Of a stretch of DNA of 64,000 nt, positions 1 through 64,000 are shown in pieces. Position 1 is the first letter of the stretch. Each line of letters opens with the position of its first letter. The stretch is from NCBI RefSeq assembly GCF_026248685.1, contig NZ_CP111036.1, positions 2,542,001-2,606,000 on the forward strand, in the 5' to 3' direction. The position numbers were made by a program, and so were the translations under genes. This DNA is from Haladaptatus caseinilyticus (GTDB lineage Archaea > Halobacteriota > Halobacteria > Halobacteriales > Haladaptataceae). Below the pieces are notes generated by a model. That model saw only the letters and a program-made list of their open reading frames with translations. It made no database searches and was not told where the DNA came from.

Positions 1-333
1 ACGACCCTCAACCACGAACCGATTGGCGAGACGACAGCCGTCTTCAGTCGATCGGATTTCGTGCTCACCAGTGACACGAAGTGCCGACGAGCGTCCGATG
101 AATTTCACGTATCGTGGCTCCTCACGGGTGACGTCTTCCGTCTCCACCGGAATGGTTCGATTTACGAACGGGATTGGTAGTTTGATATGCCACGTCGCAC
201 GATGACCTTCACCGGGGTCGTAATCGGCGACGACGCTTATTGCACTGGCTCTGCGCTTCGGGTCGGCGATGAACTCCCAAACGTCCTCGGGTGGAACTGG
301 AAGTTCGAACGTCCGCTCTACCCGGACAGTCAT
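1..333 (-). CDS. SRPBCC/CoxG-like ligand-binding protein, C-terminally truncated by window edge
   Basis: Reading the minus strand from the ATG at 333, the frame stays open for 111 codons to the window edge, so the 3' end is missing. The product begins MTVRVERTFELPVPPEDVWE and continues with FIADPKRRA. This is the start of a START/Bet v1-like (SRPBCC) domain: a first beta strand, then the helix with the P-x-x-V-W motif. Later strands alternate hydrophobic and charged residues (WHIKLPIPF, VTREEPRYVKFIG). The fold binds hydrophobic ligands in a cavity; the haloarchaeal relatives are mostly of unknown substrate. No signal peptide or membrane segment is visible, so it should be cytoplasmic. Confidence 0.75.
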   Translation of the reverse strand, partial: MTVRVERTFELPVPPEDVWEFIADPKRRASAISVVADYDPGEGHRATWHIKLPIPFVNRTIPVETEDVTREEPRYVKFIGRSSALRVTGEHEIRSTEDGCRLANRFVVEGR

Positions 334-371
334 AGCTTAGAATTGGGCTGTGGTGGTAAAAAGCCAGCCAC

Positions 372-596
372 TTAGCTCGGGCTGACTCTCCACGTTGTCG
401 AACGGGCGCGCCCCCACTTCTCGATATCTACGTCGTCGGCCGTCTCGGCGAGCTTAGGGAGCCGAGACCCTACCTGTTTGGAGGAGAGACCGAGGTGTTT
501 GGCGATATTTTTCGCGCGGAAGTAGCGCTCACCACCAGACACGCTTTCGCGTAGGAATTCGAGGATACGCCGTTCCTCGTCGCTGAACTCTGTCAT
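372..596 (-). CDS. Small winged-helix protein, haloarchaeal (DUF7123-type)
   Basis: A 74-residue acidic protein starting MTEFSDEERRILEFLRESV. A start 36 nt further upstream is open, but its extra residues (VKVVWRVWG) look non-coding, so the MTEF start is preferred. Predicted helices are followed by a helix-turn-helix-like stretch, AKHLGLSSKQVGSRL, and a C-terminal strand pair ending STTWRVSPS. This matches a small winged-helix DNA-binding protein. I recall the family label DUF7123 but have not verified it. It stands alone between convergent and same-strand small genes, and no regulated target is apparent. Confidence 0.75.
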   Translation of the reverse strand: MTEFSDEERRILEFLRESVSGGERYFRAKNIAKHLGLSSKQVGSRLPKLAETADDVDIEKWGRARSTTWRVSPS

Positions 597-663
597 CCTC
601 ACTCCCCATACGCGCCAGACGACCTTAACCATTATCCTGTCCAGAACAAGTGCTAATTTCGCG

Positions 664-852
664 TCAGTTCGGGTAGACGTGGCTCGCGGAGACCGCGAGG
701 ATGCCGGCGATGACGGCGATGGCGAAGCCCCACGCCGCAGTTTCGGTTCCGGATGTGACGAACGTTAGCCCTGCTCCTGCGACTGCGACGAGCGTGAACA
801 GCACGGAGAGACCAACCCCCATATCCGTCGAGACCGCCTGATTTCCTGCCAT
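664..852 (-). CDS. Small two-helix membrane protein, haloarchaeal (DUF7525-type)
   Basis: A 62-residue protein from the ATG at 852 (MAGNQAVSTDMG). Two hydrophobic segments, GLSVLFTLVAVAGAGLTFV and WGFAIAVIAGILAVSA, are joined by a short polar loop (TSGTETAA), giving a hairpin integral membrane protein. The longer reading frame from 876 adds MVLLQVDH, which is less likely because it runs into the divergent promoter region of the WHy-domain gene. Function is unknown. DUF7525 is a recalled family name, not checked. Confidence 0.7.
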   Translation of the reverse strand: MAGNQAVSTDMGVGLSVLFTLVAVAGAGLTFVTSGTETAAWGFAIAVIAGILAVSASHVYPN

Positions 853-963
853 GTGATCCACTTGCAACAGGACCAACTTAGTTCATTCTACTCGAATAAA
901 GACCATTGTTTGACATATACTGGAGTCGGGAGTTTTTTGTCACCAGTTCGCCGGTACCCGAAT

Positions 964-2163
964 ATGGTCGTAGGTAAACTCAAGACGATGTTACCGCTCG
1001 GAAAGCGAGGGTTTATCGCCGTGATACTCATCGGCGCGCTCGTCGGTGCTGGCGTGCTCTCCGGTGTTCTCGGTGCACCTCGTGTCGCGGGCGTTGACAA
1101 CGAGTTCGGCAACGTAACGGACGAGCGGACGGAGATACGAACGGCGCTCGTCGTGGAAAACCCGAATCCCTTCGGCGTTCGAATCGGCAACACGTCGGTA
1201 GACTACACTGTCGAGATGAACGACGTAGCGATGGCGAGCGGCAATCGGTCGAACCTCGCGCTCGGCCGCGGCAACACGACGCTCGACTTCTCGACGGGGA
1301 TGCAAAATCGAAAGATACCGAAGTGGTGGACAACCCATATCCGAAACGACGAACGGACGACGCTTCGGATTCAGTCGAAGGTTCACTCGTCGCTCGTGGG
1401 GCGATCCGTGAACGTCCCGTACAGTCGGACCATCGAGACTGATATCATCAGCCAGTTCAATTCGACCGAGACGCGGCCGGTAAACGCGAGCGTACCGCTC
1501 GTTTCCGATCCGGTGCTCTACGTGAACGAGACGAGCGCCAGCTGGGGGTCCATGACGCGCGAGCGGACACCGATTCGGATGCAGATGCGGGTGTACAATC
1601 CGAAATCGCTCACGTATACGATTTCTGAAATCGGTTACGAGATGACGATGAACGGAATCGAAGTTGGAAGCGGGGAAACCGACCGGCCGTACACGATTCC
1701 TGCAAAGTCGGAGAAGAATATCGGCATGCGGACAGTTATCCGGAATAAGAAGCTCGACGAATGGTGGGTGAGCCACCTCAACAACGACCAGAAGACGGAC
1801 CTGAAAATCACGTTCTACGCGAACATCGAACTACCGTCGGGAGATACGGTTCGCGTCCCGCTCCGTCAGCTCACCTACGAGAAACGAATCGAGACACAAA
1901 TCTTCGAAAACGACTCTGCGGAGGGAGCCTTGGAGAGCGCGAACGATACTGCGGCACCGGAAACGACTCCGGAGTCAGGGACCGACGAAACGACCACGTC
2001 GGATGGGACGTCATCGAGCGAAACGACAAACGATGATACAACGCCCGGAGGAACGACGGCCGGTGGAACCACATCCGAAACGACCGGTGACGGGACGACG
2101 ACCACGGATGATGGCGGACTCCTCGGAAGCATGCTCGACGTCGATGGGTTCGATCGTTACTGA
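964..2163 (+). CDS. Membrane-anchored tandem WHy/LEA14-like domain protein with Thr-rich tail
   Basis: A 399-residue protein. I chose the ATG at 964 because an N-terminal membrane anchor (GFIAVILIGALVGAGVLSG, about residues 18-36) then lies close to the start, and a T-rich TATA-like element near 931-939 sits about 28 nt upstream. Two repeats of a LEA type 2/WHy beta-sandwich follow, around residues 60-170 and 185-310. Each contains an NP motif (VENPNPFGV and VYNPKSLTY) and a WW-x-x-H motif (KWWTTHIRND and EWWVSHLNND). The C-terminal 90 residues are Thr/Ser/Gly/Glu-rich, like haloarchaeal surface linkers that are often glycosylated. It is probably a cell-surface protein facing outward. WHy domains are linked to desiccation or stress tolerance in other organisms; a role here is inference. 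Confidence 0.85.
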   Translation: MVVGKLKTMLPLGKRGFIAVILIGALVGAGVLSGVLGAPRVAGVDNEFGNVTDERTEIRTALVVENPNPFGVRIGNTSVDYTVEMNDVAMASGNRSNLALGRGNTTLDFSTGMQNRKIPKWWTTHIRNDERTTLRIQSKVHSSLVGRSVNVPYSRTIETDIISQFNSTETRPVNASVPLVSDPVLYVNETSASWGSMTRERTPIRMQMRVYNPKSLTYTISEIGYEMTMNGIEVGSGETDRPYTIPAKSEKNIGMRTVIRNKKLDEWWVSHLNNDQKTDLKITFYANIELPSGDTVRVPLRQLTYEKRIETQIFENDSAEGALESANDTAAPETTPESGTDETTTSDGTSSSETTNDDTTPGGTTAGGTTSETTGDGTTTTDDGGLLGSMLDVDGFDRY

Positions 2164-2203
2164 ATATTCCCGCCACCGATAGAGTTTTTATTTTGCCCGA
2201 ACC

Positions 2204-2712
2204 ATGTCCGTGTATGCCACGGAGTACTCACTCTCCTGGTCGAGTTCTTCTCGGGCGATGAGAGTGCCGTAACGGCAACGAGAGACGGTGAATCGATTGT
2301 ACTAGATATCGACGGACAGTCCTACGAGCTGTCTCGCGAAACGGCGACGGAACTCCAAGACGCCGTCGGCGACGCTCTGACCGAACGCCGGGAGTTCTTC
2401 CGTACCGTGGGAACGTTCCGCGATGATGGAAGTTACGAAGTGTCCCGCCGGAGTGCCGACTCCGCAGGAAACGCCAAGGTGTTCCAAACCTTCGATGCGA
2501 TGGTCAGGCTGTTCGACCGACTGCCAGACGAGTTTGCCGCGGAGGAAATCGGTCGAACCGGTATCACTGGGTCACGACGACATCTGTTGGTTCGCCACTT
2601 CGCGGAGCATCCCGATTTCGCGTGTCGGATTTCCTCCCGAAATCCATTGACAGCGACGAAAGGGGACGGAATCGGCAACGTGGATGGAACTCCGGAGGTG
2701 GGCGCCGACTGA
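2204..2712 (+). pseudogene. Conserved haloarchaeal protein with frameshifted 5' end (DUF7528-like)
   Basis: From about 2236 to the stop at 2712 one frame encodes a convincing protein (SYELSRETATELQDAVGDA, TERREFFRTVGTF, SRRHLLVRHFAEHPDF). I recall this as a haloarchaeal family (DUF7528), unverified. That frame has no ATG, GTG or TTG between the stop at 2161 and the GTG at 2407, which is already deep inside the conserved region. An ATG at 2204, with the TATA-like TTTTTATTTT about 15-25 nt before it, lies in another frame and encodes MSVYATEYSL before running out. The two frames would join at the CTCTC run near 2230-2235 by loss of 2 bases or gain of 1. It is either a recent frameshift, a sequencing error, or translation from a non-standard start (for example CTG at 2236). 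Confidence 0.6.
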
Positions 2713-2871
2713 GGGTACGTCGATTCGAGAGCGTCCCCGTTCCGTAGATGGATCGATTTCTTCGACGAAAGAAGCGACTTCGACCGCCGGATGCGACTGC
2801 GGTCACACAGTTCCACTACGATCCCCGCCAAAACATCCCAAAAATGGTAAAGCGCACGCTTCGGTTTCGAT

Positions 2872-3900
2872 TCAGTTTATCGTCGTATGTTCGCTCTCCT
2901 CGTTCAACGCCAGGTTCGCCGCGATTTCCGCGTTTCGCATCGCGTACTGGGCAGTCTGTTGGAGACTGACGAGCACGTCCCGGACTTGGAGAAGGTCGTG
3001 ATTCGACATTTCGGGGAGATCCGAGAGGATATCCGACTCTCGATCACCGAGTTCGTGGAACTTCCGTCTGACTTCGAGGGTGAGGTCGTAATCGCGTTCG
3101 ACCGCGGCTTGGACTGCGAGCGCTGTCATTTCGTCCACGTGGTCGGTAAACTCCCGGATTCGGCGCATGGTGCCGTTGTCCACCTCGAGCGTGTGGCCGT
3201 TCGCTTCGAGGACGATGTCCGCGATGTCCTCCGCGTTGTCGGCAGTCAGTTCGAGATTCTTCGCGATCGAGCGATAGCCGATGAGTGGAAAACCGCTGTC
3301 CAATCCGATCGCACGTGCGAGCGTTGGGTTTTCGTGTGCCGTAAAGATGAGGCGCAGGAGGAGGACGAAAATCTTGTTCGCCTGTCGCTCCCGGTTCAAC
3401 GCCCGTTGAGCGAGGTCCGGGTTCCCGTGGGCCAGCGCTTTCACCGCCTCGCCGCGCATCGTGCTGCCCGTGTTTTCGAGCCGTTCCAGTAGGTTGTCCA
3501 AATCGAAATCCTCCGGATCGACGGAACAGCGAATAGCGATACTGTCGGGCGTCTCCTCGATAACACCGAGTCCCATCAACTGCGTTTCAGCTTTGTAGAC
3601 TGCGTTGATGTGACTGCTCTCCAGCGTGTCCTCGCTGACGACGTGAATGACTCGTCGTCCGAGGACGTACTGTGCAACGATGGCCCGCTCGACTGCCCCC
3701 GCATCCAACTGCTCGGTATGAATCGTCGCCTCCGATTCGTCGTCGTGTGCCGACTCCGGGAGGACGGTGAGCGACCCCTTTCCGCTGATTCGGAGGGACA
3801 CCTCATCACCCTTTTCGACCCCGTGGTTCTGTGCCCATTCCGCAGGCAGGGTCATCGCCAACGTCGATGGTCCCAGTCGCTGAACCTTCCGTGTTTCCAT
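2872..3900 (-). CDS. PhoU-domain phosphate uptake regulator with AbrB-like N-terminus
   Basis: A 342-residue cytosolic protein. Residues 1-50 (METRKVQRLGPSTLAMTLPA, then EKGDEVSLRI) form a SpoVT/AbrB swapped-hairpin DNA-binding domain. The rest is two PhoU-like three-helix bundles, with features such as the E-x-x-x-D-x-x-x-D acidic positions in NAEDIADIVLEA and ERDYDLTLEV. In archaea such fusions are annotated as phosphate-responsive regulators of Pst transport. No pst genes lie nearby, so it may act in trans. An ATTTAAGG TATA box at 3923-3930 sits about 26 nt before the ATG, indicating a leaderless transcript. Confidence 0.88.
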   Translation of the reverse strand: METRKVQRLGPSTLAMTLPAEWAQNHGVEKGDEVSLRISGKGSLTVLPESAHDDESEATIHTEQLDAGAVERAIVAQYVLGRRVIHVVSEDTLESSHINAVYKAETQLMGLGVIEETPDSIAIRCSVDPEDFDLDNLLERLENTGSTMRGEAVKALAHGNPDLAQRALNRERQANKIFVLLLRLIFTAHENPTLARAIGLDSGFPLIGYRSIAKNLELTADNAEDIADIVLEANGHTLEVDNGTMRRIREFTDHVDEMTALAVQAAVERDYDLTLEVRRKFHELGDRESDILSDLPEMSNHDLLQVRDVLVSLQQTAQYAMRNAEIAANLALNEESEHTTIN

Positions 3901-3922
3901 GCCCTTTTATTTCTCTACGAAC

Positions 3923-3930
3923 CCTTAAAT
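3923..3930 (-). promoter_or_regulatory. TATA box of the PhoU-type regulator
   Basis: ATTTAAGG on the minus strand, centred about 26 nt before the ATG at 3900. This spacing would put the transcription start at the start codon (leaderless mRNA). Confidence 0.5.
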
Positions 3931-3989
3931 GTCGCCATATGCGAATAGATGTCTCACTCCGGATAGTTCACTCGAATTACGAGACGGGT

Positions 3990-5054
3990 TCAGCGGACCT
4001 GTAACAGTCTGCGCTCGAACCGTCCGATCCGGACTTTTCGCCAGCCACGGAGCGAGCCATCGATCTCTTGGTCACCGGTATCGACATGGAGGACGCCGAT
4101 TCCGTCGAGTTTCGTTCTTGAGGCGACGACTTCCACCTCGGATCGACGAAGGACGTCGGGTGAAATCTGGTGGTTTCCACGCCCAAAGATGAATCCTTGC
4201 CCGCCGATCGGCGAGACGACGACGACGTTTCGTTCTCCGAGGGCGGACAGGATTTCCGACTCGCTGGCATCGCGAACGAGGACCTTGTCGTCGCGCCACA
4301 CGTCCACGCCGAGGGGTGACCCGTCGAACCCGAGCCGAGTTTTTATCGCGCCGACCGTGCTGCCCGGACCGAGCACGTAGGTAACCCCATCTTCCACTTC
4401 GTCGGCAACTCCATCCGCCAAGCTCTCGACGGTTCCGCCGCCGAGTTGCTTGCTCGACTGGAGTGACTCCGCCACCGGAACGCGGGCAACGGCTTTCAGT
4501 TCGGTCCGAACCTCACCCTCACGATACGCTTCCTCGTCGATATCGTTCACTTCTCGCTCCTCGAGGCGATCGAATCCTGCCGCGACTCGGCCCGCCGCCT
4601 TCGGCGTGACTGCGAATACGGATGAATAAATTTTCACACCGGCTGGGACGCCGAGCATCGGAATTTCCCCGTCGAGCTCGGACAACGTTTCGGCGACATC
4701 TACGGCGGTCCCATCTCCCCCAACGAATAGAATCAACTCGACGCCCTCCGTCGCCAGTTGGCGGACCGCGTTCCGAGTATCTTCCGCAGTCGTTTCACTC
4801 CCGCCGGGTTTGCCGACGACTTCCGGGTCGAACCCCGAACGTCGTGCTTCCTCGGCGCCCATCTCTCCTTCGTACGTCACGATCTCCGCGTCGGGTGCGC
4901 GCTCTTTGAGTGCGGACAAGGCAGCAACCGCCCTGTCCGGTGCGCGCTGTTCCGCCCCACGTTCTCGCGCTTCCGCGACTTTTCCATCCGTTCCCTTCAG
5001 ACCGACTCGCCCACCCATTCCAGCGATGGGATTGACGACCACGCCGATTCGCAT
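3990..5054 (-). CDS. ATP-NAD kinase family protein
   Basis: A 354-residue protein from the ATG at 5054 (MRIGVVVNPIAGMGGRVGLK). The open frame continues upstream but without plausible coding, and the NPIAGMGG motif defines the true N-terminus. The NAD/diacylglycerol kinase signature ILFVGGDGTAVDVAE (GGDGT) lies around residues 120-135, followed by PMLGVPAGVKIYSS. The C-terminal half carries VVSPIGGQGFIFGRGN. Relatives phosphorylate NAD or related substrates, but this AcoX-like branch is distinct from the canonical NAD kinase, so the substrate is uncertain. It is cytosolic. The gene is divergent from the small membrane protein at 5227. Confidence 0.85.
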   Translation of the reverse strand: MRIGVVVNPIAGMGGRVGLKGTDGKVAEARERGAEQRAPDRAVAALSALKERAPDAEIVTYEGEMGAEEARRSGFDPEVVGKPGGSETTAEDTRNAVRQLATEGVELILFVGGDGTAVDVAETLSELDGEIPMLGVPAGVKIYSSVFAVTPKAAGRVAAGFDRLEEREVNDIDEEAYREGEVRTELKAVARVPVAESLQSSKQLGGGTVESLADGVADEVEDGVTYVLGPGSTVGAIKTRLGFDGSPLGVDVWRDDKVLVRDASESEILSALGERNVVVVSPIGGQGFIFGRGNHQISPDVLRRSEVEVVASRTKLDGIGVLHVDTGDQEIDGSLRGWRKVRIGRFERRLLQVR

Positions 5055-5226
5055 GGCAGTGGGTTGGGGAGCATGGCTAAAAGGCGTGTGGGCAGTGGTA
5101 AACCGCCGTCCATTTCTCATGGACCGGCTGTCGTGCCATCGTCGGAACGAACCGAGGGAGGACGAAACGACGGTCCTTCGGGACGGGTTGTCAAGAGTTA
5201 AGCCGTCTCGCCGGTAACCGCCGCAC

Positions 5227-5346
5227 ATGATTCCACTCGCGGATCTCGCGCCACTCGCAACGTTTCCTACGAACGCCGCAGGTATCGTCGTTCTCGTCGC
5301 CGGAATTGCGTCGGTTGCGGCGTGGTTGGCGTACTTCTACCGGTGA
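5227..5346 (+). CDS. 39-residue single-pass membrane microprotein
   Basis: ATG at 5227 and TGA at 5344-5346 enclose MIPLADLAPLATFPTNAAG followed by a hydrophobic helix (IVVLVAGIASVAAWLAYFY) and a final Arg. The layout of a short polar N-terminus, one membrane span and a positive C-terminus is typical of haloarchaeal microproteins. It lies between the divergent NAD-kinase-like gene and the convergent CinA-like gene, with no overlapping better candidate. Function unknown. Confidence 0.65.
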   Translation: MIPLADLAPLATFPTNAAGIVVLVAGIASVAAWLAYFYR

Positions 5347-5369
5347 ATGCTCGCCGTTCTCGGGACCGT

Positions 5370-6059
5370 TTATTCGGGGCGTTCCACTCGATCGCGTAGC
5401 CAGTCGGCGGCCCGCTGAACTTCGTCCTCGTCGGTGCCTTCGATGGTAACGCGGACGTGATCGCCCGGATAGCTACCGACCTTCACGTCGAACCGTTCCT
5501 GCAGTTCTTCGAATCGGTCGATCAGTGCGCTCTCCGGTTCGTCCGCCGGGACGTCCTCCCTGAAATGCGGTCCGCCGTCGAATTCGTCTGCCACACGCTC
5601 GAACATCGCCTTCATTTCTTCAGGTACGCCCGGCAGAACGTAGATGCCCTCGATTTCCGCCCCAGGGGCAACACCGACCTCGTTCGGAAGCATTCGCGAC
5701 CCTTTCGGGAGATGGGTGGTCCCCGAAACGAGGTCCGCATTCGAGTAGTCGGAATGCGCCTCTATCCACTCGACTGCATCCGTGTTCTCTTCTACCGGAA
5801 CACCGACTGCGGCGGCGACACCTTCCATCGTCATATCGTCGTGTGTCGGGCCGAGTCCACCCGTGACGATGACGGCATCGTGGTCGGCGAGCGATTCGTT
5901 AACGACGCGGGCGATATCGGCGACGCGGTCAGGAACGACGAGCACTCGCTCCACCGAGACGCCGCGTTCGGTCAGTTGCTTCCCCAACCACGCCGCGTTC
6001 GTGTTGACCGTATCGCCGGAGAGGATTTCGTCTCCAACGGTAATCAGCGCGATTTGCAT
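5370..6059 (-). CDS. CinA-like molybdopterin-binding domain protein
   Basis: A 229-residue protein starting MQIALITVGDEILSGDTVNT. The G-D-E-I-L-x-G motif and VIVTGGLGPTHDDMTMEGVA are the MoCF/MoaB-Mog fold signature shared by the N-terminal domain of CinA. The C-terminal CinA deamidase domain is absent, as is usual for archaeal members. Bacterial CinA N-domains act as pyrophosphatases on ADP-ribose-type substrates; whether this one does is not shown. It follows the tfe-DUF2110-DUF5803 cluster on the same strand after a 61-bp gap, so it may be co-transcribed. Confidence 0.87.
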   Translation of the reverse strand: MQIALITVGDEILSGDTVNTNAAWLGKQLTERGVSVERVLVVPDRVADIARVVNESLADHDAVIVTGGLGPTHDDMTMEGVAAAVGVPVEENTDAVEWIEAHSDYSNADLVSGTTHLPKGSRMLPNEVGVAPGAEIEGIYVLPGVPEEMKAMFERVADEFDGGPHFREDVPADEPESALIDRFEELQERFDVKVGSYPGDHVRVTIEGTDEDEVQRAADWLRDRVERPE

Positions 6060-6120
6060 ACTCGATGGTGGTTGGCGACGAAGAAAAGCCCTATCGTATC
6101 GTCAGTCCGCCGTCTATCAG

Positions 6121-6891
6121 CTACCGCATCCCCGGTGGCGGCCCGCCACCGAAGTCGTCGTCCGTAATATCTCTGTTCAGTCCCATCTCTTCGCGTTTGC
6201 GTTCGAGTTCGCGGATCTGGAGTCGGAAATACGCGAGCCCGATGAGGCCGACGATCAGCGCGACGCCGACGACGCCACCGAAGATGAACTTGTCCCGGCC
6301 GAGATAGTAGCGAACCGAGATGCTGTCCCCATCGACCGGCTCGTTCCAGATAACGTGGACCCGTCCGTCCTGCGTTTCGGTCATATATCCTCCGGGTCGC
6401 ACGTCACTCAGGAGGAACAGATCGACCCGCATCCCTCGCGGGATGACGACCTCGTAGGTCTTGTCCTTGAGATAGGTCGGGACGTAGAACGTCTTCCCTT
6501 GTCGCGGGGCGGTGTACGCCAACTGTCCCTTCCCCTGCGGGGGCGTGATGATGGTCTGCTCTTTCGTCTTTTTCACCCGAATCGCTTCGTGACCCACGAC
6601 CGTTCCGTTCGGATACCGGAACTGCACCGCCGAAATCTCGATGGGGGCGTGTTCGCCAAACGACTCCTCCTGATGGATTTCGAGCGTCGTCTTCCCCCCC
6701 ATCTCGTAGACGGCCTGATACTGATTACTGGACACGTTGTAGGTGACGTTCTGCTCTGTGTTCCAGCCGTACGTCGCGTTCTCCCCGAGTTGTTCGTCAC
6801 TGATGTTCCCCGAACCGAATATCGACGTACAGCCCGCGCTGACGGCGAGTACGGCGAGCAGACCGAACGCGAGGGCGAGCCGTCGATTCAT
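6121..6891 (-). CDS. DUF5803-type membrane lipoprotein
   Basis: A 256-residue protein with a lipoprotein signal: MNRRLALAFGLLAVLAVSAG followed by Cys (lipobox VSAGC, Cys at residue 21). A beta-rich extracellular region follows, then a C-terminal transmembrane segment (KFIFGGVVGVALIVGLIGLAYF, about 206-227) and a charged cytosolic tail ending GGGPPPGMR. It overlaps the DUF2110 gene by 4 nt (ATGA), so the two are translationally coupled in the tfe operon. The gene order tfe-DUF2110-DUF5803 recurs in haloarchaea, but the role of this protein is unknown. Confidence 0.85.
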   Translation of the reverse strand: MNRRLALAFGLLAVLAVSAGCTSIFGSGNISDEQLGENATYGWNTEQNVTYNVSSNQYQAVYEMGGKTTLEIHQEESFGEHAPIEISAVQFRYPNGTVVGHEAIRVKKTKEQTIITPPQGKGQLAYTAPRQGKTFYVPTYLKDKTYEVVIPRGMRVDLFLLSDVRPGGYMTETQDGRVHVIWNEPVDGDSISVRYYLGRDKFIFGGVVGVALIVGLIGLAYFRLQIRELERKREEMGLNRDITDDDFGGGPPPGMR

Positions 6892-7559
6892 GGAATTACG
6901 CAGCGAATCTCGGCGGGAATGTACCCGCCGATGCTAGAGAGCAGTCCCGGCGGGTCGGTGTTTTCCGTACAGATGATGCTCTGTTCAAGGACGCCGAGAC
7001 GTTCGACCGTCACGATGTCCTGGGCGTGTCCGGCGCGATTGACCGTCGCACGAACCTCACCGCGTGTCGCACTGTTGACGTTCACGCGTCCGGTGCCGCG
7101 CGTCCAGTCGAACAGGCGGTCGCGCTCCTCGTCGGCCAGGCGGGATGGTTCGTCCTCGCCGTAGACGAACCGCATCGGGAGGTGTTGTACCAGTCCGAAC
7201 CGCTCGACGATTTGCGTCGGCTTTCCGGGGCCGAGTCCGAGTTCGGCCGCCGGAATTCGAACCTCCTGTCCAGCGTCGAGAACGATTCCGTCCTCGTCCC
7301 ACGATTCGAGCGTTCCGATGAAGGTTTCTCCGTCCCGGAGATTTGGCGTGATTTCTCCCCACTCCTCGGCGAGGACGTTCCGGGCGACGACTTCGTCGTC
7401 CCCCTCCACCGTAACCGAAACGAAATCGTCGTGACGGACGCCGATGTCGTACTCCACGTCCAAATCGCCGAGGGCGTTCCCGACGAGCGATTCGAGTCCG
7501 TCGAGCGCCCGACGTTTTGCGTCACCACTCACGTACACTTTGGTTGCGAGAACGACCAT
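6888..7559 (-). CDS. DUF2110 family protein, tfe operon
   Basis: A 223-residue cytosolic protein starting MVVLATKVYVSGDAKRRALD. The ATG at 7559 directly abuts the tfe stop, so it is preferred over the upstream extension, which would run into tfe. The middle (LESWDEDGIVLDAGQEVRI, around 100-125) resembles an S1/OB-like RNA-binding barrel. The C-terminal part contains FDWTRGTGRVNVNSATRGEV. DUF2110 proteins are encoded next to TFE in many archaea, which suggests a role in transcription or RNA metabolism, but no activity is known. Confidence 0.85.
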   Translation of the reverse strand: MVVLATKVYVSGDAKRRALDGLESLVGNALGDLDVEYDIGVRHDDFVSVTVEGDDEVVARNVLAEEWGEITPNLRDGETFIGTLESWDEDGIVLDAGQEVRIPAAELGLGPGKPTQIVERFGLVQHLPMRFVYGEDEPSRLADEERDRLFDWTRGTGRVNVNSATRGEVRATVNRAGHAQDIVTVERLGVLEQSIICTENTDPPGLLSSIGGYIPAEIRCVIP

Positions 7560-8086
7560 TATGCACCGAGTACCTCGACGTTGAGTTCGCCTTCGAGTTC
7601 CTCGATGCGTTCTTCCATCGATTCGACGAGCATCGAATTCTCCATCGATTCGAGCGGGGAACCACATTCGGGACACTCGAAGCCGAAGTCCATCGCCTCG
7701 CCGAACTCGAATCGGAGGGAACAGATCTCACAGAGATAGAACTCGTGGTTTCGCTCGTACTCCTGGCGCTGTTCCAGCGCTTCCAATAGGCGGTACATCT
7801 CCTCCTCTAAGTTCTCCGGAATCTTGTCGTATTCGAAGGTCCACAGGTAGGTGAGCCACCCCGAGTCCTCATCCCGGAGGCGACGATACGTCGCGAGGTC
7901 GTTCTCGTAGAGGATGAACAGCGCCCTGCGAACGTCGTTGAGTTCGAGGTCGAGTTCCTCCGCGAGTTCTTCGTCGGTGACCTCACCGTCCGGGGGCGCG
8001 GCGGCAACCGGCATGCCCTTCGGCCCGACTAGTTCGTGGAGGTACTTCTGAATCACCGGGTCGCTTAGCAGGTCCTCGAAAGCCAT
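7559..8086 (-). CDS. tfe: Transcription initiation factor E, alpha subunit (TFE)
   Basis: A 175-residue homologue of the TFIIE-alpha N-terminal half. The extended winged-helix domain (residues 1-100) includes DEELAEELDLELNDVRRALF and the aromatic WLTYLWTFEY wing. A zinc ribbon follows with CEIC (about 119-122) and CPEC (about 137-140). TFE helps TBP/TFB open the promoter and stabilises the RNA polymerase clamp. It is the first gene of an operon with DUF2110 (stop and start share one base) and DUF5803. A TTTAAAA element at 8115-8121 lies about 30 nt upstream and is the probable TATA box. Confidence 0.95.
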   Translation of the reverse strand: MAFEDLLSDPVIQKYLHELVGPKGMPVAAAPPDGEVTDEELAEELDLELNDVRRALFILYENDLATYRRLRDEDSGWLTYLWTFEYDKIPENLEEEMYRLLEALEQRQEYERNHEFYLCEICSLRFEFGEAMDFGFECPECGSPLESMENSMLVESMEERIEELEGELNVEVLGA

Positions 8087-8114
8087 TGATATGTTATATC
8101 GGGTCGTTCATCTG

Positions 8115-8121
8115 TTTAAAA
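8115..8121 (-). promoter_or_regulatory. Probable TATA box of the tfe operon
   Basis: TTTTAAA on the minus strand, centred about 32 nt before the tfe start codon at 8086. No other A/T run lies at a suitable distance. Confidence 0.45.
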
Positions 8122-8242
8122 CCATCGGGAGACAGTCGATGTGTGTGGTTTCTGATTCGCGGCTACGGGTCTCGAAAACGGTCCAAGTCGCCACGTCTTC
8201 CCGCCACCGTTGGTTTGTGCTCGAAATCCGTTACCGGATGGC

Positions 8243-8785
8243 TTACTCTTCGCCGACCGGTTCGACTCGCTTTCCCGTCTCCGTGGGAATCACTCGTTGT
8301 TCCGCATCCGCCCACTCCCTGTCGAGTTCCCGACCGTCGAACAACCGATCCAAAAAGACGGCCAGTCCGGCGACCTCCGAATGTGGTTGGTTCGTCACGC
8401 CGACGTTCCAATCCGCGGCCTCGTACACGTCGAACGAGACCTTTTCGGCACCGACGACGACGAGAAGCGGATCGTCACTCTGCGCCGCTCGAATCTCGCG
8501 CTCTACGTCCTGCACTCGCTCTCCATACATCGTCAGGTGGACGACGGCCCCCTTCCAGTTTCGGATGAGTGCCTTCTGACTGTCCGACAGTTCGACATCG
8601 AACGGCCCACCGAATCGCTCCGTGATGTCCGCGATCGTGTCGCGCGATTTTCCCGCGTTGTCGGGAAGCACCACTCGGTCCGCACCCAACGCTCGGGCCG
8701 TCAGTCCGACGTGTGTGGTCATTCGCTCGTCACGGCCGGGGCGGTGGCCGAGACGCACGACGGTGACCTCGGGTTCGTTTTGCAT
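8243..8785 (-). CDS. trm56: tRNA (cytidine(56)-2'-O)-methyltransferase (Trm56)
   Basis: A 180-residue archaeal SPOUT-class enzyme. It begins EVTVVRLGHRPGRDERMTTH, the strongly conserved N-terminus (R-L-x-H-R-x-x-R-D-x-R-x-T-T-H-V) of aTrm56. The knot region contains LLVVVGAEKVSFDVYE and NVGVTNQPHSEVAGLAVFLDR, which bind S-adenosylmethionine. The enzyme methylates the 2'-hydroxyl of C56 in the T-loop of archaeal tRNAs. The length is normal. It is a single gene between the tfe operon and nhaC, all on the minus strand. Confidence 0.93.
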   Translation of the reverse strand: MQNEPEVTVVRLGHRPGRDERMTTHVGLTARALGADRVVLPDNAGKSRDTIADITERFGGPFDVELSDSQKALIRNWKGAVVHLTMYGERVQDVEREIRAAQSDDPLLVVVGAEKVSFDVYEAADWNVGVTNQPHSEVAGLAVFLDRLFDGRELDREWADAEQRVIPTETGKRVEPVGEE

Positions 8786-8826
8786 GGGCGAAAAAACGAA
8801 GCGTGGTCGTTAGGGCGTTTCGAATC

Positions 8827-10452
8827 CTATTCGAACACTTGGGCGACGCCAACCTCGTCCGTCACACCGACGTATTCCGAGAGGAAGTACGTCGCACCGA
8901 CCAGCAGTGCAACGCCAAGGGCGAGGGTGACACCGACGGGAAGACCGGTGTAGCCGCTAACGAGGAACGCCATCGTCGCGATTACAGCGGCCAAGGCCGC
9001 ATATGGTATCTGCGTGTTGACGTGGTCTACGTGGTCGCTCGCGGCGAACATGCTCGACATGACGGTGGTATCGCTGATGGGCGAACAGTGGTCGCCGAAC
9101 AGCGACCCGGTCAGGATGGCGCCGATAGCCATCGCGATCGGGGAGCCAATGGTGTGTGCGAGCGGGACGGCGACTGGGAACAGAATTCCCATCGTCCCCC
9201 ACGACGTTCCGATGCAGAAGCTGATGATGGCGGCGCTCAGGAAGACGACTGCGGGTAGCAGTTCGGGAGTGATGATTCCCTGTGAGATGCTGACGATATA
9301 GTCACCGACGCCCAACCGTTCGCTGACGGAGCCGATACTCCACGCCAGCGAGAGGATTGCGACCGGGAACATCACCATCTTGAAGCCCTCGAAGATGGAA
9401 TCGCTGACTTTGTCGAGTTCGATACGAGCGTGCCCGGCGAGGATAGCAAGAATCGTTCCACACCCCGCGAACGCCGCCCAGAGGATGGCGTTTGCCGTAT
9501 TCGCGTCCTTCAGCGAATTACTGAACGCCCCGAGTACTGCCGAAATGTAGCCGAACAGTCCCTCCGCATTGGCGAGGGTCGACTGCGTCTTTCCGATACC
9601 GCCGCCGGTGAACCAGAGGCTGAACACGGTGACGAACACGAGGACGACGATTGGAGAAACGAAGTACCACCACCGAGGGTCCACGTGATCGGGCGTTTCG
9701 ATGTCGCTCGCCTGTGTCTCCATCAGGGGGTTGGCGTCGTCACGAAGTAGTTTTCCCTCGTTACGGGCACGGCGTTCGGCGGCCTGCATGGGGCCGAAAT
9801 CCCAGTCGGTGAGGACGACGACGAACACGAGCACCAACGCGAACAGACTGTAGAACCGGAACGGAATCGACTGGATGAACACCACGAATGCGTTTCGTTG
9901 GATTCCCAGCGAATCGAACTGCTGTTGGATGAGTCCCACTTCGAATCCCAGCCACGTCGATACGACGGCAATACTCGCGGTCGGTGCAGTCGTCGAATCG
10001 AGAATGTACGCCAGTTTTTCCCGACTCACGTCGAAGCGGTCGGTGACGGGGCGCATCACCGATCCCGAAATCATCGTACTGGCGTAGGAGTCGAAAAAGA
10101 TGGTCATCCCCAGAATCGAAGTGCCGAGTTGCGCTTGCCGACTCGTCCGGACCCGCTTGACGATGGCGTCGGCGACCGATTTCATCCCACCGGAGAGGAA
10201 AATCATTCCAAGCATCGCACCGATGAGGAACGTAAACAGGAGCAGTTTGACGTTGAACGACGCGGTGACGTTCGCCACGACGAACTCCAGACTGCGGGCC
10301 GCACCTGCGATGGGATTCCACCCGGCAAGGATCGTCGCGCCCAGCCAAATCCCGGCAAACAGCGACAGCAGCGCTTGCCGTGATACGAGCGTCAGTACGA
10401 TAGCGATCAGTGCCGGAAGCAGACTTATCAATCCATATGTCTCACTTGGCAT
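8827..10452 (-). CDS. nhaC: NhaC family Na+/H+ antiporter
   Basis: A 541-residue polytopic membrane protein with about 12 hydrophobic segments, from LISLLPALIAIVLTLVSRQ to VTLALGVALLVGATYFLSEY. NhaC-family marks include FFDSYASTMISGSVMRPVTD in the first half and GTSWGTMGILFPVAVPLA followed by GSLFGDHCSPISDTTVMSS in the second. It probably exchanges cytosolic Na+ for protons, which matters for pH and salt balance in a halophile. Related proteins include malate/lactate antiporters, so the exact substrates are not certain. A strong TATA box at 10471-10483 fits a leaderless mRNA. Confidence 0.9.
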   Translation of the reverse strand: MPSETYGLISLLPALIAIVLTLVSRQALLSLFAGIWLGATILAGWNPIAGAARSLEFVVANVTASFNVKLLLFTFLIGAMLGMIFLSGGMKSVADAIVKRVRTSRQAQLGTSILGMTIFFDSYASTMISGSVMRPVTDRFDVSREKLAYILDSTTAPTASIAVVSTWLGFEVGLIQQQFDSLGIQRNAFVVFIQSIPFRFYSLFALVLVFVVVLTDWDFGPMQAAERRARNEGKLLRDDANPLMETQASDIETPDHVDPRWWYFVSPIVVLVFVTVFSLWFTGGGIGKTQSTLANAEGLFGYISAVLGAFSNSLKDANTANAILWAAFAGCGTILAILAGHARIELDKVSDSIFEGFKMVMFPVAILSLAWSIGSVSERLGVGDYIVSISQGIITPELLPAVVFLSAAIISFCIGTSWGTMGILFPVAVPLAHTIGSPIAMAIGAILTGSLFGDHCSPISDTTVMSSMFAASDHVDHVNTQIPYAALAAVIATMAFLVSGYTGLPVGVTLALGVALLVGATYFLSEYVGVTDEVGVAQVFE

Positions 10453-10470
10453 CGGTTGGTTAAATCCGCG

Positions 10471-10483
10471 TTATAAATATAAA
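10471..10483 (-). promoter_or_regulatory. TATA box of nhaC
   Basis: TTTATATTTATAA on the minus strand, centred about 25 nt before the nhaC ATG (10452). It is the most AT-rich element in the nhaC/epimerase divergent gap. Confidence 0.6.
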
Positions 10484-10602
10484 CATTGTTGGCAATAATT
10501 GAAAAATGGCCACAAACCGTATAACCGATCGACCCACCGGCGTGATACCGGTCGTTCGGAAGGACCGGAAAACACTTCCCGGCAACCAGCACAGATTGGT
10601 GC

Positions 10603-11535
10603 ATGCAACTTTCCGGTAAACGAGTGCTCGTAACCGGCGGTGCCGGACTCGTCGGGTCACAGATGGTCGAAGATCTCGTCGCGGAGAACGACGTCGTCGT
10701 CGCGGACGATCTCTCCAACGGAATCCGGTCCTCCATTCCCGACGATGCGGAGTTCGTACAGGCCGATTTAACCGACGAAACGCGGGTCGCCGACGTTATC
10801 ACCGACGACTTGGACGCCGTTTTTCACTTCGCCGCGGCGGACAAATACGTCAACACGGACGACCCGCGCCCGCAGTTCGAGGAGAACGGCGAGATGACGT
10901 ACAACATCCTCGAACGAATGGACGAGGTTGGTGTCACGAACTTCGTCTTTACCTCCTCTTCGACGGTGTACGGCGAGGCTCCGCGGCCGACGCCGGAGGA
11001 TTACGCCCCCCTTGAACCCATCAGTATCTACGGTTCGGCGAAGCTCTCGGAGGAAGCACTCCTATCGACGTTCGCCCACTCCTACGATTTCACGGTATGG
11101 AACTTCCGCTTTGCAAACATCGTCGGCCCGCGGTTCGGCGCCGGCGTCGTCCCGGACTTCGTCGAGAAGCTGGACGACAACTCCGACGTGCTCACGATTC
11201 TCGGCAACGGACTGCAGGAGAAGTCGTACATGCACGTCACCGAATGTACCGAGGCGATTCGCTACGTCGTAGAGAACGCCGACGACGCGATGAACACCTA
11301 CAACCTCGGGACGAAAACGACTACCTCGGTCAACGCCATCGCCGACATCGTGGCTGATGTGATGGGACTCGACCCGGAATACGAGTACACCGGCGGTGAT
11401 CGCGGATGGACCGGTGACGTACCGAAGATGCGTCTCTCCATCGAAAAACTGTCCGCACTCGGTTGGCAACCCGCCCAGAGTAGCGACGACGCAGTTCGTC
11501 GGGCAGCAGAGCAGCTGTACGAAAGACTGGAGTAA
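10603..11535 (+). CDS. NAD-dependent epimerase/dehydratase (extended SDR, nucleotide-sugar type)
   Basis: A 310-residue extended short-chain dehydrogenase. The Rossmann motif VLVTGGAGLVGSQMVE (GGxGxxG) is at residues 8-23. The catalytic pair is in ISIYGSAKLSEE (Y-x-x-x-K), with SSSTVYGEAP before it. The substrate domain includes LGNGLQEKSYMHV. Relatives are UDP-glucose 4-epimerases and dTDP-glucose dehydratases that supply sugars for glycans and S-layer glycosylation. The exact sugar cannot be read from the sequence. It is transcribed divergently from nhaC and convergently to the protease block. Confidence 0.9.
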   Translation: MQLSGKRVLVTGGAGLVGSQMVEDLVAENDVVVADDLSNGIRSSIPDDAEFVQADLTDETRVADVITDDLDAVFHFAAADKYVNTDDPRPQFEENGEMTYNILERMDEVGVTNFVFTSSSTVYGEAPRPTPEDYAPLEPISIYGSAKLSEEALLSTFAHSYDFTVWNFRFANIVGPRFGAGVVPDFVEKLDDNSDVLTILGNGLQEKSYMHVTECTEAIRYVVENADDAMNTYNLGTKTTTSVNAIADIVADVMGLDPEYEYTGGDRGWTGDVPKMRLSIEKLSALGWQPAQSSDDAVRRAAEQLYERLE

Positions 11536-11558
11536 GACTCGCGGACGACCGCGAAGGA

Positions 11559-11891
11559 TCAGACCGAAAAATCGGTTCGCGCTTCGACGTCTTCCTCGAT
11601 GATATCGAGCGTGGCAACGACTGTGTAGTAGCCAGGCGTGGGGTCGGCCCACCCTCCCGAAAACGTCCTTCGTTCTCCGGGGTCGAAAGTCTCCGACTGA
11701 AGTGCTTGCGTGAACATCCGTCCGTCGCTTGCCCGCCAGATTTCGGCATCGTCTTCTAGCACTGCGAAATCCGCTTTGAGTCCGCTCCGGAAGGTAACGT
11801 CAACTGTGTCGTCCCCGGGATTTCGAACCGTCAGTTCGAACTCGACGTTTCCGTCGCTGGACGTCGCCGTCACATCGCTTTCGAGCGTCAT
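11559..11891 (-). CDS. BsuPI-like intracellular proteinase inhibitor
   Basis: A 110-residue protein with no signal peptide and therefore cytosolic. It matches the BsuPI family pattern: FELTVRNPGDDTVDVTFRSG, then DFAVLEDDAEIWRASDGRMF, FDPGERRTF and PGYYTVVATLD, an immunoglobulin-like beta sandwich. The founding member in Bacillus inhibits a major intracellular subtilisin-type protease. Here the gene lies 64 bp downstream of five tandem subtilisin genes on the same strand, which makes inhibition of those enzymes an obvious hypothesis. Its own promoter is not clear, so it could be read through from the last protease. The fold assignment is firm; the target is inferred. Confidence 0.85.
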   Translation of the reverse strand: MTLESDVTATSSDGNVEFELTVRNPGDDTVDVTFRSGLKADFAVLEDDAEIWRASDGRMFTQALQSETFDPGERRTFSGGWADPTPGYYTVVATLDIIEEDVEARTDFSV

Positions 11892-11955
11892 TGGTTCATC
11901 GTTCTACGGGCTGATTCGAAAAGGTTGTCCTCGCACTGATCGGATTCGGACGGAA

Positions 11956-13098
11956 TTACGTGCTGTCCGAGGAATCGAGTCCGAGTGCGGCGGCCACGTC
12001 GAGGAGGCCGGAGCCGGATTCGTTACTCGACAGGCCGATGTCTTCGGCAGTGGATTTCAGCTGGCTTCGAGCCTGACTCGCACTCTGGCCGTTGGCGATG
12101 AGTTGTGCCGCTGCGCCCGAGACGTGTGGACACGCCATCGACGTTCCGGAGAGCGTGTTGTACGTTCCTTCGAGATACGTCGAGTAGATGTCCGAGCCGG
12201 GTGCGGCGATTTCGACTTCCGGCCCCTGACTGGAGAACGACGAGAGGCCGTCGCTCTGGTTCGTCGAACTGACGGCGATACACTCGTCGTATGCGGCGGG
12301 ATACCCGACACAGTCCGTGCACGGTCCGTCGTTGCCGGCCGCGGCCACGAGGAGCACACCTTTGCTTGCGGCGTATTCACAGGCATCCTTGAGGGTACTC
12401 GACTCACCGCCACCGAGACTGAGACTGCCGACGTCCCATCCCTGGTCGGCCGTGTACTCGATACCCTTTGCGACGTCCGAGGTCGATCCGGAACCGGAAG
12501 CGGTGAGAACCTTCACGGCGTGGAGGGTCGCCTCCGTCGAGACGCCGACGACGCCTTGACTGTTGTTCACCGCGTTGGCGATACCGGCACAGTGGGTGCC
12601 GTGGCCGTTGTCGTCGTTCCAGAGGTTGCTGCTAGTTCCCCCAGTGAACGCTCGACCGGATCCGAGGTTGGCTTCCAAGTCCGGATGGCCGTCATCGATA
12701 CCGGTGTCGATGATGGCGATATCCGCACCGTTGCCGGTCTCACCGTTCGCATGGGCAACCTCCGCGTCGACGCGGTCGATGCCCCACGGAAGCGTCTGTG
12801 CGAGGGCGTGCATCGTTCCGTTCTCCTCGACGTAGCGAACGTCGCTCCGCTTTTCGAGTGCGGTAGCCGCCTTCTTGGGGAGGCGAAGCGTGAGCGCGTC
12901 GAAATTGAACTCACGAACGACATCGTTTGCGGCGTTCAGTGCCGCCTTGCGGCCACCCTCGGAACTGAATCCGATGTTCACTTCGACCTTGTCGTTGGGC
13001 TTCGCTGCCGCGAAACCGCTCGCGCCCGCGACTGCGAGCGAACCGCCGGCTAGCTTGAGCACATCTCGTCTCGTGGAATCGCTGGAATTTGGTACCAT
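11956..13098 (-). CDS. Halolysin-type S8 subtilisin, Tat-exported (array copy 1)
   Basis: A 380-residue secreted serine protease precursor. A Tat signal has Arg-Arg at 10-11 (STRRDVLKLAGG), followed by an Ala-rich hydrophobic stretch. The I9 propeptide spans about 35-101 (VEVNIGF to MHALAQ). The catalytic domain has Asp131 (IIDTGIDDGHPD), His166 (NGHGTHCAG), oxyanion Asn256 (AAAGND) and Ser320 (LSGTSMACPH). It ends LDVAAALGLDSSDST with no C-terminal extension, unlike classical halolysins of about 500 residues. The loop before His has no Cys, but Cys260/Cys263 form a CxxC motif. TTATAAA at 13124-13130 gives it its own promoter. Confidence 0.95.
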   Translation of the reverse strand: MVPNSSDSTRRDVLKLAGGSLAVAGASGFAAAKPNDKVEVNIGFSSEGGRKAALNAANDVVREFNFDALTLRLPKKAATALEKRSDVRYVEENGTMHALAQTLPWGIDRVDAEVAHANGETGNGADIAIIDTGIDDGHPDLEANLGSGRAFTGGTSSNLWNDDNGHGTHCAGIANAVNNSQGVVGVSTEATLHAVKVLTASGSGSTSDVAKGIEYTADQGWDVGSLSLGGGESSTLKDACEYAASKGVLLVAAAGNDGPCTDCVGYPAAYDECIAVSSTNQSDGLSSFSSQGPEVEIAAPGSDIYSTYLEGTYNTLSGTSMACPHVSGAAAQLIANGQSASQARSQLKSTAEDIGLSSNESGSGLLDVAAALGLDSSDST

Positions 13099-13123
13099 CC
13101 ATCAGGAATAAACGATTGAAAAC

Positions 13124-13130
13124 TTATAAA
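13124..13130 (-). promoter_or_regulatory. TATA box of protease copy 1
   Basis: TTTATAA on the minus strand, centred about 29 nt before the ATG at 13098, inside an AT-rich 243-bp gap between copies 1 and 2. Confidence 0.5.
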
Positions 13131-13341
13131 GGATTTCTACGATTTGATTTAATTGAATCTTTTTCAATACGGAATATTATATTCATTTCCCAAATAGGTT
13201 GTTGGATGATACCATGGCCTGCGTCACATGGTAGTCATCCTCTCGATTCGACGAGTGCACGTTGAAAACGACACACCTCGGCGGTAGCGAACCGCTGATC
13301 GTGATATATTCTGCCAAAAGAAGGTTCAGCGGCTTTTCAGT

Positions 13342-14502
13342 TTACGTGTCGTCGCTGGAGTCGAGACCGAGCGAAGCAGCCACGTCGAGGAGGCCGGAGC
13401 CGGACTCGTTACTCGACAGGCCGATATCTTCGGCCGTGTTCTTGAGCTGGCTACGTGCACCGGAGTTCGAGTAGCCCTGCGCCATCAACTGACCTCCTGC
13501 GCCCGCGACGTGTGGACACGCCATCGACGTTCCGGAGAGCGTGTTGTACGATTCGTCGGGGTACGTCGAGTAGATGTCCGAGCCGGGTGCGGCGATTTCG
13601 ACTTCCGGACCGGTCGAGGAGAACGACGAGAGGCCGTCGCTGGAGTTCGTCGAACTGACGGCCATCACTTCGGGGTAGGCGGCCGGATAGCCGACACAGT
13701 CCGAACATGGACCCGAGTTACCTGCCGCACCCACGAGGAGGACGCCACTGCTCTGGGCGTACTGGCAAGCGTCGCGGAGGGCCGAGGAACCGGACGAGCC
13801 GCCAAGGCTCATGCTCCCGACATCCCAACCCTGGTCGGCGACGTACTCGATACCGGCGGCGATGTCGGAGTACGATCCGCTACCGTTGTAGTTGAGCACC
13901 TTGACCGCGTGGAGCGTGATGTTCGGCCCGACACCGACGACGCCTTGGCTGTTGTCGTTGGCCGCCGCGATACCGGCACAGTGGGTGCCGTGGCCGTTGT
14001 CGTCGTCCCAGTTATAGTAACATTCACCATAAAACGAAGAACAGTTCACGAAGGCTCTACCGGCACCGAGATAGTCCTGTAGGTCGGGATGGTCGGAATC
14101 GATACCCGTGTCGATGATCGCGACGTCAGCCCCGCCGCCAAGATAACCGTTCGCGTGAGCGACGTCCGCATCGACGCGTTCGATGCCCCACGGTTCGGTT
14201 TCCGCGAGCGCCTGCATCGTACCGTTGTCTTCGACGTATCGAACGTTCGGGTTGCTCTCTAAAGCGGTTGCCGCCTTTTTCGGAACACGGATCGTCAGTG
14301 CATCGAAATTGAACTCACGAATCACGTCGCTTGCCGCGTCGCGGGCAAGCGTTCGTCCACGCTCGCTTTTGAAACCGACGTTGACCTCCACCAAATCGTT
14401 CGGCTTCGCGTTTGCAAAACCAGTAACCGAAAGTGCTGCTGCTGCTCCACCAGTTGCCTTGAGTACGTTTCGCCGCGAAACACCATCTTTGTTGCGTGGC
14501 AT
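13342..14502 (-). CDS. Halolysin-type S8 subtilisin, Tat-exported (array copy 2)
   Basis: A 386-residue paralogue of its neighbours. The Tat signal is VSRRNVLKATGG (Arg-Arg 10-11) and the I9 propeptide spans about 36-101. The catalytic residues are Asp131 (IIDTGIDSDHPD), His171 (NGHGTHCAG), Asn262 (GAAGNS) and Ser326 (LSGTSMACPH), all intact. The loop between Asp and His is longer than in copy 1 and carries a Cys pair (FVNCSSFYGECYY). A CxxC pair follows Asn262 (PCSDC). The C-terminal LGLDSSDDT tail is shared by the array. It should be folded in the cytosol, exported by Tat and matured outside the cell. Confidence 0.95.
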   Translation of the reverse strand: MPRNKDGVSRRNVLKATGGAAAALSVTGFANAKPNDLVEVNVGFKSERGRTLARDAASDVIREFNFDALTIRVPKKAATALESNPNVRYVEDNGTMQALAETEPWGIERVDADVAHANGYLGGGADVAIIDTGIDSDHPDLQDYLGAGRAFVNCSSFYGECYYNWDDDNGHGTHCAGIAAANDNSQGVVGVGPNITLHAVKVLNYNGSGSYSDIAAGIEYVADQGWDVGSMSLGGSSGSSALRDACQYAQSSGVLLVGAAGNSGPCSDCVGYPAAYPEVMAVSSTNSSDGLSSFSSTGPEVEIAAPGSDIYSTYPDESYNTLSGTSMACPHVAGAGGQLMAQGYSNSGARSQLKNTAEDIGLSSNESGSGLLDVAASLGLDSSDDT

Positions 14503-14528
14503 TGCGAATGCAACAATGGGGTATATTG

Positions 14529-14535
14529 TATTAAA
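14529..14535 (-). promoter_or_regulatory. TATA box of protease copy 2
   Basis: TTTAATA on the minus strand, centred about 30 nt before the ATG at 14502, within an AT-rich gap. Confidence 0.45.
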
Positions 14536-14619
14536 CTTTTCTCTGTAAAAAATATTAATTTATAATATCTAGTCTTAAATTAATACTTCGGGGGTGGAAC
14601 GTTCTCCCCTACGAAGTAG

Positions 14620-15744
14620 TCAGTTATCGGACGAATTTAGACCGAGTGCGGCGGCCACATCGACGAGACCGTATCCCTGTTCGTCACCGGAAAGGCCGAG
14701 GTCCTCGGCGGTGTCGCGAAGTCGTTGGCGTGCATCCGTATTCGAGTATCCCACAGCGGCCACCTGTGCTGCCGCACCCGAGACGTGTGCCGCCGCCATC
14801 GATGTACCAGAAAGCGTCTGATACGTATCGTTGTAGTACGTCGAGTAGATGTCCGAACCGGGGGCGGCGAGTTCGATTTCCGGACCGGTCGAGGAGAACG
14901 ATGAGAGGTCGTCGCTTTGGTTCGTCGCACTGACCGCGATGACTTCGGGTTCCGCGGCCGGATAGCCGACACAACCGCCGCTACACGGTCCGGAACCACC
15001 TGCAGAACCGACGAGAAGGGATCCCTGATTGTAGGCGTATTCGACGGCGTTTTCCACCGTCGAGGACTTGCTTCCACCGATGCTCAAATTGATGACGTCG
15101 TAGCCGCGATCCGCTGCCCATTCGATTCCGGCGGCGATATCGGAGTATGACCCGACGCCGGAACTGTCCAAGGCTTTGACCGCGTGGAGGGTCGCGCCGG
15201 GTGCGATGCTACCGACACCGGAGTAGTTGTTGACTGCAGCGATGGTTCCAGCGACGTGCGTTCCGTGACCGTTCTCGTCCGACCACGAACTTCCGTGATA
15301 GGTCTTTCCGGTCCCGAGGTTCGCTTGCAGGTCCGGATGGTCCGCGTCGATTCCCGTATCGATGACTGCCACGTCCGCTCCTGCTCCGGTATAACCGTTC
15401 GTCCCTGCGACGTCGGCGTCGACACGGTCGACCCCCCACGGGAGCGTTTCGGCGAGAGCACGCATTTGGCCGTTTTCTTCGACGTAGCTGACGTCCGGCG
15501 CGTTTTCGAGCGCGGCGACCGCCCGTTCCGGTACACGAATAGTCACTGCGTCGATGGATTCGAACTCTCGAACGACTTCGTTCGACGCCTCGAGTGCAAA
15601 CTGCCGTGCGGATGCAGTTTCGAACCCAACGTTCAGTTCTCGGAGTTCCTCACGTCCGGCGGTAACGCCGCTTCCACCGAGCGCGATGATCGATGCCCCT
15701 GTCGCCTTCAGTACGTTCCGCCGTGTCTTGGCTTGTCTTACCAT
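14620..15744 (-). CDS. Divergent S8 subtilisin, Tat-exported (array copy 3), oxyanion Asn replaced by Gly
   Basis: A 374-residue precursor. The start at 15744 (MVRQAKTRRNVLKATG) matches the N-termini of copies 4 and 5 better than the upstream ATG at 15753. Asp129 (VIDTGIDADHPD), His160 (NGHGTHVAG) and Ser315 (LSGTSMAAAH) are present. The oxyanion-hole Asn found in the other four copies is Gly250 (LVGSAGGSGPC), and the Pro that follows the Ser motif (GTSMACPH or GTSMATPH) is Ala319. The loop before His is the shortest (YHGSSWSDENGH) with no Cys, and the downstream Cys pair is CxxxC (CSGGC). It is the most diverged member, and may have lower activity or a different role. Confidence 0.93.
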   Translation of the reverse strand: MVRQAKTRRNVLKATGASIIALGGSGVTAGREELRELNVGFETASARQFALEASNEVVREFESIDAVTIRVPERAVAALENAPDVSYVEENGQMRALAETLPWGVDRVDADVAGTNGYTGAGADVAVIDTGIDADHPDLQANLGTGKTYHGSSWSDENGHGTHVAGTIAAVNNYSGVGSIAPGATLHAVKALDSSGVGSYSDIAAGIEWAADRGYDVINLSIGGSKSSTVENAVEYAYNQGSLLVGSAGGSGPCSGGCVGYPAAEPEVIAVSATNQSDDLSSFSSTGPEIELAAPGSDIYSTYYNDTYQTLSGTSMAAAHVSGAAAQVAAVGYSNTDARQRLRDTAEDLGLSGDEQGYGLVDVAAALGLNSSDN

Positions 15745-15769
15745 TGCCCTCATAAAGAATATCGGTCGG

Positions 15770-15780
15770 TATAATTTTTA
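15770..15780 (-). promoter_or_regulatory. TATA-like element of protease copy 3
   Basis: TAAAAATTATA on the minus strand, centred about 31 nt before the ATG at 15744. The transcript would have at most a few leader bases. Confidence 0.45.
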
Positions 15781-15911
15781 CCATATGAAATTCTAAAATT
15801 TATCTATTGACATAATAATACATTCGTAAGGCGAGTAATCCCCGTTCAACATACTAACGTTCACTGCTGCTCAGCGACAGTGAAGAGTAGACAAAAACGG
15901 TTACCGGACGA

Positions 15912-17102
15912 TTAGTTGTCGCTGGAGTCGAGACCGAGTGCGGCCGCCACGTCGAGCAGTCCCTGCCCTTGCTCGTTCGCCGGCAGGCCGAGGTCTTTCG
16001 CCGTGCTCAGGATTTGACTCTCGGCGTCGCGAGCGGAGTATCCCTGTGCCATCAGTTGGCCGACGGCACCGGCAACGTGCGGGGTCGCCATCGACGTCCC
16101 TGAATACGTGTCGTAGCCACCCGGAACCGACGAGTAGATGTCCGTCCCGGGTGCGATGATATCGACTTCCGGGCCTTGGCTGGAGAACGAAGACTGACCG
16201 TCACTCTCGTTCGAGGACGCCACTGCGATGGTCTCCGGGTACGCTGCCGGGTAGCCGACACAGTCGGTACACTGGCCGGAGTTACCTGCAGCCGCGATGA
16301 GCGAGACGCCGTTGTCGTAGGCGTACTGGATTGCATCGTGAAGTGCGGCGGAACCGGACGAACCACCGAGGCTCATGCTGGCAACGTCCCAGCCTTGGTC
16401 GGCAACGTACTCGACACCGGCGGCGATGTCGGAGAACGAACCGCTACCGGCACAGTCCAGCACTTTGACCGCGTGGAGCGTTGCGTTCGGCGAGACGCCG
16501 ACGACACCTTCCGTATTGTCGTCGCCTGCTGCGATACCGGCACAATGGGTCCCGTGGTTGTTGTCGTCCGACCACGAGTTGTTACAGGAATTGCTGTTCC
16601 CGGAGAACGCACAGTTTCCGAAGTAACCGCCGTTGCCACAGGAGACGAAGGCTTTCCCGGAACCGAGGTGGTCCTGTAGGTCCGGATGATCGTCGTCGAT
16701 TCCAGTGTCGACGATAGCGATGTCGGCACCTGCTCCGAGGTCTCCGTTCGCGTGAGCGACCTCCGCGTCGACGCGGTCGATGCCCCACGGGAGGGTCTCC
16801 GCGAGGGCTTCCATCGTACCGTTTGCCTCGACGTAGCGCACGTTCGGGTTCTTTTCGAGTGCGGTTGCTGTCCGCTTCGGCACTCGGATGGTCATTACTT
16901 TAATCGAGTTGAACTCCCGAACGACCTCGTCCGCACTGCTTCGGGCCATCGCTCGGCCGCGTTCGCTGTTGAATCCGACGTTGACCTCCACCTTGTCGGT
17001 CGGAGCCGCGGACGCGAGACCAGTCGCACCTGCTGCCGCCAGTGAACCGCCGGTGAGTTTGAGTACATTCCGCCGCGAAACGCCATTGGCTTTCCTTACC
17101 AT
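15912..17102 (-). CDS. Halolysin-type S8 subtilisin, Tat-exported (array copy 4), Cys-rich loop
   Basis: A 396-residue precursor, the longest of the array. The Tat signal is VSRRNVLKLTGG, and the I9 propeptide spans about 36-101. The catalytic residues are Asp132 (IVDTGIDDDHPD), His183 (NNHGTHCAG), Asn274 (AAAGNS) and Ser337 (YSGTSMATPH). The loop between Asp and His is expanded and carries three Cys (SCGNGGYFGNCAF, then NSCNN). A further Cys is at 217 (LDCAGS), and the CxxC is QCTDC. Several Cys in a secreted haloarchaeal enzyme suggests disulfides or metal binding. It has its own TATA box. Confidence 0.95.
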   Translation of the reverse strand: MVRKANGVSRRNVLKLTGGSLAAAGATGLASAAPTDKVEVNVGFNSERGRAMARSSADEVVREFNSIKVMTIRVPKRTATALEKNPNVRYVEANGTMEALAETLPWGIDRVDAEVAHANGDLGAGADIAIVDTGIDDDHPDLQDHLGSGKAFVSCGNGGYFGNCAFSGNSNSCNNSWSDDNNHGTHCAGIAAGDDNTEGVVGVSPNATLHAVKVLDCAGSGSFSDIAAGVEYVADQGWDVASMSLGGSSGSAALHDAIQYAYDNGVSLIAAAGNSGQCTDCVGYPAAYPETIAVASSNESDGQSSFSSQGPEVDIIAPGTDIYSSVPGGYDTYSGTSMATPHVAGAVGQLMAQGYSARDAESQILSTAKDLGLPANEQGQGLLDVAAALGLDSSDN

Positions 17103-17127
17103 ACTATTTGTTAGAACCTACCATAGA

Positions 17128-17135
17128 ATAAATAT
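17128..17135 (-). promoter_or_regulatory. TATA box of protease copy 4
   Basis: ATATTTAT on the minus strand, centred about 29 nt before the ATG at 17102, in a very AT-rich gap. Confidence 0.45.
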
Positions 17136-17244
17136 CTTATGATATTAATATAAGACAATTTATTTATAGATTAACTTAAAACTTCTACTCTAAATAAATA
17201 CTCGGGATAATACGCGTTCGGATCGTCGAAAACCGGCCGACCGG

Positions 17245-18402
17245 TCAGTTGTCGCTGGAGTCGAGACCGAGTGCGGCGGCCACGTCGAGGAGGCCGGAGC
17301 CGGACTCGTTACTCGACAGGCCGATGTCTTCGGCGGTCTGTTTGATCGTATCGCGTGCCCCCGTGTTCGACGACCCGTTGGCCATTAGTTGACCACCTGC
17401 GCCCGCGACGTGTGGAGTCGCCATCGACGTCCCGGAGAACGTATCGTAGCCGCCGGGAACGGTCGAGTAGATGTCCGTCCCGGGTGCGGCGATTTCGACT
17501 TCCGGCCCCTGACTGGAGAACGACGAGAGGTCGTCGCTGGAGTTCGTCGAACTGACGGCCATCACTTCGGGGTAGGCGGCCGGATAGCCGACACAGTCCG
17601 AACATGGACCCGAGTTACCCGCTGCACCAACGAGGAAGACGCCATTGTTCACGGCGTATTGACAAGCATCACGAAGCGCTTGTGATCCCGAAGATGCCCC
17701 GAGACTCATGCTCCCGACATCCCAACCCTGGTCGGCGACGTACTCGATACCGGCGGCGATGTCGGAGAAGGTACCGCTGCCGCGGCTGTCGAGGACTTTA
17801 ACGGCGTGGAGCGTCGCCTCGGTCGAGACGCCGATGACACCTTGGCTGTTGTCCACGGCGTCAGCGATACCGGCACAGTGGGTGCCGTGGTCGTTGTCGT
17901 CATCCCAGTCATATCGGCACTTGCTCGGTCCTCCTTTACAGCTGACGAACGCTTTGCCAGCACCGAGGTTAGCCTGCAAATCGGGATGGTCGGAGTCGAT
18001 GCCCGTATCGAGGATGGCGATGTCGGCACCTGCTCCCGTTTCGCCGTTTGCGTGGGCAACGTCTGCGTCGATGCGGTCGACACCCCACGGCTCGGTCTCC
18101 GCGAGGGCGTGCATCGTGCCGTTTTCCTCGACGTAGCGTACGTTCGGGTTGCTCTGTAGTCCGGAAATCGCTTTCTTGGCGACTCGAATCGTCACCACGT
18201 CGATCGAGTCGAAGTCGCGAACTACGTCGCTTGCGGCGCTCAGCGCCGCGCTACGACCGCGTCCGCTCTTGACCCCGACGTTGACTTCCACCGTGTCGGT
18301 CGGTGCCGCGGACGCGAGACCAGCCGTACCGGCCATTGCCAGTGAACCGCCAGTGAGTTTGAGTACATTCCGCCGCGAAACGCCATTAGCTTTCCTTGCC
18401 AT
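17245..18402 (-). CDS. Halolysin-type S8 subtilisin, Tat-exported (array copy 5)
   Basis: A 385-residue precursor, very similar to copy 4 at its N-terminus (Tat signal VSRRNVLKLTGG, then ASAAPTDTVEVNVG). The I9 propeptide spans about 36-102. Catalytic residues are Asp132 (ILDTGIDSDHPD), His172 (NDHGTHCAG), Asn263 (GAAGNS) and Ser326 (FSGTSMATPH). The loop before His has a Cys pair (VSCKGGPSKCRYD), and Cys267/Cys270 form the CxxC. This is the first protease in transcription order, next to the orphan propeptide gene. ATTTAAAT at 18427-18434 is a well-placed TATA box. Confidence 0.95.
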   Translation of the reverse strand: MARKANGVSRRNVLKLTGGSLAMAGTAGLASAAPTDTVEVNVGVKSGRGRSAALSAASDVVRDFDSIDVVTIRVAKKAISGLQSNPNVRYVEENGTMHALAETEPWGVDRIDADVAHANGETGAGADIAILDTGIDSDHPDLQANLGAGKAFVSCKGGPSKCRYDWDDDNDHGTHCAGIADAVDNSQGVIGVSTEATLHAVKVLDSRGSGTFSDIAAGIEYVADQGWDVGSMSLGASSGSQALRDACQYAVNNGVFLVGAAGNSGPCSDCVGYPAAYPEVMAVSSTNSSDDLSSFSSQGPEVEIAAPGTDIYSTVPGGYDTFSGTSMATPHVAGAGGQLMANGSSNTGARDTIKQTAEDIGLSSNESGSGLLDVAAALGLDSSDN

Positions 18403-18426
18403 GGTATTTGCTACAATCTCGCACCA

Positions 18427-18434
18427 ATTTAAAT
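18427..18434 (-). promoter_or_regulatory. TATA box of protease copy 5
   Basis: ATTTAAAT (palindromic), centred about 28 nt before the ATG at 18402, so the mRNA is probably leaderless. Confidence 0.5.
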
Positions 18435-18510
18435 AATTTACTATTTATAATTATTAAAATAATTGATTTAGATGATTCTAATAACTGCTGGCACGTGCGC
18501 ACCGACGGAT

Positions 18511-18747
18511 TCAGTCGTCGAACGCGCCTGCCTGTCCGTTCGTTTCGACGTATCGAATTTCGGGATGGTTCTCCAGTTCAGTTCGTTTTTCCCGCGGAAT
18601 AAGCACCGTCAAAACATCGAGTGAATCGAGTTCGCGGACCACCGAGACGGAGACATCCATCGTCGCTTTTCGACCACTGCTTCCGTCGAAACCAACGTTC
18701 ACTTCGACTACGTCTTGCCCGGATTCCCCTGTGCCACTCTCAGTCAC
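18511..18747 (-). CDS. Free-standing subtilisin propeptide (I9-like) protein, candidate protease inhibitor
   Basis: From the GTG at 18747 it encodes 78 residues (VTESGTGESGQDVVEVNVGF). The GTG is preferred over an upstream ATG because TTTAATAA at 18771-18778 lies 27 nt before it, and because the extra residues upstream look non-coding. Residues from DVVEVNVGF onward align with the propeptides of the adjacent proteases: VVRELDSLDVLTVLIPRE against their VVRDFDSIDVVTIRV, and HPEIRYVETNG against NPNVRYVEENG. It stops at ...GQAGAFDD, the point where the protease precursors pass from propeptide to mature enzyme. There is no Tat signal, so it should be cytosolic. A free propeptide can act as an inhibitor or intermolecular chaperone; the role is inferred. 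Confidence 0.85.
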   Translation of the reverse strand: MTESGTGESGQDVVEVNVGFDGSSGRKATMDVSVSVVRELDSLDVLTVLIPREKRTELENHPEIRYVETNGQAGAFDD

Positions 18748-18770
18748 GGTACGGTAATACACTACACGGG

Positions 18771-18778
18771 TTATTAAA
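18771..18778 (-). promoter_or_regulatory. TATA box of the orphan propeptide gene
   Basis: TTTAATAA on the minus strand, centred 27 nt before the GTG at 18747. This position supports the GTG as the leaderless start. Confidence 0.5.
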
Positions 18779-18907
18779 GCGTTCTGGAACCATTCAAATA
18801 TAGTTATATTGTACAATTTTAATTACAGAAAATAACAAATCAAAAATTCCACACGTTAGGGAACGCGAACGACACGACTTTTACTTTGCCGGGACGAACC
18901 CCTCACC

Positions 18908-19666
18908 GTGCAAATCGTCGGGTACGACACGGGTGTCTCGGAAGATGGCGCACCTGCTCTGCTGGTGAGCGACGGTGATTCTCTCGTACGCGAGGAACTG
19001 GCTCGGGGTTCCAAACTCGAATACACGCTAGGCCAACGACACTGCGCCGGAACGTTCGACGGTTCTGTCCACATCCCTTGTACTCGTCCAAGCGCGCCCT
19101 ACTGTGATTCCCACACAAGCACGTGGATCTGTGCTCGCTGTACCGGCACCTGTCTCAAGGACGAGATGGACTGTTACGAGGATCACGCGATTTATCTGGC
19201 GGCGTTCGCTCCGGCAACGTTCAAAGTCGGCGTAACCCGTGAATGGCGACTCGACACCCGTCTCCGGGAGCAGGGTGCAGACCGCGCCGCGCATCTCCAG
19301 ACCGTAAAAGACGGTCGAATTGCCCGTCAACTCGAAGCCGAAATCGCTCGCGATTTCACGGACCGGGTCCGCGTCCCGACGAAAATTCGAGACCTCAACC
19401 GATCAGTGGACGAACCGGCGTGGCAAAACGCCCTGTCGGCGTTCGACCCGATCGACACGTTCTCTTTCGATTACCGGTTAGAGCTCGACTCCACTCCGGT
19501 CCACGAGACGCTGGCCAGCGGAACCGTCATCGGCACACAGGGTCGTGTTCTCGTCCTCGAACACGGAGGGACTGCCTACGCAACCGACATGCGTGATCTC
19601 GTCGGCTACGAACTCGAACCCGGTGCGACCGACCGTCGTCTGCAGGCCAGCCTCGGCACCTTTTAG
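18908..19666 (+). CDS. DUF2797 family protein with Cys-rich zinc site
   Basis: A 252-residue protein. It starts at a GTG (18908) placed about 25 nt after a TTTTACTTT TATA-like element, so it is probably leaderless. The N-terminal region has Cys/His clusters (QRHCAGTF, IPCTRP, YCDSHTSTWICARCTGTC), consistent with a zinc-binding module. A central segment, HAIYLAAFAPATFKVGVTRE, resembles the GIY-YIG-like core noted in DUF2797. C-terminal beta strands end ASLGTF. It is cytosolic, and the biochemical function is unknown. It lies 23 bp before the XPB helicase gene on the same strand, so the two probably share a transcript. Confidence 0.85.
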   Translation: MQIVGYDTGVSEDGAPALLVSDGDSLVREELARGSKLEYTLGQRHCAGTFDGSVHIPCTRPSAPYCDSHTSTWICARCTGTCLKDEMDCYEDHAIYLAAFAPATFKVGVTREWRLDTRLREQGADRAAHLQTVKDGRIARQLEAEIARDFTDRVRVPTKIRDLNRSVDEPAWQNALSAFDPIDTFSFDYRLELDSTPVHETLASGTVIGTQGRVLVLEHGGTAYATDMRDLVGYELEPGATDRRLQASLGTF

Positions 19667-19689
19667 ACCGCAGCCTGCCCACGTTCGGT

Positions 19690-21027
19690 GTGGCCGACGT
19701 GACCATCTCGTTCGAGGGCGGGACGCTTCGGGTCGAAACCGAACGTGACGTACCGTTTACCGAACCCGACCCCCGCTCGAAGACGCGGCGTGCTTCGGCG
19801 TTCCGATACGCTTCCCTTCTCCACTATCTCGATACACACGACATCACGACGGACGATTCCGTGCTCGATCTGCCGGAGATTCCACTCCTGTACTCGGCCT
19901 ACGAACTCCGTGAGTATCAGGAAAGTGCCCTCGATTCGTGGGAAAATTCGGACCGACGCGGCGTGCTCGAACTCCCAACGGGAAGCGGAAAAACGGTTAT
20001 CGGCGTCAAAGCTATCGAACGATGTCAAACACCGGCGCTCGTCATCGTTCCGACCATCGACTTGCTCGAACAGTGGCGGGGAATCCTCGAAACCGAGTTC
20101 GATGTTCCGATCGGTCAACTCGGCGGCGGCGAACAGCGCGTCGAAGCCCTTACGGTTTCGACGTACGACTCGGCGTACCTCCGGGCGGACGAGATCGGCG
20201 ACCGATTCGGCCTCGTCGTTTTCGACGAGGTTCATCACCTCGGCGGCGAAGGCTACCGTGAAATCGCCCGTCTCCTCGCCGCACCGGAACGTATGGGTCT
20301 GACGGCGACGTTCGAACGGCCCGACGGTGCACACGAAGTCGTCACGGACCTCGTCGGGCCGAGGGTGTTCGACATCGGCGTGGACGACCTCGCTGGCGAT
20401 TATCTCGCTCCCTACGACGTAAAACGTCTGACCGTCGAGCTCACGCCCGACGAGCGAGAGCGCTACGAACGAGAACAGGGTGTTTTCACGGATTACCTCG
20501 CGCAGTCGAACATCCGGATGCGGAGCGGGAGCGATTATCGGGAACTCGTCAAGCGGTCCGGAAGTGACCCGAAAGCCCGCGAAGCCCTGCTCGCGAAGCA
20601 ACGAGCGCGGGACATCATGATGAACAGCGAAGGGAAAGTGACTACGCTCGGGGAGATTCTGGAGCGACACCAGGGGGACCGCGTCATCGTCTTTACGGCG
20701 CACAACGACTTGGTGTACCGGCTTTCGGAGCGATTTCTCATTCCCGCCATCACCCATCAGACCTCGGCTGCCGAGCGCAGGGACGTTCTCGGTCGATTTC
20801 GGTCGGGTGAGTATTCGCGTGTCATCACGTCGAACGTGCTGGATGAAGGCGTAGACGTTCCCGACGCGAACGTGGCCGTCGTCCTCTCCGGAAGCGGAAG
20901 CGAACGTGAATTCACGCAACGACTCGGTCGAATCCTCCGGTCGAAGGAGGACGGTGGTCGCGCGATTCTCTACGAAGTCGTGACGGAGGAGACCGCCGAA
21001 GTTCGAGTCGCGAACCGTCGGCGATAA
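19690..21027 (+). CDS. XPB/Ssl2-like SF2 DNA helicase
   Basis: A 445-residue archaeal XPB. It starts at a GTG (19690). An N-terminal damage-recognition-like region precedes helicase domain 1, with Walker A GVLELPTGSGKTVIGVK (about 96-111) and DEVH box LVVFDEVHHLGG (about 177). Helicase domain 2 contains VIVFTAHNDLVYRLSERF, ITSNVLDEGVDVPDANVAVV and the arginine finger region FTQRLGRILRS. XPB unwinds DNA in repair and works with the nuclease Bax1 in archaea; the bax1-like gene is about 1.2 kb downstream. The thumb/RED-like region is short but within the usual archaeal length. Confidence 0.93.
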   Translation: MADVTISFEGGTLRVETERDVPFTEPDPRSKTRRASAFRYASLLHYLDTHDITTDDSVLDLPEIPLLYSAYELREYQESALDSWENSDRRGVLELPTGSGKTVIGVKAIERCQTPALVIVPTIDLLEQWRGILETEFDVPIGQLGGGEQRVEALTVSTYDSAYLRADEIGDRFGLVVFDEVHHLGGEGYREIARLLAAPERMGLTATFERPDGAHEVVTDLVGPRVFDIGVDDLAGDYLAPYDVKRLTVELTPDERERYEREQGVFTDYLAQSNIRMRSGSDYRELVKRSGSDPKAREALLAKQRARDIMMNSEGKVTTLGEILERHQGDRVIVFTAHNDLVYRLSERFLIPAITHQTSAAERRDVLGRFRSGEYSRVITSNVLDEGVDVPDANVAVVLSGSGSEREFTQRLGRILRSKEDGGRAILYEVVTEETAEVRVANRRR

Positions 21028-21081
21028 CGACACCATTCCGGTTGACCCATTCTCGATACGCTCTATTGATGCAATAGTATC

Positions 21082-21108
21082 GATAGTATGTATTGTTTCC
21101 ATACTATC
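21082..21108. repeat. 9-bp perfect inverted repeat (hairpin or operator) after XPB gene
   Basis: GATAGTATG (21082-21090) and CATACTATC (21100-21108) are exact reverse complements around a 9-nt spacer. A partial extra copy (ATAGTATC) lies just upstream. It is in the 186-bp gap between XPB and the next gene. There is no T-run directly after it, so it could be an operator as well as a terminator hairpin. Confidence 0.55.
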
Positions 21109-21213
21109 TTGGGAGTACTCAATACCCGCTTGGCCGTCCGATCAAACGGGGGCGACCCCATTCACCTCTGACATGGCTTCCGGGGGACCCCCCTTTCGAG
21201 ACGATGTGACAGC

Positions 21214-21753
21214 ATGGAGAGGACGATGACTCGAGCAACCACTACCGACCCCACGACCGAGGAGTACGAGCTACTGACTGCCAAACAGAAAGAACGGGAC
21301 GGTACTACCGAAGCGGGAACCGTCCGACACGTTCACGTAAACGAGTCCCAGGTCGTACTTACCCTCACATTCGACTGGACGACCGATTCGGAACGGCTCG
21401 TGTACGCTCTCGACGACGCACGTGACGTCCGCAAACTCGAATCGCTGACGGACGAACACGGCTTCGAGTTCGCACAAGTCAGCCATCTCGAAGGCCTTTC
21501 GGTGACGGTTCGATACACTGCCGATGGATGGGTTCCAGTCTCTACCCTCGCGTACACTGACGGGGAAGGCTCCGTGTCCGAAACGTTTCGAACGGAACTC
21601 GAACTGCTCGCGCGAGAGCTCGCACGGTCGCCCGGCTACGTTCGCCGATTCGTCTCGTGGGGACGGTCGCTGTCCACGAAACAGGCCGTTATCGCGGTTA
21701 TCATCGTCAAAAAGATACTCGTCATCGCACTCGTCACGGTGATGGTGCTGTAG
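21214..21753 (+). CDS. Haloarchaeal protein with C-terminal transmembrane anchor, function unknown
   Basis: A 179-residue protein; an internal ATG at 21226 with GGAGAGG just before it is an alternative start. The soluble region (HVHVNESQVVLTLTFDWTTD, YALDDARDVRKLESL) alternates strands and helices and resembles no family I recognise. The C-terminus is one hydrophobic segment (AVIAVIIVKKILVIALVTVMVL) interrupted by KK, so it is probably tail-anchored. It ends exactly where the convergent lipoprotein gene ends (stops at 21753/21754). It lies between XPB and Bax1 without an obvious connection to either. Confidence 0.7.
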   Translation: MERTMTRATTTDPTTEEYELLTAKQKERDGTTEAGTVRHVHVNESQVVLTLTFDWTTDSERLVYALDDARDVRKLESLTDEHGFEFAQVSHLEGLSVTVRYTADGWVPVSTLAYTDGEGSVSETFRTELELLARELARSPGYVRRFVSWGRSLSTKQAVIAVIIVKKILVIALVTVMVL

Positions 21754-22143
21754 TTACTGCAAGTCGAGGTTGACGGTGGTGTGTGAAGCGTTTTCGTATT
21801 TCGCATATTTGACTTCAAACGGAATCGTCACTTCCTTCGTTTGGCCACCGGGGACGGTTACCTTCGGCGATTTTTCGTGAACCGTTTCGCCGATGATCGT
21901 AGATACTTTGAGTGTCGCAGAGGCCGTATCGTCGCCGTTGTTTTTGATGCTCACAGCTACGACGAGGTTTCCGCTGTCGCCTTCTCGAACGCCGTTTATG
22001 CTGACGGTTTCCAAATTGCCCGAAACTCTTCGATCACCGTCGTCCGCTTTCTGATTACCGCCGCCGAGAATCGCGGCACAGCCACCGGACGAAGCGGCGA
22101 CAGCGACGAGTCCGAACCGCTGGAGGGCTTTTCGTCTGCGCAT
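21754..22143 (-). CDS. Haloarchaeal lipoprotein with Ig-like (CARDB-type) domain
   Basis: A 129-residue protein with an N-terminal MRRRKALQRFGLVAVAASSG signal followed by Cys (SSGGC lipobox, Cys about 22), so Tat/Sec lipoprotein export is likely. The rest is a single beta-sandwich: LVVAVSIKNNGDDTASATLK, then VTVPGGQTKEVTIPFEV, the pattern of CARDB/FxLYD-like domains. It is a surface protein of unknown role. It is convergent with the 21214-21753 gene and divergent from bax1. Confidence 0.78.
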   Translation of the reverse strand: MRRRKALQRFGLVAVAASSGGCAAILGGGNQKADDGDRRVSGNLETVSINGVREGDSGNLVVAVSIKNNGDDTASATLKVSTIIGETVHEKSPKVTVPGGQTKEVTIPFEVKYAKYENASHTTVNLDLQ

Positions 22144-22200
22144 ACATCAGACCCATTAGGGCATGCGGAATGAATCTTCTCATTCCGACGCCTTTTGTAG

Positions 22201-23721
22201 ATGCCGAATGTACGTGGTATCGTGCTTACGAAAGACCTGCTCCGGGTGTCACGCGCCGGGGGAGGCTATCATCCACAGTTCGCCGGGCGAACACACCGCC
22301 CGCTCTCCGCACGCGTCCTCGGGACCTATCAGGGACACGTCGGAAACCCGCGTTCGGAACTCCAGATCGCTCTCGCCGACCTCGAAACCGATGCCCCGGA
22401 TTTCAAACTCGTCCGCGGGTTCGCCAAACTGCTCGAACGCGAATCGACCTTCGAGCCACAAGCACCCGTTCCCCCGGAACGTGCTCGAAACGTCGCCTTC
22501 GAGGAAGCTGAGGCTGTCGGTGTCACGTGCGACGCCGACCGCGAAACCGCGCTCCGTCGTGCTGGTGACCGACTCGACGCGTCGCCCGAGGACATCGAGC
22601 GTTCGCTGTATGCCGACCTGGAAGAGCGACAGATCCTCACGAACTTCGATTCGCGTTGGAACCCCGACGAACTGGTTTCCCAGTACAACCTCTCGCTCGC
22701 ACAGACCGCGCTGTTCGATGCGACCGAACTTCGGGTTCGAAGCGCCGACCCGAAAGCGCTCGTCTCCGCCGTCAAGCGACTGCGGTTGATGTACGAAATC
22801 CGTAAAACGAGCGATGGACGGGAGGTCGTCGTCACCGGCCCGGACGCGCTCTTTCGCGCCACACGACGCTACGGTACACGATTCGCTCGGCTCCTACGAA
22901 CCGTGGTAAAAGCCGACGAGTGGCATCTGACCGCGACCATCGACGATCACGGAACCGAGCGTGAACTCACCCTTTCCGACGCCGACCCACTGAACGGGCC
23001 GGGAACCGACCCAGTCAGCGAACTCGCGTTCGACAGCGAAGTCGAACGCGAGTTCGCGACGAGGTTCGACGCGCTCGGATTGGACTGGAACCTCGTTCGC
23101 GAACCGGAACCGCTGGAGGCGGGTTCGCGGGTAATGATCCCCGACTTCGCGTTCGACTATCGACACGCTGATTTCCGCGTCTTCTTCGAAATCATGGGCT
23201 TTTGGACGCCGGAGTACGTCGAGAAGAAATTATCGCAACTCGACACCGTGGCGGACGAACTGCTCGTCGCTGTGGACGAATCCCTCGGTGTCGGGGAAGC
23301 GATCACGGCACGCGACCACAAGGCGATTCCTTATTCCGACCGGATTCGGGTCAAGGACGTTCGCGATGCGCTCCGACGGTACGAGGAGGAACTCGTCGCC
23401 GAGAGTCGGGCGTCGCTTCCGGACGAAATCGTGCCTGAAGCGGACGTTGTTTCATTGGCCGACCTCGCCGCCGATCATGGTGTCAGCGAGGACGCGATAG
23501 AGGACACGGCGTTTCCGGAGCACGAACGAGTCGGACGGACGCTGATTCGTCCCGGTGTCCTGGACGAACTGGCCGACGGTATCGAAGACGGGATGGGGTA
23601 TTCCGAAGTAGGGAATCTCCTCTCCGACGCCGAAATCGACGATGCGAGCGCCGTTCTCTCACGGCTCGGATATACGGTCGAATGGGAGGGACTGAGTGGC
23701 GGAACGATTCGAAAACGGTAG
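22201..23721 (+). CDS. Bax1-like DUF790 nuclease, XPB partner
   Basis: A 506-residue protein starting MPNVRGIVLTKDLLRVSRAG; V-L-T-K-D-L-L-R is the usual start of DUF790/Bax1 proteins, so a GTG start a few codons in is also possible. The C-terminal region contains PDFAFDYRHADFRVFFEIMG and the following WTPEYVEKKL, the restriction-endonuclease-like core (D...E-x-M/K) of Bax1. Bax1 binds XPB and cuts DNA near bubble junctions in archaeal nucleotide excision repair. Here it is separated from XPB by a membrane protein on the same strand and a lipoprotein on the opposite strand. Confidence 0.88.
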   Translation: MPNVRGIVLTKDLLRVSRAGGGYHPQFAGRTHRPLSARVLGTYQGHVGNPRSELQIALADLETDAPDFKLVRGFAKLLERESTFEPQAPVPPERARNVAFEEAEAVGVTCDADRETALRRAGDRLDASPEDIERSLYADLEERQILTNFDSRWNPDELVSQYNLSLAQTALFDATELRVRSADPKALVSAVKRLRLMYEIRKTSDGREVVVTGPDALFRATRRYGTRFARLLRTVVKADEWHLTATIDDHGTERELTLSDADPLNGPGTDPVSELAFDSEVEREFATRFDALGLDWNLVREPEPLEAGSRVMIPDFAFDYRHADFRVFFEIMGFWTPEYVEKKLSQLDTVADELLVAVDESLGVGEAITARDHKAIPYSDRIRVKDVRDALRRYEEELVAESRASLPDEIVPEADVVSLADLAADHGVSEDAIEDTAFPEHERVGRTLIRPGVLDELADGIEDGMGYSEVGNLLSDAEIDDASAVLSRLGYTVEWEGLSGGTIRKR

Positions 23722-23734
23722 CGAACGGATGCCG

Positions 23735-24274
23735 TCAGATATCGCGCTGTCGCCCCTTCGGAACGAGCGACTGGAGTTCGCCGTGCAAATACAGGCCGAC
23801 GCCGAGCGGTTCTCGACCGCCCGCGAGTTCGTGACTGACGATGAGGTATCCCCAGTCGCCGTCCCAGTCGAGTTCCTGATCTTCGCCGTGGACGAACCGA
23901 CGAGCTCGTTGGTCGTCGAGGTGGACGACGTTTCTCGTCGCAAGTCCGCCGAACCGCTGTGCTGCGTTCGTCGTCGGTTTCCAATGTCGCTGTCGCGTGC
24001 GAAGGAACGTCATTCCGAGCGCCTCGATTCGAACCGGCGAGTCGAGATCGCCGCGGAGGATCCATATCTTCCCTTTCCCTTTCTCCCAGAAGGAGTAGCC
24101 GTCGAATGTTTTCGGTTCGATTCCAAATCGTTCCTCCCACCAGTCGAGTATCTCCCGTCTACTCGCGCGTCCGGGGACCTCCCGCTCCTCCGCGGTCACC
24201 GGAAGGCGGTCGAATCGCTGGCCATCGTTCGTCGGTTCCGCACTCGATTTCTCGTTCCGCGATTCGTCGGTCAT
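23735..24274 (-). CDS. PUA-like RNA-binding protein next to RNA methyltransferase (DUF7122-type)
   Basis: A 179-residue protein. The sequence DWWEERFGIEPKTFDGYSFW, FLRTRQRHWKPTTNAAQRFG and the end LGVGLYLHGELQSLVPKGRQ resemble the C-terminal PUA-like domain of RsmF/Trm4-type rRNA/tRNA m5C methyltransferases. The methyltransferase gene lies immediately upstream and overlaps by 4 nt (ATGA), and that protein lacks such a domain. The parsimonious reading is a methyltransferase split into catalytic and RNA-binding subunits. DUF7122 is a recalled label, not verified. Confidence 0.75.
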   Translation of the reverse strand: MTDESRNEKSSAEPTNDGQRFDRLPVTAEEREVPGRASRREILDWWEERFGIEPKTFDGYSFWEKGKGKIWILRGDLDSPVRIEALGMTFLRTRQRHWKPTTNAAQRFGGLATRNVVHLDDQRARRFVHGEDQELDWDGDWGYLIVSHELAGGREPLGVGLYLHGELQSLVPKGRQRDI

Positions 24275-25176
24275 GCGCCCACCTCCAGTTTCGCGCAGAA
24301 GAACCCGCCCGTGTCGTTATGATGCGGGTAGAATCGTTTCGCCTTTCGAATGCTCTCGTCGTAGTCGTCGCCGTGCCACTCGGTCAGTCCGGGTTCGGAT
24401 CGAAGACCGATGTCGTACTCGACCAGTCGACAGTTCTCGCGCGCGAGAACATGATCAAGGACGGCTTCGTTTTCCTCCGGCGCAAAGGTACAGGTGGAGT
24501 AGACGACCTTCCCGCCTTCTCGCGTGGCCTGAACCGCCCGCCGGAGAATTCCCTTTTGAACGCCTGCGACACCTTCGATGTGGTCGAGACTCCAATCATC
24601 CAGTGCTGTCGGGTTCTTCCGAATTGTCCCCTCACACGAACAGGGCACGTCCACGAGTGCAGCGTCGAACGACTCGAAATCGAACGGTTTGAGGGAGAAG
24701 TTGCGAGCGTCCTGGTTCGTCACCGCGGTACAGGTAACCCCGAGGCGTTCGGTGTTAAATCGCAGCGCGGAGAGACGACCGAGATTGCTGTCGTTGGCGA
24801 CGATGAGTCCGTCGTCGTCCAGCAATGCGGCGAGTTGCGTCGTTTTGCTTCCGGGTGCAGCACAGGAATCGAGGACGCGTTCTCCCGGTTCGGGGTCGAG
24901 GACGAATGCGGGAATCGAGGAGACTTCCTCCTGTCCATGTGTCCACCCGTGAAACGAAGGCCACGTGTTGCCCGGTTTTCCTTCGATTTCGAGCACGTTC
25001 TCGTTCCATTCGCGTGATTCCCATTCGACACCCTCGGCGTCGAACGCGTCGGTCACTCGTTCGGGAGTCGCTTTGATGCCGTTTACCCGAACGACCGATG
25101 GGAGGGGGCGCTCGCAGGCGGCGAGAAACGCCTCATAGTCGTCAAGGATCGGTTCGTATCGCTCCAGTGCGTCCAT
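24271..25176 (-). CDS. RsmB/NOP2-family RNA (cytosine-5)-methyltransferase
   Basis: A 301-residue SAM-dependent methyltransferase. Motif I is LDSCAAPGSKTTQLAALL (about residues 106-123). The catalytic Cys motif is ALVDVPCSCEGTIRKNP (about 188-204), and the second Cys is in VVYSTCTFAPEENEAVLD. These paired Cys residues mark RNA m5C methyltransferases. The size fits archaeal tRNA m5C enzymes (aTrm4 type), but the target base cannot be read from the sequence. It is first in a two-gene operon with the PUA-like protein. Confidence 0.92.
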   Translation of the reverse strand: MDALERYEPILDDYEAFLAACERPLPSVVRVNGIKATPERVTDAFDAEGVEWESREWNENVLEIEGKPGNTWPSFHGWTHGQEEVSSIPAFVLDPEPGERVLDSCAAPGSKTTQLAALLDDDGLIVANDSNLGRLSALRFNTERLGVTCTAVTNQDARNFSLKPFDFESFDAALVDVPCSCEGTIRKNPTALDDWSLDHIEGVAGVQKGILRRAVQATREGGKVVYSTCTFAPEENEAVLDHVLARENCRLVEYDIGLRSEPGLTEWHGDDYDESIRKAKRFYPHHNDTGGFFCAKLEVGA

Positions 25177-25252
25177 TACTCGTCAGTGTGCACGAGAGGC
25201 GTTTGTGGGTTTCGGAGCGACGTGACGGGTTCGATATCTGAACGCTCCCGTC

Positions 25253-25260
25253 TATTTAAG
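25253..25260 (+). promoter_or_regulatory. TATA box of the PAC2-family gene
   Basis: TATTTAAG, centred 28 nt before the ATG at 25285, which supports that start over the longer open frame. Confidence 0.5.
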
Positions 25261-25284
25261 ATGAAGCCGACCAAACAATGGTGT

Positions 25285-26031
25285 ATGAGTAATATTACCG
25301 TGGTCGCGGAGGACATCGAACTCGATGCACCGACGCTGATCGAGGGACTTCCGGGCCTCGGATTGGTCGGGAAAATCGCCACGGATCACATCGTAGAACA
25401 GTTCGACATGACCTACTATGCGGGTCTCGACTGCAGCGGAATCCCAGAAATCGCGGTGTATGAAGGTGATGGTCGGGAGCTTCTGCCACCTGTTCGACTG
25501 TATGCGGACGAAGAACGCAATCTGGTCGCACTCAAAAGCGACGTACCCGTCTCGGCCGAGAGTTCACCGCAGTTCGCGAACTGCGTCTCCTCCTGGGTCC
25601 AATCGAGGGACGCGACACCGTTGTATCTCAGCGGTCTCCCCCATCAAAAACAGTCAGGTGATGTCCCGGAATTGTATGGCGTCGCGACCGGCGAGGCGAG
25701 TTCTTTACTGGACGATCGGAATATCGATTTCCCCAGTGAGACCGGCGCGATCAGCGGGCCGACCGGTGCCCTCCTCCATCGCGCGGGAAAACTCGGTCTG
25801 GACAGTATCGGTCTCATCGTCCAATCCGATCCACAGTTCCCCGACCCCGAGGCGGCCCGAACCCTCATCAAAGACGGCATCGCGCCGCTCGCCGACGTCG
25901 AGGTGAACACTGACGATCTCGTGGAACGCGCGGAGGATATTCGACAGCAGAAAGAACAGCTCGCCCAGCGCATGCAACAGGCCGAATCGGAGGAGAGTTC
26001 GCAGGCGCAACCGCTCCGAATGTTCCAATAA
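25285..26031 (+). CDS. Proteasome assembly chaperone family (PAC2) protein
   Basis: A 248-residue protein from the ATG at 25285 (MSNITVVAEDIELDAPTLIE). The TATA box at 25253-25260 supports this start. The family signature is LIEGLPGLGLVGKIATDHI at the N-terminus, with GLDCSGIPEIAVYEG and SGPTGALLHRAGKLGLDSIG later. The last 45 residues form a charged coiled-coil-like tail (ERAEDIRQQKEQLAQRMQQ). PAC2 homologues act in 20S proteasome assembly in eukaryotes; archaeal members are less well defined. The PAN unfoldase is encoded about 17 kb away in the same window. Confidence 0.87.
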   Translation: MSNITVVAEDIELDAPTLIEGLPGLGLVGKIATDHIVEQFDMTYYAGLDCSGIPEIAVYEGDGRELLPPVRLYADEERNLVALKSDVPVSAESSPQFANCVSSWVQSRDATPLYLSGLPHQKQSGDVPELYGVATGEASSLLDDRNIDFPSETGAISGPTGALLHRAGKLGLDSIGLIVQSDPQFPDPEAARTLIKDGIAPLADVEVNTDDLVERAEDIRQQKEQLAQRMQQAESEESSQAQPLRMFQ

Positions 26032-26184
26032 GAACGATTTGCAGTAGCGGTGTGTCGACCGCTGGTTTCTGAGGACGACACATCCCCAGTAACTGACTGA
26101 TCGTATGATTTTGAGGACGACGCAGCGAGTCGCTATCGACGGGGAAAACAAGAGCTCAATTTCGATTACCCCGTCGTTACGATC

Positions 26185-26931
26185 TCAGATTCCGGAGTAG
26201 TCCTTCGGAATCGCGGTACCGGCAGTAACGTTCTCCCCGTCAGCGCCCGGAATCGAGAGGTGGGTACCGTTCTGCTCGACGGTGAAGTGAAGGTGGGGAC
26301 CGGTCGAGTTCCCGGTGTTGCCCATGCCGCCGATCTTCTGGCCGCGGGAGACGCTCTCGCCCTGTACCACGTCGAAGCTGTTGAGGTGGCAGTACATCGT
26401 CTGGTAGCCGTTTTCGTGACCGAGCTTCAGATAGTTGCCACAGCCACCCGATTCGTAGCTTCGAATATCAACGACGCCGCTACGGGCCGCGTAAATCGGC
26501 TCGCCGATATTGCCGTTGGCGCCGATGTCAACCGCGTAATGTCCGGGGCGGGCACCGTACGGTGACGTGATGTAGCCCGTAATCGGCCAGTCGAAATCCG
26601 CGCCGCCACCGCCGCCGGACGTGGATTGGAGGTATCGCTCGACGGACCAGCCCCAGACGTTTCGGTCGAGCCAATGGATACCCCACCACGTGTAGCCGTC
26701 TTCGGTCGTCGGACCGTTCATTATTTCGCCGACTTCGCCGTCGTTCACCGTAGCGACGATGGGCGACTCAGTGCCTGGTTGTTCCCGCGTGTTCAGTCTC
26801 GTGGTCGCGGCGACTCGTTCCCCATCCGTGAACGCGCTTGCCGAACCGCTCATCGCGGCTGGAACCGTAATCGCGGTTGCTGCGGTTCCGATCGATTTTA
26901 TCAACGAACGTCTGTTGAATTTCTCTTTCAT
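26185..26931 (-). CDS. Tat-exported M23 metallopeptidase with SH3b domain
   Basis: A 248-residue secreted protein. The Tat signal is NRRSLIKSIGTAATAITVPA (Arg-Arg at 7-8). An SH3-like domain spans about 38-105 (TRLNTREQPGTESPIVATV, WWGIHWLDRNVWGWSVERYL), then a Gly-rich linker. The M23/LytM domain (about 115-235) has all zinc and catalytic positions: HYAVD, YCHLNSF and HLHFTV. M23 enzymes cut peptide bridges in bacterial peptidoglycan, which archaea lack, and SH3b domains often bind cell wall. It could attack bacteria or cleave another Gly-rich substrate. A TATA-like AAATTTAATAT at about 26957-26966 lies 30 nt upstream. Confidence 0.9.
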   Translation of the reverse strand: MKEKFNRRSLIKSIGTAATAITVPAAMSGSASAFTDGERVAATTRLNTREQPGTESPIVATVNDGEVGEIMNGPTTEDGYTWWGIHWLDRNVWGWSVERYLQSTSGGGGGADFDWPITGYITSPYGARPGHYAVDIGANGNIGEPIYAARSGVVDIRSYESGGCGNYLKLGHENGYQTMYCHLNSFDVVQGESVSRGQKIGGMGNTGNSTGPHLHFTVEQNGTHLSIPGADGENVTAGTAIPKDYSGI

Positions 26932-27076
26932 CCATTTCTATACGATAACTGAACCATATTAAATTTTATTTCTAGAATATTGTATTTAATTTGTTACTCG
27001 GGGGTGAAGAGCTGGCAACGGCCAGGACCGACGTGCAAGCAGGATACTTTTGCGTCCCTACCCCGTTCGACCAACC

Positions 27077-27226
27077 ATGACCGACAGCGAAGACGTTGAT
27101 CTCGAACAGTTCTTCCGCGACGTCGACAAAGTGTATTCGGAGTACGAAAACGGCTATATGGATGCCGACGCGGCCCTCTCCGTGCTGGACGACCATCTCG
27201 AGACGCTACGGGCACAGGTCGAGTAG
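27077..27226 (+). CDS. 49-residue acidic protein, function unknown
   Basis: ATG at 27077 (MTDSEDVDLEQFFRDVDKVY) to TAG at 27224-27226. The protein is strongly acidic and helical (YSEYENGYMDADAALSVLDD, then HLETLRAQVE), which is normal for a genuine haloarchaeal cytosolic protein. It precedes the aminotransferase gene by 44 bp on the same strand. No family is recognised with confidence. Confidence 0.65.
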   Translation: MTDSEDVDLEQFFRDVDKVYSEYENGYMDADAALSVLDDHLETLRAQVE

Positions 27227-27270
27227 CCGAGGAGAAGAATTATCGCCCCCCGCTCCGTGGTTTCGGGCGT

Positions 27271-28392
27271 ATGACCGGCTTTTCGGACAGGGTCGAACAC
27301 GTATCGATAAGTGGCATCCGGAAGGTGTTCGAGGCCGCAGGCGAGGACGCCATCAACCTCGGCATCGGCCAGCCCGACTTTCCAACACCGAAACACGCGC
27401 GACAGGCCGCCCTCGACGCCATCGAATCGGGAGAAACGGACGCCTACACGTCGAACAAAGGAATCCTGGGACTGAGGGAGGCTATCAGCGCGAAGCACGA
27501 ACGCGACAACGATATCGAAATACCTCCCGAGAACATCATCGCCACGGCGGGCGGAAGCGAAGCCCTCCACCTCGTTATGGAAGCCCACGTGAGCGCGGGC
27601 GAGGAGGTTATCTACCCCGACCCCGGGTTCGTTGCCTACGAAGCACTGACGCATATCGCGGGCGGGACGCCGAAACCGGTGCCGGTCCGCGACGACCTGA
27701 CGATCGACCCAGCGGCAGTCGAGGAAGCGATTACCGAAGACACCGCCGCGTTCGTCATCAACAGCCCCGGCAATCCGACCGGCGCGGTCTCCAGCGAGGA
27801 AGATATCCGCGAGTTCGCCCGTATCGCGGACGAACACGATGTCCTTTGCATCACGGATGAGGTGTACGAACACATCGTCTTCGAGGGCGACCACTACTCG
27901 CCGATGGAGTTCGCCGAATCGGACAACGTCGTCATCGTCAACGCCTGCTCGAAGACCTACTCGATGACCGGATGGCGACTCGGGTGGGTCGCCGGTAGCG
28001 AGCGCCGAATCGAGCGCATGCTCCGGGTTCACCAGTACGTCCAAGCTTGCGCGAGTGCTCCGGCGCAGTTCGCCGCGAAAGGTGCGCTCTCCGGGCCACA
28101 AGACCCGGTGGACGAAATGGTCGCTTCGTTCCAGGAGCGCAGGGACGTGCTCCTCGATGGACTCTCGGATATCGGCCTCGAAACGCCAACGCCGTCCGGT
28201 GCGTTCTACGCGATGCCGAAAGTTCCCGAGGGATGGGTAGACGAAGTCCTTTCGCGGGGGGTCATCGTCGTTCCCGGTGACGCCTTCGGCGAGAACGGTG
28301 CCGGTTACGCCCGTATCTCCTACGCGACAGGTATCGAGGAGATCAAGGAGTCGCTCGAAGTGATGGGTGAAGCGGCGAACGCGATTCGGTAA
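27271..28392 (+). CDS. PLP-dependent class I/II aminotransferase
   Basis: A 373-residue fold-type I aminotransferase. Motifs are GIGQPDFPTP near the N-terminus, FVINSPGNPTGAVSS (about 169-183), ITDEVYEHIVF and the PLP-lysine region VNACSKTYSMTGWRLGWVAG (Lys about 229). It uses pyridoxal phosphate to transfer amino groups, probably to or from aspartate or an aromatic or branched amino acid. The exact substrate is not readable. No biosynthetic operon surrounds it. Confidence 0.93.
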   Translation: MTGFSDRVEHVSISGIRKVFEAAGEDAINLGIGQPDFPTPKHARQAALDAIESGETDAYTSNKGILGLREAISAKHERDNDIEIPPENIIATAGGSEALHLVMEAHVSAGEEVIYPDPGFVAYEALTHIAGGTPKPVPVRDDLTIDPAAVEEAITEDTAAFVINSPGNPTGAVSSEEDIREFARIADEHDVLCITDEVYEHIVFEGDHYSPMEFAESDNVVIVNACSKTYSMTGWRLGWVAGSERRIERMLRVHQYVQACASAPAQFAAKGALSGPQDPVDEMVASFQERRDVLLDGLSDIGLETPTPSGAFYAMPKVPEGWVDEVLSRGVIVVPGDAFGENGAGYARISYATGIEEIKESLEVMGEAANAIR

Positions 28393-28649
28393 TCGTCGTT
28401 GGTCGAAATTCGGCCCGTCGAAACGAGGCGTCTACGGGATTATTTCCCGATTTCGGCTCGAAACGACCCGACCGAGAGCGAACGGGTTCGAAATCGGTAA
28501 TCGATCCTGAGGTGCATGTCGGCGAACCACGATTTGTACCGAGCGACAGAAACCACCTCCAGAATCAACAGTTGTGCGCTTTCCGTTCGATAAACGGAAA
28601 AAACGACTACGGCCACTGACGTTCGTCACGGTCGATTTCCCGGCGACTT

Positions 28650-29048
28650 ATGACACAGTCATCACCAGCACTGGCCACCCTCGTGGTGGTCGTCGTCGTC
28701 GGAGTTGCGATGAGTATCGTCGGAATACCCGTCTTCCCGTTCTCCGCAGGAGCACATGCGAACCAAGATGGGGCGACGAACCCGTGCCCGACTGCCGAAA
28801 CAGTAGCCGGGGGGACAGTTGGCGGCAACGAAACGACGTTCGGTACGACCGACACCATGGAGACGAACCGGACGACGGGGGAAACCGATAGTGGGTTCAT
28901 AGCGACCGAAACGCGGGACGGCCAGTTTACGACCGGAACGCGGGACGGGCGTCTTACTACTGGAACTCAGGATAGCGGGGTCACCTCCGGAACCGACGGC
29001 AACCGAACGGGAACGACACGGTGCCCGACCGTCGAGATACGCGGTTGA
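28650..29048 (+). CDS. Secreted Thr-rich low-complexity protein
   Basis: A 132-residue protein. One N-terminal hydrophobic segment (ALATLVVVVVVGVAMSIVGI) serves as a signal or anchor. After Cys in NPCPTAET comes a Thr/Gly-rich region with imperfect repeats of the form ETRDGQFTTGTRDGRLTTGT, ending with a second Cys (TRCPTVEIRG). Thr-rich tracts like this are common glycosylated stalks of haloarchaeal surface proteins. The gap of 257 bp before it (28393-28649) holds no other supportable feature. It is species-variable in character and function is unknown. Confidence 0.6.
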   Translation: MTQSSPALATLVVVVVVGVAMSIVGIPVFPFSAGAHANQDGATNPCPTAETVAGGTVGGNETTFGTTDTMETNRTTGETDSGFIATETRDGQFTTGTRDGRLTTGTQDSGVTSGTDGNRTGTTRCPTVEIRG

Positions 29049-29134
29049 AACCATCCCGATACTCCCCCTCTTCGTTCCACACCGTCCTCCACTGGCCTGA
29101 GATTTTATCTCCCTTGACCTCGTGGTTCGACGAC

Positions 29135-29986
29135 ATGCCCATTTCGCGCCACGGTACCGGCGCAGTTCCTGCCCTTCGTGCCGTCATCTCGCAGATACAT
29201 CCGGTGTTCATGCTTCCACCCATCGCGGCATCGTGGTTCGGGAGCATGCTCGCCGGAGAATTCCTACTCGTGACGGGTGCACTTCACATGGCCGCCATCT
29301 TCGCCGGAGTCTACACGGCCCACGTCAAGGACGGCTACATCGATTTTCACATTCGAGGCGAGGACGACGACCATCCACTCACCCAGTGGGGCTGTAAACT
29401 TCTCTTGGCCGGCGCATCTGCGGTCTTTTTCGCCTGCCTCGTCGGTCTCTGGGTCTTCGTCGGAATCGGTGCCGCGCTCATCACGCTTCCGGGGTGGGTC
29501 ATCGGCTATCTCCACGCGCCACAACTCGACATGCATCCGATTTCCGCAACCAGCGGATATCCGCTCGGCATCGCCATCGCCATCCTCGGCGGGTACTACA
29601 CGCAAACCGAGACGCTCACCCCGATCGCACTCGCATTCGCTGGCGTCTTCCTCGTCCTCCTCTCGGGCGTGAAAGTCATCGACGACGCGCAGGATTACGA
29701 GTACGACCGCTCCATCTCGAAGCGCACCGTCGCCGTCGTTCTCGGGAAGGAGCGAGCGCGAACGACGGCGTTCGCGCTCATGGCGTTTTCCCTGCTCTGT
29801 GTCCTCGGCTTCGCCGTCGCACAGGTATTCCCGCCGAGTACAATCCTCGCGGTGCTTGTGTTCGCAGTTATCGCGACCGTCGCTTATCGAGCGGGGCCTG
29901 AACTCGCCACGATGCTCCTGATTCGAGGGTCGTACGTCTTCCTCGCGCTCTTGCTCGCGGCGGTTTGGTTTCGGCCGCTCTCCTAA
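29135..29986 (+). CDS. UbiA-family prenyltransferase
   Basis: A 283-residue polytopic protein from the ATG at 29135 (MPISRHGTGAVPALRAVISQ), with 7-9 hydrophobic segments. The second Asp-rich motif is clear (KVIDDAQDYEYDRSISKRTV, D-D-x-x-D-x-x-x-D). The first Asp motif is less canonical (LHAPQLDMHPISATSGYPLG). UbiA enzymes join prenyl chains to aromatic or glycerol-phosphate acceptors for quinones or archaeal lipids. The atypical first motif and lone position leave the substrate open. Confidence 0.83.
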   Translation: MPISRHGTGAVPALRAVISQIHPVFMLPPIAASWFGSMLAGEFLLVTGALHMAAIFAGVYTAHVKDGYIDFHIRGEDDDHPLTQWGCKLLLAGASAVFFACLVGLWVFVGIGAALITLPGWVIGYLHAPQLDMHPISATSGYPLGIAIAILGGYYTQTETLTPIALAFAGVFLVLLSGVKVIDDAQDYEYDRSISKRTVAVVLGKERARTTAFALMAFSLLCVLGFAVAQVFPPSTILAVLVFAVIATVAYRAGPELATMLLIRGSYVFLALLLAAVWFRPLS

Positions 29987-30098
29987 TGGTTTTCGTCAAC
30001 ACCACAGCGACCCCCGTCGTACACACTGCCAGCGACCCTCGCGAAACGACCCTGACCGTGACACTTACACCGTCCGCCTTCATCTAACGAGTATACTC

Positions 30099-30530
30099 GT
30101 GACCGAATCAATTCCAACCGAGGAGAAAGCATACGCCTACGTCACCCGTGATATGCGGGAGGCGCGTGAACTGCTCGTGTTCGAACATCCCGACCCCGCG
30201 GGTGGCGTGCAGGTTCCGAAGGGTGGTATCGAGGACGGGGAAGCGCCACGGGATGCGGTCGTCCGGGAGGTTAAAGAGGAAAGTGGGCTGACCGAGTTCG
30301 AGGCGATACGCTCGCTGACGACCGACGTGTGGCACCACTACGAGAAGCCGAAAGCCTACCGTCGTCACTTCTTCCATCTCGTCGCGGAGGAACGCCGCGA
30401 CGAATGGCGACACACGGTTACCGGCGACGGCGAAGACGAGGGCGTCGTCTACGACTATTTCTGGATTCGCCCCGGGTCGATGTCGCTCGCACGGGACATG
30501 GACGACTACATCGAAAGGGTGCGGAAATAG
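30099..30530 (+). CDS. NUDIX hydrolase
   Basis: A 143-residue protein starting at GTG 30099. The complete Nudix box (GGIEDGEAPRDAVVREVKEE then SGL; G-x5-E-x7-R-E-U-x-E-E-x-G-U) lies at about residues 41-63. It resembles diphosphoinositol/diadenosine polyphosphate hydrolases of 140-150 residues (HHYEKPKAYRRHFFHLV). It removes pyrophosphate from a nucleoside diphosphate-linked substrate that cannot be named. It is convergent with the decayed gene at 30557-30929. Confidence 0.9.
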   Translation: MTESIPTEEKAYAYVTRDMREARELLVFEHPDPAGGVQVPKGGIEDGEAPRDAVVREVKEESGLTEFEAIRSLTTDVWHHYEKPKAYRRHFFHLVAEERRDEWRHTVTGDGEDEGVVYDYFWIRPGSMSLARDMDDYIERVRK

Positions 30531-30556
30531 CGACGATTCGAGCGACCGACACCGTT

Positions 30557-30929
30557 CTACCCACTCCGCCTCGAACGTCGATTTCGCGACGACGCGCCCG
30601 CAAAATCGGCGATTTCGGTCACGTTTTCTTCCCGGCACCACGAGACACACTGTTCGTAGACGGGGATGGAAACCTCACCCGTATCCCGAACGAAACGGCG
30701 TTTCTCCGCCCTCAAAAGATACGCGGTGAACGCACGAGTGTGTGTGTGTGTGTGTGTGTCCGTCCGTAAGCGTCCACTTGCCGCCGATATCTCGGACCGG
30801 AAGCGGGTCGTCGTTCGGCGAGTCGAAATCGAACCAGCCGATGACGGACTGGAGCTTCGACTCGTCGAGATACGACTGGCTCGGGTGTTCCGACGGCATC
30901 GGAACCAGGAACGATTCGGACACGGACAT
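30557..30929 (-). pseudogene. Decayed ParB-fold-like gene interrupted by a (CA) repeat and a second frameshift
   Basis: On the minus strand the frame from 30929 reads MSVSESFLVPMPSEHPSQSY, then LPVRDIGGKWTLTDGHT, a recognisable conserved protein with a DGHT(R) motif like ParB/Srx-fold families. At DGHT the DNA becomes a CA dinucleotide tract (30738-30759). The expected continuation RAFTAYLLRAEKRRFVRDTG and PVYEQCVSWCREEN is found after it, but in another frame. One more CA unit, or two fewer, would restore it. A second 1-base deletion near 30600 separates that part from its expected end (GRVVAKSTFEAEWVERCR). The present stop is at 30557-30559. The gene is either dead or the first shift is phase-variable. 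Confidence 0.7.
30738..30759. repeat. (GT)11 dinucleotide microsatellite inside the decayed gene
   Basis: Twenty-two bases of perfect GT repeat on the plus strand (CA on the minus strand). Such runs are rare in haloarchaeal DNA. It sits at the conserved DGHT codons of the minus-strand gene and throws it out of frame. Confidence 0.9.
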
Positions 30930-30968
30930 ACCTCAACGCTTATTCACGAAAATCTCATCGACACGGGT

Positions 30969-31850
30969 ATGCCCGAATTGATCCACGACGAAGCGGTCGT
31001 CAACGGCGTGCGCCTCCATTACGTCGAAGCAGGAGACGGACCACTGGTCGTCCTCTTGCACGGCTTTCCCGAGTTTTGGTACTCGTGGCGCGACCAGATT
31101 CCGGCGCTCGCAGACGCAGGCTATCACGTCGTCGCACCGGATCTGCGCGGGTACAACGCCTCCGAGAAACCGAGAGGAGTCGGAGCGTATCGACTCGACG
31201 AACTGGTCGGTGACGTCGTCGGACTCATCGACCAGTTCGATGCGGAGGAGGCTCACGTCGTCGGCCACGACTGGGGTGGCGCAATCGCGTGGGAAGTCGC
31301 CAGCCGTCACCCGGACCGCGTCGAACGACTCGCCATACTGAACGCACCGCATCCCGACCGGTTTCGTGACGTGCTTCGCACGCCCGAACAACTGCGCCGG
31401 TCGTGGTACATGTTCTTCTTTCAACTGCCGTGGCTTCCCGAATTGTTCCTCTCCGCCCGTGACTACACGACGATCGAGGAGATATTCCGCGATGGCACGG
31501 AAAACCCGGACGCGTTCGGCGAGTCCGAGGTTCAACGGTATGTCGAGGCTGCGGCACAACCGGGTGCACTGACGGGTGCCATCAACTACTATCGCGCTCT
31601 CTTTCGTGAGCGCGTACCACAGGAACTCCGGACGGTAGTCAGCGGTTCTCGGGACGATTCCGACGTTTCCGTCCCAACCCTACTGATTTGGGGCGAAGAG
31701 GACACCGCACTCGGAATCGAACTGACCGAGGGGTTGGAACGATGGGTACCCGACATTCGGGTGGAACGACTGCCGGACGCGAGCCACTGGGTCCAGAACG
31801 ACGAACCGGAAAGGGTGAACGAACTGCTGGTCGAATTCTTCGAGGACTGA
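30969..31850 (+). CDS. Alpha/beta hydrolase, epoxide-hydrolase-like
   Basis: A 293-residue enzyme from the ATG at 30969 (MPELIHDEAVVNGVRLHYVE). A longer open frame upstream crosses the GT microsatellite and is not coding. Motifs: the oxyanion HGFPEFWYSWRDQ (about 35), the nucleophile elbow VVGHDWGGAIAWE (Asp about 103), the acid in LLIWGEEDTAL and His in PDASHWVQND. An Asp nucleophile with HGFPE is typical of epoxide hydrolases or haloalkane dehalogenases. Substrate unknown, cytosolic. Confidence 0.9.
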   Translation: MPELIHDEAVVNGVRLHYVEAGDGPLVVLLHGFPEFWYSWRDQIPALADAGYHVVAPDLRGYNASEKPRGVGAYRLDELVGDVVGLIDQFDAEEAHVVGHDWGGAIAWEVASRHPDRVERLAILNAPHPDRFRDVLRTPEQLRRSWYMFFFQLPWLPELFLSARDYTTIEEIFRDGTENPDAFGESEVQRYVEAAAQPGALTGAINYYRALFRERVPQELRTVVSGSRDDSDVSVPTLLIWGEEDTALGIELTEGLERWVPDIRVERLPDASHWVQNDEPERVNELLVEFFED

Positions 31851-31897
31851 TCCTATCGGGCATAGTTTTTTGATCGGCACCCCCCGATAGTCGGCCG

Positions 31898-32563
31898 ATG
31901 TTGCTCGTGTTGGAAAACGAGGTAGATCCCGAGTTACGCTACTTCGGCCGCGAGATGCGGTCGTATCTTCCGGAGCATACGGTCCACGACTTCGCGAACG
32001 AGGGGGGCCATCCGTCGCTGTCCGAAGTGAGTGGCGTCATCATCTCGGGAAGCACTGCTGGAGTGTACGAGCGTGCGGAGTACCCGTGGATGAACGAGGA
32101 AATCGAATTCGTCCGCGAACTGGTCGAACGCGAGATACCGACCCTCGGCGTCTGTTTCGGACACCAAATCGTCAACCACGCGCTCGGTGGGTCGGTCGAA
32201 CATCGCGGATTGACCAACGAACTCGTCCGCGCTGACCTCGCGGACGACCCGCTTTTCGACGGCGTCTCGTCGGTGCTTCCGGCAGTCCACGGCGACCACG
32301 TCGTCGAAACCGGCGAGGGAATGGAGACGATCGCCTCGACGGAACACAACGAGCACTTCGCCACCCGACATCGAGACGTGCCGCTGTGGACGACGCAGTT
32401 CCACCCGGAGTTGACGAATTCGTTGCGCCCACGAGTCGGGAGGGATTTCGGCTGGCAGGAAACCGACGAGTCGTTCGCCGACGTCACTGGCGAACTGGTG
32501 TTCGAAAACTTCGCGCGACTGGTGGAAGACCACGACAGCCGAGATTCTACTTCGCCGTGCTGA
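31898..32563 (+). CDS. Class I glutamine amidotransferase (GuaA-N-like)
   Basis: A 221-residue single-domain amidotransferase. The nucleophile elbow is TLGVCFGHQIVNHALGG (Cys about 87). The catalytic His is in TQFHPELTNS (about 169). The Glu of the triad is in FHPEL, spaced two residues from His as usual. There is no synthase domain, so it may be a free-standing GMP-synthase-like subunit or a gamma-glutamyl hydrolase relative. Its last 17 bases overlap the end of the convergent YchF gene. Confidence 0.87.
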   Translation: MLLVLENEVDPELRYFGREMRSYLPEHTVHDFANEGGHPSLSEVSGVIISGSTAGVYERAEYPWMNEEIEFVRELVEREIPTLGVCFGHQIVNHALGGSVEHRGLTNELVRADLADDPLFDGVSSVLPAVHGDHVVETGEGMETIASTEHNEHFATRHRDVPLWTTQFHPELTNSLRPRVGRDFGWQETDESFADVTGELVFENFARLVEDHDSRDSTSPC

Positions 32564-33728
32564 CTATTTTTATCACGTCGCCCTCCTCCAACTCGTACGA
32601 ATCGCCGATATCGCGGTTCGTCTTCGCGTTCACCGCATGCAGATAGCCGTCACCGATGTCGCTGTGAACCGCATACGCGAGGTCAACGGGGGTTGAACCG
32701 TCCGGAAGCAAGAACGCATCGGGAAGGACGTTACCTTGACCGTCGGTCCACTTCGATTCGTTCTGCACTGGATAGGCCGTGATTCGGTCGAGGAGGTCGT
32801 AGACGGCAGTGTCGAGTGCCTCCTGCACGCCGGTTCCGCCCCACTCATTCATGACTTCGCTTATTCGCTCGAGTCCGGCCCGCTGTTGGCCGCTTAGGTC
32901 GCCGATGATTTCGAAATCATCGTCGCCGGAATCGTAATTCACGACCCCAGCCTCGACTCCCTGTCTGAGGGCGAGTTCACCCTCCGCGGTTGCGGGAATC
33001 ACGGGTTTGCCCGTTTCTCGCAGTCGCTCGATGTTCTCCTCGGGCGCGATATCGGCCTTGTTCGCCACGAGGATGATCGGCTTCGTTCTGGCACGGACGT
33101 CGCGGGCGAGCGCCTCACGATGCTCGTCCGTCCACTCACCCGGATTGGGAGGATATTCGAGTTCACGGAGGCTTACCCCCACGTCGTGTTCCGTCGCACC
33201 GAACCCCGTCAGCATCTCCGAGAGCGCCTCGTCGATGTCGAATCCGGGCGAACGGGATTGACGTTCGACGGTTTCCCAGTTACGCTCGATGATCCCTGCG
33301 AGCCACTGGTCCATCTCCTCCTCGATAAAATCGACTTCCTCGACGGGGTCGTAGCTTCCGACTTCGACGGGTTCTCCTTCCTCGTTCGTCCCACCGGATG
33401 CGTCCACGACGTTGACGATAGCGTCCGCGTTCGTCAGAGCGTCCAAGAACTGGTTGCCAAGCCCTCTTCCTTCGTGTGCCCCCGGAACGAGTCCGGCGAC
33501 GTCGAGCAGTTCGATGGGCACGTAGCGTTTTCCGTCGTGGCAATGTTCGTTGCCACATCGTTCGTCGCGTTCCAGACAGGGGCAATCGGTGCGGACGTGG
33601 CTCACGCCGCGATTCGCGTCGATGGTCGTAAAGGGATAGTTCGCCACGTCCACGTCAGCCAGCGTTGCCGACTTGTAGAACGTGGACTTCCCGGCGTTGG
33701 GTTTGCCCGCGAGCGCGATGGAAATCAT
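32547..33728 (-). CDS. ychF: YchF/OLA1-family translation-associated GTPase
   Basis: A 393-residue Obg-class protein from the ATG at 33728 (MISIALAGKPNAGKSTFYKS, G1). G3 is LLDVAGLVPGAHEGRGLGNQ (about 78-97), and the nucleotide-base motif is ILVANKADIAPEEN. A coiled-coil-like insert and a C-terminal TGS domain (DLAYAVHSDIGDGYLHAVNA) follow. A CPCLERDERCGNEHC insertion is typical of archaeal members. These ribosome-associated proteins hydrolyse ATP or GTP. It shares 17 bp of 3' end with the convergent amidotransferase. Confidence 0.93.
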   Translation of the reverse strand: MISIALAGKPNAGKSTFYKSATLADVDVANYPFTTIDANRGVSHVRTDCPCLERDERCGNEHCHDGKRYVPIELLDVAGLVPGAHEGRGLGNQFLDALTNADAIVNVVDASGGTNEEGEPVEVGSYDPVEEVDFIEEEMDQWLAGIIERNWETVERQSRSPGFDIDEALSEMLTGFGATEHDVGVSLRELEYPPNPGEWTDEHREALARDVRARTKPIILVANKADIAPEENIERLRETGKPVIPATAEGELALRQGVEAGVVNYDSGDDDFEIIGDLSGQQRAGLERISEVMNEWGGTGVQEALDTAVYDLLDRITAYPVQNESKWTDGQGNVLPDAFLLPDGSTPVDLAYAVHSDIGDGYLHAVNAKTNRDIGDSYELEEGDVIKIVSTAK

Positions 33729-33891
33729 GTCCGTCGGTAACAGGGATATCGGGAATTGCCTTTCGGTTTTTCGAGATGATGGTGGGTCATGCTGATCGTA
33801 CGACGTGGCTAACGAGGGTGAATCGACACACGAACACCTCTTCAAAGGCGGCCACAAAACGCTACCTCGATGCTAGCGTAGAGCGTATGCC

Positions 33892-34101
33892 ATGACGGCA
33901 GTGAAAATCATCAAAGTGCTCGGCACCTCCGAAGAGTCGTGGGAAGACGCCGCCCGAGAAGCGGTCGAACAGGCGAGCGAGACCATCGACGAGATTCACG
34001 GTATCGAAGTCGAAGACTGGACGGCGAACGTCGAAAACGGACAGATTACGAATTACAAGGCGACCGTCGAAGTCGCGTTCCCCGTGCACCACGACCAGTA
34101 G
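33892..34101 (+). CDS. Dodecin, flavin-binding
   Basis: A 69-residue protein (MTAVKIIKVLGTSEESWEDA). The fold is beta-alpha-beta-beta with the flavin-stacking Trp in GIEVEDWTANVENG (about 40), then TNYKATVEVAFPVHHDQ. The sequence closely follows the Halobacterium dodecin pattern (GTSEESxxxAAxxA). Twelve copies assemble into a hollow sphere that stores riboflavin or lumichrome and limits photochemical damage. It is a single gene with no flavin genes nearby. Confidence 0.93.
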   Translation: MTAVKIIKVLGTSEESWEDAAREAVEQASETIDEIHGIEVEDWTANVENGQITNYKATVEVAFPVHHDQ

Positions 34102-34289
34102 GGAGTGGGGGTACCAACGATTTGACATCCGATTTTTCGAGAAGCGACATCACAGTAACCACTATTCCTACCGGCAGTGCTGTCTCCTGTCGCCATATTC
34201 AACTCCGTGAACGCCGAACGGAGAACACCTGCATAGCCATCGATCACCGAACGCACTCTACGGGGTTTCCATCGACCGAAACGCCAGCC

Positions 34290-34685
34290 ATGACTACTAC
34301 ATCCTACCGACCGGGAGTTTGTAACATCAGTCGAGAACAGCAACGTCAGCGGTACGCCGTCGCCGCAATCGCGTTCGTTCTCGCGGGAGGCTACCTCGCC
34401 GTCTGGTTCCGCCTGTCGCTGCCGCCGGTGGCACTGTTCGGCCTGTTCATCCCGCTCGCTATCGGTATCGAATGGTTCATTCAGGGGTGGTTTCGGTTCT
34501 GCGTTTGGCTTGCGCTGCGAAACCGCTACGATTTCACGCCGTTCGGCGACGAAGGCTCCGTCTCGGATCGGACGAACCGACAGGCCGACCAGATCTCTGC
34601 CGCGAAGATCACCGCGGCAGCCATCAGCCTTTCAGCGGTTCTTACCGGGATTTTCGTCGCCTTCGCCGCGCTACTCGGCGTGTGA
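34290..34685 (+). CDS. Three-helix membrane protein, function unknown
   Basis: A 131-residue protein from the ATG at 34290 (MTTTSYRPGVCNISREQQRQ). Three hydrophobic segments occur: YAVAAIAFVLAGGYLAVWF, VALFGLFIPLAIGIEWFI and a C-terminal ITAAAISLSAVLTGIFVAFA. The polar loop is DFTPFGDEGSVSDRTNRQ. No family recognised. The longer open frame that begins inside the dodecin gene is a shadow and was not used. Confidence 0.65.
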   Translation: MTTTSYRPGVCNISREQQRQRYAVAAIAFVLAGGYLAVWFRLSLPPVALFGLFIPLAIGIEWFIQGWFRFCVWLALRNRYDFTPFGDEGSVSDRTNRQADQISAAKITAAAISLSAVLTGIFVAFAALLGV

Positions 34686-34740
34686 GTGTTCGAGTTCCGG
34701 AACGGTTCGAAAGAACTGAGGGCGACGGTGAAACGAATCG

Positions 34741-35475
34741 CTACAACTTCACCGCCATCATCACTTCGTCCACGTACTCACCGTTGATTTTGTAATGGTC
34801 CTCACGCACGGCCTCGGTCTCCCACCCGTGGGCCTTGAGGAACTCGATGGCGTTCTGGTTGGTCGAGGGAGCGCTCTGGTAGACTTTCTCGTAGTTGTTC
34901 GACCCGGCCCACTCCAAGCCACGCTCGAGCAGATGGCTCCCGATTCCGTGGCCGGTGTACTCGTCCAGGACGCCGACCGTCAACTCGGCGGTGTGACTGA
35001 GTTTATCCAGTTCCGGGGCGTGCAGATGCACCCATCCGACCACGTCGTCGTTCACCGTGGCGACGAAGAACATCCGTGATTCGAGTTCGTTGTGCCGGAG
35101 CAACGCCTCCTGATGGTCGATTTCGTCGGCGACTGTTTCGGCGACGATATAGGTTCCCTCCTCCGCAACCTGTCGAATCGCACCGACGATACCGGTGAGG
35201 TCCTCCTGTCGGGCGGGGCGGATGACGAACTCGACGTCTTCGTCGATGAACTCCTCTTCGGCGCCTGTTTCGAGCGAAACCGTGAGGACATCGTCGTCGT
35301 CTTCCGAGAGGTAGCCATCTCGCCGCAGGATGGCGACGTGGTGGCGGAAGCCGCCGGGATCGATACGGAGCGATTGCTGTACCTCGTCCGCGTCGGCCCT
35401 CCCGTGCCGTTCCACGTATTCGTAGATGCGCTTGCGGTCTTCGTGGCCGAACTCTAGCTTCTCGGAAAACTCCAT
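34741..35475 (-). CDS. GNAT N-acetyltransferase with N-terminal winged helix
   Basis: A 244-residue protein starting MEFSEKLEFGHEDRKRIYEY. Residues 5-65 form a winged-helix domain (DADEVQQSLRIDPGGFRHHVAILRRDGYL region), and residues 85-244 a GNAT domain. The acetyl-CoA loop is GVLDEYTGHGIGSHLLERG (R/Q-x-x-G-x-G/A class, here TGHGIGSH). It may acetylate an amine and bind DNA, as in some haloarchaeal acetyltransferase regulators. The ATG at 35475 is preferred over 35490, which adds MVTVC. The 373 bp after it (35476-35848) hold an AT-rich promoter-like run near 35505 and nothing else I can support. Confidence 0.85.
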   Translation of the reverse strand: MEFSEKLEFGHEDRKRIYEYVERHGRADADEVQQSLRIDPGGFRHHVAILRRDGYLSEDDDDVLTVSLETGAEEEFIDEDVEFVIRPARQEDLTGIVGAIRQVAEEGTYIVAETVADEIDHQEALLRHNELESRMFFVATVNDDVVGWVHLHAPELDKLSHTAELTVGVLDEYTGHGIGSHLLERGLEWAGSNNYEKVYQSAPSTNQNAIEFLKAHGWETEAVREDHYKINGEYVDEVMMAVKL

Positions 35476-35848
35476 GCACACTGTTACCATGTATTCCTAC
35501 TTATTTTTACCGACGGATTAGCCAGCGCGGTGAAAGGTGTAGTGAAGCGTTGTAGCGGAGATTCGAAGGGGTCCGATTCGTCTGCGCCGCTAACTGTTGC
35601 TACTTCCGAACTGAACCACTACTGCCCTGCATACACGCGGCTCTGCCGTCGTCTCGCAACGTACGTCTCTCGACTGTCCCGGTACTCCGTTCCATGCAAT
35701 TCGGAAAGGCGTGGAACACCTCGCCAGTCACTACCCTCAATCGCTCCCTGCACTACTTCGTTTCGTCAATCATCGATCGATGGGGCATTCACGACTCCTG
35801 CCATTCGATTCTTGTACTTTCCCGTCGTTTGAGCATCGGGGGGAAAAC

Positions 35849-36244
35849 ATGGACTACAGTCAGTTTATCGGACAGGTACAGCACCGACTGAAGTTGGACA
35901 CACAGGGAAAGACCGTAAGAGCCATTCGCGCCACACTGACGACGCTCGGCGAACGATTGCAACCCGGCGAAGCGAAAGACCTCGCAGGGCCGCTCCCGAT
36001 GGAAATCGACTGGTATCTCGAACGGGCCGAATCAGGCCAACGGTTCCATTTCGACGAGTTCGTTTCACGCGTCGCCGAACGCGAGGGTATCGAAAATCAG
36101 GACGCACTCTTTCATGCGAAGGGCGTGATGTCCCTCGTCGCAGAAGTCGTTCCGGAAGGCGAGTTTCAACAGGTCCGCCAGCAGTTACCGGACGAGTACG
36201 ACCCGTTGTTCGAACTCGTCGGAAACGAAAACGCGTTCGACTAA
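35849..36244 (+). CDS. DUF2267 family protein
   Basis: A 131-residue cytosolic helical protein (MDYSQFIGQVQHRLKLDTQG). GGGGG lies just before the ATG and may act as a ribosome-binding site. The DUF2267 pattern is visible: TVRAIRATLTTLGERLQPGE, AKDLAGPLPMEIDWYLE, then FHFDEFVSRVAEREG, in two copies of a five-helix module. Function unknown; members are common in halophiles. Its stop overlaps the stop of the convergent gene by 4 nt. Confidence 0.88.
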   Translation: MDYSQFIGQVQHRLKLDTQGKTVRAIRATLTTLGERLQPGEAKDLAGPLPMEIDWYLERAESGQRFHFDEFVSRVAEREGIENQDALFHAKGVMSLVAEVVPEGEFQQVRQQLPDEYDPLFELVGNENAFD

Positions 36245-36621
36245 TTCCGTGTCCGGCGAGCCTCGGGACTCGGAACGTGAGTTAGCAATTGCACGGCGTC
36301 GTGGATGTCGTGTGTCTTCACGACGAGTTCCGCGACTTCTCGGACCGTACACTCCGTTTCTATTTCGTAGCCGTAACAGCGCGCGTACAGTGCCAGCCAG
36401 TCGTTCAGCGCCTGCTCCAATCGCGTCATCTCCCATTCGTCGAACCGCGCGAACTCGCCCGTCCGTCCCTCTATATACACGGCAACCACATCGCCGACGC
36501 CCGAGCGCAGGAACGAAAGCGCCCGTTTTTCGTCCGGCGGATTTGTTGGCGGGTCGAACGACTCACGATCGGCTTTCGCTCGCTTGGCGAGGGTAGCGAT
36601 TCTGTCGCGGTACTCGGTCAT
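36241..36621 (-). CDS. Conserved haloarchaeal helical protein, function unknown
   Basis: A 126-residue cytosolic protein from the ATG at 36621 (MTEYRDRIATLAKRAKADRE). It has FVDPPTNPPDE-like text (FDPPTNPPDEKRALSFLRSG), a central VGDVVAVYIEGRTG segment and helical ends (YEIETECTVREVAELVVK). It precedes nothing on its own strand and follows fixCX by 13 bp on the same strand, so it may be the last gene of that operon. No family recognised. Confidence 0.68.
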   Translation of the reverse strand: MTEYRDRIATLAKRAKADRESFDPPTNPPDEKRALSFLRSGVGDVVAVYIEGRTGEFARFDEWEMTRLEQALNDWLALYARCYGYEIETECTVREVAELVVKTHDIHDAVQLLTHVPSPEARRTRN

Positions 36622-36634
36622 CCGTCCCTCCTCT

Positions 36635-38308
36635 TCACCCTTGTTTGAACTCGACGCCCTTGTTGCCGCGTGGATGCTCCCACTCCGTCTCGGCGACGAT
36701 GGCGCACGTTCCACACTCCACGCACGGTTGGGTGTCGAGACTCACGATTTTCTCCTCGTGACCGTTCATCTGTACGGTTTCTTCGCGATAACAGCCGCCG
36801 CCGAAATCCTTCGCGCTGACGGGGCAGGCCGACACTGCTGCACCGCTCGCTTCGTAGGAGTCGTTCCGGAGTCGAATGTGCGGGTTGCCCACGTCAGTAT
36901 CGTAGGTCAGGTCACCGATTCGGTCGGCGAGGCTCTTCGGTTCGACTTCGTTCTCGTCCTCGATTTCGGTGCCCAGTTCCTCCGCGATAACCGTCGGAAG
37001 CGTGACGTAGGGCGTCTTCGTATCCGGAATCATCGAGGAAAGGAACGGGGAACTGTACAACCGTTCGAGCTGTTTCTCCATTGCTCCCGAGCGAAGCACC
37101 GCCCGTCCGATCGGCGACGAAAGCAGGGAATCAGTGAGGCCGGCCAACTGCTCGTTCTCGCCGAGTTTGCCGAGGGTTCGGTACTGACGCGGTCTGAGTT
37201 TGCCCATCACGCCTTCGTCCTTCAGCTTCTTTTCGTAGAGGCGGCCCGCCTTCTCGGAGTCCCCGCGCATTCGCGCCTCCGCGAACGCTTCGGCGGCGAG
37301 CGCGCCCGCACTGACGGCGTGGTTCATTCCCTTGATAATCGGCCCCTGCGCCTGCATCTGCCCACCAGCGTCGCCGACGAGAACGAGTCGCCCGCGATGC
37401 GGCGCGGGATGTGCTGCTTTCTTCGAATCGGGGACGAGTTTCGCGCTGTACTCCACTTCGTCGTAGTGGCCGTTCAACCATTGGGCGAGCAGCGGATGGG
37501 TTAACAGATTGTCGAGCAGTCGGTGTGGCTCCGCCTCCTCCGCAACGAGGCTGTCGAGGTGGAAGACGGTCCCGATCGAAAGGGAATCCTGATTCGTGTA
37601 GAGGAAGCCACCGCCCCGAACGTCGTCGAAGAGGTTCCCCGAGAACAGGTGTGCCTCACCCGTGTCCGAGCCGACATCGAATCGATCCGCGATGACGTCC
37701 TCGGGCATGTCGATGACGGCTTTGACGCCTTGGAACCACTCTTCCGGTTCGTCCCAGTTCATCAGTCCCGCATCGCGTGCGAGTTCGCTGTTTACGCCGT
37801 CCGCCGCGACGATGAAATCGGCTTTGATTGGGTCGAGTTCGTCGCAGGTGACGCCGACGATTTCCCCGTTTTCGCGGAGCAGACCGTTCACCCGAACGCC
37901 GGTTAGCAGGCCGCCGCCCGTTTCGCTGGTCATCTCGTGAACCTGATCGGCGAGCCACGAGTCCATCTTTCGCCGGAGCACCGCGTCGGACCACTCCGTG
38001 TCGTGTTCGTGGAGTCGGGTGATATCGAACGATTTCACCTTCTCGTCGGCCACGTTGTGGATGTTGTAGCTCGTAATCGGGCGTTCCGCCGCCTCCTCGC
38101 GGAAGTCGGGAAACAACGAGTCGATGGTGTATGGAGCCGACTCCTCGGCGTAGATGAGACCGCCGGAGACGTTTTTCGCCCCGGCCTCGACACCGCGTTC
38201 GAGGACGAGCGTTTCGATTCCGTTTCGTGCGAGCGTCGCGGCCGCCGCGGCCCCGCCGGGACCGGCACCGACCACGACGGCTTCGTAATGTTCGTAATCC
38301 TCTATCAT
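36635..38308 (-). CDS. fixC: FixC-FixX fusion: ETF-quinone oxidoreductase with C-terminal ferredoxin
   Basis: A 557-residue protein. Residues 1-40 hold the FAD motif VVVGAGPGGAAAAATLARNG; GAKNVSGGLIYAEESAPYTI and LVLVGDAGGQMQAQGPIIKG follow, as in FixC/ETF-QO. From about 490 it becomes a FixX-like ferredoxin with Cys in SACPVSAKDFGGGCYREET and QPCVECGTCAIVAE, ending WEHPRGNKGVEFKQG. It would pass electrons from the FixAB flavoprotein to quinone or another carrier. It is 6 bp downstream of fixB on the same strand. In many bacteria fixC and fixX are separate genes. Confidence 0.93.
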   Translation of the reverse strand: MIEDYEHYEAVVVGAGPGGAAAAATLARNGIETLVLERGVEAGAKNVSGGLIYAEESAPYTIDSLFPDFREEAAERPITSYNIHNVADEKVKSFDITRLHEHDTEWSDAVLRRKMDSWLADQVHEMTSETGGGLLTGVRVNGLLRENGEIVGVTCDELDPIKADFIVAADGVNSELARDAGLMNWDEPEEWFQGVKAVIDMPEDVIADRFDVGSDTGEAHLFSGNLFDDVRGGGFLYTNQDSLSIGTVFHLDSLVAEEAEPHRLLDNLLTHPLLAQWLNGHYDEVEYSAKLVPDSKKAAHPAPHRGRLVLVGDAGGQMQAQGPIIKGMNHAVSAGALAAEAFAEARMRGDSEKAGRLYEKKLKDEGVMGKLRPRQYRTLGKLGENEQLAGLTDSLLSSPIGRAVLRSGAMEKQLERLYSSPFLSSMIPDTKTPYVTLPTVIAEELGTEIEDENEVEPKSLADRIGDLTYDTDVGNPHIRLRNDSYEASGAAVSACPVSAKDFGGGCYREETVQMNGHEEKIVSLDTQPCVECGTCAIVAETEWEHPRGNKGVEFKQG

Positions 38309-38314
38309 CGTCGA

Positions 38315-39853
38315 TCAGTCATCGTCTTCCGCTACGACCGCACTCAGTTCGCCCGCCTCGACCGCTTCCGTGAGGCGGGGGAGCACATCGAAGAGGTCAC
38401 CCTCGATGAAGTAATCGCTGAAGTCCCGAATATCGGCGTCCGTATCGGTGTTGATGGCGATGATGGTGTCGGACTCGTCCATCCCGACCTTGTGCTGAAT
38501 CGCGCCGCTGATACCCGCCGCGATGTAGAGCGGCGGTTGGACGATTTGACCCGTTTCGCCGATTTGGCGCTCCTCGCTCACGTACTGTTCGACGTGACCG
38601 TCCACGCTGTACGACGCCGTAACCACGCCTCGTGAAAGGCCGAGATCGGCGTCGTCGAAAGCGCCGACGAGGTCCAACGCGAGCTCGATTCCCTCCGTCG
38701 GGTCGTCGCCGATACCGCGGCCGATTGCCACGATAACCTCGCGCCCGGTCAAATCGACGCCCGTATCGAGCGTATCCCACTCCGATACTTCGACGCGATA
38801 CCAGTCGTCGGGTGTATCGATGTCGTGTGAGACGATTTCGCCTTCCCGTTCGGGATCCGCTTCCATCGCATCGAAGCTCCCCGGAATCACGGAACAGCCT
38901 TGTGGGTGGAACTCCCGATCCGGGTTGTCGATGCAGAGGATCGTCGAATATTCGAACCCGGAGAAGTCGGGACGTTTCATGTGAAGGATCCGCTCGAAAT
39001 CGATCTTCTCGCCGGGTTCTCCCGTTTTGACGGGATTGCTGATGAGTTCGTTGGTGATGGTGAGTCCCGAACAGTCGCTCGCGAGTCCGGAGTCGAGTTC
39101 ACCCTGTACCTGCGCGGAGAGATCGCGTCCGTTGTTCGTCGCCGGGAAGAGGAAGTAACGCGGTTTGTCGTACTCCTTCCAGTCGGTCTCCGCACGAGCC
39201 ATGTCCGCGACGATTTCCGTGTACGGCTTGTGTCGGAATCGTTCCAGTCGCTCGTCGTCGTGGTACACTGCCACGTCGGCGCCGAGGGAGATACATTCCT
39301 CCGCGAGGTCGCGCATATCGTCACCGACGAGGACGGCCACGACCCGTTCGTCGTCGCCGTACTCGTCTTCGTAGCCGTCCATCAACTCGCGGGCCTTCCC
39401 GAGCATCTCCTTCGATACGTCGAGGAGTTCGCCACCCTGTGTCTCGCAGTAGACCCACATGTCGCGGTAGACGCCGTCCTCCAACGCTCTGACGTGTTTT
39501 TTGTCCGCGGTGGGGTGACTGAGGCCGTCGTCTTCCTCCTCGTCCGTTTCATCGGACTCGGCTTCGGAATCGGACACGTCCGATTCCGAAGTCGTTGCCT
39601 CGCCTTCGTCGGGGTCTTCCACGTCTTCCGCGGTCGATTCGTACTCTCCCTCGGTTCCCGTGTCTCCGGCTTCGTCCGTGCCCGTATCGTCGAGTTCGTC
39701 GATTCGGGCCTGGATGACTTCCTTCGCCGTTTTTCGGTCTTTTCCACTCTCCTCGTCGGCGAGCAGGTCGTCCAGCGTGCCGGGGTCTTCGACGGTCTGT
39801 ACGTCCTCTTCGAGTTCCTCGACGGTTCTATCGCCTGGGTTTACGTCCGTCAT
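38315..39853 (-). CDS. fixB: Electron transfer flavoprotein alpha subunit (FixB) with acidic N-terminal extension
   Basis: A 512-residue protein. Residues 1-125 are an acidic extension (VEELEEDVQTVEDPGTLDDL, then a Glu/Asp/Ser/Thr-rich stretch ending SDETDEEEDDGLS). ETF-alpha begins near DMWVYCETQGGELLDVSKEM. The FAD-binding C-terminal domain contains VIVAIGRGIGDDPTEGIELA, GASRGVVTASYSVDGHVEQY-like text (LSRGVVTASYSVDGHVEQYV), ETGQIVQPPLYIAAGISGAI and IIAINTDTDADI. It pairs with FixA to carry FAD and electrons. It is 2 bp downstream of fixA. The extension is far longer than in bacterial FixB. Confidence 0.93.
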   Translation of the reverse strand: MTDVNPGDRTVEELEEDVQTVEDPGTLDDLLADEESGKDRKTAKEVIQARIDELDDTGTDEAGDTGTEGEYESTAEDVEDPDEGEATTSESDVSDSEAESDETDEEEDDGLSHPTADKKHVRALEDGVYRDMWVYCETQGGELLDVSKEMLGKARELMDGYEDEYGDDERVVAVLVGDDMRDLAEECISLGADVAVYHDDERLERFRHKPYTEIVADMARAETDWKEYDKPRYFLFPATNNGRDLSAQVQGELDSGLASDCSGLTITNELISNPVKTGEPGEKIDFERILHMKRPDFSGFEYSTILCIDNPDREFHPQGCSVIPGSFDAMEADPEREGEIVSHDIDTPDDWYRVEVSEWDTLDTGVDLTGREVIVAIGRGIGDDPTEGIELALDLVGAFDDADLGLSRGVVTASYSVDGHVEQYVSEERQIGETGQIVQPPLYIAAGISGAIQHKVGMDESDTIIAINTDTDADIRDFSDYFIEGDLFDVLPRLTEAVEAGELSAVVAEDDD

Positions 39854-39855
39854 GA

Positions 39856-40704
39856 TTAGTCCCCCGTCGCGAACGGCCGCATCGTTTCGAGCACTTCCGC
39901 CATCGCGTCCTCGTCGTCGGGCGTGACCATCGTGGCGTCCCGCTCGGCGGGAGCCTTCGGAATCGGGTCAACCGACGACACGATCGTCGGCGACCCGTCC
40001 AGTCCGATATACTCCGGGTCGAGATTGAGGTCGGCGTGATCCCACGTCGAGAGGTACTCTTCGTACTCCTCGGCGCGTATCTCCGTCTCGGCTTTCAGGT
40101 GCTTTTTCCGGAGTCGGTGGGCCGCCTTTCTGTACGACGGTTCGTATTCGGGGTCGGTGACGATGAACGCCGGAAGCGGCGCGGTGACCGTCTCGATTTC
40201 GTCCACGTCTCCCTCCACCAGGCGCTTCGCACGCACTTGTCGCTCGTCTTCGTCCACCTCCATCGCGATGACGTGGGTGATGATCGGATAGTCCAAACAC
40301 CACGCCGTCTGTGGCCCGGTTTGACCCGTTTCGCCGTCAGCAGTTTTGAAACCTGCAAAGATGAGATCCGGTTCACCGATTTTCTCGATGCCCGCCGAGA
40401 GGGTGATTGCCGTCGCCCACGTGTCGGCGGCGGCCATCTCCCGGTCGGAGAGGAGATAGCAGTCGTCGGCGTACACCGTCATCGCTTCTCTAAGGACGTC
40501 GGCATAGCCCGGCGGTCCCATGCTCATCGCGCTCACCTGCCCGCCGTGCTTCACCTTCGTTTGGAGCGCGGCTTGGAGGGCGAACTCGTCGTTCGGGTTC
40601 ATTACGGTCGGTGTTTTTCCCCGTTCGAGGTGACCATCCTCGTCGAACGACACTTGGCCCTCACGGAAGTCCGGAACGCCCTTGGTCAACACGACCGAGT
40701 GCAT
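39856..40704 (-). CDS. fixA: Electron transfer flavoprotein beta subunit (FixA)
   Basis: A 282-residue protein (MHSVVLTKGVPDFREGQVSF). Typical ETF-beta text follows: VMNPNDEFALQAALQTK, VSAMSMGPPGYADVLREAMT, ILSDREMAAADTWATAITLS-like text (YLLSDREMAAADTWATAITL) and the AMP-binding loop TADGETGQTGPQTAWCLDYP. It is the first gene of fixA-fixB-fixCX on the minus strand. In other microbes FixABCX bifurcates electrons from NADH to quinone and ferredoxin. The 170 bp upstream (40705-40874) hold the promoter region only. Confidence 0.93.
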   Translation of the reverse strand: MHSVVLTKGVPDFREGQVSFDEDGHLERGKTPTVMNPNDEFALQAALQTKVKHGGQVSAMSMGPPGYADVLREAMTVYADDCYLLSDREMAAADTWATAITLSAGIEKIGEPDLIFAGFKTADGETGQTGPQTAWCLDYPIITHVIAMEVDEDERQVRAKRLVEGDVDEIETVTAPLPAFIVTDPEYEPSYRKAAHRLRKKHLKAETEIRAEEYEEYLSTWDHADLNLDPEYIGLDGSPTIVSSVDPIPKAPAERDATMVTPDDEDAMAEVLETMRPFATGD

Positions 40705-40874
40705 CGATACCTCCTGCCATGAGTGTGTTTAGTTTGCATGCGTCACTCTGTACCAAATCCCCCAGACGTTATTATACTGTCGGAGAACCAACAACTAATT
40801 GACATTCTTCCGCGATACCGCTCGCTGACGATGTCTGTCACTCTTGTGAAACAACCACGAGAACGTGTCAGAAA

Positions 40875-41918
40875 TTAGGCTTGTGGGGCAGGACCGTCGG
40901 ACGTGCTGCGTTCTCGCTTATGGGACGTTTCGGCCGTTTCGACCTCATCTTCGGCGGTTTCGGATTCGTCGGTCGGTTTCCGCTTCTCATTTCGAATCAT
41001 CGTCATCTCGCCACGGGCACGCATGATTCCATCGGCGGTGGCGTTCTCGTGGAATTCGAGGTCCGTACAGGAAACGTCGCCGAGGATTTCCGCCTCGTCC
41101 TCGAGGACGACGGTTCCATTTCGGGTCGTCACGTCGCCGTGAATCCGCGTCCCGGACCCGACGACGATGTCCCCGCGAGCACGAAGGCTGCCGAACACCT
41201 CGTTGTCCTCGCCGACGACGATTTCCTCAGCACGGATGTTTCCGTGGAGGCGACAGTCGTCGCCGATAGTTGCGGGAGTCGAGACGCGCCACGCATCGTC
41301 GCTGACGTGCGCACCCCGAGGGATGACCGCCGGGTTCGCGTCGCTTCCCTCCAGCATCTCGTCGATGACGTTCTGGGCGGCTTCCTCCTCGCCGAGCCGG
41401 AGCAGTTGGGAGAGATAGACGAAGAGAAACACGACGGTCGGCATCGGGTTCCGAATGACGATCCATCCGTTCGCTTCGAAGCCGTCGTCGATGTGAACGT
41501 CGTCGCCGATGTCGAGATCTCCGCTGACCATCAATCGTCCGTCGACGTGAACGCGCTCGCCCAAGTACGCGTCCTGTCCAACGAGAACGTCGCCCTCGAC
41601 TTCCGACCAGAGGTCGAGGCGACAGTCCGCCTCGGCTTCGATATGCCCGCCAAACGTCGTTCGCTCGCCCGCGATGACGTGGTTTCCACGCACGCCGAAC
41701 TCGACAGTGCTCTGTGCGCCGACGATGATGTCACCGTCGGTTACAAGGTCGTGTTCTTCGACGGTGGTTCCGTCGGGGATCGATAGTTCATCCAGTGGGT
41801 CGGAGCGAAGCGGCACACATTCTACCAGCGAGTCCCGCGTAATAAATCCTCCCGAGAACGTCTGACGCTCGTCTGCCGAAATCACTGAAGCGTTTTTGCG
41901 ACCGCTTCGATTCCACAT
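40875..41918 (-). CDS. Bactofilin/polymer-forming beta-helix protein with predicted membrane-proximal segment
   Basis: A 347-residue protein with repeated hexapeptide-like turns in two blocks: about 50-150 (TDGDIIVGAQSTVEFGVRGN, VEGDVLVGQDAYLGERVHVD) and about 215-310 (IRAEEIVVGEDNEVFGSLRA, ILGDVSCTDLEFHENATADG). Between them lies a hydrophobic segment (PTVVFLFVYLSQLLRLGEEE). This pattern matches the right-handed beta-helix of bactofilins, which polymerise without nucleotide. Related haloarchaeal proteins (halofilins) help set cell shape. The C-terminus is a charged tail. The start ATG (41918) is the only one close to the upstream promoter; the first 45 residues are less conserved in character. 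Confidence 0.78.
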   Translation of the reverse strand: MWNRSGRKNASVISADERQTFSGGFITRDSLVECVPLRSDPLDELSIPDGTTVEEHDLVTDGDIIVGAQSTVEFGVRGNHVIAGERTTFGGHIEAEADCRLDLWSEVEGDVLVGQDAYLGERVHVDGRLMVSGDLDIGDDVHIDDGFEANGWIVIRNPMPTVVFLFVYLSQLLRLGEEEAAQNVIDEMLEGSDANPAVIPRGAHVSDDAWRVSTPATIGDDCRLHGNIRAEEIVVGEDNEVFGSLRARGDIVVGSGTRIHGDVTTRNGTVVLEDEAEILGDVSCTDLEFHENATADGIMRARGEMTMIRNEKRKPTDESETAEDEVETAETSHKRERSTSDGPAPQA

Positions 41919-41960
41919 CGTTTTGTAGCTTTTTTATTTGCCGCGAGCAAACGATGGGGT

Positions 41961-42158
41961 ATGACTTCACTTTCATTCGACGACGAGGGTGTCGATGTAG
42001 TTCACGAGGGGACGGAGTTCCGGATGTCGAAAGACCTCATCGAGGAGGCGACCCAGAAGTCCTACTTCGACGTAACCGACCACGAGGTGCTTCGCCTCGT
42101 GGAAAAAAACCCAGCGCTCGGCGGACAGGCGCGACGAATCGGCGACATCATCCGATAG
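41961..42158 (+). CDS. DUF5800 family small protein
   Basis: A 65-residue acidic protein (MTSLSFDDEGVDVVHEGTEF) with DLIEEATQKSYFDVTDHEVL and the end LGGQARRIGDIIR. It matches my recollection of haloarchaeal DUF5800. A TTTTTTATTT run at about 41929-41938 is a TATA box 27 nt before the ATG, so it is probably leaderless. Function unknown. Confidence 0.8.
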   Translation: MTSLSFDDEGVDVVHEGTEFRMSKDLIEEATQKSYFDVTDHEVLRLVEKNPALGGQARRIGDIIR

Positions 42159-42217
42159 CACATTCGGAACGGAGTCCCATCCGATAGGATTTAGGTAATC
42201 CCGCCGAAGGGTCGAAC

Positions 42218-42349
42218 ATGAACCTTCCAGCCGACTTCGACCACCCCGCGTGGCTGACCGCGGCGAGCACGATCGCATCCTATTTGCTTATTCTCGTCGT
42301 TATGACCGTTCTGCTGTTTGGGGTTCCGTACCTGATCTTCAGCGCGTAG
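42218..42349 (+). CDS. 43-residue single-pass membrane microprotein
   Basis: ATG at 42218 (MNLPADFDHPAWLTAASTIA), a hydrophobic helix (SYLLILVVMTVLLFGVPYLI) and a TAG at 42347-42349. It follows the DUF5800 gene by 59 bp on the same strand. The N-terminal amphipathic part with FDHPAW and the single span are typical of small haloarchaeal membrane proteins. Function unknown. Confidence 0.65.
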   Translation: MNLPADFDHPAWLTAASTIASYLLILVVMTVLLFGVPYLIFSA

Positions 42350-42520
42350 GATGCCGGAGTTCATCTCGCTGGCGTAGCTTCTTTGCGTCGTTGTGATTGC
42401 CGATGAGTGACCGCCCCCGGTTCGAGTTTCACCGAGCGGTTACTGTCGTCACGATACTAACCGCTTTCGGAGATGCGAAAATCGAAAGACGAAAACCGAA
42501 AGGACCGACTGTGGAATACC

Positions 42521-43735
42521 TCAGGCGAACGTCTTCGAGACTTCGTCGTCCTCGTCTTCCTCTTCGATCTTGCTTTTGGCGTCGAGGAAGTCCTGCATCT
42601 TGATTTCGGTACGGTCGTCACGGATGGCGAACATCCCGGCTTCAGTACAGATCGCCTTGATGTCGGCACCGCTTGCGTCGCCCGTCTCGACGGCGAGTCG
42701 CTCGTAGTTCACGTCGTCGGCGACGTTCATGTTGCGAGTGTGGATGCGGAAGATCTGTTCGCGACCCTCGTCGTTCGGGTTCGGCACTTCGATGAGGCGG
42801 TCGAAACGACCGGGACGGAGGATGGCACGGTCGAGCATGTCGAAGCGGTTGGTCGCCGCGATGATGCGGATCTCGCCGCGTTCCTCGAACCCGTCCATCT
42901 CCGAGAGCAGTTGCATCATCGTCCGCTGCACCTCGGCGTCGCCCGACGTTTTCGAGTCGGTGCGCTTCGACGCGATGGCATCGATTTCGTCGATGAAGAT
43001 GACTGCTGGCTCGTGATCACGGGCGACCTGGAAGAGGTCGCGGACGAGTTTGGCACCCTCACCGATGAACTTGTGGACGAGTTCCGATCCGGCCATCTTG
43101 ATGAACGTGGCATCGGTCTGGTTGGCGACTGCCTTCGCCAGCATCGTCTTCCCGGTTCCAGGTGGCCCGTAGAGCAGGACGCCGGATGGCGGTTCGATAC
43201 CCACGTCTTCGAACATGCCGGGGTTCTCCAGCGGCATCTCGACGGTCTCGCGGACCTCGTTCATCTGTTCTTTCAGTCCACCGATATCCTCGTAGGTCAC
43301 TTCCGGACTCTTGGTGACCTGCATCACGCGAGCGCGAACGTCCGTTTCGTCGTCTAGCGTCTTAACGATAGAAAGAGAGTTGTTGACTGCGACACGGGAG
43401 TCGGGTTCGAGTTCGGCGTGCATCTCGTCAGTCACTTCGGTAACGGCTTCCTGATTGTTACCGTGCTGTTTGATGATCACGCCCTCCTCCGTAACCTCCT
43501 GGACCGTGGCGACGAACAGTGGCGATTGTTTCAGCTTCTTGTTCTCGTGCGTGAGTCGTTCGAGCTTTTGCTGATACTTGTTGTTCTCCGCGTTCGCGTC
43601 GAGGAGTTTGTCCCGCATCTCCTCGTTCTGGGATTCGAGGACTTCGAGGCGTTCTTGGAGCGCCTCTATTTTCTCCTGTCTGGACGTACTCTCCTCGTCG
43701 TAGGGGAGATCTACGTCATCCACAGTATCGGTCAT
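42521..43735 (-). CDS. pan: Proteasome-activating nucleotidase (PAN)
   Basis: A 404-residue AAA ATPase. A coiled coil (about 20-75, RQEKIEALQERLEVLESQNE) precedes an OB domain (SPLFVATVQEVTEEGVIIKQ). The ATPase domain has Walker A LLYGPPGTGKTMLAKAVA (about 184), Walker B VIFIDEIDAIASKR and the arginine fingers in ILRPGRFDRLIEVP. It unfolds substrates and feeds them to the 20S proteasome. The C-terminus is VSKTFA, so the usual HbYX motif is modified (Phe in place of Tyr). A TATA-like CTCTTAAGAG near 43757-43766 lies about 26 nt upstream. Confidence 0.95.
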   Translation of the reverse strand: MTDTVDDVDLPYDEESTSRQEKIEALQERLEVLESQNEEMRDKLLDANAENNKYQQKLERLTHENKKLKQSPLFVATVQEVTEEGVIIKQHGNNQEAVTEVTDEMHAELEPDSRVAVNNSLSIVKTLDDETDVRARVMQVTKSPEVTYEDIGGLKEQMNEVRETVEMPLENPGMFEDVGIEPPSGVLLYGPPGTGKTMLAKAVANQTDATFIKMAGSELVHKFIGEGAKLVRDLFQVARDHEPAVIFIDEIDAIASKRTDSKTSGDAEVQRTMMQLLSEMDGFEERGEIRIIAATNRFDMLDRAILRPGRFDRLIEVPNPNDEGREQIFRIHTRNMNVADDVNYERLAVETGDASGADIKAICTEAGMFAIRDDRTEIKMQDFLDAKSKIEEEDEDDEVSKTFA

Positions 43736-43877
43736 CAGTTCCGGGTAAGTGCCTGTCTCTTAAGAGGCTTCGGGTGACAGACCTTTTCGAGGTGTTTTGC
43801 TGCCCATCAGGATAATTCCTGAAGGTAATAAACTAGAAAGGGAAATATTATTACCCTGTATTCGGAATAGGTGATTG

Positions 43878-44153
43878 ATGAGTGTGCCAGAGCTATCCCA
43901 GTCGAACAATAGTCGGTTACAGGACGCGGATTCGACCGAGGTCGTCCGTGACCTTCCACCGAGTGCAAAGCTAGTCGCAAAAGTATTGGAATACAACGAG
44001 ACGATGTCCCAGAGTGACCTCGCGGACGAAACGCTCCTTCCGCCGCGTACCGTCCGCTATGCGCTGAACCGTCTCGAAGAAGAAGACCTCGTGGACTCGC
44101 GGTTTTCGTTCTCGGACGCCCGAAAACGCCTCTACTCCCTCGACGTCGAATAG
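43878..44153 (+). CDS. Helix-turn-helix transcriptional regulator (MarR/TrmB-like)
   Basis: A 91-residue winged-helix protein from the ATG at 43878 (MSVPELSQSNNSRLQDADST). The HTH is in MSQSDLADETLLPPRTVRYA, with the recognition helix LPPRTVRYALNRLEEEDLVD and a wing with RFSFSDARKRLYSL. AAATATTATT near 43846-43855 sits about 28 nt upstream. It is single-domain with no ligand module, so it may bind DNA constitutively or partner another protein. Targets unknown. It is divergent from pan. Confidence 0.85.
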   Translation: MSVPELSQSNNSRLQDADSTEVVRDLPPSAKLVAKVLEYNETMSQSDLADETLLPPRTVRYALNRLEEEDLVDSRFSFSDARKRLYSLDVE

Positions 44154-44302
44154 ACCGAACGTTTTTATCTGAATACGCGGCCAATGGCGGCCATGTCTTC
44201 GGAACCCCTGCTTGTCATCTCCACCATCCATCCCTCGTTCTCACGACCGCGTCGTGTCGCTCACGGAAATCATTTAACAGCAGGCGGCCAACGAACAAAT
44301 CA

Positions 44303-45688
44303 ATGACACGGGTGATTCACACGGGCGACACCCACATCGGGTATCGTCAGTACCATTCGCCCGAACGACGGAACGATTTCCTCTCCGCGTTCGACCGCGT
44401 CGTGGACGACGCAATCGAAGACGACTTCGACGCCGTCATCCACGCTGGCGATTTGTTTCACGACCGCCGACCTGGACTCTCCGACCTCCACGGAACGATT
44501 TCCGTTCTTCGGAAACTCGACCGTGCAGGGATACCGTTTCTCGCTATCGTCGGAAACCACGAGAGTACCCGCGGCGAGCAGTGGCTCGACCTCCTCGAAA
44601 CCCTCGGGTTGGCGACCCGACTGGGTGCGAAACCGGTCTCAGTCGGCGACACAGCGTTTTACGGCTTGGACCACGTTCCCGAATCGAAGCGGGACGACCT
44701 CGAATACGAGTTCGAGCCCCACGAGCGGGACCATGCAGCGCTCGTCGCGCACGGACTGTTCACCCCGTTTGACTTCGGAAACTGGGACGCTGACGTCGTG
44801 CTTACCGAATCGTCGATATCGTTCGACGCGATGTTACTCGGCGATAACCACAAACCGGGAAAAGAGCGCGTCGAGGGGACGTGGGTCACGTACTGTGGTT
44901 CGACCGAGCGCGCGAGCGCGAGCGAGCGCGACGACCGTGGGTACAACATCGTCACGTTCGACGAGGACGTGGCGATTACTCGTCGGGGAATCGAAACCCG
45001 AGACTTCGAATTCATCTCGGTCGAGCTCGACCGAGAGGAGGGTATCGACCGCGTCCGCGAAGTCGTCCGGGAGTACGATCTCGACGATTCGGTCGCGCTG
45101 ATTTCCATCGACGGTGACGGCGGAGACGTCACTCATGCGCGCGTCGAGGAGTTCGCATTGGACGAAGGGGCACTCGTCGCACGAGTCAACGACCGACGTG
45201 AAATCGAGTCGGAGGACAGTGACCATTCGGTTTCGTTCGCCGACCCGGACGACGCCGTCAGAAAACGGGTTCGTGGAATGGGTCTCAGCGAGACGGCCCA
45301 CGACGTAGACGAAATCGTTCGAGCGAGCAAAGTTGCGGACTCGAACGTTCGGAGCGCAGTCGAAGAACACGTCATCGACCGTATCTCGGAGGGGATCGAA
45401 GCGTTCGAACCCGCTTCCGAGGAGGGGGATGCGGACGAAGGAACCGACGAAACGACTGACGTAAGCGCCAACGGACAAATGAAGCCCGAAAAAGAAACAG
45501 GCGACTCCGCAGAAGCATCCGATGCATCGGACCCCACCGATACGGCCGGTGAAACGGCGGATGCAGAGGCGGACACGGCTGCGACGGCGGACGCCGGAGA
45601 TTCCACCGACAGCACCGACAGCACCGACACCTCGGATTCAGCGGGCACGGCTATCGATGACCAAGTCTCGATGGAGGATTACCTGTGA
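44303..45688 (+). CDS. mre11: DNA double-strand break repair nuclease Mre11
   Basis: A 461-residue metallophosphoesterase. Motifs: [20 protein letters not shown] at the N-terminus, [41 protein letters not shown] and [10 protein letters not shown] (the usual GHxH is GDNH here, as in many haloarchaea). The C-terminal 90 residues are acidic and Ala/Thr/Asp-rich ([20 protein letters not shown]) and end SMEDYL, probably a flexible Rad50-tether. It overlaps rad50 by 4 nt. ATTTAAC near 44272 is a TATA candidate. Mre11-Rad50 process broken DNA ends. Confidence 0.95.
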
Positions 45689-48351
45689 GGTTCGACCGAA
45701 TTCGGCTCTCGAATTTCAAATGCTACGAAGACGCGGACTTGCATCTCGACACGGGTGTCACCGTCATCCACGGTCTCAACGGGAGCGGCAAATCGTCATT
45801 GCTCGAAGCGTGCTTCTTTGCCCTCTACGGTGCGCGAGCACTCGACCGAACGTTGGAAGATATCGTCACCATCGGCGCGGAGGACGCCGAAGTCGAACTG
45901 TGGTTCGAACACGCAGGCGGCAACTACCATATCCATCGTCGAATTCGAGCGACTGGGGATTCGGCCCAGACCGCAAAGTGCGTCCTCGAAACCCCCGAGG
46001 GCAGTTTCGACGGTGCACGGGACGTTCGTAACCACATCACCTCGCTGTTTCGCATGGATGCGGAGGCGTTCGTCAACTGTGCGTACGTCCGTCAGGGCGA
46101 AGTGAACAAACTCATCAACGCGACACCGACCCAGCGGCAGGACATGATAGACGACCTCCTCCAATTAGGAAAGCTGGAGGTGTATCGGGAACGGGCTAGC
46201 GATGCCCGCCTCGGCGTCAAAAGCGTTCTCGACGACCGCCGTGGTAGTCTCTCCGAACTCGAATCACAAATCGAAACGAAGGAGGAAAAGGATCTCCACG
46301 GATCGCTGAACGACCTCGAATCGAATCGGAAGGAGACGGAAGCCGATATCGAACGGTACGAGAAACAGCGCGACAACGCTCAACAGACCCTCGATGACGC
46401 GAAAAACGTGCTCGAAACGTACGATGAAAAGCGTGACGAGCTATCGTCACTCGAGGACGATATCGAAACGCTGCAGACGGAGATCACGGAAACCGAACAG
46501 GAACGAGAAACCGTCCGAGGCCAGGCAAGCGAGATACGGGAGCGAATCACGGAGTTGGAATCGGACGTCGATGCCGCGCTCGACGAGACGGAACTCGATA
46601 CGGCGACGGAAGATGCCATCGACGCACGAATCGCCGAACTGGATGCGAAAGACGAGGAGGTAAGCGAGGAGCTGGAAGACGCCCGGATGAAAGCCCAGAT
46701 GTTCGACAATCAGGCGTCGAATCTCGCCGAACGCGCGGACGAACTCGAAAAACGAGCGCAGGAAAAACGAAGTCGGGCCGAACACCTCACCACGGAAGTC
46801 GAGAGTGCGACTACAGAACTCGAAAACCGCCGCGAGAAACTAACCGAACTGGATACCGAAATCGAATCACAGCGCGAAACGTTCGAGGACTCGCCGGTCG
46901 AATTCGGGGAAGCAGACGACCATCTCGAGTCGCTTCGAGTGGAACTAGCCGATTGTCGGGAGGATGTAACTGAGTGCCGAACGAAACTCCGAACCGCGAA
47001 GGAACAGGTCGAGGAAGCGGAAGAGCTGCTTTCGGCGGGGAAATGTCCGGAGTGCGGACAGTCGGTCGAAGAATCGCCGCACGTCGATACGATAACCGAA
47101 GACCGTAAACGGGTGACGGAACTCGAATCCCAACTCGATGAACTCCGCGAAAGACGGACGGAACTCGAATCGAAAATCGAGACCGTCGAATCGCTCGTCG
47201 CCGCGGAAAACCGCGTCCACGAACTCGAAAACAACCAACAAAACGTCGAACAGTTGATCGACAGCCGTGAGACAGCGATCGAGGAGAAACGAGAACAGGT
47301 CGAAACCCTCCGCGAGGATGCCGAGGAGCTACTCTCCGACGCGGAAAGTCGAACGGAGGATGCGGCGGAACTCGAATCGAAGGCTGAAACGCACCGTGAC
47401 ACCGTCGAAGAGCTCGAACGGGAGGAGGAGGTGATTGTCGAGTCGCGCGAACAAATCGAGCGAATCCGATCGCTGCGTGGGGAAATCGAGGATTTGGAAG
47501 GGGAACTCGAGAGTTTCAGCGAGAAGCGAACTCACCTCGAAGCGTTGAACGACCAACGGCGAAGACGTCTCGCCGAAAAGCGGTCGCGGCACGCGGACCT
47601 AGCGGAGACGTACGACCAATCCCGTGTCGAAGAGGCACGCGAGAACAAGAAAAAGGCAGAAACGTATCTCGAAAAAGTGGAAGCGGAGTTGACTACCCTT
47701 CGTGAACGACGTGATGATCTCATCGACCGAATCGGCGGCGTCCGTGGCGAAATCGAGGCACTCGAAAACCTACGTGACCGGCGTGACGCCGTCGAATCGC
47801 GCGTGTCCGCGCTTGAATCGCTGTACGATGAATCGGCCGACCTACAGGCGATGTACGGCGATCTGCGTGCGGAACTCCGCCAGCGAAACGTCGAAAGCTT
47901 GGAACGAATGCTGAACGAAGTATTCGACCTCGTTTATCAGAACGATTCGTACTCGCGCATCGCCCTCGATGGCGAATACCGCCTGACGATCTATCAGAAA
48001 GACGGTGAACCCCTCGATCCCGAACAGCTATCCGGCGGCGAGCGAGCGTTGTTCAACCTCAGCCTGCGATGTGCTATCTATCGACTCCTCGCGGAGGGCA
48101 TCGAAGGAAACGCACCGATGCCGCCCCTGATACTGGACGAACCTACGGTGTTCCTCGATTCCGGTCACGTTTCACAGCTCGTTACACTCGTGGATTCGAT
48201 GCGCGAACTGGGCGTCGAACAGATAATCGTCGTCAGCCACGACGAGGAGTTGGTCGGTGCCGCGGACGACCTCGTACAGGTAGAAAAGGATTCGACGACG
48301 AACCGGTCGCACGTCGAACACGGCGATTCACTGGTCGAACTTTTGGGATAG
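45685..48351 (+). CDS. rad50: DNA repair ATPase Rad50
   Basis: An 888-residue SMC-like protein starting at GTG 45685, overlapping mre11. Walker A is [20 protein letters not shown] (about 30-45). Two long coiled-coil arms flank the zinc hook [14 protein letters not shown] (about 450). The ABC signature [20 protein letters not shown], Walker [17 protein letters not shown] and the H-loop [12 protein letters not shown] close the ATPase head. It pairs with Mre11 for end tethering and resection. Length is typical for archaea. Its last 24 bases overlap the convergent gene at 48328-48762. Confidence 0.96.
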
Positions 48352-48762
48352 GTGTTCGAGCCCTTCGATCGCTGTGTCGGTCAATTCGTACCCGCGTTCA
48401 CCAGCTACGCGACACTCGCGAACGAGCCCGGCGGCACGAAATTCGGCAAGGAGACCGTGGAAATCGCTCTCGCAGAGAGCATACGATGTGAGGAGTTCCC
48501 GAACGGGCACCGCCCCTCGGCTTTCGAGTTCGAGCAACAACCCGATCGACCGCTCGCTGTGGACTGCGGTAAGGATTCGACGAGTCGGCGATGGCACCCT
48601 GCGAGCGGCTGTTTCCAGCGGTGACTCACCCTCCACCGACGTGAGTCGCTCGTTTTCGAGGTATGTCTCGTCCCCCGTTTGCGGGTCCCGGACGAGGCTC
48701 GATTCGCCGGATCGTTTGACGAGAAGGTATCGGCGACCCGATTCGTCGCGAACGGTTTGCAT
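48328..48762 (-). CDS. Haloarchaeal winged-helix-like protein (DUF7346-type)
   Basis: A 144-residue protein ([20 protein letters not shown]). Two modules: an N-terminal beta part ([20 protein letters not shown]) and a C-terminal winged-helix ([40 protein letters not shown]). DUF7346 is my recalled label. It overlaps the end of rad50 by 24 bp tail-to-tail. With the next two genes on the same strand it forms a small cluster between rad50 and polB. Confidence 0.78.
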
Positions 48763-48786
48763 ACTATAACTAGTTGTTTCGGTCGG

Positions 48787-49122
48787 TTAGTCCTTCTGGA
48801 ACGATCGATAGCGACTGTAACCGCGTGTGAACGCTATGATACCGATGGCGATGAGGAGACCGCCAAACGTCCATCGCCGTTCGAACCCGACGAGCATGAG
48901 TCCGAGACAGAAGGTGAACAGGGCGATGTTGAACAGGATGACCTGTGCCCAGAACTCCTTTTGTATCTCCGGGTCCGCATCCCCGTCGATGGGTTTCGGC
49001 GCTGCTGGTGGATTCGTCTCGAATCGGTCGGATGGGTCACGAACTTTCGGAGCCATATCCGGCTCGTCGATATATCCCGGGTCGTCCGACCCGTCGTCGT
49101 CGTGACCGAATTTATCGAACAC
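48787..49122 (-). CDS. Haloarchaeal two-TM membrane protein (DUF7322-type)
   Basis: A 111-residue protein. The acidic N-terminal half (FDKFGHDDDGSDDPGYIDEP) is followed by two hydrophobic segments: WAQVILFNIALFTFCLGLML and WTFGGLLIAIGIIAFTRGY. The N-terminus is probably cytosolic, with a short loop VGFERR between the spans. DUF7322 is a recalled family name. It follows the small 61-residue gene after 58 bp, so it may share its transcript. Confidence 0.78.
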   Translation of the reverse strand: MFDKFGHDDDGSDDPGYIDEPDMAPKVRDPSDRFETNPPAAPKPIDGDADPEIQKEFWAQVILFNIALFTFCLGLMLVGFERRWTFGGLLIAIGIIAFTRGYSRYRSFQKD

Positions 49123-49180
49123 CAGCCAGATGTATTGCGCGTAAAAAGAAAAACGTTCGGAGTCGGAGTGATTCGCCGAT

Positions 49181-49366
49181 TCAGACCTGTTTCTTCAATG
49201 TGACCGCACTCGACGACTTGAGCCAACCGAGCGGATTTTCGGCGTCATAAAATACGACACCGTCCTCCGTCTCATAGGCTTCGATCGAACTCATCGGCTC
49301 ATCGGGAGCCGGTAGCTCGGTTTCTGCGCGGTCCAGCGTTCCGTCATCAGTTGCACGGTCAGACAT
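49181..49366 (-). CDS. Small acidic haloarchaeal protein (DUF7331-type)
   Basis: A 61-residue protein (MSDRATDDGTLDRAETELPA) with the conserved end SIEAYETEDGVVFYDAENPL and GWLKSSSAVTLKKQV. DUF7331 is recalled, not verified. It is first in a three-gene minus-strand run (61, 111 and 144 residues) and divergent from polB across a palindromic operator-like element. Function unknown. Confidence 0.78.
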   Translation of the reverse strand: MSDRATDDGTLDRAETELPAPDEPMSSIEAYETEDGVVFYDAENPLGWLKSSSAVTLKKQV

Positions 49367-49382
49367 TGGCTTGACCTCAGCC

Positions 49383-49401
49383 TATGCTATGCGTTAGCAT
49401 A
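49383..49401. promoter_or_regulatory. 7-bp inverted repeat between polB and the 61-residue gene
   Basis: TATGCTA (49383-49389) and TAGCATA (49395-49401) are perfect inverted copies around TGCGT. It lies 17 bp upstream of the minus-strand start at 49366 and 73 bp before the polB start. It is placed as a shared operator would be; no regulator is known. Confidence 0.45.
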
Positions 49402-49473
49402 TTAAGTCTCTTTCCCTTCAGGCACTGTTTCAAACGGGAGGGTTTTTACCGGGAAGCGCCAAAAACAACCGAC

Positions 49474-52155
49474 ATGACTCAATCTGGGCTTGGTGACTTC
49501 GCGGGCGGAGACGAGCGCCCCGCGGCAGAAGCCCACGCCGTTGCAGGAAACGACGACACGACGGCAACTGTCGTTGACGCCGATACGGACTGGCTTCCGG
49601 ATTCGCAAGGTGAAATCGAACTGGCAGTCACGCAGGTCGATTACACCATCGAAGGATACGGTGACGACGAAACGCCGATAATCCACGTCTTCGGGCGCAC
49701 TCCGGACGACGAACACGAGCACGTCCGTGTCGTCGGATTTCGGCCGTACTTCTATGCACCGACGAAAACGCTCACCGAGGAGAAACTGAACGACGACCGT
49801 CTCACTGGTTCCGAGGAGGGGTACGAAAGTATCCGCGGCGAGAAACTGACGAAGATATTCGGTCGGACGCCACGCGACGTAGGGAACATTCGCGACCAGT
49901 TCGAACACTACGAAGCGGACATCCTGTTCCCGAACCGCTTTCTCATCGACAAGGACATCAAAAGCGGCATACGCATTCCGGAACGTCGGCAGGAGGACGG
50001 CGACCTCGTCGTTCAGGAGAACGAAGTCGAAGCAGCGGAGGTGCAAGCAAACCTTCGTGTCCACACGTTCGACATCGAGGTGGACGACCGCTCCGGCTTT
50101 CCGGAGGACGGTGAAGAGCCGATAATCTGTCTTACGAGCCACGACTCCTACCGGGACGAGTACATCGCGTGGTTGTTCGACGCACCCGATGGAGATGCCG
50201 ACCTGCCGGACGGCCTGCCGGACTACGAACCGCTCCGCGACGGCCCCGAAATCGACGTTCGAACGTTCGAGGAAGAAGAAGCCATGCTGTCGGCGTTCCT
50301 CGACTACATCGACGACACCGACCCGGACGTGCTTACCGGTTGGAATTTCGACGACTTCGACGCGCCGTATTTCTTAGACAGGTTGGAACGACTCGACGGC
50401 CAACATCACGACTACGATCTCGACTACGAACGGCTCTCACGCGTGAACGAGGTCTGGCGGAGCGATTGGGGTGGTCCGACCGTGAAAGGTCGCGTCGTCT
50501 TCGACCTGCTGTACGCCTATAAGCGAACCCAGTTCACCGAACTCGACTCCTATCGACTCGACGCTGTCGGTGAGACGGAACTCGGCGTCGGCAAGGAACG
50601 CTACGCTGGCGACATCGGCGACCTCTGGGAGGAAAACCCCACACGATTGCTGGAGTACAACGTTCGGGACGTGGAACTCTGTGTCGAACTCGACAAAAAG
50701 CAGGACATCGTCACCTTCTGGCGGGAGGTCGCCTCGTTCGTCGGCTGTAAACTCGAAGACGCAACGACGCCCGGCGACGCGGTGGACGTGTACGTCCTCC
50801 ACAAAGCGCACGGTCAGTTCGCGCTCCCCTCGAAGGGACAGTTCGAGGCCGAGGATTACGAGGGGGGTGCGGTGTTCGATCCGATTACCGGCGTCAAGGA
50901 GAACGTCACCGTGCTCGACCTGAAGTCGTTGTATCCGATGTGTATGGTGACGCTCAACCTGTCGCCGGAAACCTCGGTCGATCCCGAGGCGTACGACGGC
51001 GACACTTACGTCGCGCCCAACGGGAGCCATTTCCGGAAGGAACCCGACGGTATCGTCCGGGAAATCATCAACGAGACCCTTTCCGAGCGTGAGGAAAAGA
51101 AATCGCTTCGGAACGAACACAGTCCCGACAGCGCGGAGTACGAAATCTTCGATCGTCAACAGGCCGCGGTGAAGGTCATCATGAACTCGTTGTACGGCGT
51201 ACTGGGCTGGGAGAAGTTCCGCCTCTACGACAAGGAGATGGGTGCTGCCATCACCGCGACCGGCCGGGAAGTCATCGAGTTCACCGAGACAGCGGCGAAC
51301 GAAATCGATTACAACGTGGCGTACGGCGATACCGACTCCGTAATGCTCGAACTCGGGGGCGACATCGAAAAATCAGAAGCGCTAGACCAGTCGTTCGAAA
51401 TCGAGGAGCACATCAATGCGAGATACGACGAGTTCGCACGCGAGGAACTGAACGCCGAGGAACACCGCTTCCAAATCGAGTTCGAAAAGCTGTACCGCCG
51501 GTTCTTCCAGGCGGGCAAGAAAAAGCGCTATGCGGGTTATATCGTCTGGAAAGAAGGCAAGGACGTGGACGATATCGACATCACCGGCTTCGAGTACAAA
51601 CGCTCGGACATCGCCCCGATCACGAAGGAAGTCCAACGGCGGGTCATCGAAATGATCGTGACCGGGGAGGATTTGGATGACGTGGAAACCTACGTTCACG
51701 ACGTTATCGAGGACTTCCTCGGCGGCAACGTCGATTTGGACGAAATCGCTATCCCCGGCGGAATCGGCAAGCGACTCGACAACTACGACACCGACACGGC
51801 ACAGGTTCGCGGCGCGAAGTACGCCAATCTCCTCCTCGGAACCAACTTCCAACGCGGGAGTAAGCCGAAACGACTCTATCTGAAGAAAGTCCATCCGTCG
51901 TACTTCGAGCGAATCGAGCGGGAGAGGGATTTGGATGCTCGACCGGATACGCTGTACGGCGAGTTCAAACACGAACAGGACGTTATTTGCTTCGAGTACG
52001 CGGACCAGATACCCGAGGAATTCGAGGTGGACTGGGACAAAATGCTCGATAAGACGCTCAAGGGACCGATTGCACGCGTCCTCGAAGCACTCGATATTTC
52101 CTGGGAAGAAGTAAAAACGGGCCAGCAACAGACGGGCTTGAGCAGCTTTATGTAG
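49474..52155 (+). CDS. polB: Family B DNA polymerase
   Basis: An 893-residue replicative polymerase. The start is the ATG at 49474 (MTQSGLGDFAGGDERPAAEA), with GTTTTTACC about 28 nt upstream. The 3'-5' exonuclease motif FDIEVDDRSGF lies near 212. The palm motifs are DLKSLYPMCMVTLNLSPET (motif A), QAAVKVIMNSLYGVLGW (motif B) and VAYGDTDSVMLE (motif C). No intein interrupts any of these, although haloarchaeal polB genes often carry one. It should be the main chromosomal polymerase with proofreading, working with PCNA. The gene is alone on its strand between the small cluster and suf. Confidence 0.96.
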   Translation: MTQSGLGDFAGGDERPAAEAHAVAGNDDTTATVVDADTDWLPDSQGEIELAVTQVDYTIEGYGDDETPIIHVFGRTPDDEHEHVRVVGFRPYFYAPTKTLTEEKLNDDRLTGSEEGYESIRGEKLTKIFGRTPRDVGNIRDQFEHYEADILFPNRFLIDKDIKSGIRIPERRQEDGDLVVQENEVEAAEVQANLRVHTFDIEVDDRSGFPEDGEEPIICLTSHDSYRDEYIAWLFDAPDGDADLPDGLPDYEPLRDGPEIDVRTFEEEEAMLSAFLDYIDDTDPDVLTGWNFDDFDAPYFLDRLERLDGQHHDYDLDYERLSRVNEVWRSDWGGPTVKGRVVFDLLYAYKRTQFTELDSYRLDAVGETELGVGKERYAGDIGDLWEENPTRLLEYNVRDVELCVELDKKQDIVTFWREVASFVGCKLEDATTPGDAVDVYVLHKAHGQFALPSKGQFEAEDYEGGAVFDPITGVKENVTVLDLKSLYPMCMVTLNLSPETSVDPEAYDGDTYVAPNGSHFRKEPDGIVREIINETLSEREEKKSLRNEHSPDSAEYEIFDRQQAAVKVIMNSLYGVLGWEKFRLYDKEMGAAITATGREVIEFTETAANEIDYNVAYGDTDSVMLELGGDIEKSEALDQSFEIEEHINARYDEFAREELNAEEHRFQIEFEKLYRRFFQAGKKKRYAGYIVWKEGKDVDDIDITGFEYKRSDIAPITKEVQRRVIEMIVTGEDLDDVETYVHDVIEDFLGGNVDLDEIAIPGGIGKRLDNYDTDTAQVRGAKYANLLLGTNFQRGSKPKRLYLKKVHPSYFERIERERDLDARPDTLYGEFKHEQDVICFEYADQIPEEFEVDWDKMLDKTLKGPIARVLEALDISWEEVKTGQQQTGLSSFM

Positions 52156-52290
52156 CTGGGTTAAATGGCACAAGATTGAGGATAAACTGGGCGAGTTTCC
52201 CGATATAGAAAAAGAATTTTTTCTTTCCAGAAACCGATTGCATACGAATGCGAAACCGTTATGAGACGATATACCCTTGCTTCATACGTC

Positions 52291-52304
52291 TTAGGTGAAC
52301 CTAA
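52291..52304. promoter_or_regulatory. Iron-box-like palindrome immediately before sufC
   Basis: TTAGGTGAACCTAA: arms TTAGGT and ACCTAA around GA, an inverted repeat like DtxR/IdeR-type iron boxes. It ends 1 bp before the sufC ATG (52306), so a bound repressor would block initiation on a short-leader mRNA. A DtxR-family gene lies downstream at 56430. Seen directly; the regulator is inferred. Confidence 0.6.
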
Positions 52305-52305
52305 C

Positions 52306-53208
52306 ATGGCAACGCTTGAACTAAAAAATGTCCACGCAGAGGTCGTGGAAGAAGGTGAAAAAATCCTCAACGGCGTCGATCTCGAAGTAGCATCCGGCGA
52401 GATTCACGCCCTGATGGGACCGAACGGGAGCGGAAAATCGACGACGTCGAAAATCGTCGCAGGACACCCTGCCTACGAAGTTACCGAAGGTGAGGTACTG
52501 CTCCACATCGAAGAGGACGAGTTCGACGACATCGAGATTCCGGACGACCTGCGCACTTGGAACCTTCTCGAACTGGAACCGAACGAGCGTGCCGCGCTCG
52601 GTGTCTTCCTCGCGTTCCAGTACCCCGCAGAAATCGAGGGCGTCACGATGTCGAACTTCCTCCGTACCGCACTCAACGCGAAACTCGAAGATCGCGAAGA
52701 GCTCTTCGAGGAAGACGACGGGGAGGAAGAAGAGGAAGAGGCGGGCTACGACACCAGTCCGATGGAAGGCCCCGCCGACGACGGTGAAGTCAGTGTCGCC
52801 GAGTTCCAGGAACTCCTCAAAGAGAAGATGGAACTGCTCGACATGGACGAGAAGTTCGCGATGCGATACCTGAACGCTGGCTTCTCCGGCGGAGAGAAAA
52901 AGCAGAACGAGGTTTTGCAGGCCGCAATCCTCGAACCGTCCATCGCGGTGCTCGACGAAATCGACTCCGGACTGGACATCGACCGTCTGCAGGACGTTTC
53001 GAACGGAATCAACGCACTGCGCGACGAACAGGGTACTGGTATCCTCCAGATTACCCACTACCAGCGTATCCTCGACTACGTCGAGCCAGATACGGTTCAC
53101 ATCATGCTCGACGGGGAAATCGTCATGGAAGGCGGACCGGAACTCGCCGAGGAACTCGAGGACAAGGGATACGACTGGGTCCGCGACGAAGTCTACCAGA
53201 CTGCGTAA
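52306..53208 (+). CDS. sufC: Fe-S cluster assembly ATPase SufC
   Basis: A 300-residue ABC ATPase (MATLELKNVHAEVVEEGEKI). Walker A is MGPNGSGKSTTSKIVAG (about 39), the Q-loop and signature are LNAGFSGGEKKQNEVLQAA, and Walker B AVLDEIDSGLDIDRLQD. An acidic insert (EEDDGEEEEEEAGYDTSPME, about 140-165) is longer than in bacteria, a common halophile adaptation. SufC powers the SufBCD scaffold that builds Fe-S clusters. It is the first of sufC-sufB-sufD, separated from sufB by 9 bp. Confidence 0.96.
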   Translation: MATLELKNVHAEVVEEGEKILNGVDLEVASGEIHALMGPNGSGKSTTSKIVAGHPAYEVTEGEVLLHIEEDEFDDIEIPDDLRTWNLLELEPNERAALGVFLAFQYPAEIEGVTMSNFLRTALNAKLEDREELFEEDDGEEEEEEAGYDTSPMEGPADDGEVSVAEFQELLKEKMELLDMDEKFAMRYLNAGFSGGEKKQNEVLQAAILEPSIAVLDEIDSGLDIDRLQDVSNGINALRDEQGTGILQITHYQRILDYVEPDTVHIMLDGEIVMEGGPELAEELEDKGYDWVRDEVYQTA

Positions 53209-53217
53209 GGTGATACT

Positions 53218-54648
53218 ATGAGCTCAGAACAGGACCACTTGAAAGAGACAGATACCGAAGAACGGTTCGAGTTCAAGAAAGAACAGCGGGCCGCGGTCAA
53301 ATCCGACAAGGGTCTGACCGAAGAGGTCGTCCGCCTCATCAGCGAGGACAAGGACGAACCCGAATGGATGCTTCAGCGGCGTCTCCGCGCACTGGAACAT
53401 TACCAGAACATGCCCCTGCCGACGGACTGGCCCGGCCAGCCCGACTTGACAGAACTCGATATAGAAGAAATCGTCCCGTACATTCGACCCGACGTGGAAA
53501 CCCGCGGCGGTGCCGACGATTGGGACGACCTCCCGGACGACATCAAGGACACGTTCGACAAGCTCGGCATTCCGGAGGCGGAGCGTAAAGCGCTCTCCGG
53601 CGTCGGTGCCCAGTACGAGTCCGAGGTCGTCTACCAGAACATGCAGGACCAGTGGGAGGAAAAGGGCGTCGTGTTCATGAACATGGACCAAGCGGTCCAA
53701 GAACACGAGGACCTCGTGAAAGAGTACTTCATGACGAAATGTGTGCCGCCAAGCGACAACAAGTTCGCGGCACTCCACGGTGCGGTCTGGTCCGGCGGGT
53801 CGTTCGTCTACGTCCCCGAGGACGTGACGGTGCAGATGCCCGTCCAGGCGTACTTCCGCATGAACTCCGAGGGGATGGGGCAGTTCGAGCACACGCTCAT
53901 CATCGCCGAGGAAGGTTCCGAAGTCCACTACATCGAAGGCTGTTCCGCGCCGAAGTACGGCCGACACAACCTCCACTCCGGCGGCGTCGAAGTGTTCGTC
54001 GGTGAGGACGCTCACGTCCAGTACTCGACCGTCCAGAACTGGTCGAAGAACACGTTCAACCTGAACACCAAGCGCGCCATCGTCGAAGCCGGCGGCCGCA
54101 TGGAATGGGTGTCCGGAAGCATGGGTTCGAAGGCGACGATGCTGTACCCGTGTTCCATCCTGAAGGGACGTGGCGCGAGCGCAAATCAGATCTCCATCGC
54201 GTTCGCTGGCAAAGGTCAGAACATCGACACCGGCGCGAAGGTGTACCACAACGCGCCGAAAACGAACTCGACCATCGAGTCGAAATCCATCAGCAAGGAC
54301 GGTGGCCGAACGAACTACCGCGGTCTCGTCCACATCAGTGATGGTGCGGTGGACTCGTCCACGTCGGTCGAATGTGACGCGCTGATGTTCGACAACGAAT
54401 CCACGTCGGACACCATGCCGTACATGGAAATCAACGAAGACCGCGTCGACGTTGCCCACGAGGCAACGGTCGGTAAAATCGGCGACGAGGACGTGTTCTA
54501 CCTCCAGAGTCGCGGGTTGGACGACGACGACGCGAAACAGATGATCGTGAGTGGCTTCATTGAGCCCATCACGGAAGAACTCCCGATCGAGTACGCGGTC
54601 GAACTCAACCGCCTCATCGAACTCGAAATGGAGGGGAGCCTCGGATGA
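53218..54648 (+). CDS. sufB: Fe-S cluster assembly protein SufB
   Basis: A 476-residue scaffold protein. The N-terminal helical part leads to a right-handed beta-helix core with FMTKCVPPSDNKFAALHGAV, IEGCSAPKYGRHNLHSGGVE, NLNTKRAIVEAGGRMEWVSG and IESKSISKDGGRTNYRGLVH. The end EYAVELNRLIELEMEGSLG is the usual SufB C-terminus. Conserved Cys in EGCSAP and VECDALMFDN probably take part in cluster assembly. It overlaps sufD by 4 nt (ATGA), so the two are coupled. Confidence 0.96.
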   Translation: MSSEQDHLKETDTEERFEFKKEQRAAVKSDKGLTEEVVRLISEDKDEPEWMLQRRLRALEHYQNMPLPTDWPGQPDLTELDIEEIVPYIRPDVETRGGADDWDDLPDDIKDTFDKLGIPEAERKALSGVGAQYESEVVYQNMQDQWEEKGVVFMNMDQAVQEHEDLVKEYFMTKCVPPSDNKFAALHGAVWSGGSFVYVPEDVTVQMPVQAYFRMNSEGMGQFEHTLIIAEEGSEVHYIEGCSAPKYGRHNLHSGGVEVFVGEDAHVQYSTVQNWSKNTFNLNTKRAIVEAGGRMEWVSGSMGSKATMLYPCSILKGRGASANQISIAFAGKGQNIDTGAKVYHNAPKTNSTIESKSISKDGGRTNYRGLVHISDGAVDSSTSVECDALMFDNESTSDTMPYMEINEDRVDVAHEATVGKIGDEDVFYLQSRGLDDDDAKQMIVSGFIEPITEELPIEYAVELNRLIELEMEGSLG

Positions 54649-55853
54649 GCACGCAGGTACACAGCACGCTCTCGGAGGAAACCGTTCGCGAGATTTCGAG
54701 CGACCTCGGCGAACCCGAGTGGCTGCTCGAAACCCGGCTCGACGCGCTCGATTCGCTTTCCGACATCGACATGCCGGACGTTATCCGGACGCCGGGACGC
54801 GACTGGACGAACCTCGACGCGCTCGACTACGAGAGCTTCGTCGACCCGCTTTCCGCGACCGAAGAAAAGGAGCGAGTCGAACCGGAAGGCGTCTCGGTCC
54901 TCTCGATGGCGGACGCGCTGGACGAACACGAAGACCTCGTCAAGGAGTACTTCGGTTCGGTCATCGACCCACAGGAGAACTACCTGACGGCGCTCTCGAC
55001 CGCGCTGTTCACGACTGGCACGCTCATCTACGTCCCGAAGGGCGTCGATGCGGAAGACGTGAAAATCCGGACGACGATGCAGAGCCAATCGCTGTTCAAC
55101 TACACGCTCGTCGTCACCGAGGAATCGAGTTCGGTGACGATTCTGGAGCGACAAGACAGCGAAGAACTCTCCGGCGAGCGCTACTACAGCGGACTCGTCG
55201 AAATCGTCGCTGGCGAGAACAGCCACGTCCAGTACGGCTCCCTCCAAGATTTGGACGAGGAGACGTACAACTACACGCTGAAGCGCGGCAACACCGCAGA
55301 TTACGCCACGCTCAACTGGATCGAGGGCAACCTCGGGTCGCGTCTCACGAAGTCCTCAGTCGAGACGAACCTCGACGGCGAAGGCTCCGAGACGAAGACC
55401 GTCGGCGCGTTCTTCGGTCACGACGACCAGCACTTCGACGTAGCAGCCCGCGTCTGGCACAACACCGCACACACGACCGCAGACCTCGTGACCCGTGGCG
55501 TGCTCGACGACGAAGCACGCTCCGTCTACGAGGGCGTGCAGGACGTCGGCACCGAAGCATGGGACACCAGTTCCTACCAGCGTGAAAACACGCTCATGCT
55601 GTCGGACGGAAGCGAGGCCGATGCGTCGCCGAAGCTCATCATCAACAACCACGACACGGAAGCGAGCCACTCCGCGACGGTCGGACAGGTCGATAAAGAG
55701 GACCTGTTCTACATGACCTCGCGCGGCGTGCCCGCCCAACTGGCGAAGGACATGCTCGTCGAAGGATTCTTCGTCCCCGTTCTGGACGAAGTCGAAGTCG
55801 AAGAACTCCGCGAAGACCTCGATTCGAGAATCGTCGAACGTCTCGGTAACTAA
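54645..55853 (+). CDS. sufD: Fe-S cluster assembly protein SufD
   Basis: A 402-residue SufB/SufD-family protein. It has DALDEHEDLVKEYFGSVIDP, a shorter beta-helix (YNYTLKRGNTADYATLNWIE), then RGVLDDEARSVYEGVQDVGT and the family end GFFVPVLDEVEVEELREDLD. The catalytic Cys of SufB is absent, as expected for SufD. It forms SufBC2D with the two genes before it. The gap of 79 bp after it contains TTAAGTTT, a TATA-like element of the next gene. Confidence 0.95.
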   Translation: MSTQVHSTLSEETVREISSDLGEPEWLLETRLDALDSLSDIDMPDVIRTPGRDWTNLDALDYESFVDPLSATEEKERVEPEGVSVLSMADALDEHEDLVKEYFGSVIDPQENYLTALSTALFTTGTLIYVPKGVDAEDVKIRTTMQSQSLFNYTLVVTEESSSVTILERQDSEELSGERYYSGLVEIVAGENSHVQYGSLQDLDEETYNYTLKRGNTADYATLNWIEGNLGSRLTKSSVETNLDGEGSETKTVGAFFGHDDQHFDVAARVWHNTAHTTADLVTRGVLDDEARSVYEGVQDVGTEAWDTSSYQRENTLMLSDGSEADASPKLIINNHDTEASHSATVGQVDKEDLFYMTSRGVPAQLAKDMLVEGFFVPVLDEVEVEELREDLDSRIVERLGN

Positions 55854-55932
55854 GCCGTTTTTCGTTTTCGGGGCGTCTTTTTCGGAAGCTGCATCAGGGA
55901 GTGTTAAGTTTCCCCACCCCTTTTCCCGAGGT

Positions 55933-56433
55933 ATGAGTGTGGGTCAGCGCGTCTCATCGGACCGCCAACTCGCGCGCTTACTCCAGATCGGTGTCGTCTT
56001 GGAGGAACTCGTCGAAGCACGGGCGGCGCGCCATTTCGAGTCGCTACCATCCCGTGAGCAGGACGAACTCCACAAGGATGTGCGCGAACTGCTTTCCGAA
56101 TCCGGTGAAGAGTCAGCAGAACATCGGGAACGTCTCGAGTCACTCATCGATGAACTCGATGCTGAGACGATCCCGTTCGAGGAAATCGAACTGTTGGTCG
56201 GCGAACAGTACGCCCAGACCGCCCCGGACGATTTCGATGGCGTCCTCTACGACCAACTGCACGGCGAAGAGACGGCATACAAGTTTTACGACGATCTCAT
56301 CACGGCTATCGAGGCGAGTGAGGCCACGTTCGCGCTCGACCGTGACCGGCTGCTCGAAACGCTCACTGCGATTCGAGCGGAGGAAGCTGAGGGTGTCGAG
56401 GAAGTGGCGAAACTGATGGAGGCCAGAGAATGA
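55933..56433 (+). CDS. Ferritin-like (rubrerythrin-type) helical protein
   Basis: A 166-residue all-helical protein (MSVGQRVSSDRQLARLLQIG). Carboxylate and His residues occur at helix positions suited to a diiron site: VVLEELVEARAARHFE, ESAEHRERLESLID, LHGEETAYKFYDDLI and AIRAEEAEGVEEVAKLM. GTGTTAAGTTT lies about 27 nt upstream (TATA). The gene overlaps the DtxR regulator by 4 nt, and the pairing is common in haloarchaea. Iron storage or oxidative protection is the likely role, but the residue spacing does not prove a diiron centre. Confidence 0.78.
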   Translation: MSVGQRVSSDRQLARLLQIGVVLEELVEARAARHFESLPSREQDELHKDVRELLSESGEESAEHRERLESLIDELDAETIPFEEIELLVGEQYAQTAPDDFDGVLYDQLHGEETAYKFYDDLITAIEASEATFALDRDRLLETLTAIRAEEAEGVEEVAKLMEARE

Positions 56434-56858
56434 ACACCGCAGACCAGTACCTCAAAGCGATTTATCTCGTCCAACGCATCGAAGATGGACCGGCGGCGAC
56501 AGGCGTCCTTGCCGACCGACTCGACGTGAGTCCCGCGAGCGTCAACGAGATGATCGGCAAACTCCAGGACCGCGGACTCGTCGAACACGAGAAGTATCGC
56601 GGTGCAACCCTCACTGACGACGGCGAAGAACGCGCCAGCGACGCGCTTCAAACCTACTGCATCCTCGAACGCTTCCTCGCTAACGTCCTCGAAGTCGATG
56701 AGTTTCGTATGGAGGCAAAACAACTCGAAAGCGTTATCGACGAAACGGTAGCGGAGCGGCTCGATACGATAATCGACCGCGAACCGCAGTGCCCGGACTG
56801 CTTTCACGCTGAAGAGGACATGTGTGCGTATTTGATTGGCGAGGGTGAAGCGGACTGA
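56430..56858 (+). CDS. DtxR/SirR-family metal-dependent regulator
   Basis: A 142-residue protein. The N-terminal winged helix (YLKAIYLVQRIEDGPAATGV, LDVSPASVNEMIGKLQDRGL) is followed by the metal-binding dimerisation domain (VLEVDEFRMEAKQLESVIDE), with the terminal CPDCFHAEEDMCAYL Cys-rich segment. The SH3-like FeoA domain of longer DtxR proteins is absent. With iron or manganese bound, relatives repress uptake and assembly genes. It is cotranscribed with the ferritin-like gene and could recognise the palindrome before sufC. Confidence 0.9.
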   Translation: MNTADQYLKAIYLVQRIEDGPAATGVLADRLDVSPASVNEMIGKLQDRGLVEHEKYRGATLTDDGEERASDALQTYCILERFLANVLEVDEFRMEAKQLESVIDETVAERLDTIIDREPQCPDCFHAEEDMCAYLIGEGEAD

Positions 56859-56961
56859 GCGAGGATAACGGGGGCGAAATCGGACAGTGAGGATTTTCAG
56901 TTGAGGTTCGCTAACAACATCACTGATGAGAAACTATTTCCAGCATCATAGTCGATATTGA

Positions 56962-57473
56962 CTAGTAGTTGACTGCCCAACATGTGGTGAGTCATTCGAT
57001 TCACGACAAGGCGTGCGCATTCACCACGCATACAAGCATCATAAGAAGCTCCCAAACCGAACTTGTGCTGGCTGTGAAGAACACTTCTACGATGAGAAAG
57101 CACAGAAACAGTTTTGCTCAGATTGCTCACCGAACGCTGGCGAGAACAACGGAAACTGGAGTGGTACAAAAGAGGATTCTATCTATCGAACATACGACAC
57201 CGTGTTCAGATGTCATCCATCAAACAAAGAGAGGGTGTATTGTTCAGAATGTGTTAGCGCAGCAGACGGGAGGCTCTTGAGCGGGACGATAGAACCTGCC
57301 AGAGATGCGGTGCCACCGTGTCAGAACTCGGTCAAACACCAGATATTTACCATCTAACCAGAGTTCGTGATTTCGAGAACTCACAGGATGTACACCTCCT
57401 TACGAACGTCATCACGCTCTGTCAGAGCTGTCATCGAAATGTCAAAAAAGGAAATGCTACTCTTTCGGTGTAA
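56962..57473 (+). pseudogene. Decayed HNH endonuclease with zinc-finger N-terminus
   Basis: Frame 1 (from 56962, no start codon) reads DCPTCGESFDSRQGVRIHHA, a C2H2-type finger, then RTCAGCEEHFYDEKAQKQFC and NGNWSGTKEDSIYRTYDTVF with RVYCSECVSAADG. After about 57275 the HNH part continues in a different frame: ERDDRTCQRCGATVSELGQT, then LHTLTNVITLC-like text (HLLTNVITLCQSCHRNVKKG), ending at TAA 57471-57473. A lost start, a stop in the 5' region and a frameshift mark it as a pseudogene. The DNA is AT-richer than its neighbours. It is 55 bp from a tRNA gene. Confidence 0.8.
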
Positions 57474-57528
57474 CAGGTCGAAAAGTAACGCACTTGTATG
57501 AGGAGGCACTATCCGAAGACGCAATCGA

Positions 57529-57630
57529 AGTCCCGTGGTGTAGCGGCCAATCATAATGGCCTTTGGACGTGACTGGTGTTCCAGTTGCGGAAGACAGCCA
57601 TTGACGGCGGTTCGAATCCGCCCGGGACTA
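57529..57630 (+). tRNA. tRNA-Gln(UUG) with a 29-nt intron
   Basis: The acceptor stem AGTCCCG (57529-57535) pairs with CGGGACT (57623-57629) and A57630 is the discriminator. The T-arm is GGCGG-TTCGAAT-CCGCC (57606-57622). The anticodon stem is ATGGC (57556-57560) with GCCAT (57597-57601). The 36-nt loop holds the 7-nt anticodon loop with UUG at 57563-57565 and an intron at about 57567-57595, at the canonical 37/38 position. Removing it leaves 73 nt. tRNA-Gln(UUG) is one of the few intron-containing tRNAs known in haloarchaea. Confidence 0.9.
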
Positions 57631-57793
57631 CTACTTCGAACTTAATTTTCCGCAGTGTTTCCTATGTAAAACGACACTTCCTGCTGGTTGTCCTTTCGTA
57701 GCGCGCTCTATATGTACGACAGTCAACGGTAGCGGATCTATCGAACTACTTCGTTAGCAACGATATCAAAAACGATATGCTAAAAATCGCGTT

Positions 57794-58414
57794 TTATTCC
57801 GAACTGTACTGGACAGTCCCTGTCCACCTGCCGTACAGATCGTCAGTTTTCTTGTCTTTGTCCAGCATGAGTACTTCGACTTCTAGCATGCCGGAGTCGA
57901 ACTGCTGGAATGCACCCTTGTCGATTTCGACAGTGTAGGTTCCTTCATCGTGCTGGAATCGAACGCCGCCGCGTGCAACGCGCTCGCCGTTGATTCTAAC
58001 GAGGAAGTACGGGTCGCCGTCCACAAGCGGTTCTGGGTCCACACCCGGAAGGCTGGTGTTCGCCACGATTTCGACGTCGAAGTTGGAGACACCGTTACCG
58101 TTCTTGGCCTGTACTTTGTTGACGACGGTGACGCTCTTGATACGGTTGTTGTCACCGATCTTGTCGTCGATCGGGGTATTCGGCCCCTTCGGTGGCTCCC
58201 ACTCTGCTACAGTCGTAGTGGCGGTCGTGGTCGTTGTGGTCCCAGCCGATGTCGAGGAACTCGTTGGTGCGGTACTCGTCTGGGTTGCGGTACTAGACGG
58301 GGCATCCGTCGTTGTCGTGGTCGAAGTTGGGTCGTCCGACCCACCGATGCCGCTACAGCCAGCGAGCACGACGGCAAGTACAAGGACGATAACGGTCAAA
58401 CGATGGCGATTCAT
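57794..58414 (-). CDS. Lipoprotein with Thr/Ser linker and beta-sandwich domain
   Basis: A 206-residue protein. The signal NRHRLTVIVLVLAVVLAGCS has a lipobox (LAGC, Cys about 20). A Thr/Ser-rich stalk follows (STTTTTDAPSSTATQTSTAP, about 30-70), then a domain with VNKVQAKNGNGVSNFDVEIV, FLVRINGERVARGGVRFQHD and YTVEIDKGAFQQFDSGMLEV. It is surface-anchored; function unknown. The 321 bp upstream (58415-58735) hold a CCTAAATATT TATA candidate near 58442 and nothing else I can support. Confidence 0.78.
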   Translation of the reverse strand: MNRHRLTVIVLVLAVVLAGCSGIGGSDDPTSTTTTTDAPSSTATQTSTAPTSSSTSAGTTTTTTATTTVAEWEPPKGPNTPIDDKIGDNNRIKSVTVVNKVQAKNGNGVSNFDVEIVANTSLPGVDPEPLVDGDPYFLVRINGERVARGGVRFQHDEGTYTVEIDKGAFQQFDSGMLEVEVLMLDKDKKTDDLYGRWTGTVQYSSE

Positions 58415-58735
58415 ATGTCGTACGTCACTATTTGGGAGATGAGCCTAAATATTCTTCTGCCAGTTTCAATCACTCGTTTCGTAATATTCATGCTGTCATT
58501 ACCGACGGTAACGACAACACACCCGCAGAGAGCGGCTGTACGACGAAACAGTCGCTGATGCGGGATAATCGACACTGTCGAAATATGGGTGCGTTATACT
58601 GGATTTGGAGGCGGTAACGATAGCCTATTCCGATTCAATCGAACTCGTTATTTTGTTTTATATTGGTGACAAGTAGAAACAAAGCATATATCCTTCGACT
58701 CCATCTGTAATATCTACCATCGAATTGAGAACATC

Positions 58736-58951
58736 ATGCAGTATCAACAAAATGGACGCTACGAGATGACTGTTTCGGACGCAACGTATACTGACGACGA
58801 CACCTTACAGATTTCGCTCACGTTCGGTCTTGATGAGACACCTCCACTGGATGAGCTACTTACGAAGGGCTACGTCAAACTCAGTGTGTACGATAACGAC
58901 GAGTTCGTGGAAAACGGAACGATAACATTGTACAACGCTCTCCATTGCTGA
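58736..58951 (+). CDS. Small acidic protein, function unknown
   Basis: A 71-residue protein (MQYQQNGRYEMTVSDATYTD), then DDTLQISLTFGLDETPPLDE and LTKGYVKLSVYDNDEFVENG. It is acidic and beta-rich, as expected for a real haloarchaeal protein. The nearest AT-rich element (TATATCC, about 58688) is too far for a clear leaderless promoter. It has no recognised family and no operon partner. Confidence 0.5.
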   Translation: MQYQQNGRYEMTVSDATYTDDDTLQISLTFGLDETPPLDELLTKGYVKLSVYDNDEFVENGTITLYNALHC

Positions 58952-59052
58952 ACCGAGCCAAGCCGTGTCGAAATGGACGTATCTCAAGAAAGCGATGACT
59001 GCTCCCAGTTATGGATAGTGTCGGTAAAAGTAAGGCCCCCCCTGGTCCCCGT

Positions 59053-59487
59053 TCAGAGTCGGTCGCGTCCGTTACGACGCGAAGTATTGGAACTCGGTCG
59101 AACGACTTTAATTTTTTCTATCAATGCTTGGAAGTAGAGACGAACGTCGAAACCGTTTCGACTGTTCGTATTTCTTCGCGGCGTACGGCTGTTATTCGAG
59201 GTTTTTGTTTCCGTTCGACTCATCAACTGTCGAATCGTCGCTTGCAGCTCCGGCGAGATGAGGGGATTTTCGGGCGAGATGGCGTGTGCCAGCGTCACGC
59301 AGACGGCGGCAATAACGACGAAATAGTAACCGAACGTCGTGAAGACGTTATCGGAAAAAAACGCAACGTAAATGCCATTTATGAAAAAGAACAGTCCTGC
59401 AACCTGTAGCACCTTGTTGAGATAGTAAAACGACGAATCGTTCGTCGATGTTTCGATTCTGTTGAGGCTTCTCGTGCTCATTCCCAC
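59053..59487 (-). CDS. Small membrane protein with two TM segments and basic tail
   Basis: A 144-residue protein; a second Met two codons later is an alternative start. Two hydrophobic segments (VLQVAGLFFFINGIYVAFFS, TFGYYFVVIAAVCVTLAHAI) precede a hydrophilic, basic C-terminal region (RTPRRNTNSRNGFDVRLYFQ). The basic tail is unusual for a halophile and raises a doubt about the last third. There is no family match. The gap 59488-59661 holds only an AT-rich promoter region for the downstream metallophosphoesterase. Confidence 0.5.
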   Translation of the reverse strand: MGMSTRSLNRIETSTNDSSFYYLNKVLQVAGLFFFINGIYVAFFSDNVFTTFGYYFVVIAAVCVTLAHAISPENPLISPELQATIRQLMSRTETKTSNNSRTPRRNTNSRNGFDVRLYFQALIEKIKVVRPSSNTSRRNGRDRL

Positions 59488-59661
59488 TCACACTTTCGAC
59501 GTACGACGTAATCAAAGTCAGTCAGACGCACGTTCCACACGTGTGCTAAACGTGACCTGAACAGTACCCGACCATTCTGACCTTGACTATATAGATTATA
59601 TTCGGTATATTTATTAATTCGGCAGATTCATTATCATCCCTGCACTCAGTATGGGTAGGCC

Positions 59662-60681
59662 ATGTCCGAGCACGAAATGGGAACCGAGCGTACGAGCATC
59701 GTCAATCGACAAACCGATCTCGTCGTCGAGTCACCCGATAACCACACAGATTCTGGTCCCGTATTTGCTCGCTTTTCTCGTCCTCGAAGCGACGTTCCGA
59801 CGACCATCGCTCTCGTTTCCGACACGCACGTCTCGGCCGAAAAGCGTGGAACGTGGAAGGTTTTTCACCGTACCCAATCACGGCTTCGAACCGTACTCGC
59901 GGATGCGAACGCACGCGACGTCGATGCCGTCGTGTTCGCAGGGGACTTGACGGAAGACGGTGCTGTAGAGGATTTCGAAACGTTCGATTCTATCCTCTCG
60001 ACGCTCGAAATCCCTTTCGTCGCCGTTCCCGGCAATCACGACGTGCCGAAGTCGTTCGACACGCACCAAACGCCTGCCCTTTCGTCGTTCGAATCGGAGT
60101 ACACTCCCGGGGAACTGCCCTTTCTCGAACGCGTCGGTGGCGTCGATATTATCGGATTGAACAGCGCAGAGACACCGAGTGGTTCGCTGGCCGATTGCCA
60201 TGACGGTGCTGTCTCGGACTCCCAACTCGCATGGTTGGACGAGACGCTTCCGAGGACGGAGGAACCGATCGTCGTCATGCATCACAACCTTCCCGGCCTT
60301 TCCGGCGAAGACGGCGTCCATTCGTGGCGACGTTCGTTTCCAACTCGAAATGCTGACGAACTGGTCGCGACACTCGCTCGACACGACGTCCCGCTCCACG
60401 TCTCGGGGCATCTGCACGTTCCATCCGTCACGAAAACGAGCGGTGTGCGCGAGGTCATCGCTCCATCCCTCTGTTCGTTCCCGCAGGCATACCTCCAGTT
60501 CGAGATCGGCCCTGCTGGTACGACGGTACGACTCGTCCCAACCGCGGATTCGGAAGGGACAAAAGAAGCCTATATTCATGCAACACAGGACACCGCACGA
60601 AGCGACGCGGTTGCCGAGATGACCCTCGACCGTCTCTCTACACTTCCGCTCTCGGATGAGTGGCCATCGACTCGGGACTAG
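59662..60681 (+). CDS. Calcineurin-like metallophosphoesterase
   Basis: A 339-residue protein with all five family motifs: ALVSDTHVSAE, VVFAGDLTEDG, AVPGNHDVPKS, VVMHHNLPG and VSGHLHVPSV, so a two-metal site is complete. The N-terminal 40 residues are polar and disordered. Members cleave nucleotides, lipids or protein phosphates; the substrate here cannot be told. Its stop overlaps the stop of the convergent AlaX gene by 4 nt. Confidence 0.9.
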   Translation: MSEHEMGTERTSIVNRQTDLVVESPDNHTDSGPVFARFSRPRSDVPTTIALVSDTHVSAEKRGTWKVFHRTQSRLRTVLADANARDVDAVVFAGDLTEDGAVEDFETFDSILSTLEIPFVAVPGNHDVPKSFDTHQTPALSSFESEYTPGELPFLERVGGVDIIGLNSAETPSGSLADCHDGAVSDSQLAWLDETLPRTEEPIVVMHHNLPGLSGEDGVHSWRRSFPTRNADELVATLARHDVPLHVSGHLHVPSVTKTSGVREVIAPSLCSFPQAYLQFEIGPAGTTVRLVPTADSEGTKEAYIHATQDTARSDAVAEMTLDRLSTLPLSDEWPSTRD

Positions 60682-61382
60682 TCGAGGACGAACTTCAATC
60701 GCTCTTCATCGGTTCCCTTCGTTTCCCGTCCGGTAATCCGGAACTCGCCGAGCTCGGCGGTGTTTTCGACGTGTGTACCCGCACAAGCAGTTCGGTCGTA
60801 GTCATCGATTTCCACGATACGAATCTCACGGATACTTTCGGGGAGGAGGTGGATTCGAGTGCGTTCCGGGTCGAGGGTCGCTTCCGCTTCATCGCGGCTC
60901 ATCTCGTACCAGCTAACTGTGAGTCCATCCTCGATACGTCCGTTCATTACCGACTCGATATGGGTGAACTCCTCGTCGGTAAACCGCTCGTAGGCACAGT
61001 CGATACGGGCACGGTCAGTGTACAGTTGGTTGCCAGTCGTCTGCGCATCGTATTCGTTCAGCAGGACCGCGGACAGGAGGTGTTGTGCAGTGTGATACTG
61101 CATATGAGCGTATCGCCGTTCACGATCGATTCGTCCTGTAATGGTTGCTCCCTCCTCGGGTGGGGTCCCATCGACCATGTGATAGATCGTGTCTTTCTTT
61201 CGTACGCCGGTGACTCGCCACGTTTCCCCGTTCGCTTCGAGGACACCCATATCAGCGGGTTGGCCACCGCCTTTCGGATAGAACAGCGTCCGGTCGAGAA
61301 CGATCCGGTCGTCAGCGACCCGCTCTACCGTGGCTTCGAACTCCGTGTCGGACGAGTCGTCGAGATATAGTGCCTCGGTCAT
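60678..61382 (-). CDS. alaX: Alanyl-tRNA editing protein AlaX (AlaX-M type)
   Basis: A 234-residue free-standing editing domain. It has the N-terminal beta-barrel (TLFYPKGGGQPADMGVL, Gly-rich), then HMQYHTAQHLLSAVLLNEYD with the first metal motif HxxxH, and the second CAGTHVENTAELG (C-x-x-x-H). It hydrolyses Ser-tRNA-Ala or Gly-tRNA-Ala to prevent mistranslation. ACTTAATG near 61407 is a TATA candidate about 29 nt upstream. It overlaps the convergent gene by 4 nt. Confidence 0.93.
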   Translation of the reverse strand: MTEALYLDDSSDTEFEATVERVADDRIVLDRTLFYPKGGGQPADMGVLEANGETWRVTGVRKKDTIYHMVDGTPPEEGATITGRIDRERRYAHMQYHTAQHLLSAVLLNEYDAQTTGNQLYTDRARIDCAYERFTDEEFTHIESVMNGRIEDGLTVSWYEMSRDEAEATLDPERTRIHLLPESIREIRIVEIDDYDRTACAGTHVENTAELGEFRITGRETKGTDEERLKFVLD

Positions 61383-61492
61383 GTGCGAGGGGACGAAGAG
61401 ACGTCACTTAATGTTCTCGTCGTAACGCTAAAGAGCGAATCGTGCGTTTGTATCAGTAATGAGTACGTATTGTCGCCAACGGAGGAGTTTCT

Positions 61493-62200
61493 ATGGGTGT
61501 CGAAATTAAGGGGTCACCCGTTTCTGAACAGGAATTCGAGGAGATGAAAGCGTTCGTGTACGAGTATCTTTCCGCGAGCGTAAAAAACGAGGATGGTGGT
61601 GGTCGAATGCGCTGGTATCCGTGGCACTCCGCGGACTACAGATTCAACCACATCCTCAACGTCGTGAATCTCGCCGAAACGATCGCTGAACGGGAAGGGG
61701 CGGACATAGATGTCGCCCGCGTCGCTGCGCTGTTTCACGACATCGCCAAACTCGATGCGGATCAAGAGGTCCACGCCGAAGAGGGTGCGCGGGTCGCGCG
61801 TGAATACCTCGAATCGCGTGGCGAGTTCCCCGAATCGTTCGTCGACCAAGTCTGCAAAGCCGTCGAGGACCATTCGTTTCAGGGGGATCTCTCCCGCCTC
61901 TCGAAGGAAGCTCAGTGTCTCATCGAGGCCGACATGCTCGACAAGGTCGGTGCGAACGGAACGGCCCTCATGCTCCTTCGGATGGGATACGAAGCTCGGA
62001 CGCACATGGCAGCCGCCGAGATGGTCGATCGAGTTCTCGAACGGGGAAAAGACGCATCCTCTAGAGTGCAAAGTGAGACTGCGCGCGACATCGCCCACCG
62101 GAGACTCAAGCGCGTGAAATGGTTCCGCGAATGGTTGGAAGAGGAAGTTCCGGAGATGGACGCCGAAACGACCAGTTCGCCGCGGGGACGCGGGCCGTAG
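61493..62200 (+). CDS. HD-domain phosphohydrolase
   Basis: A 235-residue cytosolic protein with a good GGAGGAG ribosome-binding site ending about 5 nt before the ATG. The HD pattern is complete: RFNHILNVVNLAETIAE (His), ALFHDIAKLDADQE (His-Asp), AVEDHSFQGDLSRL and CLIEADMLDKVGANG (second Asp). Haloarchaeal relatives are annotated as predicted nucleotide or (p)ppGpp-like hydrolases without proof. The C-terminus is DAETTSSPRGRGP. Confidence 0.88.
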   Translation: MGVEIKGSPVSEQEFEEMKAFVYEYLSASVKNEDGGGRMRWYPWHSADYRFNHILNVVNLAETIAEREGADIDVARVAALFHDIAKLDADQEVHAEEGARVAREYLESRGEFPESFVDQVCKAVEDHSFQGDLSRLSKEAQCLIEADMLDKVGANGTALMLLRMGYEARTHMAAAEMVDRVLERGKDASSRVQSETARDIAHRRLKRVKWFREWLEEEVPEMDAETTSSPRGRGP

Positions 62201-62299
62201 AAGGAATCGATCGACAGTCGGGATTCGACTCGAGTCGGGGTTGCCGGACGAGCACTTCACCGACGTGCGAGTCGTAACTCGCACGTCGGCCACACGAAT

Positions 62300-62956
62300 C
62301 TATAGAACCGTCATGAGCGCGTCGTAGAGGAACGATATGCCCGCGACCGCAAGGACGCCCGCGCTCAGATACGCGACTGCTGGCGCGAAAGAATCCACTC
62401 GCGTTCCCGCGGCGACCAGCGCCGCAGGAAAGCCGCTTATCCAGAGCGCGATTCCGGCGAAGAAGCCGACGATAATGACTGGTCCCCCAGTCGTCACTAT
62501 GAGGCTTCCGGGAACTCCGGAAAGCGCGTCGAACTGCCCTGAGTCGAGCAGACCGACGCCCGCCGTTAGCCACCAGATGATCTGATAGGGATTCGTAATC
62601 GCTAACGCGAACGCTTTTCTGAATCCCTTCGCGTCCGCGTCGTTGTCTTCGCCGGTGAACGTTCCAGTCGCATCCTTCGCCGCACCGTATGCAAAATACA
62701 GCATGAGAAGGCCGCCAACCCCGACCATGACGCTGCGGACGAACGGTGCCTCTCTGACGATGGCCACGACGCCAGCAAGCGCGAGGACGAAAAAACAGGC
62801 ATCGGCGGTTATCGCACCTAATCCGGCTGAAAACCCCGACCACCACCCTCGGAGGACGCTTTCCTCGGCGATGACCGCATTCATCGGTCCCGGCGGGGCC
62901 GCGAGCGACAGACCGAGAACGACGCCAGCGAGTGCCGAGACGAGCGACTCGATCAT
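62300..62956 (-). CDS. LysE/RhtB-family exporter
   Basis: A 218-residue protein with about six hydrophobic segments. The N-terminal LVSALAGVVLGLSLAAPPGP carries the family PPGP motif (helix 1), followed by MNAVIAEESVLRGWWSGFSA and FALAITNPYQIIWWLTAGVG. LysE-type proteins export amino acids such as lysine, threonine or homoserine. The order with GDT1 downstream does not tell the substrate. Confidence 0.85.
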   Translation of the reverse strand: MIESLVSALAGVVLGLSLAAPPGPMNAVIAEESVLRGWWSGFSAGLGAITADACFFVLALAGVVAIVREAPFVRSVMVGVGGLLMLYFAYGAAKDATGTFTGEDNDADAKGFRKAFALAITNPYQIIWWLTAGVGLLDSGQFDALSGVPGSLIVTTGGPVIIVGFFAGIALWISGFPAALVAAGTRVDSFAPAVAYLSAGVLAVAGISFLYDALMTVL

Positions 62957-63010
62957 TGTCCTCGGTTTAGTTTCGGAGATGATAAAACGTCCCCGGTCGC
63001 GGTAACCCAG

Positions 63011-63709
63011 TTACCCCGCGAGGACGAACAGACCGAATCCGAGGAAGACGAGTGCCGCGACTAGCTCCATCCATTTCGTCGGCACCCAGCGTTCGAACCG
63101 CTCACCGACGAGGGCATCGACACCGGTTCTGAGCCCAAGCGCTGCCACGACACCGACGAACACCGACACTGGTGCGTGCGGAAACGTCGCGGCGAGGTCG
63201 ATAGTGAGCAGTTGCGTCTTGTCGCCGAACTCCGCAACCATGATGAAGACGAAGCTCGTGAGAATGCCGCCGTAGGCACCCATTCGAGCGAGCACGCCGT
63301 CCGGAAGCAACCGACCGCTTACTCCGACATCGAGTCCCCCAGCAGTCAGCAACGGCGCTTCGATCGAACCAGTCCGAAACTTCGAAACCGCGCTCCGAAG
63401 CGTCCAGAGGCCGAACACGATGAAGAGTGATCCAGCGATGAGACCGATAGTGCCTCCCGGAAGAACTGCGACGACCCACTGTCCGAGCGCGACTTCGAGG
63501 AGGCTCCATAGGGAAAAGGCAGCCATCGCCCCGAGAAACACTTTCTTGGCGTCGTATCGGGAGGCCAGCGTGACGACGACGAGTTGTCCCTTGTCGCCGA
63601 ACGTCGCGAGCATGTTGGCGAGAAACGACGCTAGCAATGGCCCGTACTCGCTATACCGATGAATCACCGCTTGGAGTCCAGTCGCGAGTGGCGTTGGTGT
63701 TCCTATCAT
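63011..63709 (-). CDS. TMEM165/GDT1-family (UPF0016) cation transporter, probably Mn2+
   Basis: A 232-residue membrane protein with six to seven spans in two homologous halves. The first half has LATFGDKGQLVVVTLASRYD and the second VAEFGDKTQLLTIDLAATF, the E-x-G-D-K-T signature of the family. In the first half the Glu is replaced by Thr and the motif is GDKGQ. Members move Mn2+ or Ca2+ against H+. Its start (63709) abuts the stop of a DtxR-family gene on the same strand, so the pair is probably one transcript with metal control. Confidence 0.9.
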   Translation of the reverse strand: MIGTPTPLATGLQAVIHRYSEYGPLLASFLANMLATFGDKGQLVVVTLASRYDAKKVFLGAMAAFSLWSLLEVALGQWVVAVLPGGTIGLIAGSLFIVFGLWTLRSAVSKFRTGSIEAPLLTAGGLDVGVSGRLLPDGVLARMGAYGGILTSFVFIMVAEFGDKTQLLTIDLAATFPHAPVSVFVGVVAALGLRTGVDALVGERFERWVPTKWMELVAALVFLGFGLFVLAG

Positions 63710-64000
63710 CTATGCTTCGAGGACTGCTCGGACGCGAATAGACCGAGCTACGGTTTCCGGAAGGCTCTGCTCACGATTCCCGATTGCGACAGTCACCATG
63801 CCGAACGGAGCAACGTCCACGATTTCGAGTTCCGTCCCGGGTGTGATTCCCGCATCGGAGAGATAGCGAAGTTCCTCTTCGTCGCGGTCGCTGACGCGCG
63901 CCACAACGACTGTTTCACCGGATTCGTGTTCGCTGAGGCGGGTCGTATCGTCCTCGGCGATGGGTGAGAGATCGGCATCCGGAATCGGGTCGCCGTGTGG
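63710..64000 (-). CDS. DtxR-family metal-dependent regulator, N-terminus beyond window
   Basis: The frame is open from the window edge for 96 codons to the stop at 63710. It begins PHGDPIPDADLSPIAEDDTT (the end of the DtxR dimerisation domain, usually CPHGxP) and continues with an SH3-like FeoA domain: YLSDAGITPGTELEIVDVAP then MVTVAIGNREQSLPETVAR. The winged helix lies outside the window. Unlike the regulator at 56430 it has the FeoA domain. Its tight coupling to GDT1 points to manganese sensing. Confidence 0.88.
   Translation of the reverse strand, partial: PHGDPIPDADLSPIAEDDTTRLSEHESGETVVVARVSDRDEEELRYLSDAGITPGTELEIVDVAPFGMVTVAIGNREQSLPETVARSIRVRAVLEA

Follow-up and report, generated by a model that had tools for sequence, protein, structure and literature searches.

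A tandem array of Tat-type subtilases flanked by a BsuPI-family gene and a stand-alone propeptide gene in Haladaptatus, with a candidate role in cytosolic self-protection

Substrates of the Tat pathway fold before export. The Tat-dependent halolysin SptA is described as self-activating in the cytosol (PMC6085418), and hindering its export as leading to intracellular mature enzyme and cell death (Du 2015, cited in PMC6085418), so a cytosolic guard against such enzymes has reason to exist. Among described proteins, B. subtilis IPI carries an MFTQA stretch that is the part docked into the subtilisin cleft (PMC3901451). IPI was removed from MEROPS, the possibility that it is a competing substrate was not excluded, and Rigden 2013 both doubts subtilisin inhibition as its main role and reports that, among species with completely sequenced genomes, none has an IPI homologue in the vicinity of a subtilisin gene (PMC3901451). 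The 2013 work did not settle whether IPI/BsuPI truly inhibits subtilisins, and the missing gene linkage belonged to that debate. Small stand-alone proteins resembling subtilase propeptides have been described as well, namely SUB1-ProM of Plasmodium and, in family I9, yeast proteinase B inhibitor 2 and Pleurotus proteinase A inhibitor 1, for which the C-terminal tail is described as important (cited in PMC6993865).

The window (the whole stretch of DNA analysed, 64,000 nucleotides) derives from a Haladaptatus genome and contains seven genes, all on the minus strand and spanning 18747-11559, which are listed with their border genes in Table 1. These comprise an orphan stand-alone propeptide gene, five subtilases (P5 to P1) and a BsuPI gene. 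The initial annotation had them running without interruption, which is correct as to strand and placement and does not extend to a single transcript: a TATA-like box lies ∼31 bp upstream of the orphan and of most array proteases, so the genes share a strand rather than one transcript. For P3, homology points to the ATG at 15744 as the more probable start, rather than 15753. Elsewhere in the window, AT skew is strong across positions 36000-56000, falling to -0.22 (38-40 kb) and rising to +0.35 (46-48 kb).

Table 1. Features of the locus, and relatives of P3 that share its oxyanion-hole change
Feature	Coordinates	Strand	Details
DUF2797 gene, divergent border of cassette	18908..19666	+	kept across the order
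TATA-like box TTTAAT	18773..18778	-	31 bp upstream of orphan GTG
Orphan stand-alone subtilisin propeptide	18511..18747	-	78 aa; GTG start; no export signal by inspection
Protease P5, Tat-type S8 subtilase	17245..18402	-	385 aa; without C-terminal extension; D, H, N, S kept
Protease P4, Tat-type S8 subtilase	15912..17102	-	396 aa; Pfam and alignment
Protease P3, Tat-type S8 subtilase	14620..15753	-	oxyanion-hole Asn to Gly (SAGGSGP)
Protease P2, Tat-type S8 subtilase	13342..14502	-	386 aa; Pfam and alignment
Protease P1, Tat-type S8 subtilase	11956..13098	-	380 aa; Pfam and alignment
BsuPI/IPI-like protein	11559..11891	-	110 aa; 64 bp behind P1; no export signal by inspection
NAD-dependent epimerase, convergent border of cassette	10603..11535	+	kept across the order
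Gly-bearing members, Haladaptatus			window P3 and orthologues L090, L092-L094, L096, L097
Gly-bearing members, sister genus			L099-L102, L104, L105, L108, L110, L111, L113, L115

All five proteases match the S8 Pfam family (E 1e-52 to 5e-57) and carry (S/T)RR(N/D)VLK plus a hydrophobic stretch, a Tat signal by inspection; each combines the Tat signal with the S8 catalytic triad, the hallmarks of a halolysin. Our inspection of the sequences agrees with the original claim that every protease has a Tat signal and that both end genes have no export signal. The C-terminal extension of the SptA type is missing from all five, which end directly after the catalytic domain. More widely, proteases in the slot linked to BsuPI mostly have 0-19 aa after this domain (L118-L177); most halolysins outside the slot have 100-480 aa (L188-L204). 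Slot and non-slot copies cluster on the protease tree (7 changes versus 18 when shuffled), yet they do not form one clade, and simple vertical inheritance of the slot proteases was rejected, as families are intermixed on the tree, which has poor resolution. A comparison of the characterised HlyHap of Haladaptatus sp. DYF46 (1,203 bp, PMC12893001) with array members found no match in length (∼1,191, 1,143 and 1,200 bp).

Alignment of the catalytic domains revealed a feature absent from the initial annotation, in that the oxyanion-hole Asn present in P1, P2, P4 and P5 is replaced by Gly in P3. One array member carries this change in 7/9 Haladaptatus genomes and in most sister-genus arrays, and the Gly-bearing members form one well-supported group (98/82, two damaged copies included), a distinct sub-clade spanning two genera. 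In the sister genus, the Gly-bearing member usually sits beside or near BsuPI. Changes at the oxyanion-hole Asn of subtilisin BPN' sharply lower activity. P3 keeps its catalytic triad, as do nearly all Gly-bearing members, and its dN/dS of 0.14 reflects purifying selection equal to that on P4 and P5. P3 may have weak or altered activity and serve a separate, conserved function. By motif regexes, the sister genus had seemed to contain pseudoproteases that were fully degenerate; this claim was dropped because the alignment shows the triad kept in nearly all, with mainly the oxyanion Asn changed.

The BsuPI gene product matches PF12690 over residues 3-96 with 94 bits (cut-off 22.9, E=6e-27) and aligns with B. 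subtilis IPI (3ISY, E 1e-9) such that RMFTQALQ pairs with KMFTQAFQ. This putative inhibitory stretch is among the best-kept parts of the family: across 87 haloarchaeal BsuPI sequences, its Phe is conserved in 98% and its Gln in 94%. The gene is under purifying selection (dN/dS 0.19). No clear TATA-like box precedes BsuPI, with or without a protease upstream, and a promoter differing by the presence of the upstream protease was looked for with no difference seen.

Comparison across the family showed that the arrangement is conserved. Members of the genus identified by name are H. salinisoli, H. halobius, H. litoreus, H. pallidirubidus and strain DYF46. In all nine Haladaptatus genomes, DUF2797, the orphan, two to five proteases, BsuPI and the epimerase follow in that order, so that linkage of the end genes to the proteases in relatives, the check put forward with the initial annotation, was borne out within the genus. 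BsuPI occupies this spot in 28/28 family genomes, with 1-10 proteases adjoining in 24 of them; in the remaining four (L098, L103, L106 and L107) it is in place with no protease. One of these, L098 (genome G009), encodes a short halolysin 71% identical to P5 about 147 kb away. The sister genus (18 genomes) has no orphan and 0 to 10 proteases, with BsuPI always in place.

The linkage of BsuPI and protease also reaches across the whole order, where PF12690 is found in 220/392 genomes; of the control genomes, B. subtilis was the only one with a reported PF12690 match. We examined 59 BsuPI loci outside the family, from 47 genera, picked by genus and match strength rather than at random. In 22 of them, representing 20 genera and 7/8 families, the gene immediately upstream on the same strand encodes a protease, mostly with a gap of 45-140 bp; the protease is downstream in one further locus, and 36 have no adjoining protease. 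We estimate that chance would provide such a neighbour at well under 1% of loci, taking a 4 Mb genome to hold about ten S8 genes. In most of the 59 loci, protease or not, the divergent neighbour is DUF2797, and across L178-L238 and the window the DUF2797 and epimerase genes are neighbours in many Halobacteriales, with the cassette between them or absent. This haloarchaeal linkage contradicts the statement of Rigden 2013, and a text search of the open-access literature found no later paper on it.

Retention of the two partners is asymmetric. Among genomes that lack BsuPI, the slot is free of proteases at 39 of 40 DUF2797 loci, the epimerase often being next to DUF2797; in the one exception (G368), BsuPI is present in frameshifted form. 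From the 59 loci and these 40, the slot is seen with protease(s) and BsuPI, with BsuPI alone, or empty, and not with a protease alone (Fisher p ∼1e-9 for the association, kinship among genomes ignored). Genome-wide, 117 genomes have both a close halolysin and BsuPI, 11 the protease only, 103 BsuPI only and 161 neither, again ignoring kinship. Among the 220 BsuPI genomes, 15 had no P5-like S8 match reported, on scoring limited to a few candidates. Because BsuPI persists without a neighbouring protease, and a P5-like S8 match is missing from these 15 genomes, the array is not necessarily its target.

The orphan shares 41-47% identity with the propeptides of its five neighbours. It scores 18.5 bits against PF22148 (Fervidolysin_NPro), below the cut-off of 21, as do the propeptides of P1 and P2, and the Pfam search gave no match to PF05922 (I9). 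Its predicted structure (pLDDT 79) has subtilisin propeptides as the best PDB matches in Foldseek, at a marginal E of 0.02; a match at rank 48 to a NapD-like fold, that of a Tat proofreading protein, was set aside as a generic ferredoxin-type resemblance. The gene is intact in all nine Haladaptatus genomes with the same GTG start (74-78 aa), contains no catalytic domain, has an AT-rich or TATA-like box at ∼31 bp in most copies, and evolves under purifying selection (median dN/dS 0.22), so like BsuPI it is a real, independent gene. The nine orphans form one clade apart from the protease propeptides (SH-aLRT 99), and in an order-wide profile search they scored 134-144 bits against at most 92 bits for protease propeptides, with no orphan found outside Haladaptatus. 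The orphan is a single-origin, Haladaptatus-specific gene, more recent than BsuPI. When aligned with mature subtilisin, six of the nine orphan tails would stop at about position P2 relative to the cleavage point, and those of the other three, the window copy included, would pass this point, with Phe/Leu at position P1 and Asp at P1'.

We lean, at little better than even confidence, towards an account in which BsuPI has since ancient times guarded the cytosol against Tat halolysins that activate themselves, with the orphan as a second, Haladaptatus-specific inhibitor. The locus would be an expanded halolysin-IPI cassette placed between the DUF2797 and epimerase border genes. Short Tat subtilases, having no C-terminal extension, would fold in the cytosol before export and could self-activate there; BsuPI would stay in the cytosol and block the active site of any enzyme maturing before, or instead of, export. 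Where the local protease has gone, other halolysins could be its target. In Haladaptatus, a propeptide copy with neither Tat signal nor catalytic domain would have arisen once and become the second inhibitor in the cytosol; its binding in trans would resemble that of the cis propeptide once cleaved. For both end proteins we infer the cytosolic location, the inhibition and the protection.

Several other explanations bear on BsuPI. It could be a general intracellular inhibitor or binder whose main target is a cytosolic protease or other halolysins, beside which the array proteases landed and multiplied. This is consistent with the presence of BsuPI at the DUF2797 border without a protease (36/59 loci and 4/28 family genomes), with an MFTQA-type motif kept similarly whether or not a protease adjoins, and with the doubts of Rigden 2013 about subtilisin inhibition (PMC3901451). 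Against it, slot proteases in seven outside families share one orientation and one place immediately before BsuPI, and the slot was never seen with protease only; we judge it unlikely, albeit a serious contender. A linkage of mere co-transcriptional or regulatory convenience, with BsuPI expressed by read-through and acting after secretion or lysis, would suit a gene that lies 64 bp behind P1 with no clear TATA-like box; since BsuPI has no export signal by inspection and also survives alone, we regard this as highly improbable.

Two alternatives concern the orphan. Subtilisin propeptides are intramolecular chaperones that can work in trans, and the orphan shares their fold, which would fit a foldase acting in trans on the array proteases instead of inhibiting them. 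Each of these proteases retains a propeptide, so that a helper is not needed, and sister-genus arrays manage with no orphan; its presence is also independent of P3, as G002 and G006 carry the orphan and lack P3, on which ground a pairing of the orphan with P3 was rejected too. A foldase is rather doubtful. That the orphan is the decaying remnant of a sixth protease is suggested by its homology to the adjacent propeptides and its place at the end of a tandem array, and is scarcely credible given the same intact GTG start in nine of nine species, the TATA-like box before most copies, and a search downstream for catalytic-domain remains that found none; the dN/dS of 0.22 and single clade likewise speak against a remnant, and a pseudogene was rejected on them.

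Returning to the guard account, the initial proposal that two inhibitors at the ends form a self-protection module holds in part. The arrangement is conserved and the mechanism plausible, with better support for BsuPI; the matched pair does not stand, as BsuPI is old and order-wide and the orphan is recent and confined to one genus, with sister arrays of up to 10 proteases lacking it, and BsuPI also persists with no adjoining protease, as the family and outside loci both show. A bolder extension, which we find plausible but somewhat short of probable, is that short Tat halolysins depend on BsuPI as a linked cytosolic immunity protein, so that a protease is tolerated in this slot only with its guard and the guard can outlive the protease, as in toxin-antitoxin systems. 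Haladaptatus would then have gained another guard, unrelated in fold, through release of a propeptide; this may be the first inhibitor of the stand-alone propeptide type to be described from a prokaryote. The linkage over many genera and the asymmetric pattern of loss make the IPI question directly testable with named enzymes, and bear on how cells survive making proteases that are folded, and may already become active, ahead of export through Tat.

Compared with the known systems, the orphan resembles Plasmodium SUB1-ProM in being a stand-alone propeptide-like gene, syntenic with subtilase genes and of the same propeptide fold (PMC6993865). SUB1-ProM, however, has a secretory signal, is probably vacuolar and is a measured inhibitor (PMC6993865), whereas the orphan is archaeal, signal-less and a putative inhibitor. 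Yeast proteinase B inhibitor 2 and Pleurotus proteinase A inhibitor 1 are likewise small, stand-alone and propeptide-like, but are described in PMC6993865 as having no significant similarity to enzyme propeptides, while the orphan is clearly homologous to its neighbours. The array proteases share the Tat signal, propeptide and S8 domain of the halolysins SptA, HlyR4 and Nep (PMC6085418), from which array and slot members differ in mostly lacking the C-terminal extension, and P3 in lacking the oxyanion Asn. Finally, the haloarchaeal BsuPI belongs to the same family as B. subtilis IPI (BsuPI, PF12690, 3ISY; partner Isp1), aligns with it over MFTQA, likewise has no export signal by inspection, and has an S8 subtilase as its, here putative, partner; unlike the intracellular Isp1, the partners in Haladaptatus are Tat-exported halolysins that are genetically linked to it.
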